IMG/VR virus record: IMGVR_UViG_3300024261_000006
Span: 1-64,000 of that record
Origin: a virus
DNA: 64,000 nucleotides
Strand: one strand, 5' to 3'
Below are positions 1-64,000 of this stretch, piece by piece. Under the pieces are notes generated by a model, which made no database searches, was not told where the DNA came from, and was given only the letters and a program-made list of their open reading frames with translations. The number at the start of each line of letters is the position of its first letter. Position 1 is the first letter of the stretch. Position numbers and translations under genes: made by a program.

Positions 1-642
1 TAAGCCTTCGCCGTGTTCTTTAAGCATTTTAAAGTCAATACGTGGGTATCGATAAAATCCATCTTTGTAAGACTTCTTTACTAAAACAAATAGGTTATTA
101 AGTCCTTTTCTATTTCTTGCTGTGACTACTAAGTGATAGCGACGTTTCCATTCATCTTTAAGAATATCAATCTTTTTGGATTCATCTTCATCCTCTATAA
201 CAAGACCACCGCTTTCATCATCAGCATCAATGATGATTTCTTCATTAGACTTCTTTTCTGCAGCAGCAGCAGTTTTTGCATCTTTAATTGCTTGTCGGTG
301 TGCTGTGTAGTCATTAGTCCATTGATCTAGTGAAGGAACGAAGTAGAATTCGACGCCGTAGATTTGTCTAAACTTTTTCCCAGCCTTTTGCATTTTGACA
401 GCGTGTGAATGCGCGTGAGCAAGACCGTTGCCATTGCCGTGGTCTGTTAGTGCCCAAGCATCCATACCTTGTGATTCAGAAAGTACGAAGTCTATATGAT
501 CTGATGGGTAACCTAATCCATCAAACGTAGATATCTACGAGAAGGTTGAATGCGAATGCAAGCTAACAAATCTGTTAGGTGTAAGCAGTTCAAGTTCAAC
601 CTTCTCTAGATACCTCCTTTCCGTATTAAATGTATTATTCAT
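1..642 (-). CDS. dnaE: DNA polymerase III alpha subunit, PHP-domain N-terminus (partial, interrupted by in-frame TAG)
   Basis: This is the N-terminal part of a family-C replicative polymerase; the rest lies beyond base 1. From ATG 642 (AAGGA five bases upstream) it reads 35 codons ending in LHSHSTFS, hits TAG at 537-535, then continues in the same frame as TFDGLGYPSDHI, WALTDHGNGNGLAHAH and IYGVEFYFVP. These are the conserved PHP metal-binding segments at the start of DnaE. The family pattern H-x-H-S-x-[YF]-S-x-[LF]-D-G would be perfect if nine bases were removed. An acidic insertion (IIIDADDESGG) follows. The next in-frame ATG after the stop would lose the first metal motif. Family assignment is solid; whether a full-length protein is made is unknown. 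Confidence 0.88.
526..539. repeat. 14-bp perfect palindrome containing the in-frame TAG of dnaE
   Basis: CGTAGATATCTACG is its own reverse complement. It lies exactly at the interruption of the PHP motif; excising nine bases here restores an uninterrupted, canonical dnaE frame. It adjoins an imperfect inverted repeat with arms at about 533-550 and 595-611 (core GAGAAGGTTGAA / TTCAACCTTCTC). The extra bases extend the pairing of those arms, as expected from a quasi-palindrome template-switch mutation or a fold-back error in assembly. Confidence 0.85.
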
Positions 643-677
643 TTTATTCCTTATAGTTTATGTTTAATTTGTGTTTT

Positions 678-708
678 ATTATATTTAATTAATATTTAAT
701 TTACACGT
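678..708 (-). promoter_or_regulatory. Phage promoter upstream of dnaE (GTGTAA-N17-TATAAT)
   Basis: On the minus strand ACGTGTAA (708-701) is followed, 17 bases later, by TATAAT (683-678), about 36 bases before the dnaE start at 642. The same ACGTGTAAATT and identical spacing occur at 10484-10514 and 25509-25539. The shared 11-mer plus fixed spacing argues against chance, even in AT-rich DNA. Confidence 0.75.
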
Positions 709-731
709 ATTGTAATTACTAAGGATCATAA

Positions 732-884
732 ATGAACAATCTGAATAGGAAAGAGTTTAAAGTGTTATTATTAGAGTGGAATAAATGTACTATCAATGAA
801 AGAGATTTTAAATCGCTAAATATTCCTGGGTGGTCTGAGGTTTCTGATGAGCAGGAAGAAATAGTAAAATGTCTTACAATATAA
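732..884 (+). CDS. Small hypothetical protein (50 aa)
   Basis: A short ORF starts at ATG 732 behind AAGGA (seven bases of spacing) and ends with TAA at 882-884, overlapping the start of the next gene by 16 bases. It begins MNNLNRKEFKVLLLEWN and contains FKSLNIPGWSEVSDE, with no recognisable domain or membrane segment. The clear ribosome-binding site and tight coupling to the downstream fibre-like gene suggest it is translated as the first gene of this plus-strand operon. No function can be assigned. Confidence 0.55.
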   Translation: MNNLNRKEFKVLLLEWNKCTINERDFKSLNIPGWSEVSDEQEEIVKCLTI

Positions 885-1330
885 ACCTTACAGACGTAGC
901 AGAAAGTTTGCTATGTGAATTTAAATTAGGAAGTGATTTTTCTATTACTTCAACTTCATCTTTTAGTGATACTGTGCCAATTAATAGTATGTCAGGAGAT
1001 GATGCTATAACTTTATCAGGCAATGTAATAACGTTGCCGTCAGGATATGAATTTATAGTTAGATTTTTCCTAGGGATCGAAAGAACTTCAACTAGCACTT
1101 ATGTATACACAAAACTACACTATTCAGACGGATCTACTATTGAAAACACTACGACAGCAAAAATTAACGGAACAAATGGTAATTCATCTTCAATAGAGGA
1201 ATCTAGTTCTGTAATTGATACTTTAGATGGCAGTAAAAGTATAATTATAAAAGCTAATAAAAGCACATCCGATGTTACAAAAATAATTGATAGTCTTTCT
1301 TACGGAATAATTCTAGGATTTAAAAAATGA
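869..1330 (+). CDS. Small beta-rich virion/fibre-like protein
   Basis: This 153-residue protein is rich in Ser, Thr, Asn and beta-branched residues, with no signal peptide or cysteine motif. It starts MSYNINL, the same M-S/T-Y opening used by a dozen similar-sized proteins in this window. Such composition and size fit a small beta-sandwich structural or adhesin subunit. It is the first of three overlapping plus-strand genes (ATGA overlap with the next). Unlike the later cassette proteins, no clear family motif is visible, so the virion assignment is inferred from context and composition. Confidence 0.5.
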   Translation: MSYNINLTDVAESLLCEFKLGSDFSITSTSSFSDTVPINSMSGDDAITLSGNVITLPSGYEFIVRFFLGIERTSTSTYVYTKLHYSDGSTIENTTTAKINGTNGNSSSIEESSSVIDTLDGSKSIIIKANKSTSDVTKIIDSLSYGIILGFKK

Positions 1331-1758
1331 CGTATACAATTAACAACAAGTATTTTGGCCAATTAAATGGAAGCAATAGCACAAGAATTTTAGCTGGCGC
1401 TGACGGGACTGCATCTGGAATAAAAGGTGTCCTTACAAAGCAAGAAGATTATGACTGGATAACTGCAAACGGAAGTAACAATGAATTTACGTTAAGTAAT
1501 GAATCTATTATATTTGGTTATATTGCTTCATCTAACTCAAGCAGTGATTTCTATCATAAGTATAAAGCTGTAGGTACAAGCATGCCAATATCACATGCAG
1601 CAATGACAAATGCTGAAACCGCTGGCACTTACGGAAAAGTTGATGAAGACATACTTGCTGTTTGTAGTGGAACGTTTAGCGTAGAAGTAATAGGCAAGTA
1701 TAATACTGGATGGTTCTGTGAAGATGAATCAAAAATTTTCGTACTAAGGAATAAATAA
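1327..1758 (+). CDS. Small beta-rich virion/fibre-like protein
   Basis: The 143-residue product starts MTYTINNKYFGQL and overlaps the previous stop by four bases (ATGA), so it is translationally coupled. It is Gly/Ser/Asn-rich in the first half. The second half, with VDEDILAVCSGTFSVEVIGKY, looks like alternating beta strands. It resembles its neighbours in size, start sequence and arrangement but not in obvious sequence motifs. A structural role (tail-fibre tip or surface subunit) is plausible; no database family can be named from sight. Confidence 0.5.
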   Translation: MTYTINNKYFGQLNGSNSTRILAGADGTASGIKGVLTKQEDYDWITANGSNNEFTLSNESIIFGYIASSNSSSDFYHKYKAVGTSMPISHAAMTNAETAGTYGKVDEDILAVCSGTFSVEVIGKYNTGWFCEDESKIFVLRNK

Positions 1759-2277
1759 ATGACGTATTTATCAAAGTTATATCCTGATTTAAAAGTTGGA
1801 TCTATATCATTAGACACTAGTGGCGTAACTATTTCTCAATCTTCACCAAAAGTAACAATACCGTCTATTGACTGGGGAACGTCAACATCAGGATCAGCTG
1901 TAGTAAGTAGTAATGATATAGTTTTAGCAGCAAATAAAAAGTATATCTTACAAGCTACTCTAAGCTCGAGCACAGGATTTACTTCAGCAAAATGGTCAAG
2001 TGATAGAAAATTTAGATGGTACGATGAAACTAATTCTAGTTGGCTAGGAAAGCTAGGTGTTCAAGCTGATTATTACGAAGCTTATTTAAATAACGAGTTA
2101 TATAGATGTGATGAAGCTGCTAGAGCAATAGTTATAAACGGAAATATCACAAGATCTGTAAGTTTAAATTATTCAGGTACAACAAATCAGTCGTATACTG
2201 TTGGTGATAGATATACAACTAGTGTATACGGATATTTTACAGCTTACGGTAGATTAGAGATATGGGAAATTGGCTAA
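1759..2277 (+). CDS. Beta-rich virion protein, possibly C1q/jelly-roll-like
   Basis: A 172-residue protein starts with ATG immediately after the preceding TAA. The segment NKKYILQATLSSS, then a Trp-rich region (KFRWYDETNSSWLG) and a C-terminal GYFTAYGRLEIWEIG form the alternating pattern seen in C1q/TNF-like trimeric jelly-roll domains, often used at phage fibre tips. This similarity is by eye only. It closes the plus-strand cluster; the convergent vWA gene ends nine bases further on. No terminator hairpin is seen between them. Confidence 0.5.
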   Translation: MTYLSKLYPDLKVGSISLDTSGVTISQSSPKVTIPSIDWGTSTSGSAVVSSNDIVLAANKKYILQATLSSSTGFTSAKWSSDRKFRWYDETNSSWLGKLGVQADYYEAYLNNELYRCDEAARAIVINGNITRSVSLNYSGTTNQSYTVGDRYTTSVYGYFTAYGRLEIWEIG

Positions 2278-2285
2278 TAAACGGA

Positions 2286-3491
2286 CTAGTTAATGACTTC
2301 AACTAAAGGTTTCCCCCACCTTATTGTTATATTATCGTTATTGTTTATTATCTGTTCACATATATTTAAAGGCGGCACATCATAAAACTTAATTGCTTTA
2401 TTGCTCCTGTCATGCACGTAGTCTACGTTTTCTTCTAGAGGGTCAATACCATTAAACACATAGATAATATCTTCTGTTGCAACTGGGCCTATTCTGCACA
2501 TTATCTCTTTTATTATAGCGCTAAATGCTAATGTAGTTTCATTTGCAGATATTTCATATGAAAAATCATTATGATCTTGACTTAGTGAGTTACCACTTAA
2601 AGAATCTAAAATAGAAGTATTTGCATTGTCAACCCCTAACGAAAATATTGTTATACATGGGTTCAATGATGTCGAGTATATGCAGTGATCTGAATTGATC
2701 GATCTGACTCTATTATTGACAATATTCATAGAGTCAGCTGCTCCTTCATTTGGACTACCATCTGACACTAGGACTATATAGTATACTTCATGACTAGTTT
2801 GTGATATTAAAGAAAGTGCTCTTTGAATAGGTCTTATAAAGTTTGTTCCACCTCCTGCTACATTTCTACTAACGATAGACCTAGCAGTTTGATCGTGGTC
2901 AAAACCTTTTGAAATACTTGATGCTTCAATAACGTTATCGTTATATGTTAAAACAGCGTAGTTTAGATCATAATTTGCGTCTATAAAACTGTTAACTGCA
3001 GATTTTAACTGCAATATTCTATTGCCCTGCATAGATCCAGAATAATCAAGAAGAAAAACAACTGCTGCATCAATTCTTTCTACATCATGAACTTCTTCGT
3101 TTACTTTAACCCTTACAGACTTTTCAACAAATCTAGCTCCTGGGTTATATCTTGATGTTACAACTAATTCTCTATAACAACTATTTTCATCTTCACATAT
3201 TAATCCATTGTCAACACATGAGAAGTCAGTATCTTCAGATATTAAATTGTTTCCTCTTAGATTACAAGATGAATTATTTGAGTTCAAACAAGATTCAGTT
3301 ATATTATTTGTATAAATAATATTGTTTCCAACTGAATGTCCACAAGCATCTAGCGCTTGCTTTTCGTGTAAAGTATTTTTTGAAATTACACCAAATCTTA
3401 TTATAAAAAAAGAAATAGCAGCTAATACACCTGCAAGCAAGCATGTTATTAAAGAAGAAAACGCTTTATTATTTTTTTTGTATTTTTTCAT
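2286..3491 (-). CDS. TadG-like membrane-anchored von Willebrand factor A (vWA) domain protein
   Basis: This 401-residue protein has a basic N-terminus and one hydrophobic segment (about 11-32, SLITCLLAGVLAAISFFI). An Asn/Cys-rich region (50-105) follows, then a vWA domain (about 140-345). The metal-ion-dependent adhesion site is complete: D149-Y-S151-G-S153, T216 in GGGTNF and D244 in VSDGSPNEG. The N-terminal KQALDACGHSVGN after the membrane helix recalls the QxALDAAALA motif of TadG-type Flp pilus proteins. Such a protein is unusual in a phage. It stands alone on the minus strand beside the fibre-like cassette. A surface adhesion or host-derived role is inferred. Confidence 0.75.
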   Translation of the reverse strand: MKKYKKNNKAFSSLITCLLAGVLAAISFFIIRFGVISKNTLHEKQALDACGHSVGNNIIYTNNITESCLNSNNSSCNLRGNNLISEDTDFSCVDNGLICEDENSCYRELVVTSRYNPGARFVEKSVRVKVNEEVHDVERIDAAVVFLLDYSGSMQGNRILQLKSAVNSFIDANYDLNYAVLTYNDNVIEASSISKGFDHDQTARSIVSRNVAGGGTNFIRPIQRALSLISQTSHEVYYIVLVSDGSPNEGAADSMNIVNNRVRSINSDHCIYSTSLNPCITIFSLGVDNANTSILDSLSGNSLSQDHNDFSYEISANETTLAFSAIIKEIMCRIGPVATEDIIYVFNGIDPLEENVDYVHDRSNKAIKFYDVPPLNICEQIINNNDNITIRWGKPLVEVIN

Positions 3492-3521
3492 AATAGAAAT
3501 TATATCATATTATATTAGAAT

Positions 3522-4007
3522 TTATATAGAATATACTAAAAGGTTTGTATCACAAAATTTATCATTTGCTCCAGCACCATCCCAGACTTTTATTTTATGG
3601 AAATCAAGACTTCTATTCGAATTATGAGAACCTATCCTGATTCTAAGCTGCTTTTCTCCAGACCAAGAAGGCAAAACAAATCTCCAAGCTATATAATATC
3701 TGTTGAGCTGACCCGTGATTCCGCCGACACCTATGTTTTTTTTGTATTTCGCATTGATTTCTGTCCAGTTAGTATTTCCAGCGTCAGCATGCTCTAGATG
3801 GCAACATACGAAGGGATAGCCAGAATTTTCGGCGTAAAAGCTTATTTCATAAACTACCTTTTCAGAGTCAGGAAAAGGTGTATATGAAATTTCTGAACCT
3901 GTCAAAGTAATCAACGTATTTCCAGAGTTACTTGAAGATTGCATTGAAGTATGTGTAGTTTTTAAGTACTGTATACTTTTTAAGTCACCTGGGATCATAT
4001 AGGTCAT
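3522..4007 (-). CDS. Fibre-like cassette protein A, copy 2
   Basis: I place the start at MTYMIPG (ATG 4007, GGAG eight bases upstream) instead of the longer reading from 4025, because MTY matches its paralogues and the SD is well spaced. It shares with the protein at 5021-5500 GSEISYTP, V-x-YEI-x-FY-x-E, W-x-x-INAKY, PSW-[ST]-G, WDGAG and a C-terminal LLVYS[IV]. These are family A of a three-gene cassette. The fold is probably a beta-sandwich; the role (receptor binding or surface decoration) is inferred from phage context. Confidence 0.65.
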   Translation of the reverse strand: MTYMIPGDLKSIQYLKTTHTSMQSSSNSGNTLITLTGSEISYTPFPDSEKVVYEISFYAENSGYPFVCCHLEHADAGNTNWTEINAKYKKNIGVGGITGQLNRYYIAWRFVLPSWSGEKQLRIRIGSHNSNRSLDFHKIKVWDGAGANDKFCDTNLLVYSI

Positions 4008-4008
4008 T

Positions 4009-4500
4009 TTATATCTCCATAACACTTAAAGTTGTGTTAAAATAAAACTCAGAAGAGCTATTGCCATCAAACTGGTATCCTCTGTGAAGATTTGCTCTAT
4101 TTGTTGTTGAATAAGATCTAGCGACCAATCGCAAGTATTCGTTGTTTATATTTTCTAATATAAACATAGGCGAAAAAGTACTATAAAAATAGTCTCTACT
4201 TTCTTCTGTATCACCTGAAGCGTTAAATTGACTGCCGTCTATGTCCTCTATGTTAGACGAAAAATCATCATTGCTTTTTTGCAATTTAATATGAATCAAA
4301 GGTTTATCATAATTACCATTTGAACCAAATGTGTATATTGTAGAAAGATAAAAATTAAATTTATAAAGAACGCTCTTGCTAGCAACTGTATTAACTTGAC
4401 ATCTAGAACCAGTTATTTCTGTATATGTCGTTGATATTGTTTGAACAGATGGAGCATCAGAATTTTGTAGTAAAAAAAACTTTTTTATATTATAAGTCAT
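4009..4500 (-). CDS. Fibre-like cassette protein B, copy 2
   Basis: This 163-residue protein pairs with the one at 5502-5981. Both have TY-x-EITGSR near residue 27-33, NTV followed by [LV]Y[KR]F, then HIKLQKS-x-D-x-FSSNI and LRLV-x-RAYS-like segments. It lies one base from the upstream stop at 4502 and its stop is one base from the family A start, so the three genes form one translational unit. No enzyme motif is present. It is likely a beta-rich structural subunit. Confidence 0.65.
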   Translation of the reverse strand: MTYNIKKFFLLQNSDAPSVQTISTTYTEITGSRCQVNTVASKSVLYKFNFYLSTIYTFGSNGNYDKPLIHIKLQKSNDDFSSNIEDIDGSQFNASGDTEESRDYFYSTFSPMFILENINNEYLRLVARSYSTTNRANLHRGYQFDGNSSSEFYFNTTLSVMEI

Positions 4501-4501
4501 A

Positions 4502-4984
4502 TTAGTTTACCGAATATATTGTAACATGGGGACATGATCCAACTCCTTCTGAGTATTCAACATTATAAGATCTGCCAATTGTAAATTCTGTAGTGGTGTT
4601 ATAAGATCTTCCTGCTAGCCTTATTTTTCTTGAACCTGACCATGTGGGTATTGAAAATACCCACATGTAGTTTGACCAAACATGGTCTGTAATAGAAGAC
4701 CATGAGCCGCACATTAGCTTAGTGCCATCAAAATCAGACCATGAAGAGCCACCATCAGTTGAATATTGAAGCCTAGAACAAGTGTATGACCCTGTGCCGT
4801 CAGGATTCCATGAAGTTTGTAAATTACATTCATAAATGACTTTACTAGAACCAACTGTGGGTGTATAAGTAACTTCTGTTCCAGGGTAATACTCTATTGT
4901 TGTTGAAACTGCTTCTTTTGTGAAAGCAGTGTCAACATTGTGAACAAAATTAGAAAAATTTATTGCATCTACTAAATAACTCAT
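4502..4984 (-). CDS. Fibre-like cassette protein C, copy 2
   Basis: This 160-residue protein is the first gene of the downstream cassette. It shares with 5978-6463 the segments YSTDGGSSWS (YSADGGSSWS in copy 1), GSRKIR-[LI]-AGRS, T-[IV]-GR and a PHV-[TS]-IYSV end. The common core with families A and B (a Y-T-P strand, V-x-YE, and a W-S-G-x-[RK]-x-[IL]-R-[IL] strand) shows all three families descend from one ancestor. About 36 AT-rich bases separate it from the first cassette. Confidence 0.65.
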   Translation of the reverse strand: MSYLVDAINFSNFVHNVDTAFTKEAVSTTIEYYPGTEVTYTPTVGSSKVIYECNLQTSWNPDGTGSYTCSRLQYSTDGGSSWSDFDGTKLMCGSWSSITDHVWSNYMWVFSIPTWSGSRKIRLAGRSYNTTTEFTIGRSYNVEYSEGVGSCPHVTIYSVN

Positions 4985-5020
4985 GTAATCCTTTCTTTTT
5001 TTATTTAAATATAAATATGC

Positions 5021-5500
5021 TCAAACAGAATATACTAATAAGCTTGTATTGCAGAATCTGTCTGTAACAGATCCAGCGCCGTCCCAATCTGTAATTGCGT
5101 GATAGTTGGCGTCATAATTAGCTATATGTGAAGCTGACCTGAGCCTTAAGTCTCTAGATCCCGTCCAAGAAGGAATTATAAATCTATAATACAGGTAATC
5201 TCTCAAGTATGATCCAGCAGGACTCGAACCAAAATTTCTTCCATACTTAGCATTTATAGCAGACCAGCTGCCAGTGTTATGCTCTAATACAATGTTTTGA
5301 AAACAAGACTTGTTTAAGGCTTCTACATAAAATCCTATTTCATATATTACATTGCTTGCACTTGCATCAGGAGTATAAGATATTTCTGATCCATTAATAG
5401 TTACCCATGAGTTTGAACTAGTAGACGTGGTTTGTGCTGAAGTGTTTTCTGTTACTACTGCTTGTGTGTTTTTTCCCCAACGTGTATTTACATAAGTCAT
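5021..5500 (-). CDS. Fibre-like cassette protein A, copy 1
   Basis: This 159-residue product is family A of the first cassette copy. Diagnostic segments are GSEISYTPD, VIYEIGFYVE, WSAINAKYGRN, RFIIPSWTGS, ITDWDGAG and the end LLVYSV, all mirrored at 3522-4007. N-termini of the two copies are much less alike than the cores, as expected if the N-terminus is specialised for attachment to different partners. It is separated by one base from family B upstream. Function is inferred only. Confidence 0.65.
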   Translation of the reverse strand: MTYVNTRWGKNTQAVVTENTSAQTTSTSSNSWVTINGSEISYTPDASASNVIYEIGFYVEALNKSCFQNIVLEHNTGSWSAINAKYGRNFGSSPAGSYLRDYLYYRFIIPSWTGSRDLRLRSASHIANYDANYHAITDWDGAGSVTDRFCNTSLLVYSV

Positions 5501-5501
5501 T

Positions 5502-5981
5502 TTATACCTCGAAAATAATCAAAGAAGTGTCAGTATAGTTTGTCTCAGCGACGCCATCAAAATAATCAGATTGATGTAACTGTGGTTCTAGAGAGCTAGA
5601 ATAAGCTCTGCATACTAGTCTTAACTCATAAGCACCATCAAGACCATTAATTACAAAAAACGCTGTGTTATATCTATAAAGATGATCAACAGCTGATGTC
5701 AGATCTGAGGCTATGTTGTAATTTGCACCCTCTACATCAGTAATATTGCTCGAGAAACTATCTGTGCTTTTTTGAAGCTTTATATGCAAAAACCATTTTG
5801 AGCCTGTAGTTCCATCTATTTGTATATTATATCCAAACCTGTATACTATTTTACTATTAGAATCTACTGTATTTATAGAACCTCTAGATCCTGTTATCTC
5901 AACATAAGTGTCATTTATTGATTGTTTTGCAGGTGAAGAATTCTTCTTAATGTTGACTTGCTTTTTATTCATATATGTCAT
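5502..5981 (-). CDS. Fibre-like cassette protein B, copy 1
   Basis: Family B of the first cassette, 159 residues. TYVEITGSRGSINTV, IVYRFGYNIQ and HIKLQKSTDSFSSNITD match the paralogue at 4009-4500. Its start overlaps the stop of the upstream C gene by four bases, giving strong coupling. It ends ETNYTDTSLIIFEV, like the other copy's LSVMEI end. It is beta-rich, lacks cysteine clusters and has no export signal, consistent with a cytoplasmically assembled virion part. Confidence 0.65.
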   Translation of the reverse strand: MTYMNKKQVNIKKNSSPAKQSINDTYVEITGSRGSINTVDSNSKIVYRFGYNIQIDGTTGSKWFLHIKLQKSTDSFSSNITDVEGANYNIASDLTSAVDHLYRYNTAFFVINGLDGAYELRLVCRAYSSSLEPQLHQSDYFDGVAETNYTDTSLIIFEV

Positions 5982-6463
5982 AACGTCACCGAATATATTG
6001 ATACGTGTGGAGGTGCTGCAGCGCCCTCAGCACTGTGAGCATAATATTGTCTTCCTACAGTAAAATCCTGAAATGTGGTGTGAGATCTTCCTGCAATTCT
6101 TATTTTTCTCGAGCCAGACCATGAGTCCAATATAAAAGTATAATTTATATTCATCCAGTCATGATCTTGAATACTGCTAAATGTACCTTCAAGTATTTTA
6201 GTACCACTAATTGTTGACCAACTTGAGCCGCCATCAGCTGAATACTGAACTCTAGTACATAGATACGATCCTTGAGGATCTGGATCCCAAGAAACTGTAA
6301 AGTTAACCTCATAAACAACACTTTCAGCGTTTTCAAAAGGTGTATATTCTATTGCTGTACCACTGTACGCAACTAAGGATGTAGTTATTACTTGCTTAGT
6401 AAAGTCTGTTGTATTTACTAAAAATTCTTGTTTATTTACAGAACTTGATCTAATGTATGACAT
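5978..6463 (-). CDS. Fibre-like cassette protein C, copy 1
   Basis: First gene of the minus-strand cassette array, 161 residues. It shares YSADGGSSWS, WSGSRKIRIAGRSHTT, TVGRQYY and PHVSIYSV with the protein at 4502-4984. Upstream, between 6464 and 6527, is an AT-only inverted repeat (AATAAAAAT / ATTTTTATT) separating it from the nuclease gene. A weak AGAAAG precedes the ATG. Same inferred role as the other cassette members. Confidence 0.65.
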   Translation of the reverse strand: MSYIRSSSVNKQEFLVNTTDFTKQVITTSLVAYSGTAIEYTPFENAESVVYEVNFTVSWDPDPQGSYLCTRVQYSADGGSSWSTISGTKILEGTFSSIQDHDWMNINYTFILDSWSGSRKIRIAGRSHTTFQDFTVGRQYYAHSAEGAAAPPHVSIYSVTL

Positions 6464-6527
6464 GTTTAACTTTCTAGTATTTAAATAAAAATAGAATTCA
6501 TTTTTATTCTATAGTAATTATAATGTG

Positions 6528-7292
6528 TCAATGTTTTTTAAGATATATAAGGTGTCTTGTTCCATTGTAATTTTTGTTTTCAATGTTTTCAATAAGCCAG
6601 TAGTGATTGCTCTGCTTTATTTGTGTATAAAACTCATGCATTAATAATACATCAATATTGACACCATCAATTTTTAACAAGTCAGCAGCTAGCAAATTTG
6701 AATTAAACTTTCTATCTCTTCTTATTGCTTTTAACTCTACGTACCTGTCTTCATCTGGGTGGTAGAAGTCTGGTGTATAGTGCTTTTCCCTTCCTTCATA
6801 TTGAACTGTAAATGTTTTGTGTTCATAAATGTAAGGTTTATTTGTAAACTCACACCATCTTGCATAGTCAGCTTCTAGAGAAGATTTGAAAAAATAGTTT
6901 TTTGGTAAATCATATCTAAATCCCATTCTTCCATTAGAAGGTATTTCTTTTAAGCCACTACTTTGTGCTTTATTTTGACATTCTTTTCCGCAATACTTAG
7001 TAATATTGGTCTCAGGCTTTTCGTAATCTTTACCACAAAATTGACAATTTAAGCTAACTCTCTTTATTTTGTTTTCTTTAATGTAGCATTCTCTTTTACA
7101 ATAAACTTGGTTTCTATTTGTTTCAAATAAAGTTTTGCAGCTTAAACACTCTTTTTTCTCTCTTTTCTTGCTTGAATCATCTTTGCAATTTCTAGAACAA
7201 AACTTAGAATTTAAAGATTTAGACATATGCTTTTTATATTTTATTTTGCAATGACTACATGTTAGTTCTACTAAAGTCGTCTTTCTTGGCAT
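6528..7292 (-). CDS. Zinc-finger PD-(D/E)XK endonuclease (homing-type candidate)
   Basis: The first ~110 residues carry repeated Cys-pair knuckles (CSHC...FCSRNC, CLSC...YCKREC, CQFCG...YCGKEC). The C-terminal half contains a nuclease core: FKSSLEADYARWCEF, then YTPDFYHPDEDRYVELKAI, giving the D...E-x-K metal-binding motif, plus a later KFNSNLLAADLL helix. Zinc knuckles joined to a PD-(D/E)XK domain are typical of free-standing phage homing or Vsr-like nucleases. AAAAGGAG precedes the start. It sits between the fibre cassettes and the epimerase, so it could promote exchange of this variable region. Confidence 0.75.
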   Translation of the reverse strand: MPRKTTLVELTCSHCKIKYKKHMSKSLNSKFCSRNCKDDSSKKREKKECLSCKTLFETNRNQVYCKRECYIKENKIKRVSLNCQFCGKDYEKPETNITKYCGKECQNKAQSSGLKEIPSNGRMGFRYDLPKNYFFKSSLEADYARWCEFTNKPYIYEHKTFTVQYEGREKHYTPDFYHPDEDRYVELKAIRRDRKFNSNLLAADLLKIDGVNIDVLLMHEFYTQIKQSNHYWLIENIENKNYNGTRHLIYLKKH

Positions 7293-7355
7293 AATAGATA
7301 CTCCTTTTTATAGTAACTATTATACGATGCAGAAAGTTATACAAGCAAAGAACTA

Positions 7356-8342
7356 TTATTTAGGAAAAAAATCTTTTAGATCAATGCCTTTGTCTTTTGC
7401 TTCATCTAAATATTTCAAAGGATTATACTCGCTATCAGCATTCTTGATTGAGCGCCATGAGTCTCTAATGCCTTCTTTAAGTGATCTAGACTTTGAAGTT
7501 TCCATAAACTGCAAGTATTTTTTATTTGAAAGTCTATGATTGCCCAAGTAATCAGTTTCAGGATGCCAATTAACTATATTTTCTAAACTAGCTTCTGAAA
7601 CTTCTTCAATTAAACCGATGATTTCTAGAGTATTATAAGGATTACTAGCTGTGATATTAAAATCTTGGTTTCTAACTTTTGAGTTAACGAGTTTTAATAC
7701 GTTAGTGCAGAAGTCTTCTACATGCATATAATCTTTAATTTTTTCAGGATTGAGAAACATGTCAATATTTTTTATATTGTTTTTGATTGCAAACAAAGAC
7801 TTTGCAATCAAAGAATTCATGTCACCTTCTCCGCCATAAGCAAACAAAGGCCTCACAACTAACCACTCTTTTGCGTTACTCCTTACAATCATTTCTCCTG
7901 CGTATTTCTGAATAGCATAATCTGTTCTAGGGAATATGCTACTTGTTTCAACAATATCCGAATCTTGATAAACATAAGTGTCATATATAACAGTTGTTCC
8001 AAAATAAACGTTGAGTAGACCTGAAATGTTGGCAGCTTCTGTAATTATCTTTGTGCCTAAAACATTTGTATTAACTGCAGCCTCTGGATTGAGCGCCACA
8101 ACATCTGTTCCAACTACAGCTGCATTATGTACTACAACGTCAATATTTTCTTCATCAAATAAGTCAACCCAGTCTTTTATAGTATTGCTATATACACAAA
8201 CTTCGTTGTTATGTGTGTATATCATGTTTTCATTGGCAAAACTAGAGCTATCTAGAGATACAAACTCGTGATTAGATGTTTGTATAAGCTTTGATAAGTT
8301 CCTAGCAATAAAACCTTTTTCCCCAGTTATTCCTATTCGCAT
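7356..8342 (-). CDS. NAD(P)-dependent epimerase/dehydratase (extended SDR family)
   Basis: The 328-residue protein begins MRIGITGEKGFIARNL, the G-x-x-G-x-[FI]-[IL] Rossmann loop of extended short-chain dehydrogenases. VVHNAAVVGTD, the catalytic Y-x-x-x-K in DYAIQKYAGE and the following WLVVRPLFAYGG segment complete the family signature. These enzymes change nucleotide sugars, for example UDP- or dTDP-sugars. The exact substrate cannot be read from sequence. No other sugar genes are in the window, so it may alter host surface glycans or a phage glycosylation precursor. The start overlaps the upstream gene's stop. Confidence 0.85.
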   Translation of the reverse strand: MRIGITGEKGFIARNLSKLIQTSNHEFVSLDSSSFANENMIYTHNNEVCVYSNTIKDWVDLFDEENIDVVVHNAAVVGTDVVALNPEAAVNTNVLGTKIITEAANISGLLNVYFGTTVIYDTYVYQDSDIVETSSIFPRTDYAIQKYAGEMIVRSNAKEWLVVRPLFAYGGEGDMNSLIAKSLFAIKNNIKNIDMFLNPEKIKDYMHVEDFCTNVLKLVNSKVRNQDFNITASNPYNTLEIIGLIEEVSEASLENIVNWHPETDYLGNHRLSNKKYLQFMETSKSRSLKEGIRDSWRSIKNADSEYNPLKYLDEAKDKGIDLKDFFPK

Positions 8343-8545
8343 TGTTTCCTTTTTTTCTTTTGTAAAATTCTATATTCAATCAAAGTCTCAGGTATTAACA
8401 CAACTTTGTTTTTTGCAAATATTGTTATCATGTTGTAGAAATTAAAATCTCTTTGTACTTTGCAAACCAAACCAATGTTTTTATCTTTTTCGTCAACTAT
8501 AAGTCTAAAGTTTATTAAATCATTTACTTTTATTTTGCTGAGCAA
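8333..8545 (-). CDS. Small hypothetical protein (70 aa, TTG start)
   Basis: The product is a basic 70-residue protein with a beta-rich centre (IGLVCKVQRDFNFYNMITIFAKNKVVLIP) and a lysine-rich end. The only in-frame start that keeps the N-terminus is TTG at 8545-8543. There is no nearby ATG until the middle of the protein. It overlaps the epimerase start by ten bases and follows the upstream stop by five bases, so it is part of the same operon. No family recognised. Confidence 0.55.
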   Translation of the reverse strand: MLSKIKVNDLINFRLIVDEKDKNIGLVCKVQRDFNFYNMITIFAKNKVVLIPETLIEYRILQKKKRKQCE

Positions 8546-8550
8546 AATAA

Positions 8551-8736
8551 CTACTCTTTATCGTCAATATTGACATGTTTTGTTTTGTTTTTTACTTCAA
8601 TGATTGGGAGTGTTTTGTCATGAACATTCTTAGCTGCTTGATTCATATTAATTATATATAAAAACTGCATTAAAGGATGACCAACAAAGTTATGAATAGT
8701 CCAGTTTTTATATATCTTTTCTAATTTTAAATTCAT
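8551..8736 (-). CDS. Small conserved-looking phage protein (about 61 aa)
   Basis: The core reads LEKIYKNWTIHNFVGHPLMQFLYIIN followed by VHDKTLP; the NW-x-IHN-x-x-GHPLMQ string looks strongly constrained and may be a metal-binding or membrane-proximal motif. I prefer ATG 8736 (MNLKLEK) because the alternative start at 8769 overlaps the previous gene and lacks a Shine-Dalgarno, but the choice is uncertain. Function unknown. It lies in the small-gene run between deoxyribosyltransferase and epimerase. Confidence 0.55.
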   Translation of the reverse strand: MNLKLEKIYKNWTIHNFVGHPLMQFLYIINMNQAAKNVHDKTLPIIEVKNKTKHVNIDDKE

Positions 8737-8758
8737 AATTATAGTTCTTTTTGTTTTT

Positions 8759-9043
8759 TTAGAAAACATTTTTTATATCATTGTCTGCAAAAGAAATTCT
8801 TCTTTCTTTTAATTCACCGACACCTACATAATGACCTTTAGGAAATTCTCTAGATACAAACTTAATAGGTATTACGTAATGATTTTCTCCATTAATATTT
8901 ACTTCTAGCAAGAATGATCTTTTAAATTTAAACAATCTATGCACATCGGGTTTACCCAATATATAAAAATCATTTTCTTTTATATAGTTGTAGTTGCTAG
9001 TATCTTTAAATGTCCAGAATTTTTTATTCAATTGACTTGTCAT
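8759..9043 (-). CDS. Hypothetical protein (94 aa)
   Basis: A 94-residue protein with NKKFWTFKDTSNYNYIKENDFYILG near its N-terminus and alternating beta segments (FLLEVNINGENHYVIPIKFVSREF), ending near GVGELKERRISF. No cysteine clusters, membrane helix or recognised domain. It overlaps the deoxyribosyltransferase by 20 bases, so it is translated in the same operon. Function unknown. Confidence 0.55.
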   Translation of the reverse strand: MTSQLNKKFWTFKDTSNYNYIKENDFYILGKPDVHRLFKFKRSFLLEVNINGENHYVIPIKFVSREFPKGHYVGVGELKERRISFADNDIKNVF

Positions 9044-9470
9044 AAGGTTCTAAAGGTAAACATTTTGTTTCTATTACTCTACCCAAATATTCTTCTAACT
9101 CTTCAAAAGAAGTGCATACTTTAATTCCACTTCTTGCTAGCATTAAATTAAATTTAGCGCCATACGGCAAACCAGCACAAAAGTATACGATTGGTTTATT
9201 GGAAGCGTAAGCATATCCAGCTTCCCAAATAGTACCAATATCTTTGTCTCTTGTGTTGACAAGTAAAAAGTCAGCCGTCTTAATATGAAATAGATTTCCT
9301 TCAAAAGTTTCATCTTGAACTTCTTTGGGAGCATTCGGAGGACAAACAAATATCCTTCTTGGTGATGCTAATTCAAAATGATCTGATCTGTTGTCAAATA
9401 TGTTTTCAAGCATTGTCAATTCTTCTGCCTGTTCAGGATTAAACCAACCACTAGCTAAATAAACTTTCAT
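9024..9470 (-). CDS. Nucleoside 2-deoxyribosyltransferase-like protein
   Basis: At 148 residues it has the length of the family. It begins MKVYLASGWFN (the substrate loop strand) and has the hallmark D-x-G-T-x-W-E-x-G-x-A-x-A segment in KDIGTIWEAGYAYASNKPIV, whose Glu is the usual nucleophile. These enzymes swap bases on, or hydrolyse, deoxynucleosides or dNMPs. It follows the divergent ThyX by three bases, so it is likely co-transcribed with it. Salvage or removal of particular dNMPs is the likely role; the exact substrate is not readable. Confidence 0.85.
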   Translation of the reverse strand: MKVYLASGWFNPEQAEELTMLENIFDNRSDHFELASPRRIFVCPPNAPKEVQDETFEGNLFHIKTADFLLVNTRDKDIGTIWEAGYAYASNKPIVYFCAGLPYGAKFNLMLARSGIKVCTSFEELEEYLGRVIETKCLPLEPYDKSIE

Positions 9471-9473
9471 ATA

Positions 9474-10454
9474 TTAAAACTTCTCCTTAATTGTGTTGAT
9501 GTAACTAACATCTTCGTTCCACATTCTTGTAAATATTTTTTCATCTTTATCACTTCTACCGTTAATTTCTTCTCTTCTACAGCTGTAAATAGAGTCATTT
9601 TCGTTAAATTCAAACAAATCATTTTTAGGCTCTGGGTAATATAAATTTGTTCCCTTGGAAGTAAACGAACCGTCAGTTTGTTCTACACGAAAAGTTCTTA
9701 CATAATGCATATCAGGCTTGCCAAAGTCTAGACATGTTGCTACTTCTGGGATTCTCTCAACTACTAGTCTTGCAATTCGTGTTGCAAGAATATTGTCAAC
9801 TTCAGGTTGAATTTGAACGTCTTGGCGCTGTTTAATAAAGCCAATCAAGTCTTTTAGATTGAATCTTGCAATGTAAAAAGTCTCCATACACTTTGGAAGT
9901 ATAACTCTAGCGTCCATCATTGAAACAATTTTTGAATCAACCATTTCAGAATATAATTTTTTTGATTCATTTACAATGTTAATATATCTAAAATAGAAGT
10001 CTAATTCATCACCTACTTTGTTACAGTTTTCAATTGATTCTGGCACTAGTGCATTATCATACCTTAGATCTCTATCACCAGTACATTGTGCTGCAAATGA
10101 TCCTGCTCTATGCCTAATAAGATGTGTAACAGTCTGTGTATCAATACCGCTAATCTTGAACGTGAAGCCTAAACATTCCATTGGCGTCGGTAAAGCTTTA
10201 AAGTTCAAAACATCTTGCAGGTTCTTTGATGCTTCTAGATAACCTGCTGTTTCAAAACTAGTTTCAGAAGGTATATCTGCCCAAGTAGCTTTAGTCATAT
10301 TCCATGCGATCTTCTGCGCTTGAGCTCTTGTAGGCGCATCAATAACTTCAATCTTTAATGACTCAAGATTATTGATAAAATCAGTTTTTGGATCTTGATT
10401 AAACTTAAGATCCATAGGCAATGTCACTGGTTCTAAATTATTATTAATAGGCAA
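9474..10454 (-). CDS. Divergent ThyX-family protein with Cys in the signature motif
   Basis: This 326-residue protein is longer than typical ThyX (about 220-250). It carries a flavin/dUMP signature-like HLIRHRAGSFAAQCTGDRDLRY: R114-H-R116, then seven residues, then C124 where the canonical RHR-x7-S motif has Ser. A later NLKDLIGFIKQRQDVQIQPE matches the family's substrate-binding region. A canonical ThyX is encoded at 12600-13313, so this copy is free to do another pyrimidine methylation- or hydroxymethylation-type reaction. That is inference. A strong phage promoter lies just upstream, and a deoxyribosyltransferase is its downstream partner. Confidence 0.75.
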   Translation of the reverse strand: MPINNNLEPVTLPMDLKFNQDPKTDFINNLESLKIEVIDAPTRAQAQKIAWNMTKATWADIPSETSFETAGYLEASKNLQDVLNFKALPTPMECLGFTFKISGIDTQTVTHLIRHRAGSFAAQCTGDRDLRYDNALVPESIENCNKVGDELDFYFRYINIVNESKKLYSEMVDSKIVSMMDARVILPKCMETFYIARFNLKDLIGFIKQRQDVQIQPEVDNILATRIARLVVERIPEVATCLDFGKPDMHYVRTFRVEQTDGSFTSKGTNLYYPEPKNDLFEFNENDSIYSCRREEINGRSDKDEKIFTRMWNEDVSYINTIKEKF

Positions 10455-10483
10455 TTAATTCCTCCTTGTTTGTATTACTTTTT

Positions 10484-10514
10484 ATTATAATACAATAGAA
10501 TTAAATTTACACGT
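10484..10514 (-). promoter_or_regulatory. Phage promoter upstream of divergent ThyX (GTGTAA-N17-TATAAT)
   Basis: Minus-strand ACGTGTAA (10514-10507), 17-base spacer, TATAAT (10489-10484), about 30 bases before the ThyX-like start at 10454. The -35 element overlaps the stop codon of the upstream gene. Same 11-mer and spacing as the dnaE and SSB promoters. Confidence 0.75.
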
Positions 10515-10938
10515 CAGAATAATCAATAGATTTTTTAAATTTTCCCGGGTGGAGAACATTTAAAAAATGTTTTAGCTTGTCTACTTGCCTTTCTGAACTG
10601 AAGTTGTCTTTTATTAAATTTATAAATATTCTTGTTTCGTTTGGGAAAGCTACTACATCTGTCTCGAGAACAAGAACGAAATACGCTATTAATGGGACAA
10701 CTAATCCCATTTGAGCTTCTGTAGCAGATGAGTCTTGTCTGTCATCGCTCAAAAGATCGTTTCTAAACGCTTCTACTGCTTGAAATATATCAGCCCAATT
10801 TGTAGGAGTTTTCGAAGCTCTTTCTAGCATGTCACTTACTGACATGTGTAAATTAGATAGGTCACTATTTTTATCATCTTCATTAGATACTTCAAAAAGC
10901 ATGTCGTATACTTTTTTTAAATTTACTTTACTCTTCAT
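10507..10938 (-). CDS. Hypothetical protein (143 aa)
   Basis: A mostly helical, acidic 143-residue protein (KVNLKKVYDMLFEVSNEDD...NWADIFQAVEAFRND...). A hydrophobic stretch (MGLVVPLIAYFVLVLETDVVAF) could be a buried helix or a weak membrane segment. No motif identifies it. It overlaps the preceding gene by 11 bases. Its stop lies within the promoter of the next gene, so transcription of the two can be uncoupled. Confidence 0.5.
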   Translation of the reverse strand: MKSKVNLKKVYDMLFEVSNEDDKNSDLSNLHMSVSDMLERASKTPTNWADIFQAVEAFRNDLLSDDRQDSSATEAQMGLVVPLIAYFVLVLETDVVAFPNETRIFINLIKDNFSSERQVDKLKHFLNVLHPGKFKKSIDYSDV

Positions 10939-11578
10939 TTATTAAATCCTTTAATGTTTCAATAATTTTTATGTTTTTTTCCTGTATAATGTTATTACTT
11001 GTAAGACAAGCTTTAGCTTTTTCAATAGACTTATCAAATAACATGTATGCTTGAATAGACTCAAATTCAGCATCAATTTCTGATCTGTAATCTTTTTCAA
11101 TATCTAGATAGAATATGTTTTTATGTATTGCATATTGTATTTCTCTTGATAAATTTGTGAATATTATTTTCTTAAATCTACAGTAGTCTTTGAGTTTAAA
11201 ACAAAAGTTCCCATTAAACTCTACAACGCCTTCATCTTTTCTTTTCCCGCTATAGAAAAAATTACTCTTCATAATATTACAAGAAAAATCCTTGCAATTT
11301 GTATCAATATCAATATCAATTTCAGTATAAAAGTCTACACACAGGCTTAAACAATGACTAGAAGATATACTTTTACTTATACTCGTGTAAGTTTTGAAAT
11401 TAGAAGTTAGAGTAAAGTAAATAGATTTTGAGTCTATTATTATTGAAATGTTAATATCATTGAGCATTCCCAAGTAAAACAAAAGCATGCTTTCTATTTT
11501 GTCCCAAGCTTCTGTTATATAGCTTGAAGATCTGAAATGTTCGTTTGTATAAAACTTCAGATCTTCAAATAAAAACAT
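10928..11578 (-). CDS. Hypothetical protein (216 aa)
   Basis: A 216-residue protein, rich in Ile, Ser, Asp and Phe, with a predicted beta-rich middle (SIIIDSKSIYFTLTSNF; FCFKLKDYCRFKKIIF) and helical ends. There are no catalytic motifs or export signals. It starts two bases after the TAG of the dUTPase-like gene, indicating coupled translation. Function unknown. Confidence 0.55.
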   Translation of the reverse strand: MFLFEDLKFYTNEHFRSSSYITEAWDKIESMLLFYLGMLNDINISIIIDSKSIYFTLTSNFKTYTSISKSISSSHCLSLCVDFYTEIDIDIDTNCKDFSCNIMKSNFFYSGKRKDEGVVEFNGNFCFKLKDYCRFKKIIFTNLSREIQYAIHKNIFYLDIEKDYRSEIDAEFESIQAYMLFDKSIEKAKACLTSNNIIQEKNIKIIETLKDLINEE

Positions 11579-11580
11579 AA

Positions 11581-11958
11581 CTAGTAACCTTTTTGTAATC
11601 TCCTTCTAATTATATTGTCCTTAGCATTAAATGCATTATAAAATTCATCAACGTCTACACCCATTAAAATCATTAGAGAAAAGAAGTAGTTAAATGCATC
11701 AACTATTTCTTCTAGGAATTCTTCTCTATTAATTTCGGGCACATCTGTTTCCCTATGAGGCTTCCAGTTTTTTAAATGCCCTAAAGCTTCAAACATTTCT
11801 TCAACACCTTTAAGTGCTGTTTCTCTGATTATTACTTGACTATTTTTTTCGCTTATATCAACAGGCCAAGATGTATATGTCTCTGGGTACTTTTCTTTTA
11901 TTAAAAGCATGAAGCTTTCTCTTTTACAGAAAACATCTCTAAGCTTATCAGTGCTCAT
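11581..11958 (-). CDS. Dimeric dUTPase-like all-alpha NTP pyrophosphatase (MazG superfamily)
   Basis: The helical protein shows metal-binding E-x-x-E-x-x-x-A-L (GVEEMFEALGHLKNW), then FLEEIVDAFNYFFSLMILMG, matching the E-x-x-D helix. A C-terminal YNAFNAKDNIIRRRLQKGY corresponds to the Y-x-x-K-N-x-x-N-x-x-R-Q-x-x-GY signature of the dimeric dUTPase/dCTPase family. It would hydrolyse dUTP or another dNTP to the monophosphate, feeding ThyX. A trimeric-type dUTPase is encoded separately at 20583-21056, so this one may prefer a different nucleotide. It ends with TAG, showing TAG is a normal stop in this genome. Confidence 0.8.
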   Translation of the reverse strand: MSTDKLRDVFCKRESFMLLIKEKYPETYTSWPVDISEKNSQVIIRETALKGVEEMFEALGHLKNWKPHRETDVPEINREEFLEEIVDAFNYFFSLMILMGVDVDEFYNAFNAKDNIIRRRLQKGY

Positions 11959-12172
11959 CTTCTTCTTCTTTGCTTTGAGAGTTTACATTAGTTAACATTT
12001 TTTCAATGCTATTGTCAAATATTTCTTTATACTCTTTCTCAAGCTTCAATAAGCCATCTTTATTTACTTCTAATTCGACCATCCTTAAATGGTCAACTAT
12101 GTCTGTTCCTGTTAATATTGCCATTTGTACAATTTTTGCTATTTGAGCTATTGCTGTATCATGTAATTTCAT
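11948..12172 (-). CDS. Small conserved-looking phage protein (74 aa)
   Basis: The product begins MKLHDTAIAQIAKIVQMA, continues ILTGTDIVDHLRMVEL and ends in an acidic tail (SKEEEDEH). It is all-helical and has no catalytic motif. It overlaps the dUTPase-like gene by 11 bases. The strongly patterned N-terminus suggests a conserved family, but I cannot attach a function. Confidence 0.6.
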   Translation of the reverse strand: MKLHDTAIAQIAKIVQMAILTGTDIVDHLRMVELEVNKDGLLKLEKEYKEIFDNSIEKMLTNVNSQSKEEEDEH

Positions 12173-12185
12173 ATCTATCCTTTTT

Positions 12186-12554
12186 TTAAATTATCAATGG
12201 TCTCTTTTGCAATTGTCTATTCAAAGAGTCATCGTCGTGTTCAATAACTTTTACCATGTCAATTCCTTCTACTTTTTTTAAAGATTTAACAACTGTCATA
12301 AATTTATCTTTTTCTTCTATAAAAGCAGGTATATAAGATACATTTAATTCAATTAATCTGTGACCATAAGAAGTAACAACATCTGTAACCTTGAGAGTCT
12401 GTCTTACTGTAACAATCCCGGGTAATGCTCTTATATCTGTCATGATATCAAGAACTGTCGGGTCTTCTCTTTCTTCTATTTTAATTCTGCATCTAACTAA
12501 TGTATTTAATAAATCACTGTGTCTTTCAAGTAATAGTTTATTTTTTTTTAGCAT
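12186..12554 (-). CDS. Hypothetical protein (122 aa), possible ferredoxin-like fold
   Basis: A 122-residue protein whose centre alternates strand-helix-strand: DIMTDIRALPGIVTVRQTL, then RLIELNVSYIPAF and FMTVVKSLKKVEGIDMVKVI. This beta-alpha-beta arrangement suggests two half ferredoxin-like folds. The basic N-terminus and C-terminal RQLQKRP would suit nucleic-acid binding, but that is speculation. It lies between the two helical small proteins and the canonical ThyX gene. Confidence 0.55.
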   Translation of the reverse strand: MLKKNKLLLERHSDLLNTLVRCRIKIEEREDPTVLDIMTDIRALPGIVTVRQTLKVTDVVTSYGHRLIELNVSYIPAFIEEKDKFMTVVKSLKKVEGIDMVKVIEHDDDSLNRQLQKRPLII

Positions 12555-12599
12555 AATATAAATCCTTTTTTATACTATACTAAATATTACTGTGTTCGT

Positions 12600-13313
12600 T
12601 TATTTATTAATATAACTTTCAACTGTAATTGGCCAAAGCTCTTTAATGATATCTAGCATTTTAATTGCTAGCTGTTGAATCTCCCATTGTGCTCCTTCAT
12701 GCGTTCTAAGCTCTATAAACTTGAGAACATTATTTAGATTTGCTGTTGCATAGTATTCTGTGTACATTGTTTGTGGCAAAATTCCTCTTGCTTGCTCTTT
12801 ACAGACACCTGATTCAACAAAATTATTAAATAAGTCTAAAGATTCTCTACAATGCTCTTTATACAGCTCTGATACTTTTGCTTCGCCACTCCAGCTACTT
12901 AAATATACTTTAGGATCAATCAAATCTTCAGAGCTAGATGCTTGTCTATTTGTTTTATGCTGAGTTCTAAAACTTTTTGGAGTATAAAATTCTATATTAT
13001 AGTCTGTATATCTTCTAGATATTTCATTGTATGACCATGTTCTGTGTCTATGATGCTGGCTTCTTACAAACAAAGGAACTTTGATTCTAAACGTTACAAT
13101 ATTATGTTCTAATGTAGAAGTATGTTTGTGTTTAACTAAATAGTTAATTAACTTTTTGTCTTTGCTATCAATTTCTGATTTTTGAACTCCAAAAGATACT
13201 CTAGCAGAGTTTACTACAGTTATATCTTCTCCCATATATTGCACTAGATCTAAAAAACCAATATTGTCAGCATATAAATATTTTTTTTTCACTAAATTTC
13301 CAACCTTTTCCAT
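12600..13313 (-). CDS. thyX: Flavin-dependent thymidylate synthase ThyX
   Basis: The 237-residue protein has normal ThyX length and the full signature RHR-x7-S: R89-H-R91 TWSYNEI S99, followed by RRY. The C-terminal FIELRTHEGAQWEIQQLA matches the conserved R-x5-AQ-x-E-I region that binds dUMP. It makes dTMP from dUMP using FAD and methylene-tetrahydrofolate. The phage therefore makes thymidylate independently of host ThyA. It is the first minus-strand gene after the divergent fibre-like cluster, with a promoter-like sequence upstream. Confidence 0.93.
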   Translation of the reverse strand: MEKVGNLVKKKYLYADNIGFLDLVQYMGEDITVVNSARVSFGVQKSEIDSKDKKLINYLVKHKHTSTLEHNIVTFRIKVPLFVRSQHHRHRTWSYNEISRRYTDYNIEFYTPKSFRTQHKTNRQASSSEDLIDPKVYLSSWSGEAKVSELYKEHCRESLDLFNNFVESGVCKEQARGILPQTMYTEYYATANLNNVLKFIELRTHEGAQWEIQQLAIKMLDIIKELWPITVESYINK

Positions 13314-13325
13314 ATTTATATTGTT

Positions 13326-13353
13326 ATTATATTATTAATTTGAAAGTTTACAA
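13326..13353 (-). promoter_or_regulatory. Probable promoter for thyX (TTGTAA-N16-TATAAT)
   Basis: Minus-strand TTGTAA (13353-13348) and TATAAT (13331-13326), spacing 16, begin 13 bases before the thyX start. It is a looser relative of the ACGTGTAAATT class, sharing TGTAAA only. The gap between this gene and the divergent plus-strand gene is only 47 bases. Confidence 0.45.
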
Positions 13354-13360
13354 TAAAATT

Positions 13361-13810
13361 ATGTCATATTTAAAATACTCTGCTTTTTACAATAAAAAGA
13401 TGTCAAAGTATACGACTACAGCTAGACAAGACTTAACAAATTCTTTTTCTACAGCATTAGGCTCTGAAATTACTTATGAACCTTTTTCTATTACAGAAAA
13501 AGTAGTATATGAGTATGTCACTTCTTGGACATATAAAGATGAAACATCAAAGATAAATTTCAGGATATTAGAGTACAATACTGGTACTAACGAATGGGAT
13601 GTAATAAATGGTGCATACATGACAATAAAAACAAAAAAAGCCGGCTCAAATCAAGTATGTATAAAGTTTCTTTTGAATGCTTGGGCAGGTGCTAAACAAT
13701 TAAAAATAGAATGTAAAGAAGAATCTGACAGCTTGGAAGGTTATTTACATTCTAACAAAGAAAATACAAAATTTTTCGATCCTATAGTTTCTTGTGTTGG
13801 GACAAAGTGA
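13361..13810 (+). CDS. Fibre-like protein, cassette family
   Basis: I choose ATG 13361 (MSYLKYS), matching the M-S/T-Y start of its paralogues, over a TTG 21 bases upstream. The 149-residue product carries GSEITYEPF, KVVYEYV, WDVINGAYM, FLLNAWAGAKQLKIEC, the same motif order as cassette family A (GSEISYTP, V-x-YE, W-x-x-IN, SW-x-G). It ends with TGA one base before the next gene. It belongs to the same expanded family and is on the opposite strand from the cassettes. Confidence 0.65.
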   Translation: MSYLKYSAFYNKKMSKYTTTARQDLTNSFSTALGSEITYEPFSITEKVVYEYVTSWTYKDETSKINFRILEYNTGTNEWDVINGAYMTIKTKKAGSNQVCIKFLLNAWAGAKQLKIECKEESDSLEGYLHSNKENTKFFDPIVSCVGTK

Positions 13811-13811
13811 A

Positions 13812-14291
13812 ATGTCATACCTTAGTACAGAAAGAAATATTTTTAATGTTCAAACTAACATATCAAATAGTCCGTCAGCTCAGGGTTCAAGTACAACTTG
13901 ACTTGATTTAGAAGCATCAGACATAACTTATAATTGTTACAACAGTCCGTCTTTTGTGATATATGAATATTCTACTAGCTTGTTTTATAATACATCATAC
14001 GGGACTTTTGATTTTAAACTTATTCAGTATAATACTTCAACGTCTTCTTGGGAAGACGTTGATAATAGTCAACAGTTTTCTTGGGGTTTAAACTCAGGAT
14101 CTGGATACCCTTCAGAGTTTAAAACTTTTGTATTTATTTTAAGTGGTTGGGATGGTAGTAAGCAACTAAAAGCGCAATGGAAAGCTATTGCTGGGAGCGG
14201 TAAAGCACAATATACAAAAAGAATCGACCTTTCCGGGAACGATTCTTTTTACTCACCAAAGCCTTTCTTAGAGATAAAGTCTATAAAATGA
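13812..14291 (+). pseudogene. Fibre-like protein interrupted by an in-frame TGA
   Basis: From ATG 13812 (MSYLSTERN) the frame runs 29 codons, meets TGA at 13899-13901, then continues open for 130 codons with LDLEASDITYN, FVIYEYSTS, WEDVDNS and LSGWDGSKQLKAQW, the family motifs. Related proteins carry Trp near this place (for example NSWVTINGSEI), and TGG to TGA is a single transition. TGA is used as a normal stop by neighbouring genes, so reassignment is unlikely. It is either a recent nonsense mutation, read-through expression, or a sequencing error. Confidence 0.75.
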
Positions 14292-14734
14292 GTTATATTA
14301 AAAAAGAAAAAATCATTCAAAAAGTTTATAAAAACATAGATGCTAGTGTATCTTCGCAATTAGGCACAAGTACTTATACAACTATTACAGGATCTAATGC
14401 TTCGTATGAACCTCACGAAGATGCAAGCTATATTGTCTATGATTTCTCGTTTGTTTCACACAGCAATTCTAGTATTAATCATAACTTATTCTTAGCATTA
14501 ACTTATGATACGGGAGGAAGTGAAACTGGCCATGAATACTTAGGGATTACAGATGCTTATAATGATGGTCACTATATTCTTAGAGCTAAGTTCTTAATAC
14601 CTACCTATTCAGGTTCTAAAAACTGGCAGCTAAAGTTTAGAACAAACAATACGGGTAATTGGTTTCCTAAGCTTCATGAAGATGAAGACGGTAATGTATG
14701 TTACCCTACACTTATAATTTACTCAATAACTTAA
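14288..14734 (+). CDS. Fibre-like protein, cassette family
   Basis: A 148-residue protein starts MSYIKKEKI with an ATGA overlap to the preceding stop. Motifs TYTTITGSNASYEP, IVYDFSFVS, FLIPTYSGSKNWQLKF and a final LIIYSIT place it with the cassette families; TTITGS resembles family B and YSGSKNWQLKF family A. Its TAA overlaps the stop of the convergent endolysin gene by four bases, so the two transcripts converge here. Confidence 0.65.
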   Translation: MSYIKKEKIIQKVYKNIDASVSSQLGTSTYTTITGSNASYEPHEDASYIVYDFSFVSHSNSSINHNLFLALTYDTGGSETGHEYLGITDAYNDGHYILRAKFLIPTYSGSKNWQLKFRTNNTGNWFPKLHEDEDGNVCYPTLIIYSIT

Positions 14735-15513
14735 TCTAGTCCGCAATAAAGCTTTTCTGCCCAAGGAATAACATCCCATTTTCTTGCTGAAATGTTGTGA
14801 TGGCCCACGATGCTATATTCAGATGCTTCCTTTACAGGCATTACATCTAATGATTCACATACGGGCTTTTCCAAAAGACCAGAAGCTTCTCTCAGCGCCT
14901 GCAAGAATTGTCTACTTAGATCAGCAAACTCATCACCAATCATCACACATTTCCTACCTTTAACTCTACTATCAGGAATCTTGCAAACTTGCAAAGAAGC
15001 ATCTGGGTACCACTTCTGAGTTTTTTCCCAATACTTCTCTTCAGGATGCATGCAAATGTCTACGCCAATTGAGTGTTTATTAAACTTACCTGCATGATAT
15101 GCAACTAGTCCTGTGTCTAAGCATTGCAAAATTTCGTATTCACCAGTCTTATGATTTCTACCAATAAGAAAGTGTGAAGATACATGTCTTCCTTTCGCCA
15201 TGTTAAATACATTATAGCAGTGTCTGCTGTTTAAACCTCCCCAGTGTACACATATAGTCTTAGGATCTGCTTTCCTTGTATACCAGTTTTTTGTACCGTC
15301 ATCTAACTCATATAGTGATGCAGACCAGTCTATCTCTAGAGGTGAGTCAATAGGTACAACTTTACCCATATGCATCATAATAGGCATGCCAAAGTATTCT
15401 CTTGCAGCTCTATGCGTATTAGGTCCATAAACACCATCAACACTTACTCCTGCTTCACTTTGAAGCTCTTTTACATAGTCTCTATTTTTATTTAATGTTT
15501 TAAATTGTTCCAT
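14731..15513 (-). CDS. Endolysin: peptidoglycan-binding domain plus N-acetylmuramoyl-L-alanine amidase
   Basis: Residues 10-42 form a PG-binding-1 repeat (VKELQSEAGVSVDGVYGPNT). Residues ~85-255 are an Amidase_2 domain with zinc ligand H90 (TICVHWGG), SSHFLIG, VAYHAGKFNKHSIGVDI and the C-terminal GHHNISARKWDVIPW, supplying the second His and the acidic ligand. The enzyme cuts the bond between muramic acid and the stem peptide at lysis. No signal peptide, so it needs a holin. The preceding gene encodes a small protein with an N-terminal membrane segment and could be its partner. Confidence 0.9.
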   Translation of the reverse strand: MEQFKTLNKNRDYVKELQSEAGVSVDGVYGPNTHRAAREYFGMPIMMHMGKVVPIDSPLEIDWSASLYELDDGTKNWYTRKADPKTICVHWGGLNSRHCYNVFNMAKGRHVSSHFLIGRNHKTGEYEILQCLDTGLVAYHAGKFNKHSIGVDICMHPEEKYWEKTQKWYPDASLQVCKIPDSRVKGRKCVMIGDEFADLSRQFLQALREASGLLEKPVCESLDVMPVKEASEYSIVGHHNISARKWDVIPWAEKLYCGLD

Positions 15514-15532
15514 TAATAATCCTTAATTTTAT

Positions 15533-15859
15533 TTAATTTTCTCTATAATAAGCAGGAATTTCTTTTCTATTACTATAATCAGAATCTTTATTTTTATCCA
15601 ATTCTTTACGAAAATAATCAAAAACGTCTCCATGATCATTATTACTGGAAATAATATTTATTACTGATTCTTTTGACAATCTATAGTGAAGTGAAATATT
15701 TTCCAGTGCATTGTTTGCTTCTATATTGTACTTCTCTAGCCTTTCTAATGCTTTTACTCTTTTTTCATAGTAGTCACTATTTGGATCGTTTTCAATTATA
15801 TTCATAAAAGACGCAAATGCCAGACAAAATACTACAAAAAATATTCCGTTATAATTCAT
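15533..15859 (-). CDS. Small membrane-anchored coiled-coil protein, possible lysis accessory
   Basis: The 108-residue protein has one N-terminal hydrophobic segment (GIFFVVFCLAFASFMNII) followed by a charged helical region (YEKRVKALERLEKYNIEANNALENI). One membrane helix plus a periplasmic coiled coil is the plan of inner-membrane spanins. Its place between ClpP and endolysin supports a lysis role, but the topology alone is not diagnostic. The start codon overlaps the ClpP-like stop (TAATG). Confidence 0.55.
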   Translation of the reverse strand: MNYNGIFFVVFCLAFASFMNIIENDPNSDYYEKRVKALERLEKYNIEANNALENISLHYRLSKESVINIISSNNDHGDVFDYFRKELDKNKDSDYSNRKEIPAYYREN

Positions 15860-16461
15860 TAATCCAGCTCTATATCTACTGATACTTTGCCTTTTAGACG
15901 AGGTATTCTTAGTTGCTGAACTATGTTGTGCTCTTTTGCTTCTTCTGCTTCTAAAAACCAGTCAGCGTGACCTTTATCGTGAATTAGGTTTAGAAAGTAA
16001 TCGTCTGCTTTGCCACAGTTTCTTGCCATCATTGCATATAGCTTCTTATTCAGTCTTTCAGCTTCTCTTGCATCTGCTTTTAATTCTTCTACTTTTCCAA
16101 AAGCTGCAGTTGATACGTCATGTATCATAAGTACTGCATCTTTATCCATAAACCTTAAACCGTCTTCACCAAAAGAAGACAATATTGCGCCACATGACAT
16201 AGCTTTTCCTTTTACTATAGTTGCTATTGGAATATTAGAAGATTTTATAGTAGAAATCATAGACAGTAAAGAGTACGCTTGTCCTCCATAAGAATCAATA
16301 ATAACGGGTATTACTTTTTGTCCCGTATTATGAGCTAAGCTTACAGCTTCTGAAAATGTGTTTGATGTTTCTTCGTTGAATTCATTAATAACAATTATTA
16401 TTGGTTCAACTTTCAGCTCTAAAGTTTTAATTAGTGGTGATATTTCTGTAATGAAGTTCAT
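15859..16461 (-). CDS. ClpP-like serine protease
   Basis: The 200-residue protein has the ClpP/crotonase fold and full triad: VIIDSYGG, nucleophile S89 in KAMSCGAIL, H114 in LMIHDVS and D167 in DWFLEAEEAKEHNIV. Phages use such proteases as prohead proteases or nonstructural regulators. Here it is not next to capsid genes but to the lysis gene, so its target is unclear. AAGGA precedes the start with good spacing. No Clp ATPase is in this window. Confidence 0.88.
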   Translation of the reverse strand: MNFITEISPLIKTLELKVEPIIIVINEFNEETSNTFSEAVSLAHNTGQKVIPVIIDSYGGQAYSLLSMISTIKSSNIPIATIVKGKAMSCGAILSSFGEDGLRFMDKDAVLMIHDVSTAAFGKVEELKADAREAERLNKKLYAMMARNCGKADDYFLNLIHDKGHADWFLEAEEAKEHNIVQQLRIPRLKGKVSVDIELD

Positions 16462-16542
16462 TAACGCTTAATCCTTTTTTAATCTGTATGTTATTATATC
16501 AATTAAGTATTGTAGTTATATTTTTTGTGTTGACAATTTTCA

Positions 16543-17505
16543 TCAAATAGATTCCCAACCCCAAGTTTCGCCGCTCATGCCATCTGCGTTATAATCTGTA
16601 ACTGTACCTTCAAAGAAATTCTTAAAAGAATCACCATTTATTATCCAGTCGATCCAGTCAAGAGGATTGTCTTTTACTTTAAAGTTAGGCTTAAGCCCTA
16701 ACTGAATTAGGCGCCTATCAGCTAGATATCTTATGTAGCTTTTTACTTCTTCTTTTTCTAGCCCTTCTATGGCACCCATCTCATAGGCTAAGTCAATAAC
16801 TTTGTCTTCAAGTTTAACAGCATCTCTATACATCTGATATATTTCTTTTTTAAACTTATCATTAACTATTCTAGGATGTTCTTTAATATATTCTCTGAAT
16901 AGCTGTGTTATACCTTTAACATGCATTGTTTCGTCTCTAATGCTCCACTCTACAATTTCGCACATTCCTTTCATTTTACCGAAGCGCTGATAATTTAAAA
17001 GCATTACAAAAGCTGAAAATAGCGACATTCCTTCGTTGCAAGCAGACTGTGCTAGCGCTAGGCCCAGGCCTTTTCTAGTAGAGACGTCATTTTGTTGCAT
17101 AAATTCAATCTTGTCAGACATTTCTTTGTACTCTAAGAACGCACTATACTCTTCTTCCGGCAAGCCTAATGTATCGTTAAGGAGAGCATAACTACGTTGA
17201 TGCGTGCCTTCACGATTTGCAAAGCTTAATAGCATACTCCTAATTTCATTATTTTTAAACTTAGGTATAAACAGATCACAATAATTACCTCCTACTTGTA
17301 CGTCACTTTGTGTAAATAATCTTAGAATCTGCGTAATGTGATTTTTTTCTTCTTTGGATACTTTTCCGCCTTTCCACTGATTAACATCCTCCTGTAACTT
17401 TGCTTCCCAGCTACCCCAATGAATTTTTTCATGTGATTCTGCAATTTCCATTGCCCATGCGTATTTAAATGGTTTGTATGTCTTGTTATATTTTAGTAAT
17501 GACAT
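16543..17505 (-). CDS. nrdB: Ribonucleotide reductase class I small subunit
   Basis: The 320-residue protein has all six metal ligands of the R2 di-iron site (D68, E99, H102, E158, E192, H195) and the radical tyrosine Y106 four residues after H102 (REGTHQRSY). It is therefore a tyrosyl-radical R2 working with NrdA at 18777-20570. The C-terminal GETWGWESI would contact the large subunit. It makes dNTPs for the AT-rich phage genome. The Nudix gene and an opposite-strand HAD gene lie between nrdA and nrdB. One base separates its ATG from the Nudix stop. Confidence 0.95.
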   Translation of the reverse strand: MSLLKYNKTYKPFKYAWAMEIAESHEKIHWGSWEAKLQEDVNQWKGGKVSKEEKNHITQILRLFTQSDVQVGGNYCDLFIPKFKNNEIRSMLLSFANREGTHQRSYALLNDTLGLPEEEYSAFLEYKEMSDKIEFMQQNDVSTRKGLGLALAQSACNEGMSLFSAFVMLLNYQRFGKMKGMCEIVEWSIRDETMHVKGITQLFREYIKEHPRIVNDKFKKEIYQMYRDAVKLEDKVIDLAYEMGAIEGLEKEEVKSYIRYLADRRLIQLGLKPNFKVKDNPLDWIDWIINGDSFKNFFEGTVTDYNADGMSGETWGWESI

Positions 17506-18036
17506 TTAAACTTCAAAAGCCTTTCTTAATTTTTCTTTAACTTTCGGTACAAAATCATAATTGTTTAAATCTTCAAAAGATATCCACGAATAGTCAGTAT
17601 TTTCTTGTATTTCTTTTGTATGACCAAGTTTATCTTTTATAGTACTGTAGGGTAGTAATGAATTTCTTTCGCTCTTTAACACAATGTTATCAGGTAAAAG
17701 CTTGATTTCTTGTGCCAACTTTGTCATGAATGTCTCTAAAACCCAGCCTTCTTTATCTTCTTCTTTGCCTAGAGAAATTAAATTGTATCCTGTCAAGTCT
17801 ATATTAGTTTCTTCTTTTGCTTCTCTTCTTGCTGCTTCCTCAGATGTCTCATTTTTATCGATACCACCTCCGGGTAAATTCCAAACTAAAGGCATCCATG
17901 GTGCTGTTGATCCTCTTTGTAAAATTAAAGCTTTGTTGTCTCTAATAATAATAACTGCGGCGACATCAGGAATTAAATTATCATTTATTGTATTTAGATA
18001 GTTTTCTGTATAAATTTTAATATCTTTGTAAGACAT
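17506..18036 (-). CDS. Nudix hydrolase
   Basis: The Nudix box is complete: G-x5-E-x7-R-E-A-x-E-E in GGGIDKNETSEEAARREAKEE, following an LILQRG strand and a WNLPGG turn. At 176 residues it is normal length. Nudix proteins hydrolyse nucleotide diphosphates linked to another moiety, such as oxidised dNTPs, NADH or nucleotide sugars; the substrate is not evident. Its location between the RNR subunits suggests nucleotide-pool cleaning. A promoter of the TGTAA-N17-TATAAT type lies directly upstream. Confidence 0.88.
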   Translation of the reverse strand: MSYKDIKIYTENYLNTINDNLIPDVAAVIIIRDNKALILQRGSTAPWMPLVWNLPGGGIDKNETSEEAARREAKEETNIDLTGYNLISLGKEEDKEGWVLETFMTKLAQEIKLLPDNIVLKSERNSLLPYSTIKDKLGHTKEIQENTDYSWISFEDLNNYDFVPKVKEKLRKAFEV

Positions 18037-18061
18037 TTTGTATCCTTTAAATTATATGTAT

Positions 18062-18090
18062 ATTATATATTATATTTATATATTTTACAT
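18062..18090 (-). promoter_or_regulatory. Probable promoter for Nudix-nrdB (ATGTAA-N17-TATAAT)
   Basis: On the minus strand ATGTAA (18090-18085), 17 bases, TATAAT (18067-18062), 26 bases before the Nudix start. It shares TGTAA and exact spacing with the strong ACGTGTAAATT class. The region is nearly all A/T, so this is less certain. It sits in the divergent gap before the plus-strand HAD gene. Confidence 0.5.
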
Positions 18091-18102
18091 AAGGAATATT
18101 GA

Positions 18103-18780
18103 ATGAAAAATAAAGATTATCGAGTTTTATTCGAATCTTGGCAAAGATTTATTAATGAAGGAGAATCTGAGTATACTGAATTGCATATGTATGACTTTGA
18201 TGACACTCTTTTTAGAAGTCCTTACCCACCTAAATGGTGGTACGAAGATTACGATGTATATATGATGTGGGATCAAGATAATCCTCCAGTTAGATCTCAT
18301 GAGATAAACGAAGACTGGGATACTAGTCCACAAAGCCTTGGTCCTCCTTTTATGAATAAAAACCCGACATTAAGCTCTGGTCTTTGGAAAAAAGACGTTT
18401 TGCTTTCTGCAATTGAATCTCAAAGTAAAAGCTATGTATACAATATGTTTTGTACGGGAAGAGAAGTCGTTTTGAAAGATCATATAAAAGAAATGATGGA
18501 CAATGTTAATTTGACTTTTGACAAAGACAAATATTTTCTTCAGCCTGATGATAGAGATACTGCAAAGTTTAAAGTTGACAAAATATCTAAAGTATTAGAC
18601 GATCATCCTACAATTAAAAAAGTATGTATATGGGAAGATAGTACAACAAACCTAACAAATATAGAAGAACTATGTAACTCTAGAAAAGATTTAAAGTTTG
18701 AAGGTTATAGAATAGAAAAAAATCCTATAGAGATAACAATGTCAAAAGAAGAATATTTAGAAAAAATAAAAAATATTTAA
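18103..18780 (+). CDS. HAD-family phosphatase (Swiss-army-knife RNA-repair-like), candidate virion-delivered
   Basis: The HAD nucleophile motif is D31-F-D33-D-T35 (MYDFDDTLF); NMFCTGRE and VCIWEDSTTN match later HAD motifs. The wide W/P-rich insert (YPPKWWYED; NEDWDTSP) between motifs I and II resembles the HAD domain of the SAK RNA-repair-like family. The N-terminus, DYRVLFESWQRFINEG, resembles a T4 capsid-targeting peptide with an I-x-E cleavage site. It is the only plus-strand gene in a long minus-strand region, like a moron. Its stop overlaps that of nrdA. Confidence 0.75.
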   Translation: MKNKDYRVLFESWQRFINEGESEYTELHMYDFDDTLFRSPYPPKWWYEDYDVYMMWDQDNPPVRSHEINEDWDTSPQSLGPPFMNKNPTLSSGLWKKDVLLSAIESQSKSYVYNMFCTGREVVLKDHIKEMMDNVNLTFDKDKYFLQPDDRDTAKFKVDKISKVLDDHPTIKKVCIWEDSTTNLTNIEELCNSRKDLKFEGYRIEKNPIEITMSKEEYLEKIKNI

Positions 18781-20570
18781 CCTTGACAGCTTAAACAGTC
18801 ATCGTCATCAATAAAGTCTTTTAGTTTATTTTGCTCTACTTTTTGACTAACTTTTTCTGCTGCTGCACCAGAGTTTGTTCTTAAGTAGTATAAGCCTTTT
18901 AGTTTCTTTTTCCAAGCTCTCAAATGAACTGCATTAACATATGACTTGTTTGTTCCAGCTGGAAAAAATAGATTAACACTTTGCCCCTGACAAATGAATT
19001 GTTGTCTATCTCCTGCATGATCTACTATCCACCTTTGATCTAGTTCGAATGCTGTCTTATAAACATTCTTGTGCCAATCAGACATCCACTCTAAATGTTG
19101 CACAGATCCTTCATTTAAAATAATTGACTTCCAAGTTTTTGCAATAAATCTTTTTTGTTCAGATTTATCGCTTGATTTCTTTTCAGCATATTCAGATAAT
19201 ACTTTTTCTAAGCGCGGATTCTTAACAAGATAAGATCCTACTCTTGTTCTATGTGTATACGCATTCGATTTCCATGGTTCTATAGAAGGACTTGTTCCTA
19301 TAATTATAGAAGAATTTGCATTAGGAGCTATTGCCAAAAGATGTGCATTTCTAATACCTAGGCCTTGAGCGTCTGGACAATCACCTTTTAGTTCAGCAAG
19401 AATCTTAGTTTTTTGTTTTGCTTTTGCTTGAATATGAGAAAAAACCTTCATGTTAATAGATTTTGCTAGCGCTGATTCAAAAGGAATATTTTTTAATTGC
19501 AAGTACGCATGAAATCCCATAGCACCTAAGCCTAGACTTCTTTCTCTAAAAGCAGAATATTTTGCCTTTTGAAGATGATCAGGTGCGTTATCAATAAAGA
19601 ATTGTATTACATTATCTAGATACTCTATTAGATCTTCAACAATTTCAGTATCTTTCCACTCATCATATTTTTCAATATTAAGCGAGCTTAAACAACAAAC
19701 AGCACTTCGTTCAGAAGAAGTTGCAAGATGGACCTCATTGCAAAGATTACTTCCATGAATTTTTAATCCCAAATCTTTTTGAAATTCTGGAAGACGCTTA
19801 TTTGCTTCATCTATAAAATTAATATAAGGCTCTCCAGTTCTAAATCTTATTTTTAGAATTCTTTGCCAAAGTTCTCTAGCACCAACAGTATCTCTTATAG
19901 ACTTATCATTAGGGTCTAAAAGATTCCACACTTTTCCTTCAACAACAGCATTCATAAATTCGTCTGTAACATTAATTGCATTATTAAGATTAAAGCATTT
20001 CCTATTGACATCTCCTCCTGTGGGTACTCTAACATTTAAAAACTCTATAATATCAGGATGAGATACATCCATATAAGCCGCGTAAGAACCTTTCCTTGTT
20101 TTGCCTTGTCGATATGCTGTCATATCGCTATCAACTGTCTTAAGGAAAGGGATGGGCCCGGGCGAAATAGAACTATTTGATCTTATGCTAGACCAATGTC
20201 CTCCTACACCTCCACCTTTGACGCTCATCCATCTAAGCTCATCAGAATGTTCAATTAATCCTTCCAAAGAATCATCAACATATGTAAGAAAGCAAGAAAT
20301 AGGCAACCCTAAACATTTTTCACTTTCTTTTGGTGCATTAGATAGTATTGGACTGGAGTACATAAACCAACCATTTGATGAGTAATCGTATATTCTTTGC
20401 GCTAGATCTAAATTGTCATTTGAAAATGCTACAGCGGCTCGAGCAAAACTCTCCTGTGGAGAGCTTTCATTGTCATCCATGTAATAATTTTCTAGTAGAT
20501 TTTTTGAAAAATCTGTAAGATTATTGTCTAATTCTAAGTTAATATTAATACCATAGCACTTTTTCAACAC
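18777..20570 (-). CDS. nrdA: Ribonucleotide reductase class I large subunit (short form)
   Basis: At 597 residues it is shorter than typical NrdA (about 750) and lacks the N-terminal ATP-cone, so allosteric overall-activity control is probably absent. Catalytic residues are present: redox C93 (LPISCFL), N275-L-C277-N-E279 radical site, C292/C293, plus the glycine-rich KGGGVGGHW and tail cysteines in DDDDCLSCQG for thioredoxin/glutaredoxin reduction. It pairs with NrdB at 16543. No glutaredoxin is in the window. Confidence 0.95.
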   Translation of the reverse strand: MLKKCYGININLELDNNLTDFSKNLLENYYMDDNESSPQESFARAAVAFSNDNLDLAQRIYDYSSNGWFMYSSPILSNAPKESEKCLGLPISCFLTYVDDSLEGLIEHSDELRWMSVKGGGVGGHWSSIRSNSSISPGPIPFLKTVDSDMTAYRQGKTRKGSYAAYMDVSHPDIIEFLNVRVPTGGDVNRKCFNLNNAINVTDEFMNAVVEGKVWNLLDPNDKSIRDTVGARELWQRILKIRFRTGEPYINFIDEANKRLPEFQKDLGLKIHGSNLCNEVHLATSSERSAVCCLSSLNIEKYDEWKDTEIVEDLIEYLDNVIQFFIDNAPDHLQKAKYSAFRERSLGLGAMGFHAYLQLKNIPFESALAKSINMKVFSHIQAKAKQKTKILAELKGDCPDAQGLGIRNAHLLAIAPNANSSIIIGTSPSIEPWKSNAYTHRTRVGSYLVKNPRLEKVLSEYAEKKSSDKSEQKRFIAKTWKSIILNEGSVQHLEWMSDWHKNVYKTAFELDQRWIVDHAGDRQQFICQGQSVNLFFPAGTNKSYVNAVHLRAWKKKLKGLYYLRTNSGAAAEKVSQKVEQNKLKDFIDDDDCLSCQG

Positions 20571-20582
20571 GTTGCTCCTTTT

Positions 20583-21056
20583 TTAGTCTGAACTTCCTAT
20601 TTTCCCGGCTTTCCTGCTAGAAGAAAGGGATAGTTTTAAATATTCTTCTTCGTCAATTACGTCAAACTCATTGTCACATTTAACAACAACAAGTTGAACG
20701 GGAAGTTTGCCATCTTTTTTAATTGTAAACTCTTGATTACTAATGTTTACAAGATTTACAAATATTTCTCCTGTATAACCACTATCAACTACGCCTGCTC
20801 TACACTTTAAAGGTGTCTTAGTAATTGATCCTCTTTCTTTTACTATAGCTACATATCCTTTTGGGACAAGTACATGAAGTCCAGTTTTAATTAGTTCTCC
20901 TCTATAGCCAAAATCTTGAGGCATTATAACAACATCGTCTGAAGCATTGTATAGATCTAATCCCGCAGATTCACTATTATAAGCAGGCGCATATTCATTT
21001 ACGTCATTATTAAATAAAGTTTTTTCTAGCTCTTTGTTACAATAAATGTTAACCAT
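20583..21056 (-). CDS. dut: dUTPase (trimeric type)
   Basis: The 157-residue protein has the five motifs of trimeric dUTPase: AGLDLYN (I), KERGSI (II), AGVVDSGYTGEI (III), LPVQLVVV (IV) and a C-terminal KAGKIGSSD (V). Motif II reads RGS where many have RSG. It splits dUTP to dUMP and pyrophosphate, keeping uracil out of DNA and feeding ThyX. It overlaps the helicase gene by eight bases. With the dimeric-type enzyme at 11581 the phage appears to have two unrelated dUTP-clearing proteins. Confidence 0.93.
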   Translation of the reverse strand: MVNIYCNKELEKTLFNNDVNEYAPAYNSESAGLDLYNASDDVVIMPQDFGYRGELIKTGLHVLVPKGYVAIVKERGSITKTPLKCRAGVVDSGYTGEIFVNLVNISNQEFTIKKDGKLPVQLVVVKCDNEFDVIDEEEYLKLSLSSSRKAGKIGSSD

Positions 21057-22425
21057 CTTTTTGATTTACTTCTTTCCACTTCTCTCGAAGTTTTTCTTTC
21101 ATACTGTTGTTATCTTGTTTAACAGCTTCGTTTAATGTTAGTTCTGAATCGTCTAATATTTTAAATTTTGACTTTGCTGTATCTATATTGATAGGAAATA
21201 ACAGACCATCTCTGCCTGCTCTATTCTTTGCAACAAATATTCTTCCAGTTCCTTCTGACTTTTCCATAGGCTTTCTGCTGATTGACAATACAACGTCAGC
21301 TACTTGTGCTTTAGCATATGACTCGCCAAGGTTTTCTAAGCCTACAACATCTGCTTTTGAAGAATCTTTATTAGCTTGAGATGCTGTCCAAATTGGAATG
21401 TTAAGATCAACAGCAAGATTTCTAAGCTCTGTATAGATAAGCTTTAGCTCATGCCGCAAAGAATCATATGCTCTTGAAGATTTCATTACATCAGCGTAAT
21501 CTACAGTTACAAGACTTGGTTTAAATCCTTTAAGAGTTAGTTTTTCAATATGATTCCTTAGAGTAAGAACTGTTGCAGAACCTGTTGGGTATTCTTTAAT
21601 GACTAGTTTACCAAGCTCCATTTTACTATACTTGTCAATAACTTCTTTTTTTCTTTCTATAACTTCATTGCTTGGAATATCGCAAAGATTAGAATCATAT
21701 CTTTTGCCTGTTTCATGTTCAGAAAGCTCAAAAGTATAGTGTATTACATTTTTGCCTGCTCTCATAGCAGAACATCCCATGTCTACTAAGAAGTGAGACT
21801 TGCCTACGCCTGTATTTGCTGCTATAACACCAAGTTCACCTCTACCTAATCCTCCTCGAAGTATATCTTTTGCGTCTAATCTTTCTAGACCTGTCGGACA
21901 TACAAGCCTGTTAATCTGTACAAATCTAGCTTCTATATCATCAAAGAAGTTGTGACCTGTAGAATTGGGCATGCCAACAGATATTGCTTCTTTCATGATG
22001 CCTAGGACAGATTCATACTTTTCAGTTTGTATGAGCTCAACGCTTTTTTCTAAAGCATCTTTAAAAGCTTGCCTTTTACAAAAGTCTAATGACTTATCTT
22101 TTACATATTGCAAATCACCAACGTCTGGATTTGATTTCATTCTATGAAGAAATTCAATAATCTGATCTCTTAGGACAATGTCCTTAGACTTAGATAGATC
22201 TTCTTTGATTATTGTAATTAAAATAGTTAATGTTGGAAAAGTCTTGTATTTATTGTAATATGCAAAATATTTTTCGCACAAGAAAGAAAGATATTTTAAA
22301 TCAAAATAATCTGGGTTGACAACTTCAATCATTTGAGCTGACCACGTAGTATCAGTAATCATTGATTGAAATACTTTTTCTTGAAAAGGTTTACCAAATT
22401 TGGCAAAGTTTCTTTTTTGACTCAT
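21049..22425 (-). CDS. Replicative DNA helicase, DnaB-like
   Basis: The 458-residue protein has an N-terminal helical domain and a RecA-type ATPase: Walker A AANTGVGKS (202-210), TFELSEHETGKRY, VTVDYADVM Walker B, then TASQANKD and AKNRAGRDG, matching DnaB motifs. I take ATG 22425 (MSQKRN), with AAGGGA nine bases upstream and TAATG overlap with the nuclease stop, not ATG 22446. It unwinds DNA for the family-C polymerase. No primase gene is recognised in the window. Confidence 0.92.
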   Translation of the reverse strand: MSQKRNFAKFGKPFQEKVFQSMITDTTWSAQMIEVVNPDYFDLKYLSFLCEKYFAYYNKYKTFPTLTILITIIKEDLSKSKDIVLRDQIIEFLHRMKSNPDVGDLQYVKDKSLDFCKRQAFKDALEKSVELIQTEKYESVLGIMKEAISVGMPNSTGHNFFDDIEARFVQINRLVCPTGLERLDAKDILRGGLGRGELGVIAANTGVGKSHFLVDMGCSAMRAGKNVIHYTFELSEHETGKRYDSNLCDIPSNEVIERKKEVIDKYSKMELGKLVIKEYPTGSATVLTLRNHIEKLTLKGFKPSLVTVDYADVMKSSRAYDSLRHELKLIYTELRNLAVDLNIPIWTASQANKDSSKADVVGLENLGESYAKAQVADVVLSISRKPMEKSEGTGRIFVAKNRAGRDGLLFPINIDTAKSKFKILDDSELTLNEAVKQDNNSMKEKLREKWKEVNQKDG

Positions 22426-23393
22426 TAATAATTGTCCCTTAAGCATGAATTTACTGAAATTAGAAAAGAATGTATATCAAAAGAATTCAGGCCTTCTCTA
22501 TTTATCGTTTTTAAAACTTTCATTTTATTAGTTTTAGATGCCTTATTTTCAAATTGATAGTTTATTTTTTTAACTTGATCGGCGCTTAACATAAGAGAGT
22601 CTAAATACATTAATTTCCAGTTAATTCTAATTGTTTTCTCACTATTTATTATATTATCAAATAGCTTTATTTTACAACTAGAATTAACTTTTTTATTTGA
22701 CTCATTAATTATATCATCTATTGTTAATTCCTTTACTGTACTTAATTCTGGAAATCGATTTGCCATAGTTTTAAACCCAGCTCCTTTAACACCTTTAAGG
22801 CCGTCACTTTTATCACCAACAAAACATCTTGCTAGGCAAAAGTTTTGCGTGCTTATATTCCACTTGTCTAATACATATTTTTCATCTATTAATTTCTTCT
22901 TATTTGGAGACCAAATAGTTGTGTCTTTGTCTATTAACTGATAATAGTCTTTGTCTGATGTCACAATTATTTTTCTATGGTCTGTTCTTTTTGTTTTAAC
23001 AAGATACGATATCACATCATCAGCTTCACAATCGCTCGCGTATATTTGAGTTACTGGCGTTTCGTAAAGAATTTCAATAAGTACTTTTAATTGATTATTT
23101 CTATCGTCAACTGTGTTAGGAACTTCACTATAGTAGCTTCTATTTAGTTTTACGGGTCGCCTGCCATTTTTATAGTTAGGGTCTATTGCTCTTCTTTTCA
23201 ATGAGCCTCCCCCTTCCCATGCAACAATTACTCTAATAGGATTAAATTTGCTGCATAAATGGTCAATGTTTCTAAGGAAACCAAATATTCCTCCGCATAA
23301 TTGACCATTTAAACTTTTTGCAGGATTAGCCGCAAAGTGACGCATAAAAACATTCAAGCCATCTATATAAATTACAGGCCTTTTGTTTTGCAT
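22425..23393 (-). CDS. 5'-3' exonuclease / flap endonuclease (PIN-FEN family)
   Basis: The FEN acidic residues are in place: IYIDGLNVFMRHF, DCEADDVISYLVK, IVTSDKDYYQLI and VGDKSDGLKGVKGAGFKTM (helix-hairpin-helix). The 322-residue length matches T4 RNase H and Pol I 5' nuclease domains. It would remove RNA primers and flaps. It sits between recombinase and helicase in a compact replication operon. Confidence 0.92.
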   Translation of the reverse strand: MQNKRPVIYIDGLNVFMRHFAANPAKSLNGQLCGGIFGFLRNIDHLCSKFNPIRVIVAWEGGGSLKRRAIDPNYKNGRRPVKLNRSYYSEVPNTVDDRNNQLKVLIEILYETPVTQIYASDCEADDVISYLVKTKRTDHRKIIVTSDKDYYQLIDKDTTIWSPNKKKLIDEKYVLDKWNISTQNFCLARCFVGDKSDGLKGVKGAGFKTMANRFPELSTVKELTIDDIINESNKKVNSSCKIKLFDNIINSEKTIRINWKLMYLDSLMLSADQVKKINYQFENKASKTNKMKVLKTINREGLNSFDIHSFLISVNSCLRDNY

Positions 23394-23398
23394 ATACC

Positions 23399-24607
23399 TT
23401 ACTTTAACATGTCAAATGCTTCATCATCAGTGTCAATAATGTGATCAGCAACAGCAGCTATTTCAGAATAGCTCTCTGGATCAATATCAGGATCTTCAGT
23501 TTCGTTCTTTCTAATCATAACTTTTTCTAAAAGCATGTCTACGTATTGACCATACTCTGGATGAGAAATAATTTCATGAAAGTCTGCTTTATAAAATTTC
23601 TTTTCTGCAATTACATCACCTGTATCTAAAGTCGTTACTAATAAATTTTTCCATGCACCAGCACCACTTATTTCAATACTATAGTTATCAACTTGATCTT
23701 CTCCATGTTTTCTTAATAAGTCAAAAACCTGTTCATGCTCTTTAATTCCTTTACCAAAGTGAATTTCAAAGTCGCATTTACGAAATGGCGCTGAGACTTT
23801 ATTCTTAATAGTCTTTGCTGAAACGTTTATTCCGATAGGTTCTTTGTTTTTATTAAGAATTTGAGAACCAGCACCCAACTTAATTCTAACTGAACTGTGG
23901 AAAGGTATTGCCATTCCTCCGGGCGTTGTTGTTGGATCACCGTATAATACGCCTACTTTTGTTCTAATCTGATTTAGACATACCATTAGAACTTTTTCGT
24001 TTGCAATTACACCTGTAATCTTTCTCATACCCTTAGAAATAGCTCTAGCTTGTAATCCAATAGAATTCTGGTCATAGTCACCTGATAACTCTGCTTTAGG
24101 CGAAGTTGCTGCGACAGAATCCCATATAATAGTAACAGGAACATCTTTATCCATTGCCTTTGCTTTAATAATAGTGCTTTCAGCAATTGACAATACTTCT
24201 TCAGTGCAATGTGTATCTACATATACAAACCTTTTCTTAATGTCAACACCAAGTGATCTTAAGTTTTCTACTGATGTTGCATTTTCTGTGTCGATATATA
24301 CAACTATTCCACCCATTTGCTGTGTAGACTTTGCAATCTGAGTTGCAATATGAGACTTTCCAATGCTAGGTGGTCCAAAGATTTCTACAATTCTGCCTTC
24401 TGGCAGACCTCCGTCTTTCTGGTTAGATATCATGTAGTCTAGTTGCTTAGACCCTGTACTAATCCACCTGTTTACATGTGTTGGAGAGTCATCTGTGCTT
24501 AGATTGTAAGCTACTCTAGAACCTCTTTCTTTGTTTAAGGACTTAATTAAATCAGATGTAAAGTCATCTAACTGTTCTTTTTCTACAGACTTTTTCTTTT
24601 TAGCCAT
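23399..24607 (-). CDS. uvsX: RecA/UvsX recombinase
   Basis: The 402-residue protein has Walker A GPPSIGKS (78-85), YIDTENATS, VTIIWDSVAA (Walker B), CLNQIRTKVGVLYGDPTTTPGG (DNA-binding loop L2 region) and a C-terminal acidic tail. The L2 string is closer to bacterial RecA than to T4 UvsX, but phage context justifies UvsX-type function: strand exchange for recombination-dependent replication and repair. It lies directly downstream of the SSB. Confidence 0.93.
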   Translation of the reverse strand: MAKKKKSVEKEQLDDFTSDLIKSLNKERGSRVAYNLSTDDSPTHVNRWISTGSKQLDYMISNQKDGGLPEGRIVEIFGPPSIGKSHIATQIAKSTQQMGGIVVYIDTENATSVENLRSLGVDIKKRFVYVDTHCTEEVLSIAESTIIKAKAMDKDVPVTIIWDSVAATSPKAELSGDYDQNSIGLQARAISKGMRKITGVIANEKVLMVCLNQIRTKVGVLYGDPTTTPGGMAIPFHSSVRIKLGAGSQILNKNKEPIGINVSAKTIKNKVSAPFRKCDFEIHFGKGIKEHEQVFDLLRKHGEDQVDNYSIEISGAGAWKNLLVTTLDTGDVIAEKKFYKADFHEIISHPEYGQYVDMLLEKVMIRKNETEDPDIDPESYSEIAAVADHIIDTDDEAFDMLK

Positions 24608-24626
24608 GTTTTCTAACTACTACCCC

Positions 24627-25424
24627 TTAAAGACTTTCAAGATCAGCAAATGCTGCATCTAGATCGCCGTACTTTTGATTAATAGCATCAGGAGAGTCAT
24701 CCTTTTTATTTTCATTGGGCTTGTCTTTGCCCCAAGAACCACCTCGTGATGTTTCTTCCTTGTCTTCTTCATCATCATTAAGCCAAGCATTGATAATTCG
24801 CTCTAGCTCTTCATACTGCTTAAGCTCAAATAAATCATTTACATTTGGAATGTTATCCATCCACTTCTTTGTTTGTGATTGATCTTCTGACAATGGAGTT
24901 TCCTTGCCTCGAGGTCTTACATCTGTAGTTGTCCACATTTGTCCTGGGTTCTTTGTACAGATAACCTTTACATCACGACCTTCAGTAGGATCAGTAATGT
25001 CACCATAGTCTTCATCAAGCATATAATTGAGAAGAGTCTGGTAAACAGTCTTTCCAAATGCCCAAAGCCGAACGCCTTTTTCTTCTTCACCGCGAACAAT
25101 TACAGGTGCGTAACATCTCATTTTCGGATAAAGCTTCTTTGCTAGCTCGTAAGATTCTTTCGAACCTTCATCACGGAGCTTTGTAATCAACTCTTGGATT
25201 GGATCTGGCTTGCTAAACTGGTAAGGTGCAAGTAATCCTGGGTTATTACCAATATTATAATAGAACATAAGCTCTTTAAACGGCTGTCCATCATTATCAG
25301 GATAGGCCATAAGACGAATAGTTGATTCTGTGCCTTCTTCAGGTCGCCACATTGTATTCTTTTTTGAATTCTGTCCGCTAAGTTGGTTAAGCTTCTTACG
25401 AATTGCGTTCATGTCAATTGCCAT
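24627..25424 (-). CDS. Single-stranded DNA-binding protein, gp32-like
   Basis: The 265-residue protein has an N-terminal basic MNAIRKKLNQLSGQ and a TIRLMAYPDNDGQPF strand. The middle is an aromatic OB-like region with CYAPVIVRGEEEKGVRLW and FGKTVYQTLLNYM, and the acidic C-terminus ends DLDAAFADLESL. The layout (LAST-like N-terminus, OB-fold, acidic tail with terminal hydrophobics) matches T4 gp32. It coats ssDNA and recruits recombinase and replisome. Its own promoter of the phage class lies immediately upstream. Confidence 0.88.
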   Translation of the reverse strand: MAIDMNAIRKKLNQLSGQNSKKNTMWRPEEGTESTIRLMAYPDNDGQPFKELMFYYNIGNNPGLLAPYQFSKPDPIQELITKLRDEGSKESYELAKKLYPKMRCYAPVIVRGEEEKGVRLWAFGKTVYQTLLNYMLDEDYGDITDPTEGRDVKVICTKNPGQMWTTTDVRPRGKETPLSEDQSQTKKWMDNIPNVNDLFELKQYEELERIINAWLNDDEEDKEETSRGGSWGKDKPNENKKDDSPDAINQKYGDLDAAFADLESL

Positions 25425-25508
25425 TATATTGTCCTCTCATAATTTTATAAATTTTATATTTTAATTTGTTAATTTTTAATTGGTTGAATGGCTACCAATC
25501 ATGTTGCC

Positions 25509-25539
25509 ATTATAGTATATTATTATTTAATTTACACGT
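25509..25539 (-). promoter_or_regulatory. Phage promoter upstream of SSB operon (GTGTAA-N17-TATAAT)
   Basis: Minus-strand ACGTGTAA (25539-25532), 17 bases, TATAAT (25514-25509), then about 84 bases of leader before the SSB start at 25424. It should drive SSB, recombinase, nuclease, helicase and dUTPase. Same 11-mer ACGTGTAAATT and spacing as at 678 and 10484. Confidence 0.75.
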
Positions 25540-25543
25540 GAAT

Positions 25544-27163
25544 TTATCTTAAATTTTTAATTTCTTCTATTTTTCGCAGAAGTGTATTTAAAGAAGCTGA
25601 TATTGTCTGGACATTTTCATTTTCATATGAATCTTGATCTGTTGTTACATGCCAGTCTTTTGATTTTACTTTATAAGATATAGTATTAATTATTTGACCT
25701 GATAAAGAAGCTGTAGGATTCTTGATTAAGCTAGCTAATTCTTGTGTTAATTGATTAAACTCTTGTGGAGAAAAGAATACTCTTAGATATAGCTGAAGTT
25801 TTAAATTACTAAGTGTTGCAAAATAGTTTAAAATGTGATATCCAGTTGATGTTTTTCTTACTTCACTGCTTGTTATGTCATTAGCATTTTCTGTACTAAT
25901 AGCTTTAGCAACTTCAAGTAAACTTCTTGCTGCTTTTCTTGTGTCAATTGAATCTTTGTCAAATGCTGCAGCAAATGGTGACTGTATTCTTTGCAAGTCT
26001 CTGTAAGAAGGATTAGGTATTTTAAATCCAATCTGATCTTTTATAGAAACAAACAAGCCTTCAAATGGTGAGTCTTGAGCAACCAAAGATCCTCCCAGTG
26101 AAGACATTAACAAGTCTGCTATTTGTGGTTTTACTTCTTCAGCTACAAATCTTTTAAATGCTCTACCAGCATAATCTTCAATTTTCTGCTTAATACTGTT
26201 TAGCTGTTGTATATAATCTTCAGTAATTTGAGGGAATCTTGAAGCTTGCTCGGGACTCATAAAAGTAATATTATATCTTGGGTTTGTCATAGCTTTAGCA
26301 TCGTCTTCAGTGAAGTCGCCAGAGTATACAACAGCGTATTCTTTTCTTCCTTGAATATTATATGAAATATAGTCGCCTTTTCTATCATCAGCTTTTAGAG
26401 ACTCTATTCCAAAGTATTTGTATGTTCCTGACGGGAGTTTGTGTGGGTAAGAGTGCTTAAAAGCGTTTAGAATTGCGCCTGATGCACCTTTTTTGTTAAG
26501 GAATCTATACCAATCATATTGATTTCTTCTGCTAGCTCTACTGTTTGCAAATTCTTCAGGCGTATATATGTCACTAAACTTTGCTTTCATAACATCAATA
26601 TTCGTTGACGGTTTACCTTTACTTATAAGCTTTTTCTTTACGTCATCAAACATTTGCTTTATTGCAACAAAAACCATCGGGCCTTTAGATACAGTTTTTC
26701 TTTGTCTTCTACTATATCTATATTGAGTAGGCCCAACTAAAACTGAAACGTGTTGACCACTAAACTTTTCAGTCATATCTATTTCATAGCCTTCTACAGC
26801 ATTACCCAACATGTGCTCAATAAATGCTAAAATCTGATCTTTAGATAAGTTTTCTAATTGCGGTGTTTTGCCCTCAAATAAGAAACTCAAACTTTCTTTT
26901 AACGATCGTTTTCTACCTTTTTCTCCTCCATTTTTAAGATACCATTGAACAGATCTGTTATATGTCTTTTTCTTTTTACCTTTTGATCTATGCTGCTTAT
27001 CAGTTGCTGTTGACTTTTTATATATACCGCCCCCACCTTTTCCAGCTGTAGTGACTGTACCTAATGGTGTAGAAACTCCACCAACAGCTCCTCCACCCAT
27101 TGAGCTAAACTCATTTAAATCAAGTAACTCTTTTAGAATCTTTTCGTATAAATCTTTATGCAT
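25544..27163 (-). CDS. Nucleotidyltransferase/ligase-like phage protein, candidate virion-delivered
   Basis: Residues 1-18 (MHKDLYEKILKELLDLNE) form a short amphipathic leader ending L-x-E, followed by a Gly-rich segment and a Lys/Arg-rich stretch. The core shows a ligase-like arrangement: K133-F-S-G136 (motif I K-x-D/N-G variant), YFGIESL (motif III-like), E368-G369 in PFEGLFVSI (IV) and K381 in GFKIPNP (V). This suggests a covalent nucleotidyltransferase, an RNA or DNA ligase relative, but motif I has Ser for Asp. No OB-fold domain is recognised. Function moderately uncertain. Confidence 0.55.
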   Translation of the reverse strand: MHKDLYEKILKELLDLNEFSSMGGGAVGGVSTPLGTVTTAGKGGGGIYKKSTATDKQHRSKGKKKKTYNRSVQWYLKNGGEKGRKRSLKESLSFLFEGKTPQLENLSKDQILAFIEHMLGNAVEGYEIDMTEKFSGQHVSVLVGPTQYRYSRRQRKTVSKGPMVFVAIKQMFDDVKKKLISKGKPSTNIDVMKAKFSDIYTPEEFANSRASRRNQYDWYRFLNKKGASGAILNAFKHSYPHKLPSGTYKYFGIESLKADDRKGDYISYNIQGRKEYAVVYSGDFTEDDAKAMTNPRYNITFMSPEQASRFPQITEDYIQQLNSIKQKIEDYAGRAFKRFVAEEVKPQIADLLMSSLGGSLVAQDSPFEGLFVSIKDQIGFKIPNPSYRDLQRIQSPFAAAFDKDSIDTRKAARSLLEVAKAISTENANDITSSEVRKTSTGYHILNYFATLSNLKLQLYLRVFFSPQEFNQLTQELASLIKNPTASLSGQIINTISYKVKSKDWHVTTDQDSYENENVQTISASLNTLLRKIEEIKNLR

Positions 27164-27198
27164 ATTAAACCTCTTTAGACTTATACATATATATTAAC

Positions 27199-27810
27199 TT
27201 AAAAAGGCAATGTATAGAATCCATCTACAGTATCTTTTTCATTTTTTAACACAGCTTGCTTAGCCATGTTTAATACAATAGATAATCTGCACCGATAATC
27301 AGAATAAAACCTGTTTTCATCGTTTGCAAAATCTTTAGATAATAATACAGACTGCCATTCATTCCAGCTGAGATCAATCTGGTATTTCTGCGCATACCAT
27401 AATGACATGTCTTGAACTACATATTTTTCGCAATTCTCGTTCCAATCGTAAAACTGCCCTAGCTTTTCCTTGTGCCAATCAGATGTGCATATTACAAATC
27501 GTTCTTCTTGTAATGTTCCAATCCTTCCAATATCTGAAATGAATGATGCTTTGATTAGACTATTTGGCGAAACTTGATATCCTAGAGCTTCGTTTAATGT
27601 CTTCGCTGTTTTAAGTAATTCTAAAGAATACTCGACAAGTCCACCAATGCCACAAAAAGGTTCTTTTGCTCTTTGCGAGTAAGAACACTCAATGATTCTT
27701 TGCCCTTGCTCTTCTAGTAACTTTTCAAAACTTTCGTCTTTTAAAAAGCTAGCTAGCTTTGTATAGTTTGTCCAAAGTTTTTCGATGTTTCTTTGCTTTA
27801 AAGCTTCCAT
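27199..27810 (-). CDS. Degenerate HD-domain phage protein
   Basis: The segment FCGIGGLVEYSLELLKTAK aligns with the G-G-x-x-x-H helix of phage HD proteins and ASFISDIGRIG with their LxHDxGKxG. Both metal ligands have changed: His to Tyr, and HD to SD. Downstream DWHKEKLGQFY and QDMSLWYAQKYQIDLS match the later part of the same family. It is therefore probably a non-catalytic HD homologue that binds but does not hydrolyse nucleotide. 203 residues; overlaps its upstream neighbour by 13 bases. Confidence 0.6.
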   Translation of the reverse strand: MEALKQRNIEKLWTNYTKLASFLKDESFEKLLEEQGQRIIECSYSQRAKEPFCGIGGLVEYSLELLKTAKTLNEALGYQVSPNSLIKASFISDIGRIGTLQEERFVICTSDWHKEKLGQFYDWNENCEKYVVQDMSLWYAQKYQIDLSWNEWQSVLLSKDFANDENRFYSDYRCRLSIVLNMAKQAVLKNEKDTVDGFYTLPF

Positions 27811-28049
27811 GTAATCCCTGTTAAATTTTGAAATTTTTTGGTTAATATTTTTTTCTTTTCTAGCAAGCTTTTAACTTTATCTAGATTGTTTTCGTTATCT
27901 AATGTTTCTTTCAAGATCTTTGATGTTTCTAGCAAGTCTTGAAAGCACTCTAGCTGGATATTGCTTCCTTCTAAAGATAATTCAACTTGTTTTCCACAAA
28001 TATATCTTGCTGCTACTTGATGTAATACATGTGATTTAACGTTATTCAT
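27798..28049 (-). CDS. Small helical hypothetical protein (83 aa)
   Basis: It starts MNNVKSHVLHQVAARYICGK and contains a Glu/Lys-rich helical half (SKILKETLDNENNLDKVKSLLEKK in two parts), ending GITWKL. It is sandwiched between the polymerase-like gene (two bases away) and the HD-like gene (overlap). Likely a small partner protein; no known family named. Confidence 0.55.
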   Translation of the reverse strand: MNNVKSHVLHQVAARYICGKQVELSLEGSNIQLECFQDLLETSKILKETLDNENNLDKVKSLLEKKKILTKKFQNLTGITWKL

Positions 28050-28051
28050 TT

Positions 28052-29119
28052 TTATTCTCCTCTAATATTATGATTAAATATTTCTATCTTTAGAGGAAAT
28101 TTACCAAGTTTGTCATTATTATACCCATTTTTAATAATATTTACAAAATTATTTGAATACTCATCTGAAACATCGAATATAATAGCATCATGAAGTATAT
28201 ACAAAGGAACAGCTAAATTATTATCTACTTCTTTAACCAGATCTGTAAAATAAGTCAATGCAATATCTACAGCTGATGACTGTATATAATTATTTATTAA
28301 TATATGCTCTTTGTCTTCTTCTAGATTCCATAAAGGTCTACCGAAATAGTTTCTTCTAAACCCAAGAGAATCTATGTTTTTTGATATTTCAAGTATATTA
28401 TTAACTCCGAACATCTCTTTAATACAATCAAATATTTCTTTTGCCTTCTCAGGAGATATATTTTTTAAAGAAGAATAATGTGCGCCATACAAAACTGATA
28501 TTATGGCTCTTTTAATAACAGATCTATCAATATCATCATACTCTAACATGTTATTTATTAAATTATATATGTCACCTTCTGTGTCTTTATTGTTTAACTT
28601 TAAGCATAGCCTAGGCTCTAGCGCATTAAAGTCAACACTCATTATTTTTCCACTTTTAAATCTTGACTCAAGAATAGATCTGCATCTTTTTGGTAGTGTT
28701 AGTATGTTAGGCCCGTTATTTACAACAAGCCGACCTGATACGTTGCTAACTCTATTATAAGATACTTTTTTAGCATACGAATCTACAGGTTTAAACGTTC
28801 TTAGTATACTTTTAATTGTTTCATTTTGCTCTACTTCTAGAAAAGCTTTGTACGTCAAAGCATTAATTTTTCCTGCATTTAAATTGTCAAATAGAAAGTT
28901 ATAGCTTTTAAACTTATTTAAATAGTCTGATTCTTTATCTAAATTTTCTGCTTCATTTATTGAGCATATTAGATCTTCTTCATATTCTAACTTTACGTTT
29001 TTAGGTAAAGTTTCTAATAAGTCAAAACAACTTTCATATATGCAATTAAAAAAGTGAGTATATTTTTTATACTTATCTAATCTTTTTATTTTATATAACT
29101 TTAAATTATCAATATTCAT
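28052..29119 (-). CDS. Minimal family-A DNA polymerase-like protein with altered motif C
   Basis: In 355 residues it keeps palm and fingers signatures: SGRLVVNNGPNILTLP, motif A D163-F-N-A-L-E168-P-R, motif B R199...K203...Y211-G212, QSSAVDIA (280-287) and motif C H310-D311-A312. Motif C normally reads HDE, so the second acidic residue is lost; motif B has Ile where Phe/Tyr is usual. There is no 3'-5' or 5'-3' exonuclease domain. It may be a repair or translesion-type polymerase or a non-catalytic accessory beside the family-C replicase. Confidence 0.85.
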   Translation of the reverse strand: MNIDNLKLYKIKRLDKYKKYTHFFNCIYESCFDLLETLPKNVKLEYEEDLICSINEAENLDKESDYLNKFKSYNFLFDNLNAGKINALTYKAFLEVEQNETIKSILRTFKPVDSYAKKVSYNRVSNVSGRLVVNNGPNILTLPKRCRSILESRFKSGKIMSVDFNALEPRLCLKLNNKDTEGDIYNLINNMLEYDDIDRSVIKRAIISVLYGAHYSSLKNISPEKAKEIFDCIKEMFGVNNILEISKNIDSLGFRRNYFGRPLWNLEEDKEHILINNYIQSSAVDIALTYFTDLVKEVDNNLAVPLYILHDAIIFDVSDEYSNNFVNIIKNGYNNDKLGKFPLKIEIFNHNIRGE

Positions 29120-29128
29120 ATATCGTAT

Positions 29129-29155
29129 ATTATAATTTAAAGTTTAAATTTACAT
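29129..29155 (-). promoter_or_regulatory. Possible promoter for the polA-like operon (ATGTAA-N15-TATAAT)
   Basis: Minus-strand ATGTAA (29155-29150) and TATAAT (29134-29129) lie between the hub gene stop and the polymerase-like start. The sequence ATGTAAATTTAAA resembles the phage promoter class, but the spacing is only 15 and the region is nearly pure A/T. Confidence 0.35.
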
Positions 29156-32100
29156 TTAATTTAAAACATATGATTTGCCAAGTTTTATTTCGCTGTATGT
29201 TGTAAGAGCAGCTAAAATATGCTTAAATTTTTCTCTATAGATCCTATCTGATAATTTTAATACAATTGCACTTATCACTTCAGATAAATCTTCTTCTTTA
29301 ATCTTGATTATAAAAAAGTTTTCTAGTGTTGTAATTTCTTCACCTAAACTAAAAATGGCTTTCCACGCAGCATTTACTTCATATTTATTTATAGATTTTC
29401 TTACAATAATATTTCTTACCATTCGACTAGATTGTTGTAATTTCATAATATTGTTAATTTCAATTAAATTTAAGCTATAACCTTTAACATTGAATATAGA
29501 TAATTCTTTAACTTTTAAATCTACAGGTTTTTCTGGTATTAGCATATAATTTTGTTCAAGATAGACTTGCATATCTTTTTGATTTTTTGTAATTTCAAAT
29601 TGTGAATAAATCATTTTAAACTTTTGTTCATATATTAGATGATACATTTTAGCATATGAAATAAAAATTTCTTTTTCATTGAATTTTGTGTCTTTTGCTT
29701 GTTTATCAAAAAGTTTAAAATATTTTTTACCTGATTCATCTTTCAGTAAAATTAAAAAATTATTGTCTTTTTTCTTTTGAATAAATTCTTTAAGATATAA
29801 AGAATTTGGGACATTTATTAATTTGCTTAATTCAATAGATTTAGAAATATCTCTAGGTACAAAAAGTTTTCCAAAATTATCTATGTCTTGTTTTAGCTTG
29901 TAACTAAAGATAAAAGAATTACTAGATTCTTTGTAGTTTAAATTAATATTTAATATACTACTAAAGTCTCTTGTTTTAATTGAAAAATTTTCATAATTTT
30001 TATATTTTTCTACTATTAAAAACATGTACTTATAGTAATCATCATCTTGCAAATTATTTTCAGGATCATCGTATACTGTTTTTCTTATTTTTTCTTTAAT
30101 TATATGATTTTTTGAATCATAGCTATTAAATAATCTACCTTTTTCATCTATTTTCTCAAGCCTAGAATAATTGCGTTCATTATTAAGTTTAACTTTGTTT
30201 TTTATAAAATCATTATTAATAGCATTAATAACAAAATCTAAAGTGATACTAAAGTCAGCAATATCTGTAGGACAGATAATGTCAATTAAAATTTGTTTAA
30301 AATTATCTTTAAGTTGTCTGCTATTAAATCTGGCATTAGAAGTTCTTATTTTATTTTTTTTGTTTACGATCTTCGATTTAAATGAAACATTTTTAGCATT
30401 TTTATCTTTAGTAATTATAATATTTAATATATTATAGTTTTTAATAATTTTATTAATTAATTTGCTATTTTTATTCTTATCACCTATTATAAAATTAAAA
30501 ATAGCATTAGCATTTAAAATATCATTGCCTTCATGACTGATACTAAATATTCTTAAAAAATCAACAAAAATTTCAGGAGTATTTATTTTAAAAATGTCTT
30601 CAATAGAAAATTCAAAAATATTTTGCGTTATTGTACGAACTTTCTTATTTTTTTTAGCTAATTTAATTTTTTGTATTTCTGTTATATTTCTAAGTGGTGT
30701 TGACTTATCTTCCAAATCTGTAATTTGTGTTGTAGGCATTTCTGTAATTTGTGTTGTAGGCATTTCTGTAATTTGTGTTGTCTTATCTTCCAAATCTGAA
30801 ATTTTTGTTGTAGACATTTTTGCTATTTGTGGCTCATTTTGTTTCTTCTTGCCCTGCGTTTTTTTTGTTTTTTCTTGCTTAGTATCAGGGGTCTTCGGAA
30901 GCTTATTTATTGCTTGACTAAACGTATCAGCAAATCCTTCATATTTTCCATATACATCACCATAACTCAACGAAAGACGTGTTGTAAACTTGCCAGGAGT
31001 TATTGTATGTTGTATGCCTGTAACTGCATACGTATTGTCAATTGTTGTGCCTGTTTCAAAATCAAGAAAAATATACTGACCGAAGTTAACCCATGGACAA
31101 CCAAACATCTCGACGCTTGCTTGGGCTGGTAATATCCTCAAAGGCATATCAACCAACACATTTTGGTTTAACTCAGATGTTTTATTTCTATCAGCTCTTG
31201 TTATATAAACAGTATTTAACTTAGCTTCGTTTACTGTCGCAACAGATGCACTAATAAGAGCAGTATTCTGTGTTGCAAACGTAGCTGAAGGTATTATATA
31301 TTTATACTTTTCTTTTAAATCAGTAAATTGTACACCTTCTCTAAATCTATAAAAAGTTTCACCATTTTCTGTTACTTGCTCAAAAAGTGCATCTTGGCCT
31401 TCAGTTAACTCTAAAACTTTTGTTTGTATATCTGTTATTGATCCTTTGTTATGTTTAGCTAATTCTTTTTTTAATTTTGTTAGATTTTTCTTTTTACTTC
31501 TTCTATCTCTTCTTGTTCTAGGCCTTGTGCTTTCATAAGCTTTTATTTTAGATTCAATATTTTTTTGTTTGTTTATCAATCTAGAAAGTGCATTTATCCT
31601 ATTGAAGTCTTTTTTTATATTACTATTATATATATTTGAAAGTTCTTGATACGGATTATCATTTCTATCATATACAGTAATTCTACATATAGTTCTTTCA
31701 AAAGAATCGTTGTCTGGGTTTGTTAAAGTATCAAATGTCAAATGCACTGAAGGTGGTATAAACTGTGGATTTTTTTCGTATGAATCCTTGTCATCGCCAT
31801 AGTATATCTTGTTAAGTCTTTCGTCTGGTGTATCTTTAACTGCTCTCTTTCTTTTTGGCGAACTTTCTTTAACGGGGGAGTTAAATTCTTTTCTAGAAAA
31901 AATATCACTCAAGCCATAATATGGGTTGTCTTTTGTTAAAACAAAATTAATAATTACTTGACTTATGAGTGACTCAAGAGTTAGTCTAGCATTTTTTTCA
32001 AAAAGATTTCTTAAAAAAGCTTCAAGAAAATCTTTTTTTATAGGTAATGATGCAATGTTTAAATTATTCTTTCCTGCTAAACCAGATTTTTCATTAACTG

Positions 32101-34198
32101 TATGAAATATGAGCTGTATTTCGTCATATTTTTCTGTAGATACCATATGAGTGCCTACTAACGAAGAAATAAATGTTCCAAGAGTTATATAGTTTTTATG
32201 ACTATAAGATGCTGGTAACAGAGCTTCATTATCTTTTGCAAAGACTTTGTCATTAAACATTTCACTTTCTGTGCCACCAATTAAAGACTTTGTATAGTTT
32301 TGAATTCTCTCTTCAAAGCTGTCAATAGATATTACAAAGCCTCTAAGAATCGTTCTAATTCTTGAAATTTGTGTTTTAATACTAGAAAGTAAAGAATATA
32401 CACTTTCTGCTTCATTTTCACCTACTACTATTTGATTATTATTATTAAAAGTTGCATTGCTTGAAATTGTAATACCGCTAAAATAAGGTGTCATTGCATT
32501 TATTTTGGCGGGAGGGATCGCTGCGTTTTTCGAAGATATAATGTGTTTATCATCAGAAAGTGCAAATTTATTAAAAGTTGATATAGCACTATCGATTTTT
32601 CTAATAGCACTTTTTAAACTTTTAACGTTTCTCTTTTGTACAGTTTTACCCTGAAATAAGTTGCTAGCATTGCTAACTGTTGTATTAAAGTTAAAAGGAG
32701 AAGCGCTACCTCCAATTATTTTTTTTAATTCAAAAATTAATTCTGAATATCTTGTGTAAGCAGAATCAAATTTATTTTTTTGAACAAGCTTTTCAGCATC
32801 AGAAAATATCTCTGTCTGTCTAACATCAACTGGTCCTTTCATTGCTATTGAAAGATTTATGTTTACTTGACCATTGTTTTCAATTGTAAACTGTGAGTTT
32901 ACGATAATATACTTTTCAATGCATCTAGAAGAATCTAAAAAAGCGCCAATAGGATTTATAAAGTTACCATTTTTGTCTTTTTCTTGTCCGCTATTGTGTA
33001 TCCAGCCATATTCAACTGCAATTTCAGCGCCAAAAGCACCAAATAAATCTGGTTTAATAAAAGGCGCAATATCTGCCATTCTAGTTCTATCGTGCAAAAC
33101 TAAAGATATTTTACCAGTCTTAAAAGACATTAGACCTTTAGTTGGGGACACATCAATAGTAAAGTCTTTAAGCGTCATAAAAGGCCTTGTTTTGTCATGA
33201 ATAGAAGTTATTCTAAGGCGCTTATCTTTAGAATTATAAACATCTCTATGACCAGTCTTCTCATTCATATTAACCATTGTTTGTGGATGCATGAAAACTG
33301 AAAGATTTGTATTTACGCCTATTTTATCGTCATCTTTTACTATAGCACCCTCAAAGTCTTTATAGCTGCTAGTAGTGCCTTCTTTCCTTGAACCAAACAT
33401 AAATTGATTTAGTGTAGCTGTTTTAAATATATTTGTTACATCTTGCTTGGATTGATTTGGTAGGATAAATGTTGCATTGAAAAACGGATAAGCTTTAGCA
33501 TACTCTAATGTTGTAATTAAATTAAAAAAAGAAGATATTTCTAAAGCATTTCTTGTGCCACATCTTAAATTTCTATCATTCAACATAACAACAGAAAGTG
33601 AAGGAGCATCTTTCCTAGGGCTTTGATGCTCTGTATTTAGTTTTGAAAAAATACTTTTATCTTTTTCTGTTTTTTTAGACTTAGTCTTGTCATCAGTATC
33701 AAAGTTTATTAATTTTGATGTATTATAATCATCTGTTTTTTGACCATTAGCAGTACCGAATTGATTTTGTACTTCTGAGCCTTTTGAGTAAAGTATTAAT
33801 TTTGCTACTTCATCGTTTATATTAGGATCAGTTGAGTAATCTTTATGGAAAACTGCCAATGTATTGCTTAGGACACTTTTAATTATTATTTTATCTTTAC
33901 CACTTATTTCTTTCATAGAATCACTAATGTATTCTACAATTTCATAAGTAGTAAATCCTTTTGTTGTTACAGATTGGAATATATTTGACAACATGACAAA
34001 AAACTTGTCTTTTGAATCTCTGCTCATTTGATTAAGCTCTGAGTCTTTTTTATTAAAATTTCTTTTAATAATTTCCTCGTAAGAAAATGATTGCAAATAA
34101 TCGCTAGCGTTAGCATTTTCTAATACATTAAAAGATCTGCCATAATTAATTTTATCAATTTCTTTTGAAGCTGTTAATTTGTCTGGGCCCGTTGTCAT
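29156..34198 (-). CDS. Giant baseplate hub protein with extra C-terminal domain
   Basis: In this 1680-residue protein the region around 1020-1085 has PWVNFGQYIFLDF, AVTGIQHTITPGKFTTRLSL and DVYGKYEGF, matching the C-terminus of gp27/gpD-type hub proteins. Residues ~1090-1165 are a Lys/Gln/Thr-rich linker with TTQITEMP repeats. The last ~515 residues are very Lys/Asn/Ile-rich and unlike the hub part. The coupled upstream LysM/gp53-like gene (TAATG overlap) and tape-measure region place it in the baseplate. The C-terminal part could be a spike-delivered or scaffold domain; its role is unknown. Confidence 0.75.
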   Translation of the reverse strand: MTTGPDKLTASKEIDKINYGRSFNVLENANASDYLQSFSYEEIIKRNFNKKDSELNQMSRDSKDKFFVMLSNIFQSVTTKGFTTYEIVEYISDSMKEISGKDKIIIKSVLSNTLAVFHKDYSTDPNINDEVAKLILYSKGSEVQNQFGTANGQKTDDYNTSKLINFDTDDKTKSKKTEKDKSIFSKLNTEHQSPRKDAPSLSVVMLNDRNLRCGTRNALEISSFFNLITTLEYAKAYPFFNATFILPNQSKQDVTNIFKTATLNQFMFGSRKEGTTSSYKDFEGAIVKDDDKIGVNTNLSVFMHPQTMVNMNEKTGHRDVYNSKDKRLRITSIHDKTRPFMTLKDFTIDVSPTKGLMSFKTGKISLVLHDRTRMADIAPFIKPDLFGAFGAEIAVEYGWIHNSGQEKDKNGNFINPIGAFLDSSRCIEKYIIVNSQFTIENNGQVNINLSIAMKGPVDVRQTEIFSDAEKLVQKNKFDSAYTRYSELIFELKKIIGGSASPFNFNTTVSNASNLFQGKTVQKRNVKSLKSAIRKIDSAISTFNKFALSDDKHIISSKNAAIPPAKINAMTPYFSGITISSNATFNNNNQIVVGENEAESVYSLLSSIKTQISRIRTILRGFVISIDSFEERIQNYTKSLIGGTESEMFNDKVFAKDNEALLPASYSHKNYITLGTFISSLVGTHMVSTEKYDEIQLIFHTVNEKSGLAGKNNLNIASLPIKKDFLEAFLRNLFEKNARLTLESLISQVIINFVLTKDNPYYGLSDIFSRKEFNSPVKESSPKRKRAVKDTPDERLNKIYYGDDKDSYEKNPQFIPPSVHLTFDTLTNPDNDSFERTICRITVYDRNDNPYQELSNIYNSNIKKDFNRINALSRLINKQKNIESKIKAYESTRPRTRRDRRSKKKNLTKLKKELAKHNKGSITDIQTKVLELTEGQDALFEQVTENGETFYRFREGVQFTDLKEKYKYIIPSATFATQNTALISASVATVNEAKLNTVYITRADRNKTSELNQNVLVDMPLRILPAQASVEMFGCPWVNFGQYIFLDFETGTTIDNTYAVTGIQHTITPGKFTTRLSLSYGDVYGKYEGFADTFSQAINKLPKTPDTKQEKTKKTQGKKKQNEPQIAKMSTTKISDLEDKTTQITEMPTTQITEMPTTQITDLEDKSTPLRNITEIQKIKLAKKNKKVRTITQNIFEFSIEDIFKINTPEIFVDFLRIFSISHEGNDILNANAIFNFIIGDKNKNSKLINKIIKNYNILNIIITKDKNAKNVSFKSKIVNKKNKIRTSNARFNSRQLKDNFKQILIDIICPTDIADFSITLDFVINAINNDFIKNKVKLNNERNYSRLEKIDEKGRLFNSYDSKNHIIKEKIRKTVYDDPENNLQDDDYYKYMFLIVEKYKNYENFSIKTRDFSSILNINLNYKESSNSFIFSYKLKQDIDNFGKLFVPRDISKSIELSKLINVPNSLYLKEFIQKKKDNNFLILLKDESGKKYFKLFDKQAKDTKFNEKEIFISYAKMYHLIYEQKFKMIYSQFEITKNQKDMQVYLEQNYMLIPEKPVDLKVKELSIFNVKGYSLNLIEINNIMKLQQSSRMVRNIIVRKSINKYEVNAAWKAIFSLGEEITTLENFFIIKIKEEDLSEVISAIVLKLSDRIYREKFKHILAALTTYSEIKLGKSYVLN
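30720..30782. repeat. 24-bp tandem repeat (2.6 copies) encoding TTQITEMP linker
   Basis: Two perfect 24-bp units (30720-30743 and 30744-30767) and 15 bases of a third lie inside the hub gene and encode the repeated octapeptide TTQITEMP, flanked on both sides by DLEDK-containing copies. Perfect DNA identity implies recent slippage or unequal recombination changing linker length. Confidence 0.9.
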
Positions 34199-34479
34199 TA
34201 TAGATTCTCACTTAGATTTTCAACTTGGTCAAGATTTGTAGGAATATTCAAAACAACACCTTCAGGTACTTGTAACCACCAACCTATTCCACTTGCTGCA
34301 GCAATAATCCACCAATATTGTGCATCTTTATATTCTTTAAATGCTATATGATCTAGTCTATCACCCGATGTTGTTGTTTGAGTTTTGAAAGATATTGTAT
34401 TATTCTGAACAGCTCTATATATCTCGTTTGATATACTTAACTCTCCACCTGTTGATCTAACATATCTTCTAATAGGCAT
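34198..34479 (-). CDS. LysM / gp53-like baseplate protein
   Basis: The 93-residue protein contains SGDRLDHIAFKEYKDAQYWW followed by IIAAASGIGWW and VPEGVVLNIPT. This pattern G-D-x-L-D-x-I-A...W-x-x-I-x-x-A-N/S...P-x-G-x-x-L-x-I-P is typical of LysM-type tail proteins (gpX) and T4 gp53, which join wedge to hub. The ATG-TAA overlap with the hub gene supports assembly together. Confidence 0.75.
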   Translation of the reverse strand: MPIRRYVRSTGGELSISNEIYRAVQNNTISFKTQTTTSGDRLDHIAFKEYKDAQYWWIIAAASGIGWWLQVPEGVVLNIPTNLDQVENLSENL

Positions 34480-34490
34480 TTGCTATTCCT

Positions 34491-37046
34491 TTAGTCTCTG
34501 TTTTTAACTTCTTTTTTATCATATACATCACCATACATTGTGTTAATAATGCGTCCAGTATTATAAACAGGAGCTCTCATTGATCCATCTGCATCAAGCC
34601 CAGGTGGTATGTCGTGTATAGGTGCAAAGTTAATAGTTAGCTTAACAAGCTTAGGCGCTTTTGACCCTACAACTTCTGTTTCCCATAATTGATCATTATA
34701 ATTAACATCCAACATTGTTATAAAGCCAGCCAAACCCTTTCCTAATGTTGTCTCATACGCAGCTGTTACAGGATTATTTACATTGTCAGCTTTATCATAA
34801 GCTTTTGTATAATCTTTAAAGGCTTTTGTGTATTTTTGATAGTCTTTCTCTTTGTAAACTTGTTTTACAAAGACTGGTTTTATATACTCTACTATGCTTT
34901 TATTATCAACTTCAACTTTACCATCTTGCCCAAAATCTATTGTAGAAAACTTTTCATTGCCTTGATGTTCTATTCTAAAAAGAATTGGATCTAAAAATAG
35001 CAACTCTTTTACTATATGAAAAGTATTAGCATCAAATCTCTTATACTCACCTGGCAAAAGATAATATTCAGTAGCTTTTTGATCAACAATTGCTTTTCCC
35101 ATTCGATCTTCTGGAATATATTCTTTGTTACCGCTGCCGTGAAGTTTTTCAATTGCATGCTTTGTATAGTTTGACTTTATCACGTCACCTATTCTCATTC
35201 TTATTAAAGGTGAAGCTGTAGGAACTTGAGTAAAAGGAAAAACTTTACCAAATTGATCTTCTGTTACTTTTTCGCCATCTTTTGTTTTCTTTTTAAATCC
35301 TTCTGACCATTGTGGATAACACATAGATACAATTTTATTTATTTGATACCACATTAAATCATGATCTTCTTTGGACATAGCTGCTAATGTAAACGTAACA
35401 TTAACGTTTCTTGTTGTATCAATATAATGCTGAACTGCATCAATTCTACCAAATCCCTTTGTAGGGTTGTAATTAGGGTTAAAGTTATCTGTTATAGAGT
35501 CAATAAAGGCATGAAACCCAATAATTTCATTTGTTCTTAAATCCTGAAAGTAGAATGGCATCATTTCTTTTTCGTAGTATTCTTCCATCTCAGCAACTAC
35601 TTGCGGTGAAAGTCTTTCTTGACTTTTACTAGTATTAATAAAATATGAACTCACATGCTCTTCAGCAAATGCTTTTGAGAACAACTTTACATTTCCATCT
35701 GTGCTTTCTTTTACACCCATACTTCGTATAAAAGAATCAGGTAAAATGAAAGCTTGAGGTAGAGCTGAGTTTGACATACTTTGTCTTGTTTCATTTTTGT
35801 TTTTTATATGATTATTATTAGAGACAAAATCTTCTATTTTTAAAGTTTTACTACTCCTATCGTACTTTAAAATATTTAAACCATTAGAGCTATCTTTAAG
35901 CCTTGCTGATCTATTAAATTTTTTTGTGTTACCATCTAAATGTTTATAGTAGTTTTTTAACTTTAGGCCTATATTCATTCTCTCTATAATAAACTTTACA
36001 TAATAGTAGTTTAACTCAACAATAAACTTATCAACAAAGTTTTCTGGACTCTTTGACTTTGCTTTATATAAAACATTTTTATGCCAGTCTGCTTTTTGAT
36101 GAAATCTTCTAATCAACATAAAAAGTCTATTTTGACCTATTTTAGATAATGTTGAAATACTTTCTATAAAATAATAAGCAATTTCTGATATTATGGGCAG
36201 ATATTTTATACCACTTGCTAGTTGCCTTTTTTCTTTTGATTCTTTTTTGTGCAATTCTGATCCGAACTTTTTCATAAAAAACTTTGGGTCAGAATTTACA
36301 TAGAATGATAAACCAACAATAAAAGCTCCTATTCTTTCATCTATTCCTGTACTTCTCTTGTCTTTGGGATATTGAAGAACATCATATATGAATCTAGAAA
36401 GCACATTATAACTTACAGGACCATAATTACCTAGTTCCATTTGATAGTCTTCCATGACATCGTTTGTTGTTTTGCCATCACTACCTACAATTAATTTTTC
36501 TGTAGCTAATATACCTTCTATAACAGCAATATAAGCTATTGCTTCAAAAATATAATCAAAGACAAACAGAAGTCTAGAAAAGTCAGTTACTCCAAAACTA
36601 TTAAATTCAAGTCCTGCTATCATTTCAAGCTCATCTGCGAATATAGAGCTATGAGAGCTAAGTTTAGGAGGATCTTCGCTATTTAAGTAATCATTAAAGT
36701 TTTTATGAAATTTTACAGGCTTATCAGCACCAAAAGATGGATTAATCAAAAAGTTATTATCTTTTCTCTCTGGAAATATATCATTTTCACCATTTGGTAA
36801 ATTAGTAAAACTAGGTGTAACACTTCCTATTGTATGTTTTTTTTCATCATTACCTGAATTTAGAAGACTAGCAGCAGATGTAGTGAATGGCAAATTAACA
36901 TTAGATAAAACACCACCAATTTTATCTTCATAATATGAGCCAGCTTTACCTGTATATTCTCCTGCTAACTCTGTAGCATCCCTTTCAGAATCAGGACTAT
37001 CTCTTTCAACAATTTTACCCTTTGTGTTGAGAATATACTTTGGCAT
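34491..37046 (-). CDS. Large baseplate/tail structural protein (851 aa)
   Basis: No enzyme motif is seen. The segment around 490-590 (MPFYFQDLRTNEIIGFHAFI, NPNYNPTKGFGRIDAVQHYI, DLMWYQINKIVSMCYPQWS) looks like the conserved core of large phage tail/baseplate proteins. The N-terminal 100 residues are Gly/Ser/Asn-rich and disordered, and 150-330 are helical. The location between tape measure and hub supports a baseplate role. Exact T4 counterpart not assigned. Confidence 0.65.
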   Translation of the reverse strand: MPKYILNTKGKIVERDSPDSERDATELAGEYTGKAGSYYEDKIGGVLSNVNLPFTTSAASLLNSGNDEKKHTIGSVTPSFTNLPNGENDIFPERKDNNFLINPSFGADKPVKFHKNFNDYLNSEDPPKLSSHSSIFADELEMIAGLEFNSFGVTDFSRLLFVFDYIFEAIAYIAVIEGILATEKLIVGSDGKTTNDVMEDYQMELGNYGPVSYNVLSRFIYDVLQYPKDKRSTGIDERIGAFIVGLSFYVNSDPKFFMKKFGSELHKKESKEKRQLASGIKYLPIISEIAYYFIESISTLSKIGQNRLFMLIRRFHQKADWHKNVLYKAKSKSPENFVDKFIVELNYYYVKFIIERMNIGLKLKNYYKHLDGNTKKFNRSARLKDSSNGLNILKYDRSSKTLKIEDFVSNNNHIKNKNETRQSMSNSALPQAFILPDSFIRSMGVKESTDGNVKLFSKAFAEEHVSSYFINTSKSQERLSPQVVAEMEEYYEKEMMPFYFQDLRTNEIIGFHAFIDSITDNFNPNYNPTKGFGRIDAVQHYIDTTRNVNVTFTLAAMSKEDHDLMWYQINKIVSMCYPQWSEGFKKKTKDGEKVTEDQFGKVFPFTQVPTASPLIRMRIGDVIKSNYTKHAIEKLHGSGNKEYIPEDRMGKAIVDQKATEYYLLPGEYKRFDANTFHIVKELLFLDPILFRIEHQGNEKFSTIDFGQDGKVEVDNKSIVEYIKPVFVKQVYKEKDYQKYTKAFKDYTKAYDKADNVNNPVTAAYETTLGKGLAGFITMLDVNYNDQLWETEVVGSKAPKLVKLTINFAPIHDIPPGLDADGSMRAPVYNTGRIINTMYGDVYDKKEVKNRD

Positions 37047-37052
37047 TTTCTA

Positions 37053-37301
37053 TTATCCTTTAATAACTTTTTTATCTTTTAAGAAATCATCGAGATCTTT
37101 CGGATTATCTATACTTATATCTTTTGCCTTACCTACAGCTGATAAATTGTTTTCAACTTCATCAATTTTTTTATCAAGCCTCTCCTGCATTAACTTTAAT
37201 ATCTCCTCATATGGTTTATCAAGTTTTTTAGAAAGTGCTTGCGCAATCAATTCTGGTAATCTCATTTCATCTATTTTTTGTCTTACATCAACTTTATACA
37301 T
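37053..37301 (-). CDS. Small helical protein between tape measure and baseplate genes
   Basis: The 82-residue highly charged protein (KKLDKPYEEILKLMQERLDK and VENNLSAVGKAKD) should be helical, possibly coiled-coil. It starts nine bases after the tape-measure stop and ends six bases before the next ATG. It may be a chaperone or hub accessory; no family recognised. Confidence 0.55.
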   Translation of the reverse strand: MYKVDVRQKIDEMRLPELIAQALSKKLDKPYEEILKLMQERLDKKIDEVENNLSAVGKAKDISIDNPKDLDDFLKDKKVIKG

Positions 37302-37310
37302 ATCAATCTC

Positions 37311-40300
37311 TTATCGTGTTTCAGCACCTAGATTTCTTGAACCATACCTAGAATCAGTTCCAGTGTTATTTGAAGGATCTTGAGCTTGACGTCTTTGCAA
37401 CGTTGTTATATGTGAAGTTAAAGCATAACCATCAACTGTTACGATAACTTGAGGATCACCACTACCTGCTTCAAGAAAATTTTTCAAACTTTTCATAACT
37501 TCCTTAGCATCCTTATTGTCTTCTTTTACTCTCTCAATTAGTGCTACAACATCTTCTCTGTCTAACTTTCCACTATCACCGCCGTAAGAGGCTAGATCAT
37601 TAAGAGTTGTATTTCTCATATATGCTTTAGCATTGGTATTATACTGATATTTAAAATCATCGTCACTCATATTACTGTTTTGGAGAGCAACCCACGACAT
37701 TGATGTTTGATTTTCTCCTAACACTTCATTTAACCCTTCGTTTAAAGCTGGAACTCCTTGTGATCTTTTAAGTTGACTCATCATGTTTTTAAAGACCTCG
37801 CTATTTTTCATTATATCTTTAAGACCTAAAAATGCAGATTCATCGGCTTGAGGTGAGCCAAAAAAAGCTGCTGTCTCACTAGCTAAATAGTCACCAGCCA
37901 TTGCAGCTATTGGACCAGTTAAAGCTGAAAAGAAACCTGCACCGAGAGCTGTACCAGCAATGCCGGCTATGGTTGAAGCTGACGCTGACCAAGCAGAATT
38001 TGTAGTTTGATCACTCAAAGCTTCATCAAGAATAGCTAGACCTTGGGCTTCAGTGATCGCGCCTTCTGATACGAAATGATCAATTAAGTTTACAGCAGAC
38101 TGATAATTTGCATTTCCTAGATAAGCCTCAACGCCAACATTTAAAAGAGGAACAGCTTTTCCAGCTGCTTTTGCTGCATTTTTAAACTTGCCAAGAGTTG
38201 TCGCTGCAGCCTTTGTGCCTCCTTTAAAAGCGTTGTTTGTAAGGAGAGTGCCACCTTTATAAGCAGAATCTACCATGGCACTACTGCTAGAAAATCCTAA
38301 AATATCTCGAGGATCTGTGTTTGGTTTTTGATCACTGTTTATAACTGCTCCAACATTTCCACTTCTAGCTTTTCGGGCTTTATTTAAAAGATTTTCTCCC
38401 GTTGTAGGGCTTTGAGTTCTGCTCAGGCTTGTACCTTTACTTACATTAGCTCTTTCAGCTTCCTCCTTTGTCAGCTTTGTTTTTGATCTAGTTATATAAC
38501 CGTTTTTTTCTAACCAAGACTTAGCTGATGTCATTATTGCGTCAACCATTTTTCCAATTGATTTTGAAGCTTTTGACATGCCTTTCATAATATGCTCTCC
38601 TATATTTTCAAGAGAATCACGTATTTTTTTGTTTTCTGAAAGTTCTTTTATTTTTTTTGTTAAGCTATCAAACAAACTTGAAAATATTCCATCGCCTTCT
38701 TTGATCTTAAATACTTCTTTAAACTTATCTCCTAATCTTTCAAAAAGTCCTTTTTTTCTTGCTACTTTTTGTATTTTCGTAGGAAAAAGCGTTAAAGAAT
38801 TATCAATCATAGACCCAAAGCCTTTTTCATATGCCATTTTTTCTTCTGGCCCAAACAAATAGTCTTTTATTGAGTTAAAAGAAGCTTTAAGTCTTTCTAA
38901 CAATTGATTACAATCTTTTGTACTCATACCTAAAAACTGAGCAAAAGTATCAATATTTACTGCTTCACTTATTTTTCCTGACGTAAGCCAATTGACTACT
39001 CCTTCAAAAGCATTGCCTAAACCTTTAACAATTCCAGGGCCAGCTAGAGCTATAGCTCTAATTATGTATTGAATCATTTGGCCAGATGCTTTAACAAGTT
39101 TACCAATGAATCCTTGATCATCTAACAACCTTTGCAAGCTAAACAAGCCACTAATTTTATTATCCCATTTTCGCTGTATGTCAAACCAGCTAGCTCCTGT
39201 TAAGCATAGTTGTGGGTCCATTATATCTTGTACGAAAAGTTTTACGTTTTCAACAACTTGCATTTTTAACAATCTTAGACTATCAACGCTAAATGCATCA
39301 TTTATTTTATTTAATACTTCGTCAAAAGGCTCTAGGATTTTATTTAAATCTTCTTTTTTAATTCTTAGACCTTCTTCATAAAAGCTTTGCATATTTTTGC
39401 TAACTTTTCTCATTGTCTTGCCGAGCTTGCCTGCGTACATTATTGTATTTGTCAAACCATCAAGAAATGCTGTAAAGAAGTCTTTCTTTTGCATGATCTT
39501 TAATTGCTCTTTCATTGACGAAGACATATCTTTCATTGCTCTTATCTGGCGCTCTTCAGGCTTTTGATCATTCATTATCTTTTTTATGTCTTCGAAAGAC
39601 TTGCCAAGTGTTCTATAGTTCATAGTTGTCTTGAGAGCTTCTACAGACATTCCTGTATGAGAAGCCATCAATGATTTTTCATGCCTGTTTAAATCTTCAA
39701 AAGACCTGCCTGTTGCAAGCATTGACTGTCTAAACATTTCAACTATTTCCATAGGATCTTCAGCTCTAATAAGCTGCAATGCGTCAATATTCATTCCAAA
39801 TGTTTGAGAAAGCAAAGCAGCACTATTAGCTGCATCTTCAAATGTACCGAACTTATTAAATACACCTGCAAGATCTTTCATTTCAACACCCATTTGTGTT
39901 GCTCGAGCAGCTACTTTCATAAGCTCAATTTCTGAAAGGTGTCCAAAGTTTGTGATATCTTTTCTTAATTGAAAGAAGTTCTTTGACAAAAGTTTTCTAT
40001 TCACGCCAAACTCATAACTTGCAGCGTCAGATGCTTCTTTCATTCTTGTCATTGTAACGTAATAGTGCTCGCCATTTTTTACTGCATCTCTCATAACATA
40101 TGCAATATCATCTGCAGCCATCCCCATGCCTTTTGTCATTCTTGTAAAAAACTCTATAGACGTAGCAGACTTTGTCGTAGAATCAGCAAATACATCGGCA
40201 TATATACCCATATTATTTATGCCTTGTGACAGCTCTCTAATCATGTTTGCAGCACCTTGCGCGCCAAATCCGAAAAGCTTTGTCATTGTACTGTTGACAC

Positions 40301-41075
40301 TCTGGAAAGAAAGCAAAGACCCTTCTGCAATTCCTCTCAATTGTGTCATTGACTTGCCGCCGTTTGACATTAAGTCAAAGTACTCTTTTGTGTCTTCAGC
40401 TGCTTGTCCAATAACTTCAACTAATTCTTGTCTTAATTTATTACCCATCTCTGCTGCTCTATTAGCAATACCTACAGGTAAAGTAACTAAAAACTTTGAT
40501 ATTTTTGTTGCAGTTGTTAAAACAGAAGACAATGATCCTACAATAAACTTTGTTATTCCTGTGCCTATTGCAACAACTCCCTTTACAGCTGAACCTACAA
40601 TGCTACCAATTGTTTTAAACATGCCCCCAACTAGTGATGTCATCCCGTCAATTGAGATTAGAAGTCTTTTTGCTCCATCATCTGCATTTTTAAATGCAGA
40701 GCCCCATGATCTTATATTTTTCGTTATATCTAAAAACTTTCCAGATATTTTTTTCATTCCCGTAGCATCGAATAGTTTGCCTAATAAACCTCCAGAAAAC
40801 TTGTCGATCTGCTGTGCTGAAACTGCTATTCCTCCTACAGCTTTACCATAGTCACTCATCATTTGAGAAGCGTTTCTAATTACATTAGGTACTTCACCAA
40901 GCTTTTTATTTGTTTCGTCTACAGCTTTAGGTATTTTACTTATTGCTTCACTGACTTTTACAAGATCATCAGCACTAAAGCTGCCGACAGATCTGCCGCC
41001 TCTTGTGTTTTGTTGATTACCTTCTTTAAGCAAATTAACAATATTGCTAAGTAATTCTACTTGTCTATTTTCCAC
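37311..41075 (-). CDS. Tail tape measure protein
   Basis: The 1254-residue protein is the longest mostly helical protein here, with hydrophobic central helices (LVGGMFKTIGSIVGSAVKG, and GIAGTALGAGFFSALTGPI). Regularly spaced amphipathic helices (ATQMGVEMKDLAGVFNKFG; LLSQTFGMNIDALQLI) and glycine/alanine-rich C-terminal segments complete it. Its place after sheath and tube genes and a likely frameshifted chaperone pair is the tape-measure slot. By the common 1.5 Angstrom per residue rule it predicts a tail near 190 nm, an inference. It forms the tube core and may enter the host. Confidence 0.9.
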   Translation of the reverse strand: MENRQVELLSNIVNLLKEGNQQNTRGGRSVGSFSADDLVKVSEAISKIPKAVDETNKKLGEVPNVIRNASQMMSDYGKAVGGIAVSAQQIDKFSGGLLGKLFDATGMKKISGKFLDITKNIRSWGSAFKNADDGAKRLLISIDGMTSLVGGMFKTIGSIVGSAVKGVVAIGTGITKFIVGSLSSVLTTATKISKFLVTLPVGIANRAAEMGNKLRQELVEVIGQAAEDTKEYFDLMSNGGKSMTQLRGIAEGSLLSFQSVNSTMTKLFGFGAQGAANMIRELSQGINNMGIYADVFADSTTKSATSIEFFTRMTKGMGMAADDIAYVMRDAVKNGEHYYVTMTRMKEASDAASYEFGVNRKLLSKNFFQLRKDITNFGHLSEIELMKVAARATQMGVEMKDLAGVFNKFGTFEDAANSAALLSQTFGMNIDALQLIRAEDPMEIVEMFRQSMLATGRSFEDLNRHEKSLMASHTGMSVEALKTTMNYRTLGKSFEDIKKIMNDQKPEERQIRAMKDMSSSMKEQLKIMQKKDFFTAFLDGLTNTIMYAGKLGKTMRKVSKNMQSFYEEGLRIKKEDLNKILEPFDEVLNKINDAFSVDSLRLLKMQVVENVKLFVQDIMDPQLCLTGASWFDIQRKWDNKISGLFSLQRLLDDQGFIGKLVKASGQMIQYIIRAIALAGPGIVKGLGNAFEGVVNWLTSGKISEAVNIDTFAQFLGMSTKDCNQLLERLKASFNSIKDYLFGPEEKMAYEKGFGSMIDNSLTLFPTKIQKVARKKGLFERLGDKFKEVFKIKEGDGIFSSLFDSLTKKIKELSENKKIRDSLENIGEHIMKGMSKASKSIGKMVDAIMTSAKSWLEKNGYITRSKTKLTKEEAERANVSKGTSLSRTQSPTTGENLLNKARKARSGNVGAVINSDQKPNTDPRDILGFSSSSAMVDSAYKGGTLLTNNAFKGGTKAAATTLGKFKNAAKAAGKAVPLLNVGVEAYLGNANYQSAVNLIDHFVSEGAITEAQGLAILDEALSDQTTNSAWSASASTIAGIAGTALGAGFFSALTGPIAAMAGDYLASETAAFFGSPQADESAFLGLKDIMKNSEVFKNMMSQLKRSQGVPALNEGLNEVLGENQTSMSWVALQNSNMSDDDFKYQYNTNAKAYMRNTTLNDLASYGGDSGKLDREDVVALIERVKEDNKDAKEVMKSLKNFLEAGSGDPQVIVTVDGYALTSHITTLQRRQAQDPSNNTGTDSRYGSRNLGAETR

Positions 41076-41123
41076 ATTAAGCTCCTACAGTAAGAAATCA
41101 TTAATAAATATATAATTATTGGC

Positions 41124-41375
41124 TTACTTCCTATTAAAAAGTCTTCTTGCTGTAGTATTTGCATTATTTTTAGGTGGAGGCGCATTTGACCTCTGCCTCT
41201 TTTCATTTCTCTCTTTCATTTCAGCGATATATTTGTTTATAAACCACGTTCTTTTCCAAACAGGCAAATTATAAGCATCATAATAAGTAAAGCCTAAATG
41301 TCTAATTAATGCATAAATATACTCTAAGATTATGTCTTTATCTTCAGGTCTCAGGCCAAAAAAACGAAGGACCAA
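41124..41375 (-). CDS. Downstream frame of gp26-like / tail chaperone pair (likely frameshift extension)
   Basis: This 83-codon frame has no ATG; it can begin only at a TTG (41375) inside the previous gene with no good Shine-Dalgarno, or be entered by frameshift. It reads FFGLRPEDKDIILEYIYALI and RHLGFTYYDAYNLPVW, then a basic Pro/Asn-rich tail. It overlaps the end of the gp26-like gene across a run of seven T's. In many long-tailed phages such a frame next to the tape measure is the T part of a G/GT tail-assembly chaperone. Confidence 0.7.
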   Translation of the reverse strand: MVLRFFGLRPEDKDIILEYIYALIRHLGFTYYDAYNLPVWKRTWFINKYIAEMKERNEKRQRSNAPPPKNNANTTARRLFNRK

Positions 41376-42186
41376 TTGGTAGGTCTACCTCACTTTCTTC
41401 AAAGCAGCTGTTACATCTAAGATCACCCTTCATAACAACACCAGGCTCTTGATTATCTAAGAACTTTCTAAGAGCTAAAGAATCTCTAACAGGCATATTC
41501 TTGACAAAGAAAGAAATCTTATTCTTGTTTGTAATGCTGTCAACAGACTCAATACATCTAGTAAGTCTATCTGTGATACCTGTATCTGTACTCAAGCCTT
41601 TCTTTTTCTTTCTTTCGTTGATGATCATCATCTCTTTTTCATCATGACCAGTTAAAAACTTAACTCTAACACTTTTCTTTGTCACAGGTAAAACTACTTC
41701 AAATAAATTCTCGCCAATTTCTACAGGCTCAACTTCTAGACGTTTAATAGGTAGCTGCGAAAGATCAAACTCTGTCTTGTTTGTTGCACCACATTCTGGG
41801 CAAGAAACTTCAATGTTATAATCAGCACCATATCCAGTAATTCTCAAAGCAACCATTAGCGCTGTTCGATCTCCTGAGATAAGATCTTCAGAGTTAATCC
41901 TCTTATCAACAAGACAAGAATCAATAAGCTTTGAAATAACAGTCCCATCCTTGATGTAAGCACGAGAAGTTAAAATGTCTTCTTCTCTTGCTGTCATTGG
42001 TCTAATCTGCAATGTTTCTTGACCATGAAGAGGACTATCTGCAGGATAAATCATTCCCAAAGAAGGTAATGGCACGCTTTCAACAGCAATCTCTAACCCA
42101 AAATCATCTTTTGCAACATTTGACTTTTGAATCGGACCAGAATCTTTAATTTCAGCAGGATTAATAGGCTGATCTAAATTATTCAT
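41344..42186 (-). CDS. T4 gp26-family baseplate hub/assembly protein
   Basis: The 280-residue protein has PLPSLGMIYPADSPL, IRPMTAREEDILTSRAYIKD, GDRTALMVALRITGYG and a four-Cys zinc knuckle (CPECGA ... CNSC), all in the order of the T4_baseplate (gp26) family. The frame stops shortly after PSFFWPET but a frameshift would extend it. In T4 gp26 is a hub assembly protein. Here its position before the tape measure would also suit the tail-assembly chaperone role. Confidence 0.8.
   Translation of the reverse strand: MNNLDQPINPAEIKDSGPIQKSNVAKDDFGLEIAVESVPLPSLGMIYPADSPLHGQETLQIRPMTAREEDILTSRAYIKDGTVISKLIDSCLVDKRINSEDLISGDRTALMVALRITGYGADYNIEVSCPECGATNKTEFDLSQLPIKRLEVEPVEIGENLFEVVLPVTKKSVRVKFLTGHDEKEMMIINERKKKKGLSTDTGITDRLTRCIESVDSITNKNKISFFVKNMPVRDSLALRKFLDNQEPGVVMKGDLRCNSCFEESEVDLPIGPSFFWPET
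41358..41364 (-). promoter_or_regulatory. Candidate programmed +1/-2 frameshift site (seven-T run)
   Basis: The upstream frame reads TCG TTT TTT TGG CCT GAG ACC TGA. A +1 or -2 shift on the T-run gives TTT GGC CTG AGA CCT and enters the 83-codon frame. A -1 shift reaches TGA within three codons. Location directly upstream of the tape measure matches conserved frameshift sites; Mu is known to use -2. Confidence 0.6.
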
Positions 42187-42208
42187 GTATATACACTCCG
42201 TTTTTATT

Positions 42209-45200
42209 CTATATAGATGGTATCATTATATCTATTGATGATATTTCTGTTAAATTATTTTGAGTAGAATTTATTATTTCATCTAAAGAAAGTGCTATAA
42301 TATTATTATCTAGCTTGCCAAACAAAGATATTCCAATTCTACTTCTAAGAATATAATCTAGATAATCTTCTTTTTCTTTGTTAGATGTTCCTGTATTTAA
42401 TTTAACAAAAAAGTCTCGTATAATACCAAGATCTACATATGATTGAAGTAAAGTATTCAGTCTAAAATTTAATAAAGTATTTATATTATTTACTTTTGCA
42501 TTATTATTAAACAGCAAGTCATTCTGAAATATCATATACTTTATGTTCTTTTTTATATTTAAGATTATTCTTGTATTATGTGCAAATCTAGATAAACTAT
42601 TTCTTGTTATTAAAGATGTATTTCCTGAATTTAACTTTATAATATTAGAATCATTAAAGATGCTTTTTGAAACTACAAAGTTAGCATTTGTTTCAGATTT
42701 CAGACTAAATTTAATTAACTTACTATACTCATCTGTATCAGGAGAATTCAACGAATTATTAATAACTCTCTTTACCTCTATTAAAGAATCATTAAAAGAA
42801 TTAACATTGTCAACTGGTCCACTAGCAATACCACTAGCAAAAGATTTAATTGCTATAAACGCAGGCATAACAACAAATCTTTTATCTTCATAAAGCTCGT
42901 TATCTAAAAAACCTTCTGATGTATTTAAAACATTTAACGTATATCTATTATCATAATAATTATTTTTAATACTATCTAAAGAAGTCATAGTACCAGAATC
43001 TATATACTTGCCAATATTAGGTTTTGTTTTAAATCTTTCATTTACATCACTTTCTCCAGGTTCTATGTAAAAGTGATTATAATCTTTTATAATACCCGCA
43101 GAAGTTGGTATGTTGTTAATACCTGTATTGTCTACATGATTACTATATTCTGGAGAGTTTAATACTGTTAGATATCGACCTTTTTTATTTGCTTCAGTAG
43201 ATATTTTCTTATTTAAATAATGATGGCCTATAGTGGGTATAGACAATATGTCAAACTCTGAATTGGCGTCATCAACCATTATATCGTGTGCTTTTTTGTA
43301 AGTAAAATATGTTGGTCCTTCAATTTGACCATTTTGATTTTCGTCTTCTAACTCTTTTACTAATGCTGTTTGACTCATTAGCCTTTTATCATTATCTAAT
43401 ATATTAACTCCATCAAAGCCACCACATGTAAAAAAGTCAAATGATAAATATTCTGAATGTATAGAATTGTTTTCATCATCAGACTTTAACAATTCATCAA
43501 TATTAACATACTTGTATTGAATTTTTAGACTACTTAAAGAAGTAATATCACTTATTTTTTTACCATCTCTTCTATACATTGCAATTTCCCAGTTTTTTTG
43601 AACTGGATCATCTTCTTCTGCAGGAATATACATTATTTTTTCTAAATGGAAAAATGAATTAGTTAAGTCACTATCATTATCTTCTAAGTCTCTAACCCAA
43701 ACGTTCTTTGACTTAACTAAATAGTTATCTTGAAAATACTTTGTATACCAGTAATAGTTTCTAAAATTATTACTTTTTTCTTTTTTTATTAATTTAAATT
43801 TATAAACATTATTAAGTATTGTTTTGTCTATTTGTTCTGTACTGATATTATCAAAAAGCACACCCCAATATTTTTCTTTTATTAGTTTATCTTCTTTTCC
43901 AATTAATATATTCCAAACATAATCAACAGGCTTTTGTAAAACATTGTAATTTTCAGGATTAGTAATGCCAGAAGTATTTATTCTAGGATACGGCATAAAA
44001 CCAGAAGGCATTAATTCGTATGATTTTACGTCTTTAAACTCTATTTTTTCGTTTATTTCAACTATTAAATGATTATTTGTTTGTTTGTATCTTCCTGAAG
44101 TTATTACTTCATTTTCGTTAAAATCAAAGTAAGTTTTTTGTGTTCCAAATACAAGACCAATATAGCTTTCACTATCTGGATCTAAATTTAGATCTGTAAA
44201 TTTAAATAGATCTATAAAAGTATTTTCTTTTTTATTGTATTCCCAAACTGCAACGTCAAAAATTGACCAATCTTCTGTTTTTACATTACCTAACTTTTTT
44301 GGTGTAATTCTTATTCTGTATCTATTACTAATTTCTCCATCATCAATTGCATGAAATTTAAATAACTTAACACAATTATTATGCATATTAACTCTATTGT
44401 CAGAAATATTTTCTCTATTTGTAGGCTGAGAAACTATCCAGCTAGTAGACGCGCTTTTATAAGAACTTTGAAAATCTTCATAACTTATTGAGTTAGAACT
44501 ACCGTTAAAAATAAAATTTTTATTACTTTCAAAAGATAAATTATCTAAAAAGTTTAAGCTAAAATTTGCGTATCTTAAGTTACCTTTATCTAAAAAGTAA
44601 CTTAAGTCGTTATTTATATATGATTCTCTAAACTCTCTTTTTTTAACATATCTTATTCTTTTGTAATCTTTCAATACATTAAAGTCTTTGTTGCCAAGAC
44701 CTTTTATAAACAAGTAAGGATATTGTATATTTGTATTAAACGATAGAGTTGCATCGCTAAAACTTTGTAAAACTATATTTTCTCTTAGTCTAACTAAACT
44801 TTGAAGTCCATTTTGTGTGTTGTCTTTTTGTAAAAGAATTTTTGTTCCTTGTGGACAAAACAAAACGTCAGTTATTAAAGATACTGAGCTTTGACTTTCT
44901 CCTATTTGTTCTAGATAATCATTAAAAGGTGCAATTTTTGTAACACCATTTTCAATTCCTGTATACTGCTTATTTTTATAATGACCACCTATAAAGTTAG
45001 TCTTTCCATTACTACCTCCAGCAGTAGCAAACTTATTATATTCAGAATATCCTTCGTTAATACTTCCACTTACAACATTACCACCTACAATAAATCCGCT
45101 ACCTTCAACAATTCCTTCATTATTCGGTATGCCTGTTTTTCCAATCCCTAAAACTCTTGTAAATGCTAATTGCTCTCCTCCCTGATTAAACCACTCTTGC

Positions 45201-45448
45201 GCTGAAAGTGGTGATAGATCAGGATGATCCATATCAAGTGGTGATCCAAATACATTTTCGTATGTGTTTAAAACATCATCACTCTTTCCAAATTCTTGAA
45301 AAGTATGAGGAACAAATGCTGGTCCTTTTAAAGATGTCCCAATAAGCCCTAAAGTATCATCAGTTAAAGAAATTTCATTTTCTTCTTTAAATTCTCTTGA
45401 AGAGCTTTGATTAGCATCAATATTTTCATCATTTCTAAATTGTGACAT
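42209..45448 (-). CDS. Tail sheath-like protein, divergent third copy (1079 aa)
   Basis: The N-terminus GLIGTSLKGPAFVPHTFQEF and YENVFGSP match the two canonical sheath proteins (GLVGPSVRGPAFVP; AVVGPAKRGPAFVP). The C-terminal part, with FAHNTRIILNIKKNIKYMIF, is only loosely like the sheath core. Codons are far more A/T-rich (many Asn, Ile, Lys) than in the other two. It lies after the tube gene, separated from the other sheaths. It may form a special ring such as sheath terminus or baseplate collar. It ends with TAG. Confidence 0.7.
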   Translation of the reverse strand: MSQFRNDENIDANQSSSREFKEENEISLTDDTLGLIGTSLKGPAFVPHTFQEFGKSDDVLNTYENVFGSPLDMDHPDLSPLSAQEWFNQGGEQLAFTRVLGIGKTGIPNNEGIVEGSGFIVGGNVVSGSINEGYSEYNKFATAGGSNGKTNFIGGHYKNKQYTGIENGVTKIAPFNDYLEQIGESQSSVSLITDVLFCPQGTKILLQKDNTQNGLQSLVRLRENIVLQSFSDATLSFNTNIQYPYLFIKGLGNKDFNVLKDYKRIRYVKKREFRESYINNDLSYFLDKGNLRYANFSLNFLDNLSFESNKNFIFNGSSNSISYEDFQSSYKSASTSWIVSQPTNRENISDNRVNMHNNCVKLFKFHAIDDGEISNRYRIRITPKKLGNVKTEDWSIFDVAVWEYNKKENTFIDLFKFTDLNLDPDSESYIGLVFGTQKTYFDFNENEVITSGRYKQTNNHLIVEINEKIEFKDVKSYELMPSGFMPYPRINTSGITNPENYNVLQKPVDYVWNILIGKEDKLIKEKYWGVLFDNISTEQIDKTILNNVYKFKLIKKEKSNNFRNYYWYTKYFQDNYLVKSKNVWVRDLEDNDSDLTNSFFHLEKIMYIPAEEDDPVQKNWEIAMYRRDGKKISDITSLSSLKIQYKYVNIDELLKSDDENNSIHSEYLSFDFFTCGGFDGVNILDNDKRLMSQTALVKELEDENQNGQIEGPTYFTYKKAHDIMVDDANSEFDILSIPTIGHHYLNKKISTEANKKGRYLTVLNSPEYSNHVDNTGINNIPTSAGIIKDYNHFYIEPGESDVNERFKTKPNIGKYIDSGTMTSLDSIKNNYYDNRYTLNVLNTSEGFLDNELYEDKRFVVMPAFIAIKSFASGIASGPVDNVNSFNDSLIEVKRVINNSLNSPDTDEYSKLIKFSLKSETNANFVVSKSIFNDSNIIKLNSGNTSLITRNSLSRFAHNTRIILNIKKNIKYMIFQNDLLFNNNAKVNNINTLLNFRLNTLLQSYVDLGIIRDFFVKLNTGTSNKEKEDYLDYILRSRIGISLFGKLDNNIIALSLDEIINSTQNNLTEISSIDIMIPSI

Positions 45449-45600
45449 ATTAAACCTGTTTTTATCTTATAATAGTATTTATAAGTAGGTTCTGTTTTCT
45501 TTTAAAATTAATTTAATATATAAATACTAACAACCTCTTAAAGCAAAACAGGGATTAATCTGCATAACTCTAAGAGGTATAAAGTTAACTTGCTAAATGA
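45449..45600 (-). other. Intergenic region with long-loop hairpin between tube and sheath-like gene
   Basis: This 152-base gap holds an eight-base perfect inverted repeat (ACCTCTTA at 45533-45540 and TAAGAGGT at 45571-45578) with a 30-base loop on the transcript after the tube gene. It lacks a good T-run, so it may be an RNA processing or attenuation structure more than a terminator. Nothing else coding is seen. Confidence 0.45.
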
Positions 45601-46089
45601 TTAGTATTGCAATACACAGTTGTCGAATCTAAGATCCATTGTGATTTCCATTGCTCCGTCATCATCGTAGCTAACATCTCCAAAGTTTGCACTTGCAAGA
45701 TATGCGCCCTTAATATCCCATAATTCAACAACAGTACCTACAGGATCAAGCATTTTAAGCTGGCAATCTCTCTTATAGAAATCTGCATATCCACTACGAC
45801 CACTTACAGACTCAAAGTGTGTACGAATCCATTCCATAACTTGTTGTGAACCACTAGGTGCGATTGGATCATAAAGTACAACACTGATATTTTGAAATGT
45901 TGTCTTTCCTGCAAGATAACGAGTACTATTCATAAAGTTAATAGTTGTCTCGTTTGTTGAGTATTGTGGACGAGCTGCTGACTTAATAAGAAAGGCATCG
46001 ATACCTTCAATCGCAAAGATCCATCGATTCTTTCTTTTTGGCTCAAACTTATTTGGAATCATTTCCGTGACTGAAAGTGTCTCTGCCAT
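45601..46089 (-). CDS. Tail tube protein (gp19-like)
   Basis: The 162-residue protein has KNRWIFAIEGIDAFLIKSAARP, then TINFMNSTRYLAGKTTFQNISVVLYDP and a C-terminal DDGAMEITMDLRFDNCVL, the plan of T4 gp19 tubes. Length matches. AGGAG precedes the ATG. It is encoded right after sheath B, as usual for sheath-tube pairs, and polymerises around the tape measure. Confidence 0.9.
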   Translation of the reverse strand: MAETLSVTEMIPNKFEPKRKNRWIFAIEGIDAFLIKSAARPQYSTNETTINFMNSTRYLAGKTTFQNISVVLYDPIAPSGSQQVMEWIRTHFESVSGRSGYADFYKRDCQLKMLDPVGTVVELWDIKGAYLASANFGDVSYDDDGAMEITMDLRFDNCVLQY

Positions 46090-46126
46090 TTCTTTTATCT
46101 CCTAAAATTCTTTATATATCTATATA

Positions 46127-49100
46127 TTAATCAATTGAGTTTGTTACAACAAAGTCTAAAGAAATAAACTCTACAGACTTGGTAGGCTGCAAGTAAATCT
46201 TTCCTCTAATCGTGTTGTTTTCAACGTCATTTTGTGTTGTTGTAGAAGTATCAATTTGGACTTTATATCTCTCAACACCTTGTCTAGCCTGCACATCTGC
46301 CATGATTGGTTCAACTAGTGAACTAAATCTTGCCAACGTTGATGCTCTATTTGGCTCAAATAACAATGTATTAGCAATTGCCTTAACTCTTCTACGAATG
46401 TTAATCAAAAGTCTTCTTACATTAACTCTATCAAGCGCTGACTGATTTTGAAGTAGTGTCTTCTGTCCAAATGCATAAACTTCTCCTGCTCTGCCAGCTG
46501 GCTCATAGATAGGATTGATATCAGCATCATAAAGATCGTTCAAAACATCTCTGTTCATCTGAACTTTTGAGTTAACTGCATTTAATCTACCTCTTGTAAG
46601 ACCTGCTGGAGCAAACCAAGGATCAGCCAATGTATCATTTTGACTCATAACGCCTAACATGCAAACTGATGGTGGGACCTGTAATGGCGAACCATTCGAT
46701 GGTCTTCTTGTCAAAACATCAGGAAAGTATGCTGCAGCAAATGATGTGTCAAGATTTCTAGCATCAAACTTAGTTATAATATTTCCTACGTGTGGTTTTA
46801 TTGCAGAATCAAGGATGACTTCGTTACCCTCTTCTATTTCCTGTATATCCATAACTAACATTGCATCAAATCTGCTTTCACAAGCTGTAATTGCATAGTC
46901 AGTAACAAGTGGCTCACGCATATCTGGAATTGCTAGCAACTGGAACTCTGTAGCACTCTTGTCAGATAAAACATCGATTGCTCTCTTGAAAGTCTCAACT
47001 GTTGGTCCTGTGAATAAGCCAGTTGACTCTTCGTTTGCTTCTCTAAATGCTGCTGCTGAATTCATTGCTGCTTTATCTTTATTAAAGATGTTAACACCAT
47101 CAAATCCACCTTGCATTAAGCAACGGAACTTAAGATATCTAACGTTTCTACCAACTTTAGCTGCTTCGCTTAAAACAATATTGCTCTTGCCGCCCAAAGA
47201 ACCTTTTCTAGCATACTCTGATGTTGACCAGTCTAAAGCACTATAGTTTGAAACGCTTGTTAAAACAATATTTTCTAAAGAAAACTTTTCTGTTGAAGAC
47301 AGCGCAAACTTTCCACCAGCATCAGAACCTAAGTCAGGTATGTAAGACGTCCAAGACTTAATACTAGGATTAAATCTTATTTCACCTAATTCATTATGAT
47401 CAGCTGCTGACTTCTTCTTTGCAAACTTAACACCCCAAGCCAACGCGTCAGATGCTTCTTTTACTGTTGAAGAAATAGATCTTGTTATATTCTTTACTAG
47501 GGGTAAAGGTGTTACATGCATTGAGTCAAAAGTAGTTCCAGCTAGTTGAACTGTTCCTGATTCATCGAACAACCCAGTTTTTGCTCTTAGGTTTAATGCT
47601 GTATAGTCTGAGAATCCGCAAGGCAAAGTAGACTTAGGAACGTCAGCAGATTTAACTGCATCTGATAATTCTACTCTTACATATTTGTTTCTAACTTCAA
47701 ACATACCTTCTTCAACAAGTCTTTGTCTACTTAGATCTCTATCGAAGTCATAATACATGTGTTTATCGCCAATAACTCTACCAATAAAGTTTCTGCTATC
47801 AGGATCAAGTGTTAAATTTTTCCAAGCTACTAAAGCTTCTCCACTTACTGGATCACTATAGAAATCTTCTAAAGTTAAGTCAAAGAAACCGTAGTCTTCT
47901 AATGTTGCACCTGCTCTAATGTTAGATATTAAAATTCTAAATCTATCGTTGCCAACAGCACCATCATCTAAAGAGTAAAGTCTAAATAACTTTTGATCTA
48001 AAGATTTTTGTGAAGTAATCCATGGAGATCTAGCAGTTCTAAATCTTGTATCAAACTTTTCAAATGCAGGAGAGTTAGCTGCTTCAGTTGCTCTTGCTCC
48101 TGTTGAGTGCAAGCAGAAAGCTGCGTTTTCTTCAGTTGTTGTTGTTCCTGCCGCTGATAGTACGCCAGAAACATTTACTTTAGCTACTGCAGGATCAATA
48201 TCCCAATGTGAATAAAGATAGTGACCTCTTTCTTCAATTTTTTCTGGATCTGTATTTAACACTTTTGCGAAGTAGTTAACACTTTCAGGATTAAAAGAGC
48301 ATGATAGTTGTGCAGGTTCATCTGTATTGCTAAAACCGTTAAGAAGCAACGTAAAAGATTGATCACTTGATATGTCAACTTTACCAAGCTCATAACCCAT
48401 TAAATGAGTTCCTTGAGTTGATCCAAAGCTCTTGATATTTGCACCACTTGCTGCTGTAACCCTTAGATGAGTTAACTCTGCAAAGCCTCCTCCGTCTGTC
48501 CCGTTAAAAGTATCATCGGTAACGTCTATTGTTGGAACGACACCTTGTGGCGACATAAGAATGCCTCTAACAACTGGTGCTGCTGCACCTCCACCGCCTG
48601 TGAAGTTAACTGTTTTAGGACCAAAGTTGCCTGTAAGTGTATCACCAGCTGGATTTGTAAAAGTAGCTGTATCAGCTATATCTACTACGTTTTTAAGGAC
48701 ACTTTGCAGTTTACCATTTCCAAAATTTAATGTTATCTTTATACTGTTACTATTATCATCTACTAAAGCTGTAACGTCAGTTTTTGTATTAACTGTATTA
48801 GAATGCTTAAGAGCATTTTTAAAATTATACAAAGTTTCTTGTAAGTCATCGCCTATTATAACTGTTATGAAGTGATTATTTGGATCTGATCCATTAAAGG
48901 CAAGAGCAGCTCCTGGATTACCCGTCTTTTGACCGTTAACTCTACCACTTGCATTTGTAACAGATTCAAAGACAAAATTTTCATTAGTAAGACTTGAATG
49001 ATTATTATCAAGTGCTCTAATTTTTATATGATCATTATCATTAGGCTGACCTGTAAGTGTCATTGTAAACGATGTAGAACCTGCATTATCTCCGCCAAAG

Positions 49101-50566
49101 AAAAAACCTGAAGTTCTTCCTGTTCCAAATTCTGCAGTTGCATCTCCCGAAGTTCTATCAGTTGCATCTGATCCTACGCTTATTTGCAAGTTAGAGACTT
49201 GATTGGTTAGTGAAACATTTGCGCTACCAGAGTGATCGGCACGGCCAGCTTTTCCTTTTTGTTTTTGTATTACTGTTAAAGAAAGTCCATCGTCAGAAAT
49301 AGATGTTGTATATTTTCCTGTGTGATTTGAAACTGCTCTATCTAAAGCTGCTTTTAAATTTGCTAGTGCTTGTTCTTTAGTTCCGCTAGCATCAACAAAA
49401 ACAGAGTTAGTTTCATTAGAAGAGTATCTTCCGGTTTCACCTGAAGTTTGATCAGCGTCAGTAACAGATGCACTTTTAAATGCATAAACTACAGTAGCTG
49501 ATGTTAGTCCTCCAAGATTGTCGTTGTCTAACGATTTAAGCTCTAAACTTGAATTATTAGCAGGAACATCTGTAATTGTGATTACGCATTTTGCTCCACT
49601 ACCACCTTCTTGTCCGTAATTAAAAGTAGCACCAGTCACAGAAGCTGTTTTATCACCAACTTTTACCAGTAAGTCATTACCTTCTCCTGCTGGATTTATA
49701 TTAAACTTTGCAACACAGTCATTTGTTTTATTTAAAACATTTGGAAATGCTGACTCTAGTGTTACTCTAGCTAATGCATTATTACTGTTTACGTCTTCAA
49801 CAGCTGTTACTTTAATTTGATGGGCTCCTGCATTTCCTAATTGTGCGTCTGCTTCAATTTTATTCTTTAAGTTTTGAAGTGTTGCAACAACATTAGCGCC
49901 TATTGCAGATTGACCTCCTTCACCTCCAAAAGTAAAAGTGACGTCACCATTAAGATCACCGGTTGTATCAACGCCATCGAGCTTAATTGTATCACCAACT
50001 ATAGGTTGAGCACCTAGTTCAATAACCAAAGTAGCTGCAGCTCCTCCTGTTTGAATTCCTGCATCTTGCAAAAATGTGCTACCTGCTTCATCTTTCATAA
50101 AACAGCCAAGAAAATGTGTTCTTCCTGCTTTTGTTGCACCAACAACATCTGTATTAGCAATTGCTGCATGCGGGTTATTTTGCAAATCATTGCTAGCATC
50201 ATGTGATACCTTGTCACCAACAACAAAGCCAGCTCCTGCTACGCGTCCTGAAGAATCTTTTTGACCTGTTCCACTACCAACACCTAAAACGCGAAGAAAA
50301 GTTCCTGCTTGCGCATTTCTCATCCACTCATTAAGTGCTAAAGGACCAAATCTATTTGCGTTGCTTTCACGATCAACTTGTCTTAGTGAGCCAAAAGTCT
50401 CTTCAAACTGCTGAATTGTTGCAAATGTCTTGGGGACAAAAGCAGGACCTCTTTTAGCAGGCCCAACAACAGCAGCTGGTACTCCTTGAGGCAATTGCTC
50501 CGGATCTCTTACTTGTGATAAATCTATTTCTCTGAGAGTTACTCTTGCTGAGCCTTGTCCAGCCAT
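46127..50566 (-). CDS. Tail sheath protein with large triplicated insertion (1479 aa)
   Basis: The ends are canonical: AVVGPAKRGPAFVPKTFATI near residue 31, and C-terminal ALDRVNVRRLLINIRRRVKA and VEFISLDFVVTNSID, the sheath core that contacts neighbouring subunits. Residues ~171-660 are an extra block, made of three diverged copies of a beta-rich domain (178-275, 325-435, 498-615), each ending in a NLK-x-A/I helix and a D-x-S-I-x-I-T-like strand. These would project from the tail surface. Twice the usual sheath length. Confidence 0.88.
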   Translation of the reverse strand: MAGQGSARVTLREIDLSQVRDPEQLPQGVPAAVVGPAKRGPAFVPKTFATIQQFEETFGSLRQVDRESNANRFGPLALNEWMRNAQAGTFLRVLGVGSGTGQKDSSGRVAGAGFVVGDKVSHDASNDLQNNPHAAIANTDVVGATKAGRTHFLGCFMKDEAGSTFLQDAGIQTGGAAATLVIELGAQPIVGDTIKLDGVDTTGDLNGDVTFTFGGEGGQSAIGANVVATLQNLKNKIEADAQLGNAGAHQIKVTAVEDVNSNNALARVTLESAFPNVLNKTNDCVAKFNINPAGEGNDLLVKVGDKTASVTGATFNYGQEGGSGAKCVITITDVPANNSSLELKSLDNDNLGGLTSATVVYAFKSASVTDADQTSGETGRYSSNETNSVFVDASGTKEQALANLKAALDRAVSNHTGKYTTSISDDGLSLTVIQKQKGKAGRADHSGSANVSLTNQVSNLQISVGSDATDRTSGDATAEFGTGRTSGFFFGGDNAGSTSFTMTLTGQPNDNDHIKIRALDNNHSSLTNENFVFESVTNASGRVNGQKTGNPGAALAFNGSDPNNHFITVIIGDDLQETLYNFKNALKHSNTVNTKTDVTALVDDNSNSIKITLNFGNGKLQSVLKNVVDIADTATFTNPAGDTLTGNFGPKTVNFTGGGGAAAPVVRGILMSPQGVVPTIDVTDDTFNGTDGGGFAELTHLRVTAASGANIKSFGSTQGTHLMGYELGKVDISSDQSFTLLLNGFSNTDEPAQLSCSFNPESVNYFAKVLNTDPEKIEERGHYLYSHWDIDPAVAKVNVSGVLSAAGTTTTEENAAFCLHSTGARATEAANSPAFEKFDTRFRTARSPWITSQKSLDQKLFRLYSLDDGAVGNDRFRILISNIRAGATLEDYGFFDLTLEDFYSDPVSGEALVAWKNLTLDPDSRNFIGRVIGDKHMYYDFDRDLSRQRLVEEGMFEVRNKYVRVELSDAVKSADVPKSTLPCGFSDYTALNLRAKTGLFDESGTVQLAGTTFDSMHVTPLPLVKNITRSISSTVKEASDALAWGVKFAKKKSAADHNELGEIRFNPSIKSWTSYIPDLGSDAGGKFALSSTEKFSLENIVLTSVSNYSALDWSTSEYARKGSLGGKSNIVLSEAAKVGRNVRYLKFRCLMQGGFDGVNIFNKDKAAMNSAAAFREANEESTGLFTGPTVETFKRAIDVLSDKSATEFQLLAIPDMREPLVTDYAITACESRFDAMLVMDIQEIEEGNEVILDSAIKPHVGNIITKFDARNLDTSFAAAYFPDVLTRRPSNGSPLQVPPSVCMLGVMSQNDTLADPWFAPAGLTRGRLNAVNSKVQMNRDVLNDLYDADINPIYEPAGRAGEVYAFGQKTLLQNQSALDRVNVRRLLINIRRRVKAIANTLLFEPNRASTLARFSSLVEPIMADVQARQGVERYKVQIDTSTTTQNDVENNTIRGKIYLQPTKSVEFISLDFVVTNSID

Positions 50567-50606
50567 ATCTATATTCTCCTGTTAATTTAATCTTTATATC
50601 TATATA

Positions 50607-53600
50607 TCAGGGAAATTCAACACCTGCATTAGTAATTACAAAATCAATTGCAATAAATTCGATTGCTCGAGTTGGAACAATAATAATCTTACCATTCAAT
50701 CTGTTGTTGTCAACATCTTCGTCGTTATTATTTGTTTCATCCATAATAACTCTAAAGTCTTCAATTCCTTGCTCTAACTGAATTGTTGCTAATGAACCTG
50801 AAGAATTTGCAATAAAGTTATCTCTTGTTGTCTTGTTGTTTTGCTCAAACAATAGACCTTGTGCAATAATTTCAATTCTACGCTTCACTTCCAAAACGAG
50901 CCTTCTTACGTTGACACGATCCAAAGCAGTTCTTGCTAACTGTGATGTCTTCTGACCAAAGATAACAAATTGCTTGTTAGGGAAGTTTGCAATAGGATTA
51001 ATTCGAGCCTCATAAAGTGTATCACGATCCTCTGCGTTTAATCTTACATCCAAAGACGTAATTGTATTTAGAGCTCCTCTTGTAAATCCAGCAGGAGCAA
51101 ACCAGGGCTGCGAAACCTCATCAGTTTTTGCCAATGCACCAAGAGCTACAATTGAAGAAGGAACCCTGATTGATCTTCTACTGTTTTCTGCAGCTGTATC
51201 ATCATCTCCACTATCCTGAACCATTACGTCTGGGAAATAAGATGCTACATATGATGAATTAACCTCACGAGTATCAAACTTTGATGAAGTTGTATCAACA
51301 TCTGCTCTTCCTGAAGCAATACCTCTTTCATTAACAAATATTCTTGTAGAAGCAGAATCAAACTGCTGAAGGTCCATTACATAAAGCGCTTTACCGTATT
51401 CTTCTACTCTTCGCTTTGCAAAGTCTGTTACGAAAGGATCTCTAACGTTAGGAACAACAAGAACATTATGATTAACAACTAAATCATCTGTCATTAATCT
51501 TATAGCATTCTTATAAGAAGCAATAACGTTATTAGCATCTTCTGAACCTTGCATTACTGCGTTAGTTGTTCCAGCTAAACCACTTGGAAATCCTGATGCT
51601 GTTGCTTTTCCAACTCCTGTTTCTGTAGAAGCAGCTTTGTCTGTCATGAAGTATGAGTCACTGTCTAAAATGTTTAACCCGTCAAAGCCACCATAGAAAG
51701 GTGCTGTAAACTTTGCAACTAAACTATATTTATTAAACTTAACAACATCTTCAGATAATAACTTTGTTAATGTTACGCTTTCTAATTCAGAAGCTAAATT
51801 ATCACTTCCTGCAGCCATCTTTATAGTGTGCTTTGAAGAATCATATATTGTACTTTTATCAACATCTGCATTTCTTATGTATACAGCATTTTTAAATATA
51901 TCGTTTATTGTTCCAGTAATATCTGAAAGCGATGTTTTGTTTAAAGCAACCTTTGCCAAACTAAACTTGTTATTATTATGAGAGTCAGCAATTGCGCCTG
52001 TCTTTACAACATCACCATCAGCTCCTAAGAACTTAGTGTAGTTAGATAATAATTCATTGAAAACTGTGCCACTATTTGGATTATTTATGTCTTTAACTCT
52101 TGTAGGCATTAGTCCCCAGTGTAAATCAAAACTTACAGCTTCTAAAGCTGATGCTTCGCCTGTAAATGTTTGATTATATGAAGAGCCATCTCTAATGTCT
52201 CCCTTTGTTATCTTGAATCTATAAGGAAGAGGTGGTAAAACAGAATGATCTAAATGTGGGGTATCAACAGCTCTTCCTTTAGTAAATAATGTATTAGCTG
52301 TTCTATTGTCTGTTCCACCGGTGTTTAGTAATAACGCAGGAACTCCTCTATAACCAAAAGGAAGAGCTGTATCTGGTACTTCACCCTTTAGTACATCGTC
52401 ACTCATTACAACTCTTGCTCTTGTTGAAACGTTCCTAAACGATCCTTCTCTAACAAGTCTTCTTTCATCAAGATTAGTTGTATCTAAGTTATAGAATACC
52501 TTTTGATCGCCAATAACTCTTGCAATAAAGTTTGTAGCATTTGGATCTAAAGAGCACTGAGTAAATGACTCATAAACTATAGGAGACTCATCAGTGTCTT
52601 TTAAATCTCTTATTGTAACTGTAAATGTGCCAAAATCATTTGTTGGATCTGTGCTTGCATTTAAATTAGATATTGATATCTTATAATTTTCATTTGCATA
52701 AGCTCCATCATCAAGTGACTCAAAGTGAAATAGATCATACTCTTTTTTGCCAAATGGCTGAGAAATAAACTTAGGAGTTTTAGGTGCTACAAATCTACTT
52801 GAAAAATTACCAAACTTTGGTGCATTTGTACTGTCTCCTTGAAGAACTGCAACATTACCTGACCCAACAGAAGCAACTGCGGCGTCAACTGGGAAATGTG
52901 CATATAACATATGCTTTTTATCGTCAAATGAAAGAGGATCTGTATTTAAAACGTTCGCAATATAGTCAGAAGCTTCTGGATCCAAAGAAACTTCATAGCT
53001 AATAGTTGCAGGGCTCCCAATGTTACCTGTTTCTATTAGATATATAGTAAACTTAGAGCTTGAAGCAGCAACATGATCATTACCGGAGCCATTAGCTGTA
53101 ACTGTAGTTGTATAATCTTTATGAGTAAAAATCATTGCTCTTACTAGTTCAACAGTAAAATCAGCAGTACCTCCGCCTTCGCCAATGCCTTCTAGAGGAT
53201 GTGTGCTATCATTTGATGCATCACTGTCTAAGACACCTCCTAATAAATCAGCAGTTGTTGTATGTGAATCATTGTCGTTAAAAATACCAAGACTTAAAAA
53301 CTCTGGATTAACTACTGTGTGTTGAGCTGCAATAAATCTTACTGCGCCAAAAGCTGGTTCTGCATCAGTGTTATTATTATAAGTATGAGTTAGTTTAAAT
53401 CCAGCACCTGCTGATTTATCTGTTGATGAGTTGAAAACTCCTGATCCTAGTGTCCTACAAAATGTTAATGCTTTGCCGTCGTTTCTAAAAAATTCTGCTG
53501 CTGCGTGTCCACTTAGCAATCTTCTGCTAGGTGCTCCAAATATTCTAATAAATTCTTCTCTTGAGTATACTGTAGTGGGCACAAAAGCAGGGCCTCTTAC

Positions 53601-53711
53601 AGACGGTCCAACTAATCCAACTGGTACACTATTATTTCTTACTATAGGTCTTTTAATTACTTCTATTTCACGTTCAAAAAAGCCTGGAGACTTAAATGTC
53701 TGCTCTGCCAT
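50607..53711 (-). CDS. Tail sheath protein, main copy (1034 aa)
   Basis: Starts MAEQTFKSPGFFEREIEV, then GLVGPSVRGPAFVPTTVYSR. The C-terminus has FGQKTSQLARTALDRVNVRR, VKRRIEIIAQGLLFEQN and IEFIAIDFVITNAGVEFP, all sheath signatures. It lies first in the sheath-sheath-tube block. Compared with 46127-50566 it lacks the triplicated insertion. It contracts around the tube during DNA delivery. Confidence 0.92.
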   Translation of the reverse strand: MAEQTFKSPGFFEREIEVIKRPIVRNNSVPVGLVGPSVRGPAFVPTTVYSREEFIRIFGAPSRRLLSGHAAAEFFRNDGKALTFCRTLGSGVFNSSTDKSAGAGFKLTHTYNNNTDAEPAFGAVRFIAAQHTVVNPEFLSLGIFNDNDSHTTTADLLGGVLDSDASNDSTHPLEGIGEGGGTADFTVELVRAMIFTHKDYTTTVTANGSGNDHVAASSSKFTIYLIETGNIGSPATISYEVSLDPEASDYIANVLNTDPLSFDDKKHMLYAHFPVDAAVASVGSGNVAVLQGDSTNAPKFGNFSSRFVAPKTPKFISQPFGKKEYDLFHFESLDDGAYANENYKISISNLNASTDPTNDFGTFTVTIRDLKDTDESPIVYESFTQCSLDPNATNFIARVIGDQKVFYNLDTTNLDERRLVREGSFRNVSTRARVVMSDDVLKGEVPDTALPFGYRGVPALLLNTGGTDNRTANTLFTKGRAVDTPHLDHSVLPPLPYRFKITKGDIRDGSSYNQTFTGEASALEAVSFDLHWGLMPTRVKDINNPNSGTVFNELLSNYTKFLGADGDVVKTGAIADSHNNNKFSLAKVALNKTSLSDITGTINDIFKNAVYIRNADVDKSTIYDSSKHTIKMAAGSDNLASELESVTLTKLLSEDVVKFNKYSLVAKFTAPFYGGFDGLNILDSDSYFMTDKAASTETGVGKATASGFPSGLAGTTNAVMQGSEDANNVIASYKNAIRLMTDDLVVNHNVLVVPNVRDPFVTDFAKRRVEEYGKALYVMDLQQFDSASTRIFVNERGIASGRADVDTTSSKFDTREVNSSYVASYFPDVMVQDSGDDDTAAENSRRSIRVPSSIVALGALAKTDEVSQPWFAPAGFTRGALNTITSLDVRLNAEDRDTLYEARINPIANFPNKQFVIFGQKTSQLARTALDRVNVRRLVLEVKRRIEIIAQGLLFEQNNKTTRDNFIANSSGSLATIQLEQGIEDFRVIMDETNNNDEDVDNNRLNGKIIIVPTRAIEFIAIDFVITNAGVEFP

Positions 53712-53778
53712 ACTAGTACTCCTAATATCTAAAATCTTTTACATTATCTAATTATACATGATATTATCTATTTATCTA

Positions 53779-54999
53779 TTATTTATCTCTATTTGAAATA
53801 TTAAATACTTTTTCAGCATACTTTTGATCGTAAATTGTTTCTCCATTAGATATAACATCAGCTTTAATTGTTACAGTTTCACCGTTTTTATCTTTAATCA
53901 AAACTTTTCTCTTCTTTGTTGCTCTACTACTTCTTTCACCAACAACATCATAAGGCAATAAGTCAGATTCGCCTGTTATAAATGCTCCTGATTTGTCTCC
54001 GCTATGTAGACTCTCTAAAGAACTAATAGGATCAGCTCCTACTCTTTGTGCTATATTAGTATCTCCTTCATGTCTCAAATCATCAAGTATCCTAGCATTA
54101 GGGTCATTTACAGGAATCCCGCCAACAGTTGGAAATGCATCTAAGTCATCTACTAGAGTCTCAAAAGAAAGCGTAGGTGCTGATATCATTGACTTTAAAG
54201 CAACTTTTCCATTCATAATGTTAGGTGCCAAAATATAACCGGTTGCTGTCATTGTCATATTATACTTTATATACCTTTCAGCATCTGTAAAGTCCTGATA
54301 GTTTGCATCTTGATTGAATGAAGACTCAATAAATGCAGGAAACCAATATCCTGATTTACTTTCAACTCTAAATTGCTGGCCGGGATTAATTGTATATGCG
54401 CTCATTATTGTCGTTATAATATTGTTCATCTGCTGCGTAAAAGAAGACCAAACAGATATTTCATATGTCGCACCAAAATATTTAACCGGCGGAATCTCAA
54501 TTGTTTCGTATATATTGTTTTCTAATTGAGGTTTTAGATTGAAGTCTGTTTGATTTTTTTTGACAGTATGTGTTATATGTTCGAACCCTTCGAAGTTGTT
54601 TAACTGTCGCCATTCTGTGTTATCTCTTGATATTCTCCTTGTCATTACTTCAGGAAACATTTGGTTGTTTGCAATTCCTTTTTGTGGTACGTTGTCTAAA
54701 CCACTTCTTGTAATAGATATAAGTGGAAGAATAAGTGCACCTTTTTTGTCTGTTAAAGGTTTATTTCTTCTTAGAATTGCAAATCTTTCACCTGTTGCAA
54801 ATATAACTGGGACCTTTTTTTGTTCACCATGATGATCATAATACAAAGGTATCTGTGAATTGAAAAGATTGAATATAGCATAATCTAGATCTTCTAAACC
54901 GCAAGAAGGAATTGTATAATCTTCTGGATGCGTATTACCTTCATAGCCTGAAACTATTGAGTTGTTATCTTCTTTTAGTTTGTCAAATCTTGTTGCCAT
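53779..54999 (-). CDS. Neck/tail structural protein (406 aa)
   Basis: The conserved-looking start YTIPSCGLEDLDYAIFNLFN, the segment VPVIFATGERFAIL, and LILPLISITRSG define a family found next to sheath genes in T4-like phages. Later VWSSFTQQMNNIITTIMS and YNMTMTATGYIL suggest a structural beta-rich protein. It may correspond to a tail completion or sheath-stabilising protein such as gp15, an inference from its place just before the sheath gene. No catalytic motif. Confidence 0.6.
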   Translation of the reverse strand: MATRFDKLKEDNNSIVSGYEGNTHPEDYTIPSCGLEDLDYAIFNLFNSQIPLYYDHHGEQKKVPVIFATGERFAILRRNKPLTDKKGALILPLISITRSGLDNVPQKGIANNQMFPEVMTRRISRDNTEWRQLNNFEGFEHITHTVKKNQTDFNLKPQLENNIYETIEIPPVKYFGATYEISVWSSFTQQMNNIITTIMSAYTINPGQQFRVESKSGYWFPAFIESSFNQDANYQDFTDAERYIKYNMTMTATGYILAPNIMNGKVALKSMISAPTLSFETLVDDLDAFPTVGGIPVNDPNARILDDLRHEGDTNIAQRVGADPISSLESLHSGDKSGAFITGESDLLPYDVVGERSSRATKKRKVLIKDKNGETVTIKADVISNGETIYDQKYAEKVFNISNRDK

Positions 55000-55001
55000 T
55001 T

Positions 55002-55658
55002 TTATTCATCTCCATAGAAAGAAAAACCCATATCATTAACACTCTTTTTTGTTCCATCAGGAGCAACTTTTTTTGGTCCACTTATAGGTGCATCTAAAAC
55101 TCCATCTTCGACTAATTGACGTTTATCAGATGCTGTTGTTCCTCTTTGCTGTTCAAATGTTGTTTGAATAGCATCGTCATTAATGTAAGACTCAGAAGTA
55201 GGACCAAGAGCTTTCTTTTTAATATGCTCTTCACGAGTTTGCTTAGCCATCAACTTAACCGAGACAACTCTTTCAACTTGACCATAAGCTAGCTTATCAT
55301 AGATAACTGAAGTTATTTCAAAAAAGTATTCTCCATAAGAGATATAATCACCTTGTCTTATATTGATACCTCTATCAATCAAGTCTCTATTATGAACAAA
55401 TGCACTGATTGTTTTTATTTGCTCATGACCAAACTGAGTTGTCTTTACTTCAGAAGGTTGCCATTCAACAAGACTCTCTATTTCAACAGGTGGATTGAAT
55501 ATTTTATTAAGTGATTCTTCATAAACATCATGAATGTCACTCAGGTCTTCTCTTACAGTATAGTAATATATTTTTTGACCAGCAACATCTTTTATAATCT
55601 CTTTTGTTATATCAGAAAAGAAATCTGCTTCTCTCTGACCTAAAAATAATCTTGGCAT
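55002..55658 (-). CDS. Neck / head-tail connector-like protein (218 aa)
   Basis: The protein starts MPRLFLGQREADFFSDITKE and has a beta-rich region: ISAFVHNRDLIDRGINIRQG, DYISYGEYFFEITSVIY, VERVVSVKLMAKQTREE. The pattern R-x-GD-x-I-x-Y-G-x-x-F-x-I-x-x-V resembles phage neck proteins of the gp14/head-tail adaptor type. Its C-terminal 60 residues are charged and flexible. Location between two neck-type genes supports this; assignment is tentative. Confidence 0.55.
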   Translation of the reverse strand: MPRLFLGQREADFFSDITKEIIKDVAGQKIYYYTVREDLSDIHDVYEESLNKIFNPPVEIESLVEWQPSEVKTTQFGHEQIKTISAFVHNRDLIDRGINIRQGDYISYGEYFFEITSVIYDKLAYGQVERVVSVKLMAKQTREEHIKKKALGPTSESYINDDAIQTTFEQQRGTTASDKRQLVEDGVLDAPISGPKKVAPDGTKKSVNDMGFSFYGDE

Positions 55659-55662
55659 CTTA

Positions 55663-57189
55663 CTATCCTATAATTATTGCTCTTCCGTTAGGAATAGGTA
55701 CTCTCTTAAGTATGTTCATCATTGATTCACTTTGAGCTGCATCTGTCTCTAATAACTTTTGATATGTTAACTTGTCTAAAGTTTCGCCTAACGATTCAGC
55801 TAATCTCTGTCTGTCTTCTCTACCTTGACTTATTAAATCAGATCCATTTAGTTGTACATCACTTCCTGGAATAGGCACTGAACTAAACTTTGATCTAATA
55901 AGACCAAGTGTCTCTTTGCATAACGCTAAAGTATATTGCCTTATCCATTGTCTTGACATTTGATTTATACCGCTATAAGAAACATTATCAAAAGGCACAT
56001 TTGATAAGTTTGAAACGCCTTCAATTGAATCATCATCGTAAGGTAAGTTTGGCTTAAAAGGATCTGAAGGAAAAGAAAACTTGACGAATAAGTTCATAGG
56101 GTTTGACTGAGTTGGACGTGGGTATATTCTAATCTCTTGTCCTTGAATCCTATAGCTGTAATTACTTCTTCTTACTCTATTAGATATATCTAGCTGGCCT
56201 GCCCTTAATAAGTCTTCAAAGACAGGTAACACATAGAAAACTGTTTCTGGTGTAAACGACTCAAAAGAAAACTGATTGTTCAAATAGTTGATAGCTGATG
56301 TAGTGTCAAAGAAACGATAAGCTGCTTGGGGTGAAAAGTGAAAAACTTCATTAACTTTTATTTTTGTTGCTGTAGCTGTAGGTAACAACTTATCCTTATA
56401 GACTGGATTAAATAAAGATTTTTGTGCTGGGTCTCCGTTAAAAGAAGATAACGTTAGCTCATTTGTGCCATCGGGAATTATCATATCTTCGTATATGTTG
56501 TAATCTTGCTTGTCTTGTGTTAAAGGTATATAACCTCTTAAAGAGTTGCTAACGCCGCCAACAAATGCTTCAGATGCATAAGGTTCTGCTCTTCTTAACA
56601 AGTACTCCAAAGTTTCTCTTGGAAACTTCTGTTCTTGGCCATTAGGGCCAACTTTTTTATCTTCTATAGGTGATACTGTAGTTGCTGTATCTGTATGAGC
56701 TTCAATATTTCTTGTAATAGCTATAGTAAGACTATCATCAGGTCCTATTGTCTTATACTTACCTTTTTTATTTTGCAACCTAAATCTAGGATCTGAAGGG
56801 TTTTGTACTAAAAGTACTTGAACGTTTTTTCTATCGTCTAAGTTGCTTGCAGCATCATGAATCCTATCGTCTTCTTTATGTGCTGTATCTAGCCAGTAGT
56901 AATGTCCAAAGTCATTTTTCTTAAATGTGACATTTGGTCCTGCGTTCAAGCCGAGGATATTTGACATATAAGACTCAGCTTGGTGAGCATTAATTTGTTT
57001 TGAGAATTCAAGAGCAGACTCTTCAAAGTTTGCCCATATTTGTTTATTTGTTAGCTCAACAGATAGAACGTCGTCGCCAAGTCTTCTCTTAACATATAGT
57101 ACGACACCATCTGCGTCTTCTTGAAAATGAGAATCATTATCATAAACTCCAAAAGGTGTTGCCTTTGTTGTTAATGCAAACGTTGACAT
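55663..57189 (-). CDS. Neck protein, gp13-like (508 aa)
   Basis: The N-terminus contains VVLYVKRRLGDDVLSVELTNKQI and EESALEFSKQINAHQAESY, the L-G-x-x-V-x-x-V-E-L-T-x-x-Q pattern of gp13-type head completion/neck proteins. The rest is mainly beta with RIYPRPTQSNPMNLFVKFSF near the C-terminal third and QWIRQYTLALCKETLGLIRS. It is four bases upstream of the next neck gene, so co-produced. It would close the head-tail junction. Confidence 0.6.
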   Translation of the reverse strand: MSTFALTTKATPFGVYDNDSHFQEDADGVVLYVKRRLGDDVLSVELTNKQIWANFEESALEFSKQINAHQAESYMSNILGLNAGPNVTFKKNDFGHYYWLDTAHKEDDRIHDAASNLDDRKNVQVLLVQNPSDPRFRLQNKKGKYKTIGPDDSLTIAITRNIEAHTDTATTVSPIEDKKVGPNGQEQKFPRETLEYLLRRAEPYASEAFVGGVSNSLRGYIPLTQDKQDYNIYEDMIIPDGTNELTLSSFNGDPAQKSLFNPVYKDKLLPTATATKIKVNEVFHFSPQAAYRFFDTTSAINYLNNQFSFESFTPETVFYVLPVFEDLLRAGQLDISNRVRRSNYSYRIQGQEIRIYPRPTQSNPMNLFVKFSFPSDPFKPNLPYDDDSIEGVSNLSNVPFDNVSYSGINQMSRQWIRQYTLALCKETLGLIRSKFSSVPIPGSDVQLNGSDLISQGREDRQRLAESLGETLDKLTYQKLLETDAAQSESMMNILKRVPIPNGRAIIIG

Positions 57190-57246
57190 AAAAAACTCCT
57201 ATAACTATTCTATTATTAGTAATTATAGGTTTGTATAATAAAAAAC

Positions 57247-58626
57247 TTAATTAGAGTCAATATCAGTGAAAATTAACTTCCATTTTTCTTCATAAGTTTC
57301 GTCATCTAAGACTTTTTTAAATCCTACATTCCCTAAGTGAATATCTTTTAAGTTTGCAACTATTGCATGATCAAAAAGATTATATAGCTCACCTGATATC
57401 TTATTAAACTCACTTTGTGACATTGTGTCTAACTTGTTTAATATTTTTATAAATACTTGTATCTTCTTTTGCTTTGACATGTTTTCTGTAGCTGCATGTG
57501 CGAAGTTTTCTACAAATTTCAGCATATGATTCTTAAATAAGTTATTATATACTTCTTGCTCAGGTACTTTAAATTTTGATTTTTTGTTGCTTAAGTTTAC
57601 ACCAAAAATAATAGTTTTAATCTTTTCAATAAAATCTTTAATAAAGTTTGCAAGCTTACCATTCCTTTGTTTGCTTATTTCTTCATCATATTCTTTATGT
57701 GCTTGATCAATTTCACCTTTGCCAAACTTAAACATAGATGAAATATACTTTTCAAATATATCAATTAGCTGAATGTTTTGTGCTGAATTTGCTGGAAGAG
57801 AAGCTTTTAGTTTTTTAAAGAATTTAAATGTTGTTCTAAATTGACTTTTAATATCTGTAAAGAAATCAGGTGGAGGATTATTAAAAGTATCGTCATCAAT
57901 AAATAAAACTTTTTCAATAGCATACCAAGAAAAGTCTTCTTTGTCGTAATGATATATTGTGGGGAAATTCTTTGTATGCTGTCTTCTTCCTTTACCCCTT
58001 CCCATAGAATGCTCAATCTCAGTTTTGCAATCTTTTCTTCCTTTTTCTGATAATCCTATCTTTAATACAACGCTTTTATTTGACGGGTCGATCAAAGCAA
58101 TCCTAAATATACCAGCACCTAAAACTTTTAATCCAGCTTCTTCAACTGCTTCTTTAAACAAAAGTACGTTTTTCAAAAAATTAGACATGTTATTTGATCT
58201 ATTTTTTACCATTAAGTTTCTATCAAAAGTGTCTAATATATTTATAAACTCTTCTATTCTTTCTACGTAATAGCTGTTCTTTGAACTTAAAGCATTGAAA
58301 GGATTAAAGCCAAGTCCGACATTTAATTCTTTTTTATTAGCGAGTATATCTGCATATGACTTTGATTCTTCTCTGTCATCCCTTAACTCCCAAGATTCTG
58401 GCTTGTCTCTTTTGATTTGGCCTAGATCTTTAACGGGTTTTCGATCTCTTACATTACATATCATTTCTGAAGTGAAGTTTAAAGATTCTAAAGACATGCC
58501 TCTGCTTGAAAGTGCTCTTTTAAGTCTACTAACAGCGTCTTCTATGTCATCATGATCATCAGAGCTTATTGACTCTTTAATCAGATAAGATCTTATATAA
58601 CTCTCTAATAACCTATCTTTTCTCAT
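57247..58626 (-). CDS. Protein kinase-like fold protein, candidate virion-delivered
   Basis: Kinase-type motifs are in order: VLGAGIFRIALID (Gly-loop), VVLKIG with K189, E203 in a following helix, hinge WYAIEKVLFID, catalytic-loop-like D428-I-H-L-G-N433 and a final IFTDID (D455/D457) replacing DFG. The N-terminus RLLESYIRSYLIKE ends L-x-K-E, as in a T4-type capsid-targeting peptide. It may phosphorylate a host protein after entry, but substrate and activity are unproven. It precedes the neck genes; a terminator separates it from the decoration-like gene. Confidence 0.65.
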   Translation of the reverse strand: MRKDRLLESYIRSYLIKESISSDDHDDIEDAVSRLKRALSSRGMSLESLNFTSEMICNVRDRKPVKDLGQIKRDKPESWELRDDREESKSYADILANKKELNVGLGFNPFNALSSKNSYYVERIEEFINILDTFDRNLMVKNRSNNMSNFLKNVLLFKEAVEEAGLKVLGAGIFRIALIDPSNKSVVLKIGLSEKGRKDCKTEIEHSMGRGKGRRQHTKNFPTIYHYDKEDFSWYAIEKVLFIDDDTFNNPPPDFFTDIKSQFRTTFKFFKKLKASLPANSAQNIQLIDIFEKYISSMFKFGKGEIDQAHKEYDEEISKQRNGKLANFIKDFIEKIKTIIFGVNLSNKKSKFKVPEQEVYNNLFKNHMLKFVENFAHAATENMSKQKKIQVFIKILNKLDTMSQSEFNKISGELYNLFDHAIVANLKDIHLGNVGFKKVLDDETYEEKWKLIFTDIDSN

Positions 58627-58700
58627 AAAATCCTCTTATATTTAGTCTATAAATATAAAAGCACTTATAAAATAATTAAATTATCAATCTCTATATACTC

Positions 58701-58740
58701 AAAAACCTCTGCAATACTTTTTGTGTTACTGTCAGAGGTT
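58701..58740 (-). terminator. Rho-independent terminator after decoration-like gene
   Basis: On the minus strand, AACCTCTG and CAGAGGTT form an eight-base perfect stem (21-base loop) followed directly by TTT. It lies downstream of the gene at 58783-59289 and before the kinase-like gene, ending that transcript. It is the clearest hairpin with T-tail in this part of the window. Confidence 0.75.
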
Positions 58741-58782
58741 TAAAATGTCGTTAGAAACTTTTTATTATCAAATCTATTACGA

Positions 58783-59289
58783 TTAAGCTAATGTAACAGA
58801 TCCAGCAGCATCTCCCGTTGCCTGAACGAACCAGTTCGTTCCGTCAGAAATAAATTTTGCATTGTCTCCACAAGTTGCTGCGTTATGGACAAAAGTTAAA
58901 ACGTCTACAACACCTACAACGTTTGTTGGTACTTCATTTACAGTAACCATACCCACAGCTAAGTTTGCAGCTGTAGTTCCGTCTGAAGTTGTTGTAACTG
59001 TAATTGCTGCATTAGCATTATCTGCTATCGAAGGTGGTCTAAGAATAAAATGAAAACTTAAACCTGCTGCTGGAGCCGGCAAATTTACATTAAATCCTGT
59101 ATCGGCGGCCTGAGCTGTGCCTATTGCAGCACCTAAAATTATTGTTCCACAATCAGCTGCAGTTAGGTTTTTTGCTGTATTTACATTTTGTATTTTTGCT
59201 GCTCTAATTGTACATGTGCTTTGAATATCAACACCTGAACCTGTCTCTTGATATAGACCTTTTGAATCTGTTACTATTACTTTTGGCAT
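58783..59289 (-). CDS. Predicted capsid/fibre decoration protein (168 aa)
   Basis: The protein is Ala/Thr/Val-rich with little Lys, unlike neighbours. GTIILGAAIGTAQAADTGFN, FNVNLPAPAAGLSFHFIL and KFISDGTNWFVQATGDA match the beta pattern (G-T-I-x-L-x-x-A ... V-x-L-P-x-x-A-G-x-x-F-x-F ... S-D-G-x-N-W) of phage head or tail surface proteins. It ends at a strong terminator and follows a small gene on the same strand, implying high late expression. The exact partner is unknown. Confidence 0.6.
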   Translation of the reverse strand: MPKVIVTDSKGLYQETGSGVDIQSTCTIRAAKIQNVNTAKNLTAADCGTIILGAAIGTAQAADTGFNVNLPAPAAGLSFHFILRPPSIADNANAAITVTTTSDGTTAANLAVGMVTVNEVPTNVVGVVDVLTFVHNAATCGDNAKFISDGTNWFVQATGDAAGSVTLA

Positions 59290-59301
59290 TTTTTCTCCTT
59301 A

Positions 59302-59553
59302 TTATTTAATATTGAATTGATCTTTGGTTAAGCTATATAATTTACCTGTGTCATCTGTTCTTTTAAGCAAAAAAAGATTGTCACTAACTACTTCCAGTAC
59401 TTTACATTCTTTTTCTCTATTTGTAATAACTAAAGTACCAACTTTAAGTTTATTACTAGACACTGTTTTTTCAGCCGCTGGTTTTGGTGCCTCTTTTTTT
59501 GAGACTGCAGCTTTCTTTTTCTGCTTTGGTGCAGCTTTCTTTTCTTCTGCCAT
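59302..59553 (-). CDS. Basic Ala/Lys-rich small protein with SH3-like end (83 aa)
   Basis: The first half is a Lys/Ala/Pro low-complexity segment (AEEKKAAPKQKKKAAVSKKE). The second, LKVGTLVITNREKECKVLEV and VSDNLFLLKRTD, resembles an SH3/KOW-type barrel. AAAAGGAGG precedes the start. Low-complexity basic tails often bind nucleic acids or other virion proteins. It is the first gene after a terminator and a GC-rich leader. Function unknown. Confidence 0.55.
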   Translation of the reverse strand: MAEEKKAAPKQKKKAAVSKKEAPKPAAEKTVSSNKLKVGTLVITNREKECKVLEVVSDNLFLLKRTDDTGKLYSLTKDQFNIK

Positions 59554-59576
59554 AACTTCCTCCTTTTAGGATAAAC

Positions 59577-59635
59577 TTGTCCGCATGATTCCGATGCACT
59601 GGCGGGGTCAGCTGTTATGTTCGCAACGGGCCTAA
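59577..59635. other. GC-rich intergenic island
   Basis: About 58% G+C (34 of 59 bases) in a genome that is otherwise strongly A/T-rich. It lies between a terminator and the next ATG, so would be the 5' leader of the gene at 59553. A short CCGC/GCGG pair can form, but no tRNA cloverleaf, ORF or known riboswitch is seen. Confidence 0.5.
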
Positions 59636-59649
59636 AACTATATATTACT

Positions 59650-59676
59650 AAAAAGGCGCATTTTCACAACGCGCCC
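59650..59676 (-). terminator. Rho-independent terminator after acidic protein gene
   Basis: Minus-strand GGCGC and GCGCC arms (plus G-T and two A-T pairs, loop of about five) are followed by TTTTT. It ends the transcript of the gene at 59711-60040. A-rich bases on the other side of the stem could make it bidirectional. Confidence 0.8.
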
Positions 59677-59710
59677 AAAAATATTCGAATATTTTATATA
59701 CTAACGCTAC

Positions 59711-60040
59711 CTAAACTAAATCTTGCTCAGAATCTGCAGCCGGCTCACAATCATCATCACTGTCACATTCTTCATCATCACAGCAATCTTCATCTCCATC
59801 AGCTACATCTACCTCTACACCCTCAGGCATACTCACTGCTGATTCGCCTTCACCACCCTCTGCGTCGGCAGCCTGTGATGCAGCTGCTTGTCTCTCTTGC
59901 TCCTCACGCGGTACCAAAGCATCAATTGCCTCTTGCAATGTATGTGCATCTTGCAAAGAAAAAGCGCCACGACGCTGTGCTACCTGTACTGCGGAAAGTA
60001 AAACATTAATTGATTGAACTTGTTCTGGTGCTAATTGCAT
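59711..60040 (-). CDS. Small acidic protein with Asp/Glu/Cys-rich tail (109 aa)
   Basis: The N-terminus MQLAPEQVQSINVLLSAVQV followed by RRGAFSLQDAHTLQEAIDAL is a helical, well-patterned domain. Residues 60-109 are extremely acidic with several Cys. Possible acidic mimic or metal-binding tail; nothing enzymatic. A terminator follows. It is less A/T-rich than average. The overlapping plus-strand frame is its low-complexity shadow. Confidence 0.55.
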   Translation of the reverse strand: MQLAPEQVQSINVLLSAVQVAQRRGAFSLQDAHTLQEAIDALVPREEQERQAAASQAADAEGGEGESAVSMPEGVEVDVADGDEDCCDDEECDSDDDCEPAADSEQDLV

Positions 60041-60135
60041 CTTTAATCCTTTCGAAATAATTTATTAATATGCGATATCGAATGCGATTAATAATATATG
60101 CATTAACTTATATTTTTATAACTTTTTTTAAAAAA

Positions 60136-60381
60136 TTAATATCTAGACAAAGCTCTTCTACGACTTGCATTTGCAACTCTTCTACGGCGAGATTCAGCTA
60201 ATCTTTGCTTCTTTTGAAATGCTGCATACTCTTCTCTAATAAGACGATTAATATACTGAGGCGTTACACGTACAGGTCGATCAGCGCTTTCAGCAAGTCT
60301 GCGTCGTCGACGTTTAATAGATCGCTCTCTATTCATTTCTTCATTAATCATTCTTCTTAGCATTTTTGATGTCAACTTCAT
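60136..60381 (-). CDS. Arg-rich small protein with internal repeat, possible internal head protein (81 aa)
   Basis: More than a quarter of residues are Arg. Two similar halves each have an amphipathic helix (MLRRMINEEM; INRLIREEYA) and a basic block ending in LAES (RRRRRLAES; QRLAES). The helix ends with I-N-E or I-R-E like a T4-type capsid-targeting peptide. DNA condensation inside the head is a plausible role. No enzyme motif; AGGAG lies upstream. Confidence 0.55.
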   Translation of the reverse strand: MKLTSKMLRRMINEEMNRERSIKRRRRRLAESADRPVRVTPQYINRLIREEYAAFQKKQRLAESRRRRVANASRRRALSRY

Positions 60382-60419
60382 ATTTAGTCTCCTTGTATAA
60401 CTATAATATTATATATTAC

Positions 60420-60686
60420 TTAATTTTGCAAACTTCTATTAAATTCCTGCTCTAAGCTAGTCAACTTTGTGTCTATTCTAGCTAATGCAACCTTAATATC
60501 TTGTGTAGCTCTTAATAACTCTTGTAATACTTCATCTGTTTGCTTTGCTCTAGCTTCTAAAGAATCTACTCTTGCAGTAAGCTGCGCAACTTCTCGAGCA
60601 TTGGCCTTTGAGTCTTTATGCCAAGAATAAAATAGTCCTATGACTGACATGATTGTTCCTATTGATAACACAAGATTTGGTTCCAT
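60420..60686 (-). CDS. Small membrane protein with C-terminal coiled coil (88 aa)
   Basis: An N-terminal hydrophobic helix (LVLSIGTIMSVIGLFYSW) is followed by ~60 residues of coiled coil with heptad-like spacing (VAQLTARVDSLEARAKQTDE ... DTKLTSLEQEF). Such proteins occur as phage lysis or holin-associated membrane anchors, but also in other roles. Neighbours are two further membrane-anchored coiled-coil proteins, so a lysis cassette is possible. Confidence 0.5.
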   Translation of the reverse strand: MEPNLVLSIGTIMSVIGLFYSWHKDSKANAREVAQLTARVDSLEARAKQTDEVLQELLRATQDIKVALARIDTKLTSLEQEFNRSLQN

Positions 60687-60740
60687 TGTAAATCCTTTCC
60701 TACTAAATCTAATTATTATTTTTAAGTCTAAGCATACGAA

Positions 60741-61265
60741 CTATTTTGACAATTCGTTTATTAAAATTCCTACGCCGGCTCCTACTACTAAGCCTGCTGA
60801 AGTCCATATATATTTATTGGTCACTTCACTTTCAGTTTTCTTGATTTGCAATTCTAAACTAATCTTTAAGCTATCTTTTTCTTCCAGCAGCTTTTTAACT
60901 CTTTCATTGCAATCATCTTGACATTGAGTTAAGCCTCTTTTGCATTCTTTCAATAACTCGTCGTATAGAATATCACAACCTTTATTCATATTTTTAAAAA
61001 GCTTTTCTACTCTAATGAAATCTTTAAACTTAATTAAATAACCTTGATGAGGAGCTAACTCTTCTTTATATAGAAACTTCGCAGGAAATTCTAAGGTCCC
61101 AAGCGTCAACTTTATATCTTCATGCTGAGAAACAAAATCGCCTTCATCTTCAACTTCTGTTGTTGTTAATATCGTCTCTGTCATTGAAGGTATATTTACT
61201 TTTTGCCCATTTGCAATAGAAATATTAAAAATAATACAAAACAAAAATAAAATAGCTCTTTTCAT
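60741..61265 (-). CDS. Exported protein with C-terminal membrane helix, spanin-like (174 aa)
   Basis: A signal peptide (KRAILFLFCIIFNISIANG) starts the protein; a predicted periplasmic part with two Cys (KRGLTQCQDDCNERVKKLLE) contains coiled coil, and a C-terminal segment (WTSAGLVVGAGVGILINEL) is a membrane helix. Both ends anchored with a coiled-coil middle fits a unimolecular spanin-like arrangement, but there is no lipobox. The ATG overlaps its neighbour's stop. Confidence 0.5.
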   Translation of the reverse strand: MKRAILFLFCIIFNISIANGQKVNIPSMTETILTTTEVEDEGDFVSQHEDIKLTLGTLEFPAKFLYKEELAPHQGYLIKFKDFIRVEKLFKNMNKGCDILYDELLKECKRGLTQCQDDCNERVKKLLEEKDSLKISLELQIKKTESEVTNKYIWTSAGLVVGAGVGILINELSK

Positions 61266-61618
61266 TTACATACACCTCTTGCTTTACATATTCTACAGTG
61301 ATGACGTTCAGAAAATTCACAATCTTTTGTTGCTTCTTCTATACTTTTAGTACATTCTTCATTCAATTTATCTCTTAAAGATTTACCCATATCTTTTTTC
61401 TCATCTAAACAATTCTGTCTTTCTTGATCTAATTGATCTGAAAGTTTGTCTCTATCGTCTATTATTTCCTCACATACTACTGACCTTATACACGGATCTG
61501 TTATAGACTTTTGCAAAATAAATCCGCAAATAAACGAAAGTATTGCTGAAGCTATTAGTTGTGTTATATGCATCTCCGCATATTTTGACAATTCTTTTAA
61601 TTTTTCTTCTATTGACAT
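61262..61618 (-). CDS. Membrane-anchored Cys-rich coiled-coil protein (118 aa)
   Basis: One N-terminal helix (QLIASAILSFICGFIL) is followed by an alpha-helical charged region with regular Cys (SVVCEEI, NCLDEKKDMG, EECTKSI, KDCEFSERHHCRICKARG). Likely an inner-membrane spanin-type or disulfide-linked structure in the periplasm. Overlaps the next gene by four bases. The AAGGAG site forms part of an inverted repeat with the divergent lipoprotein gene. Confidence 0.5.
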   Translation of the reverse strand: MSIEEKLKELSKYAEMHITQLIASAILSFICGFILQKSITDPCIRSVVCEEIIDDRDKLSDQLDQERQNCLDEKKDMGKSLRDKLNEECTKSIEEATKDCEFSERHHCRICKARGVCK

Positions 61619-61760
61619 ATAATTACTCCTTACATAAATTAATTATAATTTCAATATTTTTTTATTATAATATTTTTTTATTATAATATTTTTTTATTAA
61701 TAATATTTTTTTATTAATAAAATTTTTTTATTAATAATCATTACTAGGAGTAATTATATG
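61616..61760. repeat. Perfect 15-bp inverted repeat carrying divergent RBS and start codons
   Basis: CATATAATTACTCCT (61616-61630) and its exact complement AGGAGTAATTATATG (61746-61760) flank the tandem repeat. Each arm contains the Shine-Dalgarno and ATG of the divergent genes at 61618 and 61758. The arms could pair, or indicate that one leader was copied from the other, or mark an invertible segment. Confidence 0.85.
61653..61735. repeat. Five tandem 16-17 bp A/T repeats in divergent intergenic region
   Basis: Five units of the form AATATTTTTTTATTAT or AATATTTTTTTATTAAT are head-to-tail at 61653, 61669, 61685, 61702 and 61719, with seven T's at a constant position in each. The array is 100% A/T. 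It could be a DNA-unwinding element, curved DNA or iterons, or an upstream promoter element. Confidence 0.85.
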
Positions 61761-62237
61761 TTAAAGATTAGATCTTTTTTGTTAGCAATTTTAATTGTAT
61801 TCACGTCTTTGTTCAGTTCTGGTTGCGAGTCTGATGAAGATGTAGACGAACCTCCCCAAGCTAGCGACTCTGGAGTACAAGCTGGAGAGACCATGGCAGG
61901 AGAATCAGCAGGTGAGGCTGCTGGCGAAGAATCTGCTTCAGGAACTTCTGATGCAGGTGAAGAGCCAATTGTAGCAGGAGATTTGGTATCTGCTGGCGAT
62001 GAGCCAGAAGTTGCAGGAGACTTAGTTCTTCCAGCAGGTGAAGTTGTTGCCGGCGATCAAATTGAAGATTGTTCACCTGAGTTTCAAGCTGGAGAAGGAT
62101 GTGATGAACCACAACCAGAGACAGATCCTGCTTGCGAACCAGAATTACTTGAAGAAGGTGAAGATTGCGATGATATGCCTGTACCCGCCGGCGAAGAATC
62201 TTCTGAAGACGCACCTTCACCTGATATGGGCTCATAA
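61758..62237 (+). CDS. Acidic repeat lipoprotein
   Basis: The signal peptide (RSFLLAILIVFTSLFSSGC) ends with a lipobox-like S-S-G-C at residues 20-23. The mature part is highly acidic and repetitive with AGE, AGD and AGEE motifs, with scattered Cys. Such composition matches surface lipoproteins of predatory deltaproteobacteria (Bradymonadales-type). A phage-made outer-membrane lipoprotein could block superinfection or camouflage the cell. It ends 154 bases inside the convergent GIY-YIG gene. Confidence 0.65.
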   Translation: MLKIRSFLLAILIVFTSLFSSGCESDEDVDEPPQASDSGVQAGETMAGESAGEAAGEESASGTSDAGEEPIVAGDLVSAGDEPEVAGDLVLPAGEVVAGDQIEDCSPEFQAGEGCDEPQPETDPACEPELLEEGEDCDDMPVPAGEESSEDAPSPDMGS

Positions 62238-62485
62238 TTATTTTTAAGTAGGAATATTAGTTTATTTTTCCTGCTTAACTTTTTGAATTTACATTCTTCT
62301 TTAGAGGCAGCTGATCTATTGGCTGCCTTTTTAGTATATACAAATTGACAAGGCCTTCTACCTCTAGTATACTTAGCGCCTCCTTTGATCTCACCATTGT
62401 GCTGTTTTAATCTTCTTTCTAGATTTGTAGTTATACCACAATACAATGAATTGTCAAAACATACAACAACGTAGATATACCACAT
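62084..62485 (-). CDS. GIY-YIG endonuclease with low-complexity tail
   Basis: The first ~80 residues are a GIY-YIG domain: MWYIYVVVCFDNSLYCGITT, NLERRLKQHN, TRGRRPCQFVY and KKLSRKNKLIFL, as in the YhbQ/Slx1-type family; R and E-like residues match the catalytic positions. The last ~50 residues are Ser/Gly/Pro-rich and lie antisense to the lipoprotein 3' end, so may not be functional. Likely a small DNA-cutting protein or mobile nuclease. Confidence 0.75.
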   Translation of the reverse strand: MWYIYVVVCFDNSLYCGITTNLERRLKQHNGEIKGGAKYTRGRRPCQFVYTKKAANRSAASKEECKFKKLSRKNKLIFLLKNNYEPISGEGASSEDSSPAGTGISSQSSPSSSNSGSQAGSVSGCGSSHPSPA

Positions 62486-62490
62486 TATGT

Positions 62491-63606
62491 TTAATGTAAA
62501 TAGTCTGCGTGTTCTACAAATAAAGTTTCAAGTTCTTCAGCTGTACAATATTTGAATATATTTTTATATGTACCTAAGTTTTCAATTGAACTAAATTGGG
62601 ATTTCTTGTCACCACCGCCGTAATTTATTGCAACAGCTTGAGTTGGCTGAAGATGGTGTAGCAATCCAAATCCTTTGTCAATTATTGCTTCTATATTGAC
62701 ACTTCTAAGTAATAAAGAAAGTCTAGATGGATCATTATGTCTGCCCGATCCTTGCTTAGGGCTAGGTGTCATATAAGATAATATATCTGCTATTCTATAT
62801 AGTTTTAAAAATAAATACCCAGTATTTTTATCTAATATTGCTTTAGATGATTTATAATCTTTATGATAGCTTCTTTTCTTTTCCACAGTACTTTTCGCTT
62901 TTCTGTCTATAAGAAAATCCAAGAATATAGCAGCATTCTCTGTAAACTTGTTTAAATCAACTTTGCTTTCTTCAGGCGCTTTTAAGCAAACAGCATCATA
63001 TGCTTTATGTATTGCTCTTGCTACTCTAGAAGAAGAATATCCTGCGCTATACAAAGTTGATGTATAGTTTTTTTCATTAATCTTCCTATCAGGTGCTCTT
63101 CTGCTAGCAACTTGAGACATTAATGATGTCCTTACCATTTCTTGAACATCATGCATAAACTCACGTTTATCATTATTACTATAGATATTAGAAGTACCAT
63201 CTGGCATAATATATGCTTTGTTCTGTGTTGTTATCTTCATAATATGAAAATAAGGTCTATCCATAGCAAAATCTACACCTTCTAAATTACCCTTAAGAAA
63301 TAAATCAGTCAAGTTTTCTCTTGTTAGCAAATACGAATATATTCCATGAGGTGTAGCAAATCTTGCGTGAGGATTTATCTCAATAGAAGGAACTTTTCCT
63401 TTATAGCTTCTTACAAAACTTATTACAAAGTCTTCACCCCATTTATCGCCTATATCTTTTACAACTTCTTCAGGCAAAAGATTAGTTTTGTCATTTGCTA
63501 ATTTCGGTGACAGTTTATTTTGAAGCTTAGCATCTATTCTTTTAGGGGGATACATATAAGCTCTTGTCTCAAGACAAAGCTTAATATAGTCATTAAGCTT
63601 GTTCAT
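62491..63606 (-). CDS. Hypothetical protein (371 aa)
   Basis: The segment IEINPHARFATPHGIYSYLL and DFAMDRPYFHIMKI suggests a conserved family seen in phage genomes, whose biochemical role I cannot name. The rest is helical with many Lys/Arg, including SYHKDYKSSKAILDKNTGYL and RLSLLLRSVNIEAIIDKG. No membrane segment or catalytic motif. It ends five bases before the GIY-YIG start. Confidence 0.55.
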   Translation of the reverse strand: MNKLNDYIKLCLETRAYMYPPKRIDAKLQNKLSPKLANDKTNLLPEEVVKDIGDKWGEDFVISFVRSYKGKVPSIEINPHARFATPHGIYSYLLTRENLTDLFLKGNLEGVDFAMDRPYFHIMKITTQNKAYIMPDGTSNIYSNNDKREFMHDVQEMVRTSLMSQVASRRAPDRKINEKNYTSTLYSAGYSSSRVARAIHKAYDAVCLKAPEESKVDLNKFTENAAIFLDFLIDRKAKSTVEKKRSYHKDYKSSKAILDKNTGYLFLKLYRIADILSYMTPSPKQGSGRHNDPSRLSLLLRSVNIEAIIDKGFGLLHHLQPTQAVAINYGGGDKKSQFSSIENLGTYKNIFKYCTAEELETLFVEHADYLH

Positions 63607-63607
63607 T

Positions 63608-64000
63608 TTAACTTCTCTTTACTTTATAGTATTTGCTTTTTGATGTGCTAGGACTAAAAAATGCAATTCTATTTCCTTCGGGATCTAGTACTTCAAAAGA
63701 AGAATCACCCCAGCTATTATCAACAAGTTTGCCAATTGTAATATTTTTCTTAGAAAACTTTTCATATAATTTATGAACATCTCTAACTCTAACTGACATT
63801 GAAACATTTCCGTAAAAGTTTTTGTTTCCATAGTTTTTCTTGTTTTTTGAAAAAAGCTCTATAATATTTCCTCCAATATCCAACATTGTTCCATCACCAC
63901 CTGCTGATCTCCAATATCTAACGACAGGAAATTCAAGAATTTTATTATAAAATCTGACCATCTCTTTCATATCTGAAACGTATATATGCAATCTTGCTTC
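63608..64000 (-). CDS. VOC/glyoxalase-superfamily protein (partial, 5' end outside window)
   Basis: The frame is open at the window edge (EARLHIYVSDMKEMVRF), so the true start is likely beyond base 64000. The segments HIYVSDMKEMVRFYNKILEF, TMLDIGGNIIELFS and SMSVRVRDVHKLYEKF, DPEGNRIAFFSP show the repeated beta-alpha-beta-beta-beta modules of the vicinal oxygen chelate fold. Such proteins include glyoxalases and resistance proteins; the substrate is unknown. Two bases separate it from the next gene. Confidence 0.75.
   Translation of the reverse strand, partial: EARLHIYVSDMKEMVRFYNKILEFPVVRYWRSAGGDGTMLDIGGNIIELFSKNKKNYGNKNFYGNVSMSVRVRDVHKLYEKFSKKNITIGKLVDNSWGDSSFEVLDPEGNRIAFFSPSTSKSKYYKVKRS

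Follow-up and report, generated by a model that had tools for sequence, protein, structure and literature searches.

A gene of the gp26 family on the minus strand of the window, the 64,000-nt stretch of IMG/VR record IMGVR_UViG_3300024261_000006 that was analysed, most probably specifies both members of a T4-like myophage's tail assembly chaperone pair, with the long form produced by a +1 slip of the ribosome on UUU_UUU_UGG (probability about 0.87). The site, the open +1 frame, the conservation of both and the paralogy of T4 gp26 and gp51 can be read from the sequences themselves. The phages concerned form an abundant marine group, and their T4-type gene for the tail chaperone would contain a programmed +1 frameshift, at a locus where the usual annotation calls a complete gp26 gene and overlooks the extension.

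The gp26-family gene matched PF12322 (T4_baseplate) at 8.9e-20 (71.7 bits with a cut-off of 24.5, profile positions 12-219 of 219) and phrog_150 baseplate hub at 2e-23. Its 3' end reads CCT TCG TTT TTT TGG CCT GAG ACC TGA, and TTTTTTTGGCCT occurs only once in the 64 kb window. The +1 frame, which is also the -2 frame, was open from 38 nt 5' of the gp26 stop to the extension stop, while the -1 frame was closed by a stop 4 nt ahead of that of gp26. These frames agree with an earlier note on this DNA, in which the small frame overlapped the upstream gene and the run permitted a +1 or -2 shift while a -1 shift would stop at once. The extension was listed as an ORF of 83 codons beginning at TTG 41375, of which the 77 codons from GLRPED onwards would be used after a +1 slip, with a predicted fusion junction of ...GPSFF-GLRPEDKDII....

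Table 1. Features of the putative chaperone locus and its neighbours in the window
Feature	Position	Strand	Remarks
gp26-family gene (putative TAC-N / 'G')	41344..42186	(-)	280 aa; ATG with CGGAGTG upstream; CxxC zinc-ribbon-like
Zero-frame stop TGA of the short product	41344..41346	(-)	four codons past the second TTT
Seven-T run	41364-41358	(-)	
Shift site TTT TTT TGG (predicted)	41356..41364	(-)	zero-frame A-site codon UGG
+1-frame extension (putative TAC-C / 'T')	41127..41357	(-)	77 codons, GLRPEDKDIILEYIYALIRHLGFTYYDAYNLPVWKRTWF...; probably made as a gp26-extension fusion
Stop of the +1-frame extension	41126-41124	(-)	
Probable tape measure protein, 1254-aa ORF	37311..41075	(-)	directly downstream; GTG start, AGGAG; assigned by position and size
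Tail tube, gp19-like	45601..46089	(-)	upstream; assigned by position and PF06841 at E 0.0015, under the curated cut-off

The order of tail tube, gp26, extension and giant ORF is that of the G/GT slot, where the earlier note had also placed the locus. The tape measure identity is positional, as the 1254-aa ORF was without a family match (best phrog_788 tail protein, E 0.011) and homology to the tape measure protein of phage immuto was not detectable by sequence. As expected of a G/GT pair, the gp26-family ORF is overlapped at its 3' end by an ORF in another frame, ahead of the positional tape measure gene, and it ends with a conserved slippery sequence in 81 of 81 sequences. The arrangement resembles lambda gpG/gpGT in that a single gene immediately 5' of that for the tape measure would give a short and a long product, with the shift falling a few codons short of the zero-frame stop and a small C-terminal extension. 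It differs in that the lambda shift is -1, whereas here it would be +1 at [U/C]UU_UGG, and in that the N-terminal domain is PF12322 (gp26), which is not recognisably related to gpG. Mu (-2) and HSTV-2 (+1) use shifts other than -1 for tail chaperones in the same genetic slot.

The tube gene was flanked on the minus strand by genes for three unusually sized proteins resembling sheath proteins (1079, 1479 and 1034 aa; 42209-45448, 46127-50566 and 50607-53711); BLAST related all three to one another and two of them matched a sheath C-terminal domain. A set of five tandem ORFs of 159-163 aa (4009-6463, minus strand) was mostly interrelated at up to 49% identity and had no clear family. A nucleotide search of cultured phages gave no match, and tblastn with the extension as sole query gave none either.

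Conservation was assessed in the best 80 IMG/VR relatives (52-83% identity), which with the window made 81 sequences. TGGCCT was invariant in all 81 and was preceded by TTTTTT in 62 (61 relatives and the window), TTTCTT in 15 and TTCTTT in four. In 80/80 relatives the zero-frame stop followed the site by no more than a few codons, and the +1 frame was open for about 71-93 codons in those whose contig reached far enough. Conservation of the seven-T run, which had been proposed as a check, was borne out in that the run or its TTCTTT or TTTCTT variant, followed by the +1 peptide, was present in all 80 close relatives. The extension peptide was conserved across 69 distinct full-length relatives with the consensus GLTPxDKExxLExIFLLMYYMGFSYxExYNxPIWxRxWFIxRxNKE. 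Synonymous codons varied far less at the site than elsewhere in the gene, and less than expected by chance: among 73 non-redundant relatives the Pro after Trp was CCT in all 73 (CCT usage in the same genes was 36%) and the first Phe was TTT in 69 (usage 60%), whereas at conserved residues across the gene the commonest codon made up a median fraction of 0.46. Retention of the site and of the +1-frame peptide in 80 close and about thirty distant relatives supports programmed frameshifting.

The same frame would be reached by a -2 shift, as documented in Mu (PMC5009743), which would yield SFFFGLRPED rather than SFFGLRPED and which seven Ts taken alone would permit. The variant runs make this unlikely. 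After a +1 move the P-site tRNA can re-pair one base 3' in most variants (UUU to UUU, CUU to UUU and UUU to UUC), including TTC TTT TGG, TTT CTT TGG and TTT C.., and several of these mismatch at -2, so that +1 is favoured. At TTC TTT TGG (the L020, L028, L042, L068 and L179-L193 types) the P-site tRNA is well paired after +1 and mispaired after -2, as it is at the sites of BRock and LuckySocke (CTG TTT CGC and CTG TTT CAG). The earlier candidate of a +1 or -2 shift was therefore upheld as a frameshift, with its direction narrowed to +1.

A slightly poorer prospect is that the extension is an independent gene translated by coupling from TTG 41375, with GAGGT as its Shine-Dalgarno (SD) sequence. 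This GAGGT (about 41387-41391, minus strand) lies 11 nt before the TTG in the window and was kept in 78 of the 81 sequences, its Glu codon being frozen as GAG; the previous description of the frame as lacking both ATG and SD was thus correct for the ATG and slightly overstated for the SD. Coupled starts do occur in the homologues of extracellular-type contractile injection systems (eCIS) and in two distant phage loci, L190 and L194, as described below. However, no ATG, GTG or TTG was found in frame up to 45 nt upstream in 46/81 sequences and the best-shared start position was common to only 16/81. A coupled start would also leave unexplained the frozen TTT and CCT codons and the onset of conservation right past the slip point. 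Transcriptional slippage giving mRNAs one base longer or shorter would suit the seven-T homopolymer of 62 sequences, but it is made very improbable by the other 19, in which the run is broken (TTCTTTT or TTTCTTT, longest T run 3-4) and the +1 extension is kept. Homopolymers are prone to indel errors, but a sequencing error or pseudogene in which a one-base indel had split one long ORF can practically be dismissed, as 80 further contigs had the same arrangement and so did cultured phages, immuto and Mel-JY01 among them.

Under +1 frameshifting, most ribosomes would finish the gp26-family protein as the short form 'G', and a fraction would slip on UUU_UUU_UGG just before the gp26 stop, with the P-site Phe tRNA moving from UUU (41361-41359) to UUU (41360-41358). 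The product would be gp26 with a 77-residue helical extension, the long form 'GT'. On the lambda model, the gp26 portion may coat the tape measure protein while the extension recruits tail tube subunits. Slippage at the T-run, its efficiency and the chaperone function are all points that we infer from sequence comparison. In the prfB context, both UUU_U and CUU_U have been established as strings for a +1 shift, CUU_U being by far the most efficient site and UUU among the next (PMC10885494; PMC5009743). The predicted event resembles that at CUU_UGA of prfB (RF2) in that the tRNA in the P site, on a U-rich codon, pairs again one base further 3', and the TTT CTT TGG variants contain CUU_U itself. 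Unlike the present site, with UGG in the A site, prfB has a stop in the A site and an SD at 3 nt. As a caveat, in E. coli UUU_U is a less effective string than CUU_U, and UGG is a sense codon rather than a stop. A prfB-type SD stimulator about 3 nt upstream was not found, and the only candidate was GAGGT about 25 nt 5' of the P-site codon, for which the spacing is wrong because known SD stimulators sit at 3 nt for +1 and 9-14 nt for -1 shifts (PMC5009743). Downstream RNA structure was not strong in the window clade (mean z -0.46 versus -0.09 in the control) and was moderate in the cyanophage clade (z -1.32 versus -0.18).

Most relatives at about 32-46% identity kept the same site and the +1 extension, including immuto (a Flavobacterium phage, TTT CTT TGG), Mel-JY01 (a Microcystis phage, TTT TTT TGG), L179-L189, L191-L193, L195-L196 and L213-L221. 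The last group came from genome assemblies and included one site of TTT TTT TTC (L219). The distant relatives that mostly kept the site include 16 LR756508-type contigs. In the remoter SP-15, LIS04, SagM-GXN1, BRock and LuckySocke the context was TTT C or TTT A, again with an extension in the +1 frame. A separate ATG for the small gene or loss of the T-run, which the earlier note had held would speak against frameshifting, were seen only in L190 and L194, where both changes occurred together and the extension begins with an ATG 2-5 nt after the gp26 stop. These two loci represent a natural switch from frameshifting to a coupled start, and as the extension is separate in them and in eCIS, fusion is not universally needed.

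In cyanophage-type loci, gp26 ended with the canonical -1 heptamer U_UUU_UUC in 80/80 cases, with TTT TTC kept in 77/77 non-redundant loci, and the open -1 frame continued as the product that annotations call gp51 'baseplate hub assembly catalyst'. The cyanophage pair is like that of the window in its homologous gp26 and extension, linked by a frameshift in the same slot, and unlike it in using a -1 shift at a canonical heptamer. An extension in the -1 frame adjoining T_TTT_TTC was also found in Munch-type jumbo phages and LR756511. Of the cyanophages seen, S-SCSM1 (L093, about position 3680) alone had its extension in the +1 frame, for which a sequencing indel may be responsible.

T4 gp26 and gp51 both matched PF12322 (8.8e-64 and 3.9e-52), and gp51 was about 48 residues longer than gp26. 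The cyanophage extension aligned with the gp51 C-terminus by hhalign at E 3.2e-8 (score 40.7, with a maximum of 18.6 in 100 column shuffles), and the cyanophage fusion aligned with gp51 from end to end (global hhalign) at E 8e-16. The window extension aligned with the cyanophage extension at E 2.4e-4 over 53 ungapped columns (score 24.9, maximum in 100 shuffles 18.4), and profile comparison of the window-type extension directly with the gp51 C-terminus was not significant, so that these two are related through the cyanophage extension. As gp51 consists of a gp26-like domain with a homologous C-terminal extension, T4 carries the short form (gp26) and the long form as two genes, where the window has one gene with a predicted +1 shift. 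No vestigial extension frame was apparent at the end of T4 gene 26. Both T4 proteins are listed as hub assembly chaperones, and the particle is without gp51 (PMC3004832).

A 2016 review described G-T frameshifting as conserved in long-tailed phages with the exception of T4. We dropped the idea that the lack of a G/GT pair in T4 was an open puzzle, as Vladimirov, Gautam and Davidson (2022), as cited in PMC10885494 and PMC12846349, had earlier recognised the chaperones of T4-like phages and their encoding by two genes. The link between gp26 and G/GT drawn in the earlier note is accordingly sound, given the gp26/gp51 paralogy, the likeness of the extension to the gp51 C-terminus and this published work, but it is not new. 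Among T4-like phages, TAC-N genes are known to carry polyT -1 signals (PMC12846349), and the cyanophage -1 frameshift was possibly noted in the 2022 study, to go by the papers citing it. A +1 version in a T4-type chaperone gene seems undescribed as far as those citing papers represent that study. On the same footing, the +1 usage, the switching of direction within one gene family and the link to eCIS and DUF6760 are new here.

Structural models were predicted for the gp26 protein (pLDDT 88) and the extension (pLDDT about 94; helices at 3-20, 24-29 and 32-56). Foldseek against the PDB gave nothing significant for the gp26 model, for which the HK97 tail assembly chaperone 2ob9 appeared at E 4.9 only, or for the three-helix extension model, and PHROG scans of the extension gave nothing solid. 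In the absence of a significant fold match, the chaperone role is suggested by position, T4 genetics and the T4-like work known through its citations; what is proposed is that role and membership of the T4-like TAC family, and homology to gpG is not claimed.

The Pfam family DUF6760 (PF20546) matched the extension in 37 of 54 relatives at E up to 0.1 (best 1.1e-7), with the window extension at 14.3 bits relative to a gathering score of 27. DUF6760 was present in 16 of 247 sampled genomes of one bacterial phylum, and the eCIS cluster examined had the order sheath, gp19 tube, 138-aa ORF, DUF6760, eCIS_core protein, second gp19, CIS_tube and baseplate V. Six eCIS loci had a weak gp26-like C-terminal match (E 1.6e-4 to 8.6e-3) immediately upstream of DUF6760, which hints that the upstream ORF could be a gp26 relative. 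In five of the six, DUF6760 started at a GTG or ATG overlapping the upstream TGA with a G-rich SD before it, and neither codon was at the overlap in the sixth (L235). The eCIS gene is like the extension in its Pfam match and in its place after a short gp26-like ORF, past tube and sheath, and unlike it in being a gene of its own with an SD and an ATGA or GTGA overlap in place of a frameshift.

On balance we lean towards one orthologous chaperone family that has taken four routes to its long-form domain, namely +1 frameshifting (the window clade and, across several host groups, its distant relatives), -1 frameshifting (cyanophages and Munch-type jumbo phages), duplication (T4) and a coupled DUF6760 gene (eCIS, L190 and L194). 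If so, contractile injection systems would possess a split tail assembly chaperone that has gone unrecognised, and a programmed frameshift could change direction with its product kept. Such a natural series bears on why phages need both forms, on how shift direction evolves and on the function of DUF6760 in contractile injection systems.

The comparison also corrected the start of an annotated gene. In the cyanophage S-RIM8 (L094, 3732-3869), the annotated 45-aa gp51 begins at a Met inside the -1-frame extension and is without about twenty conserved N-terminal residues.
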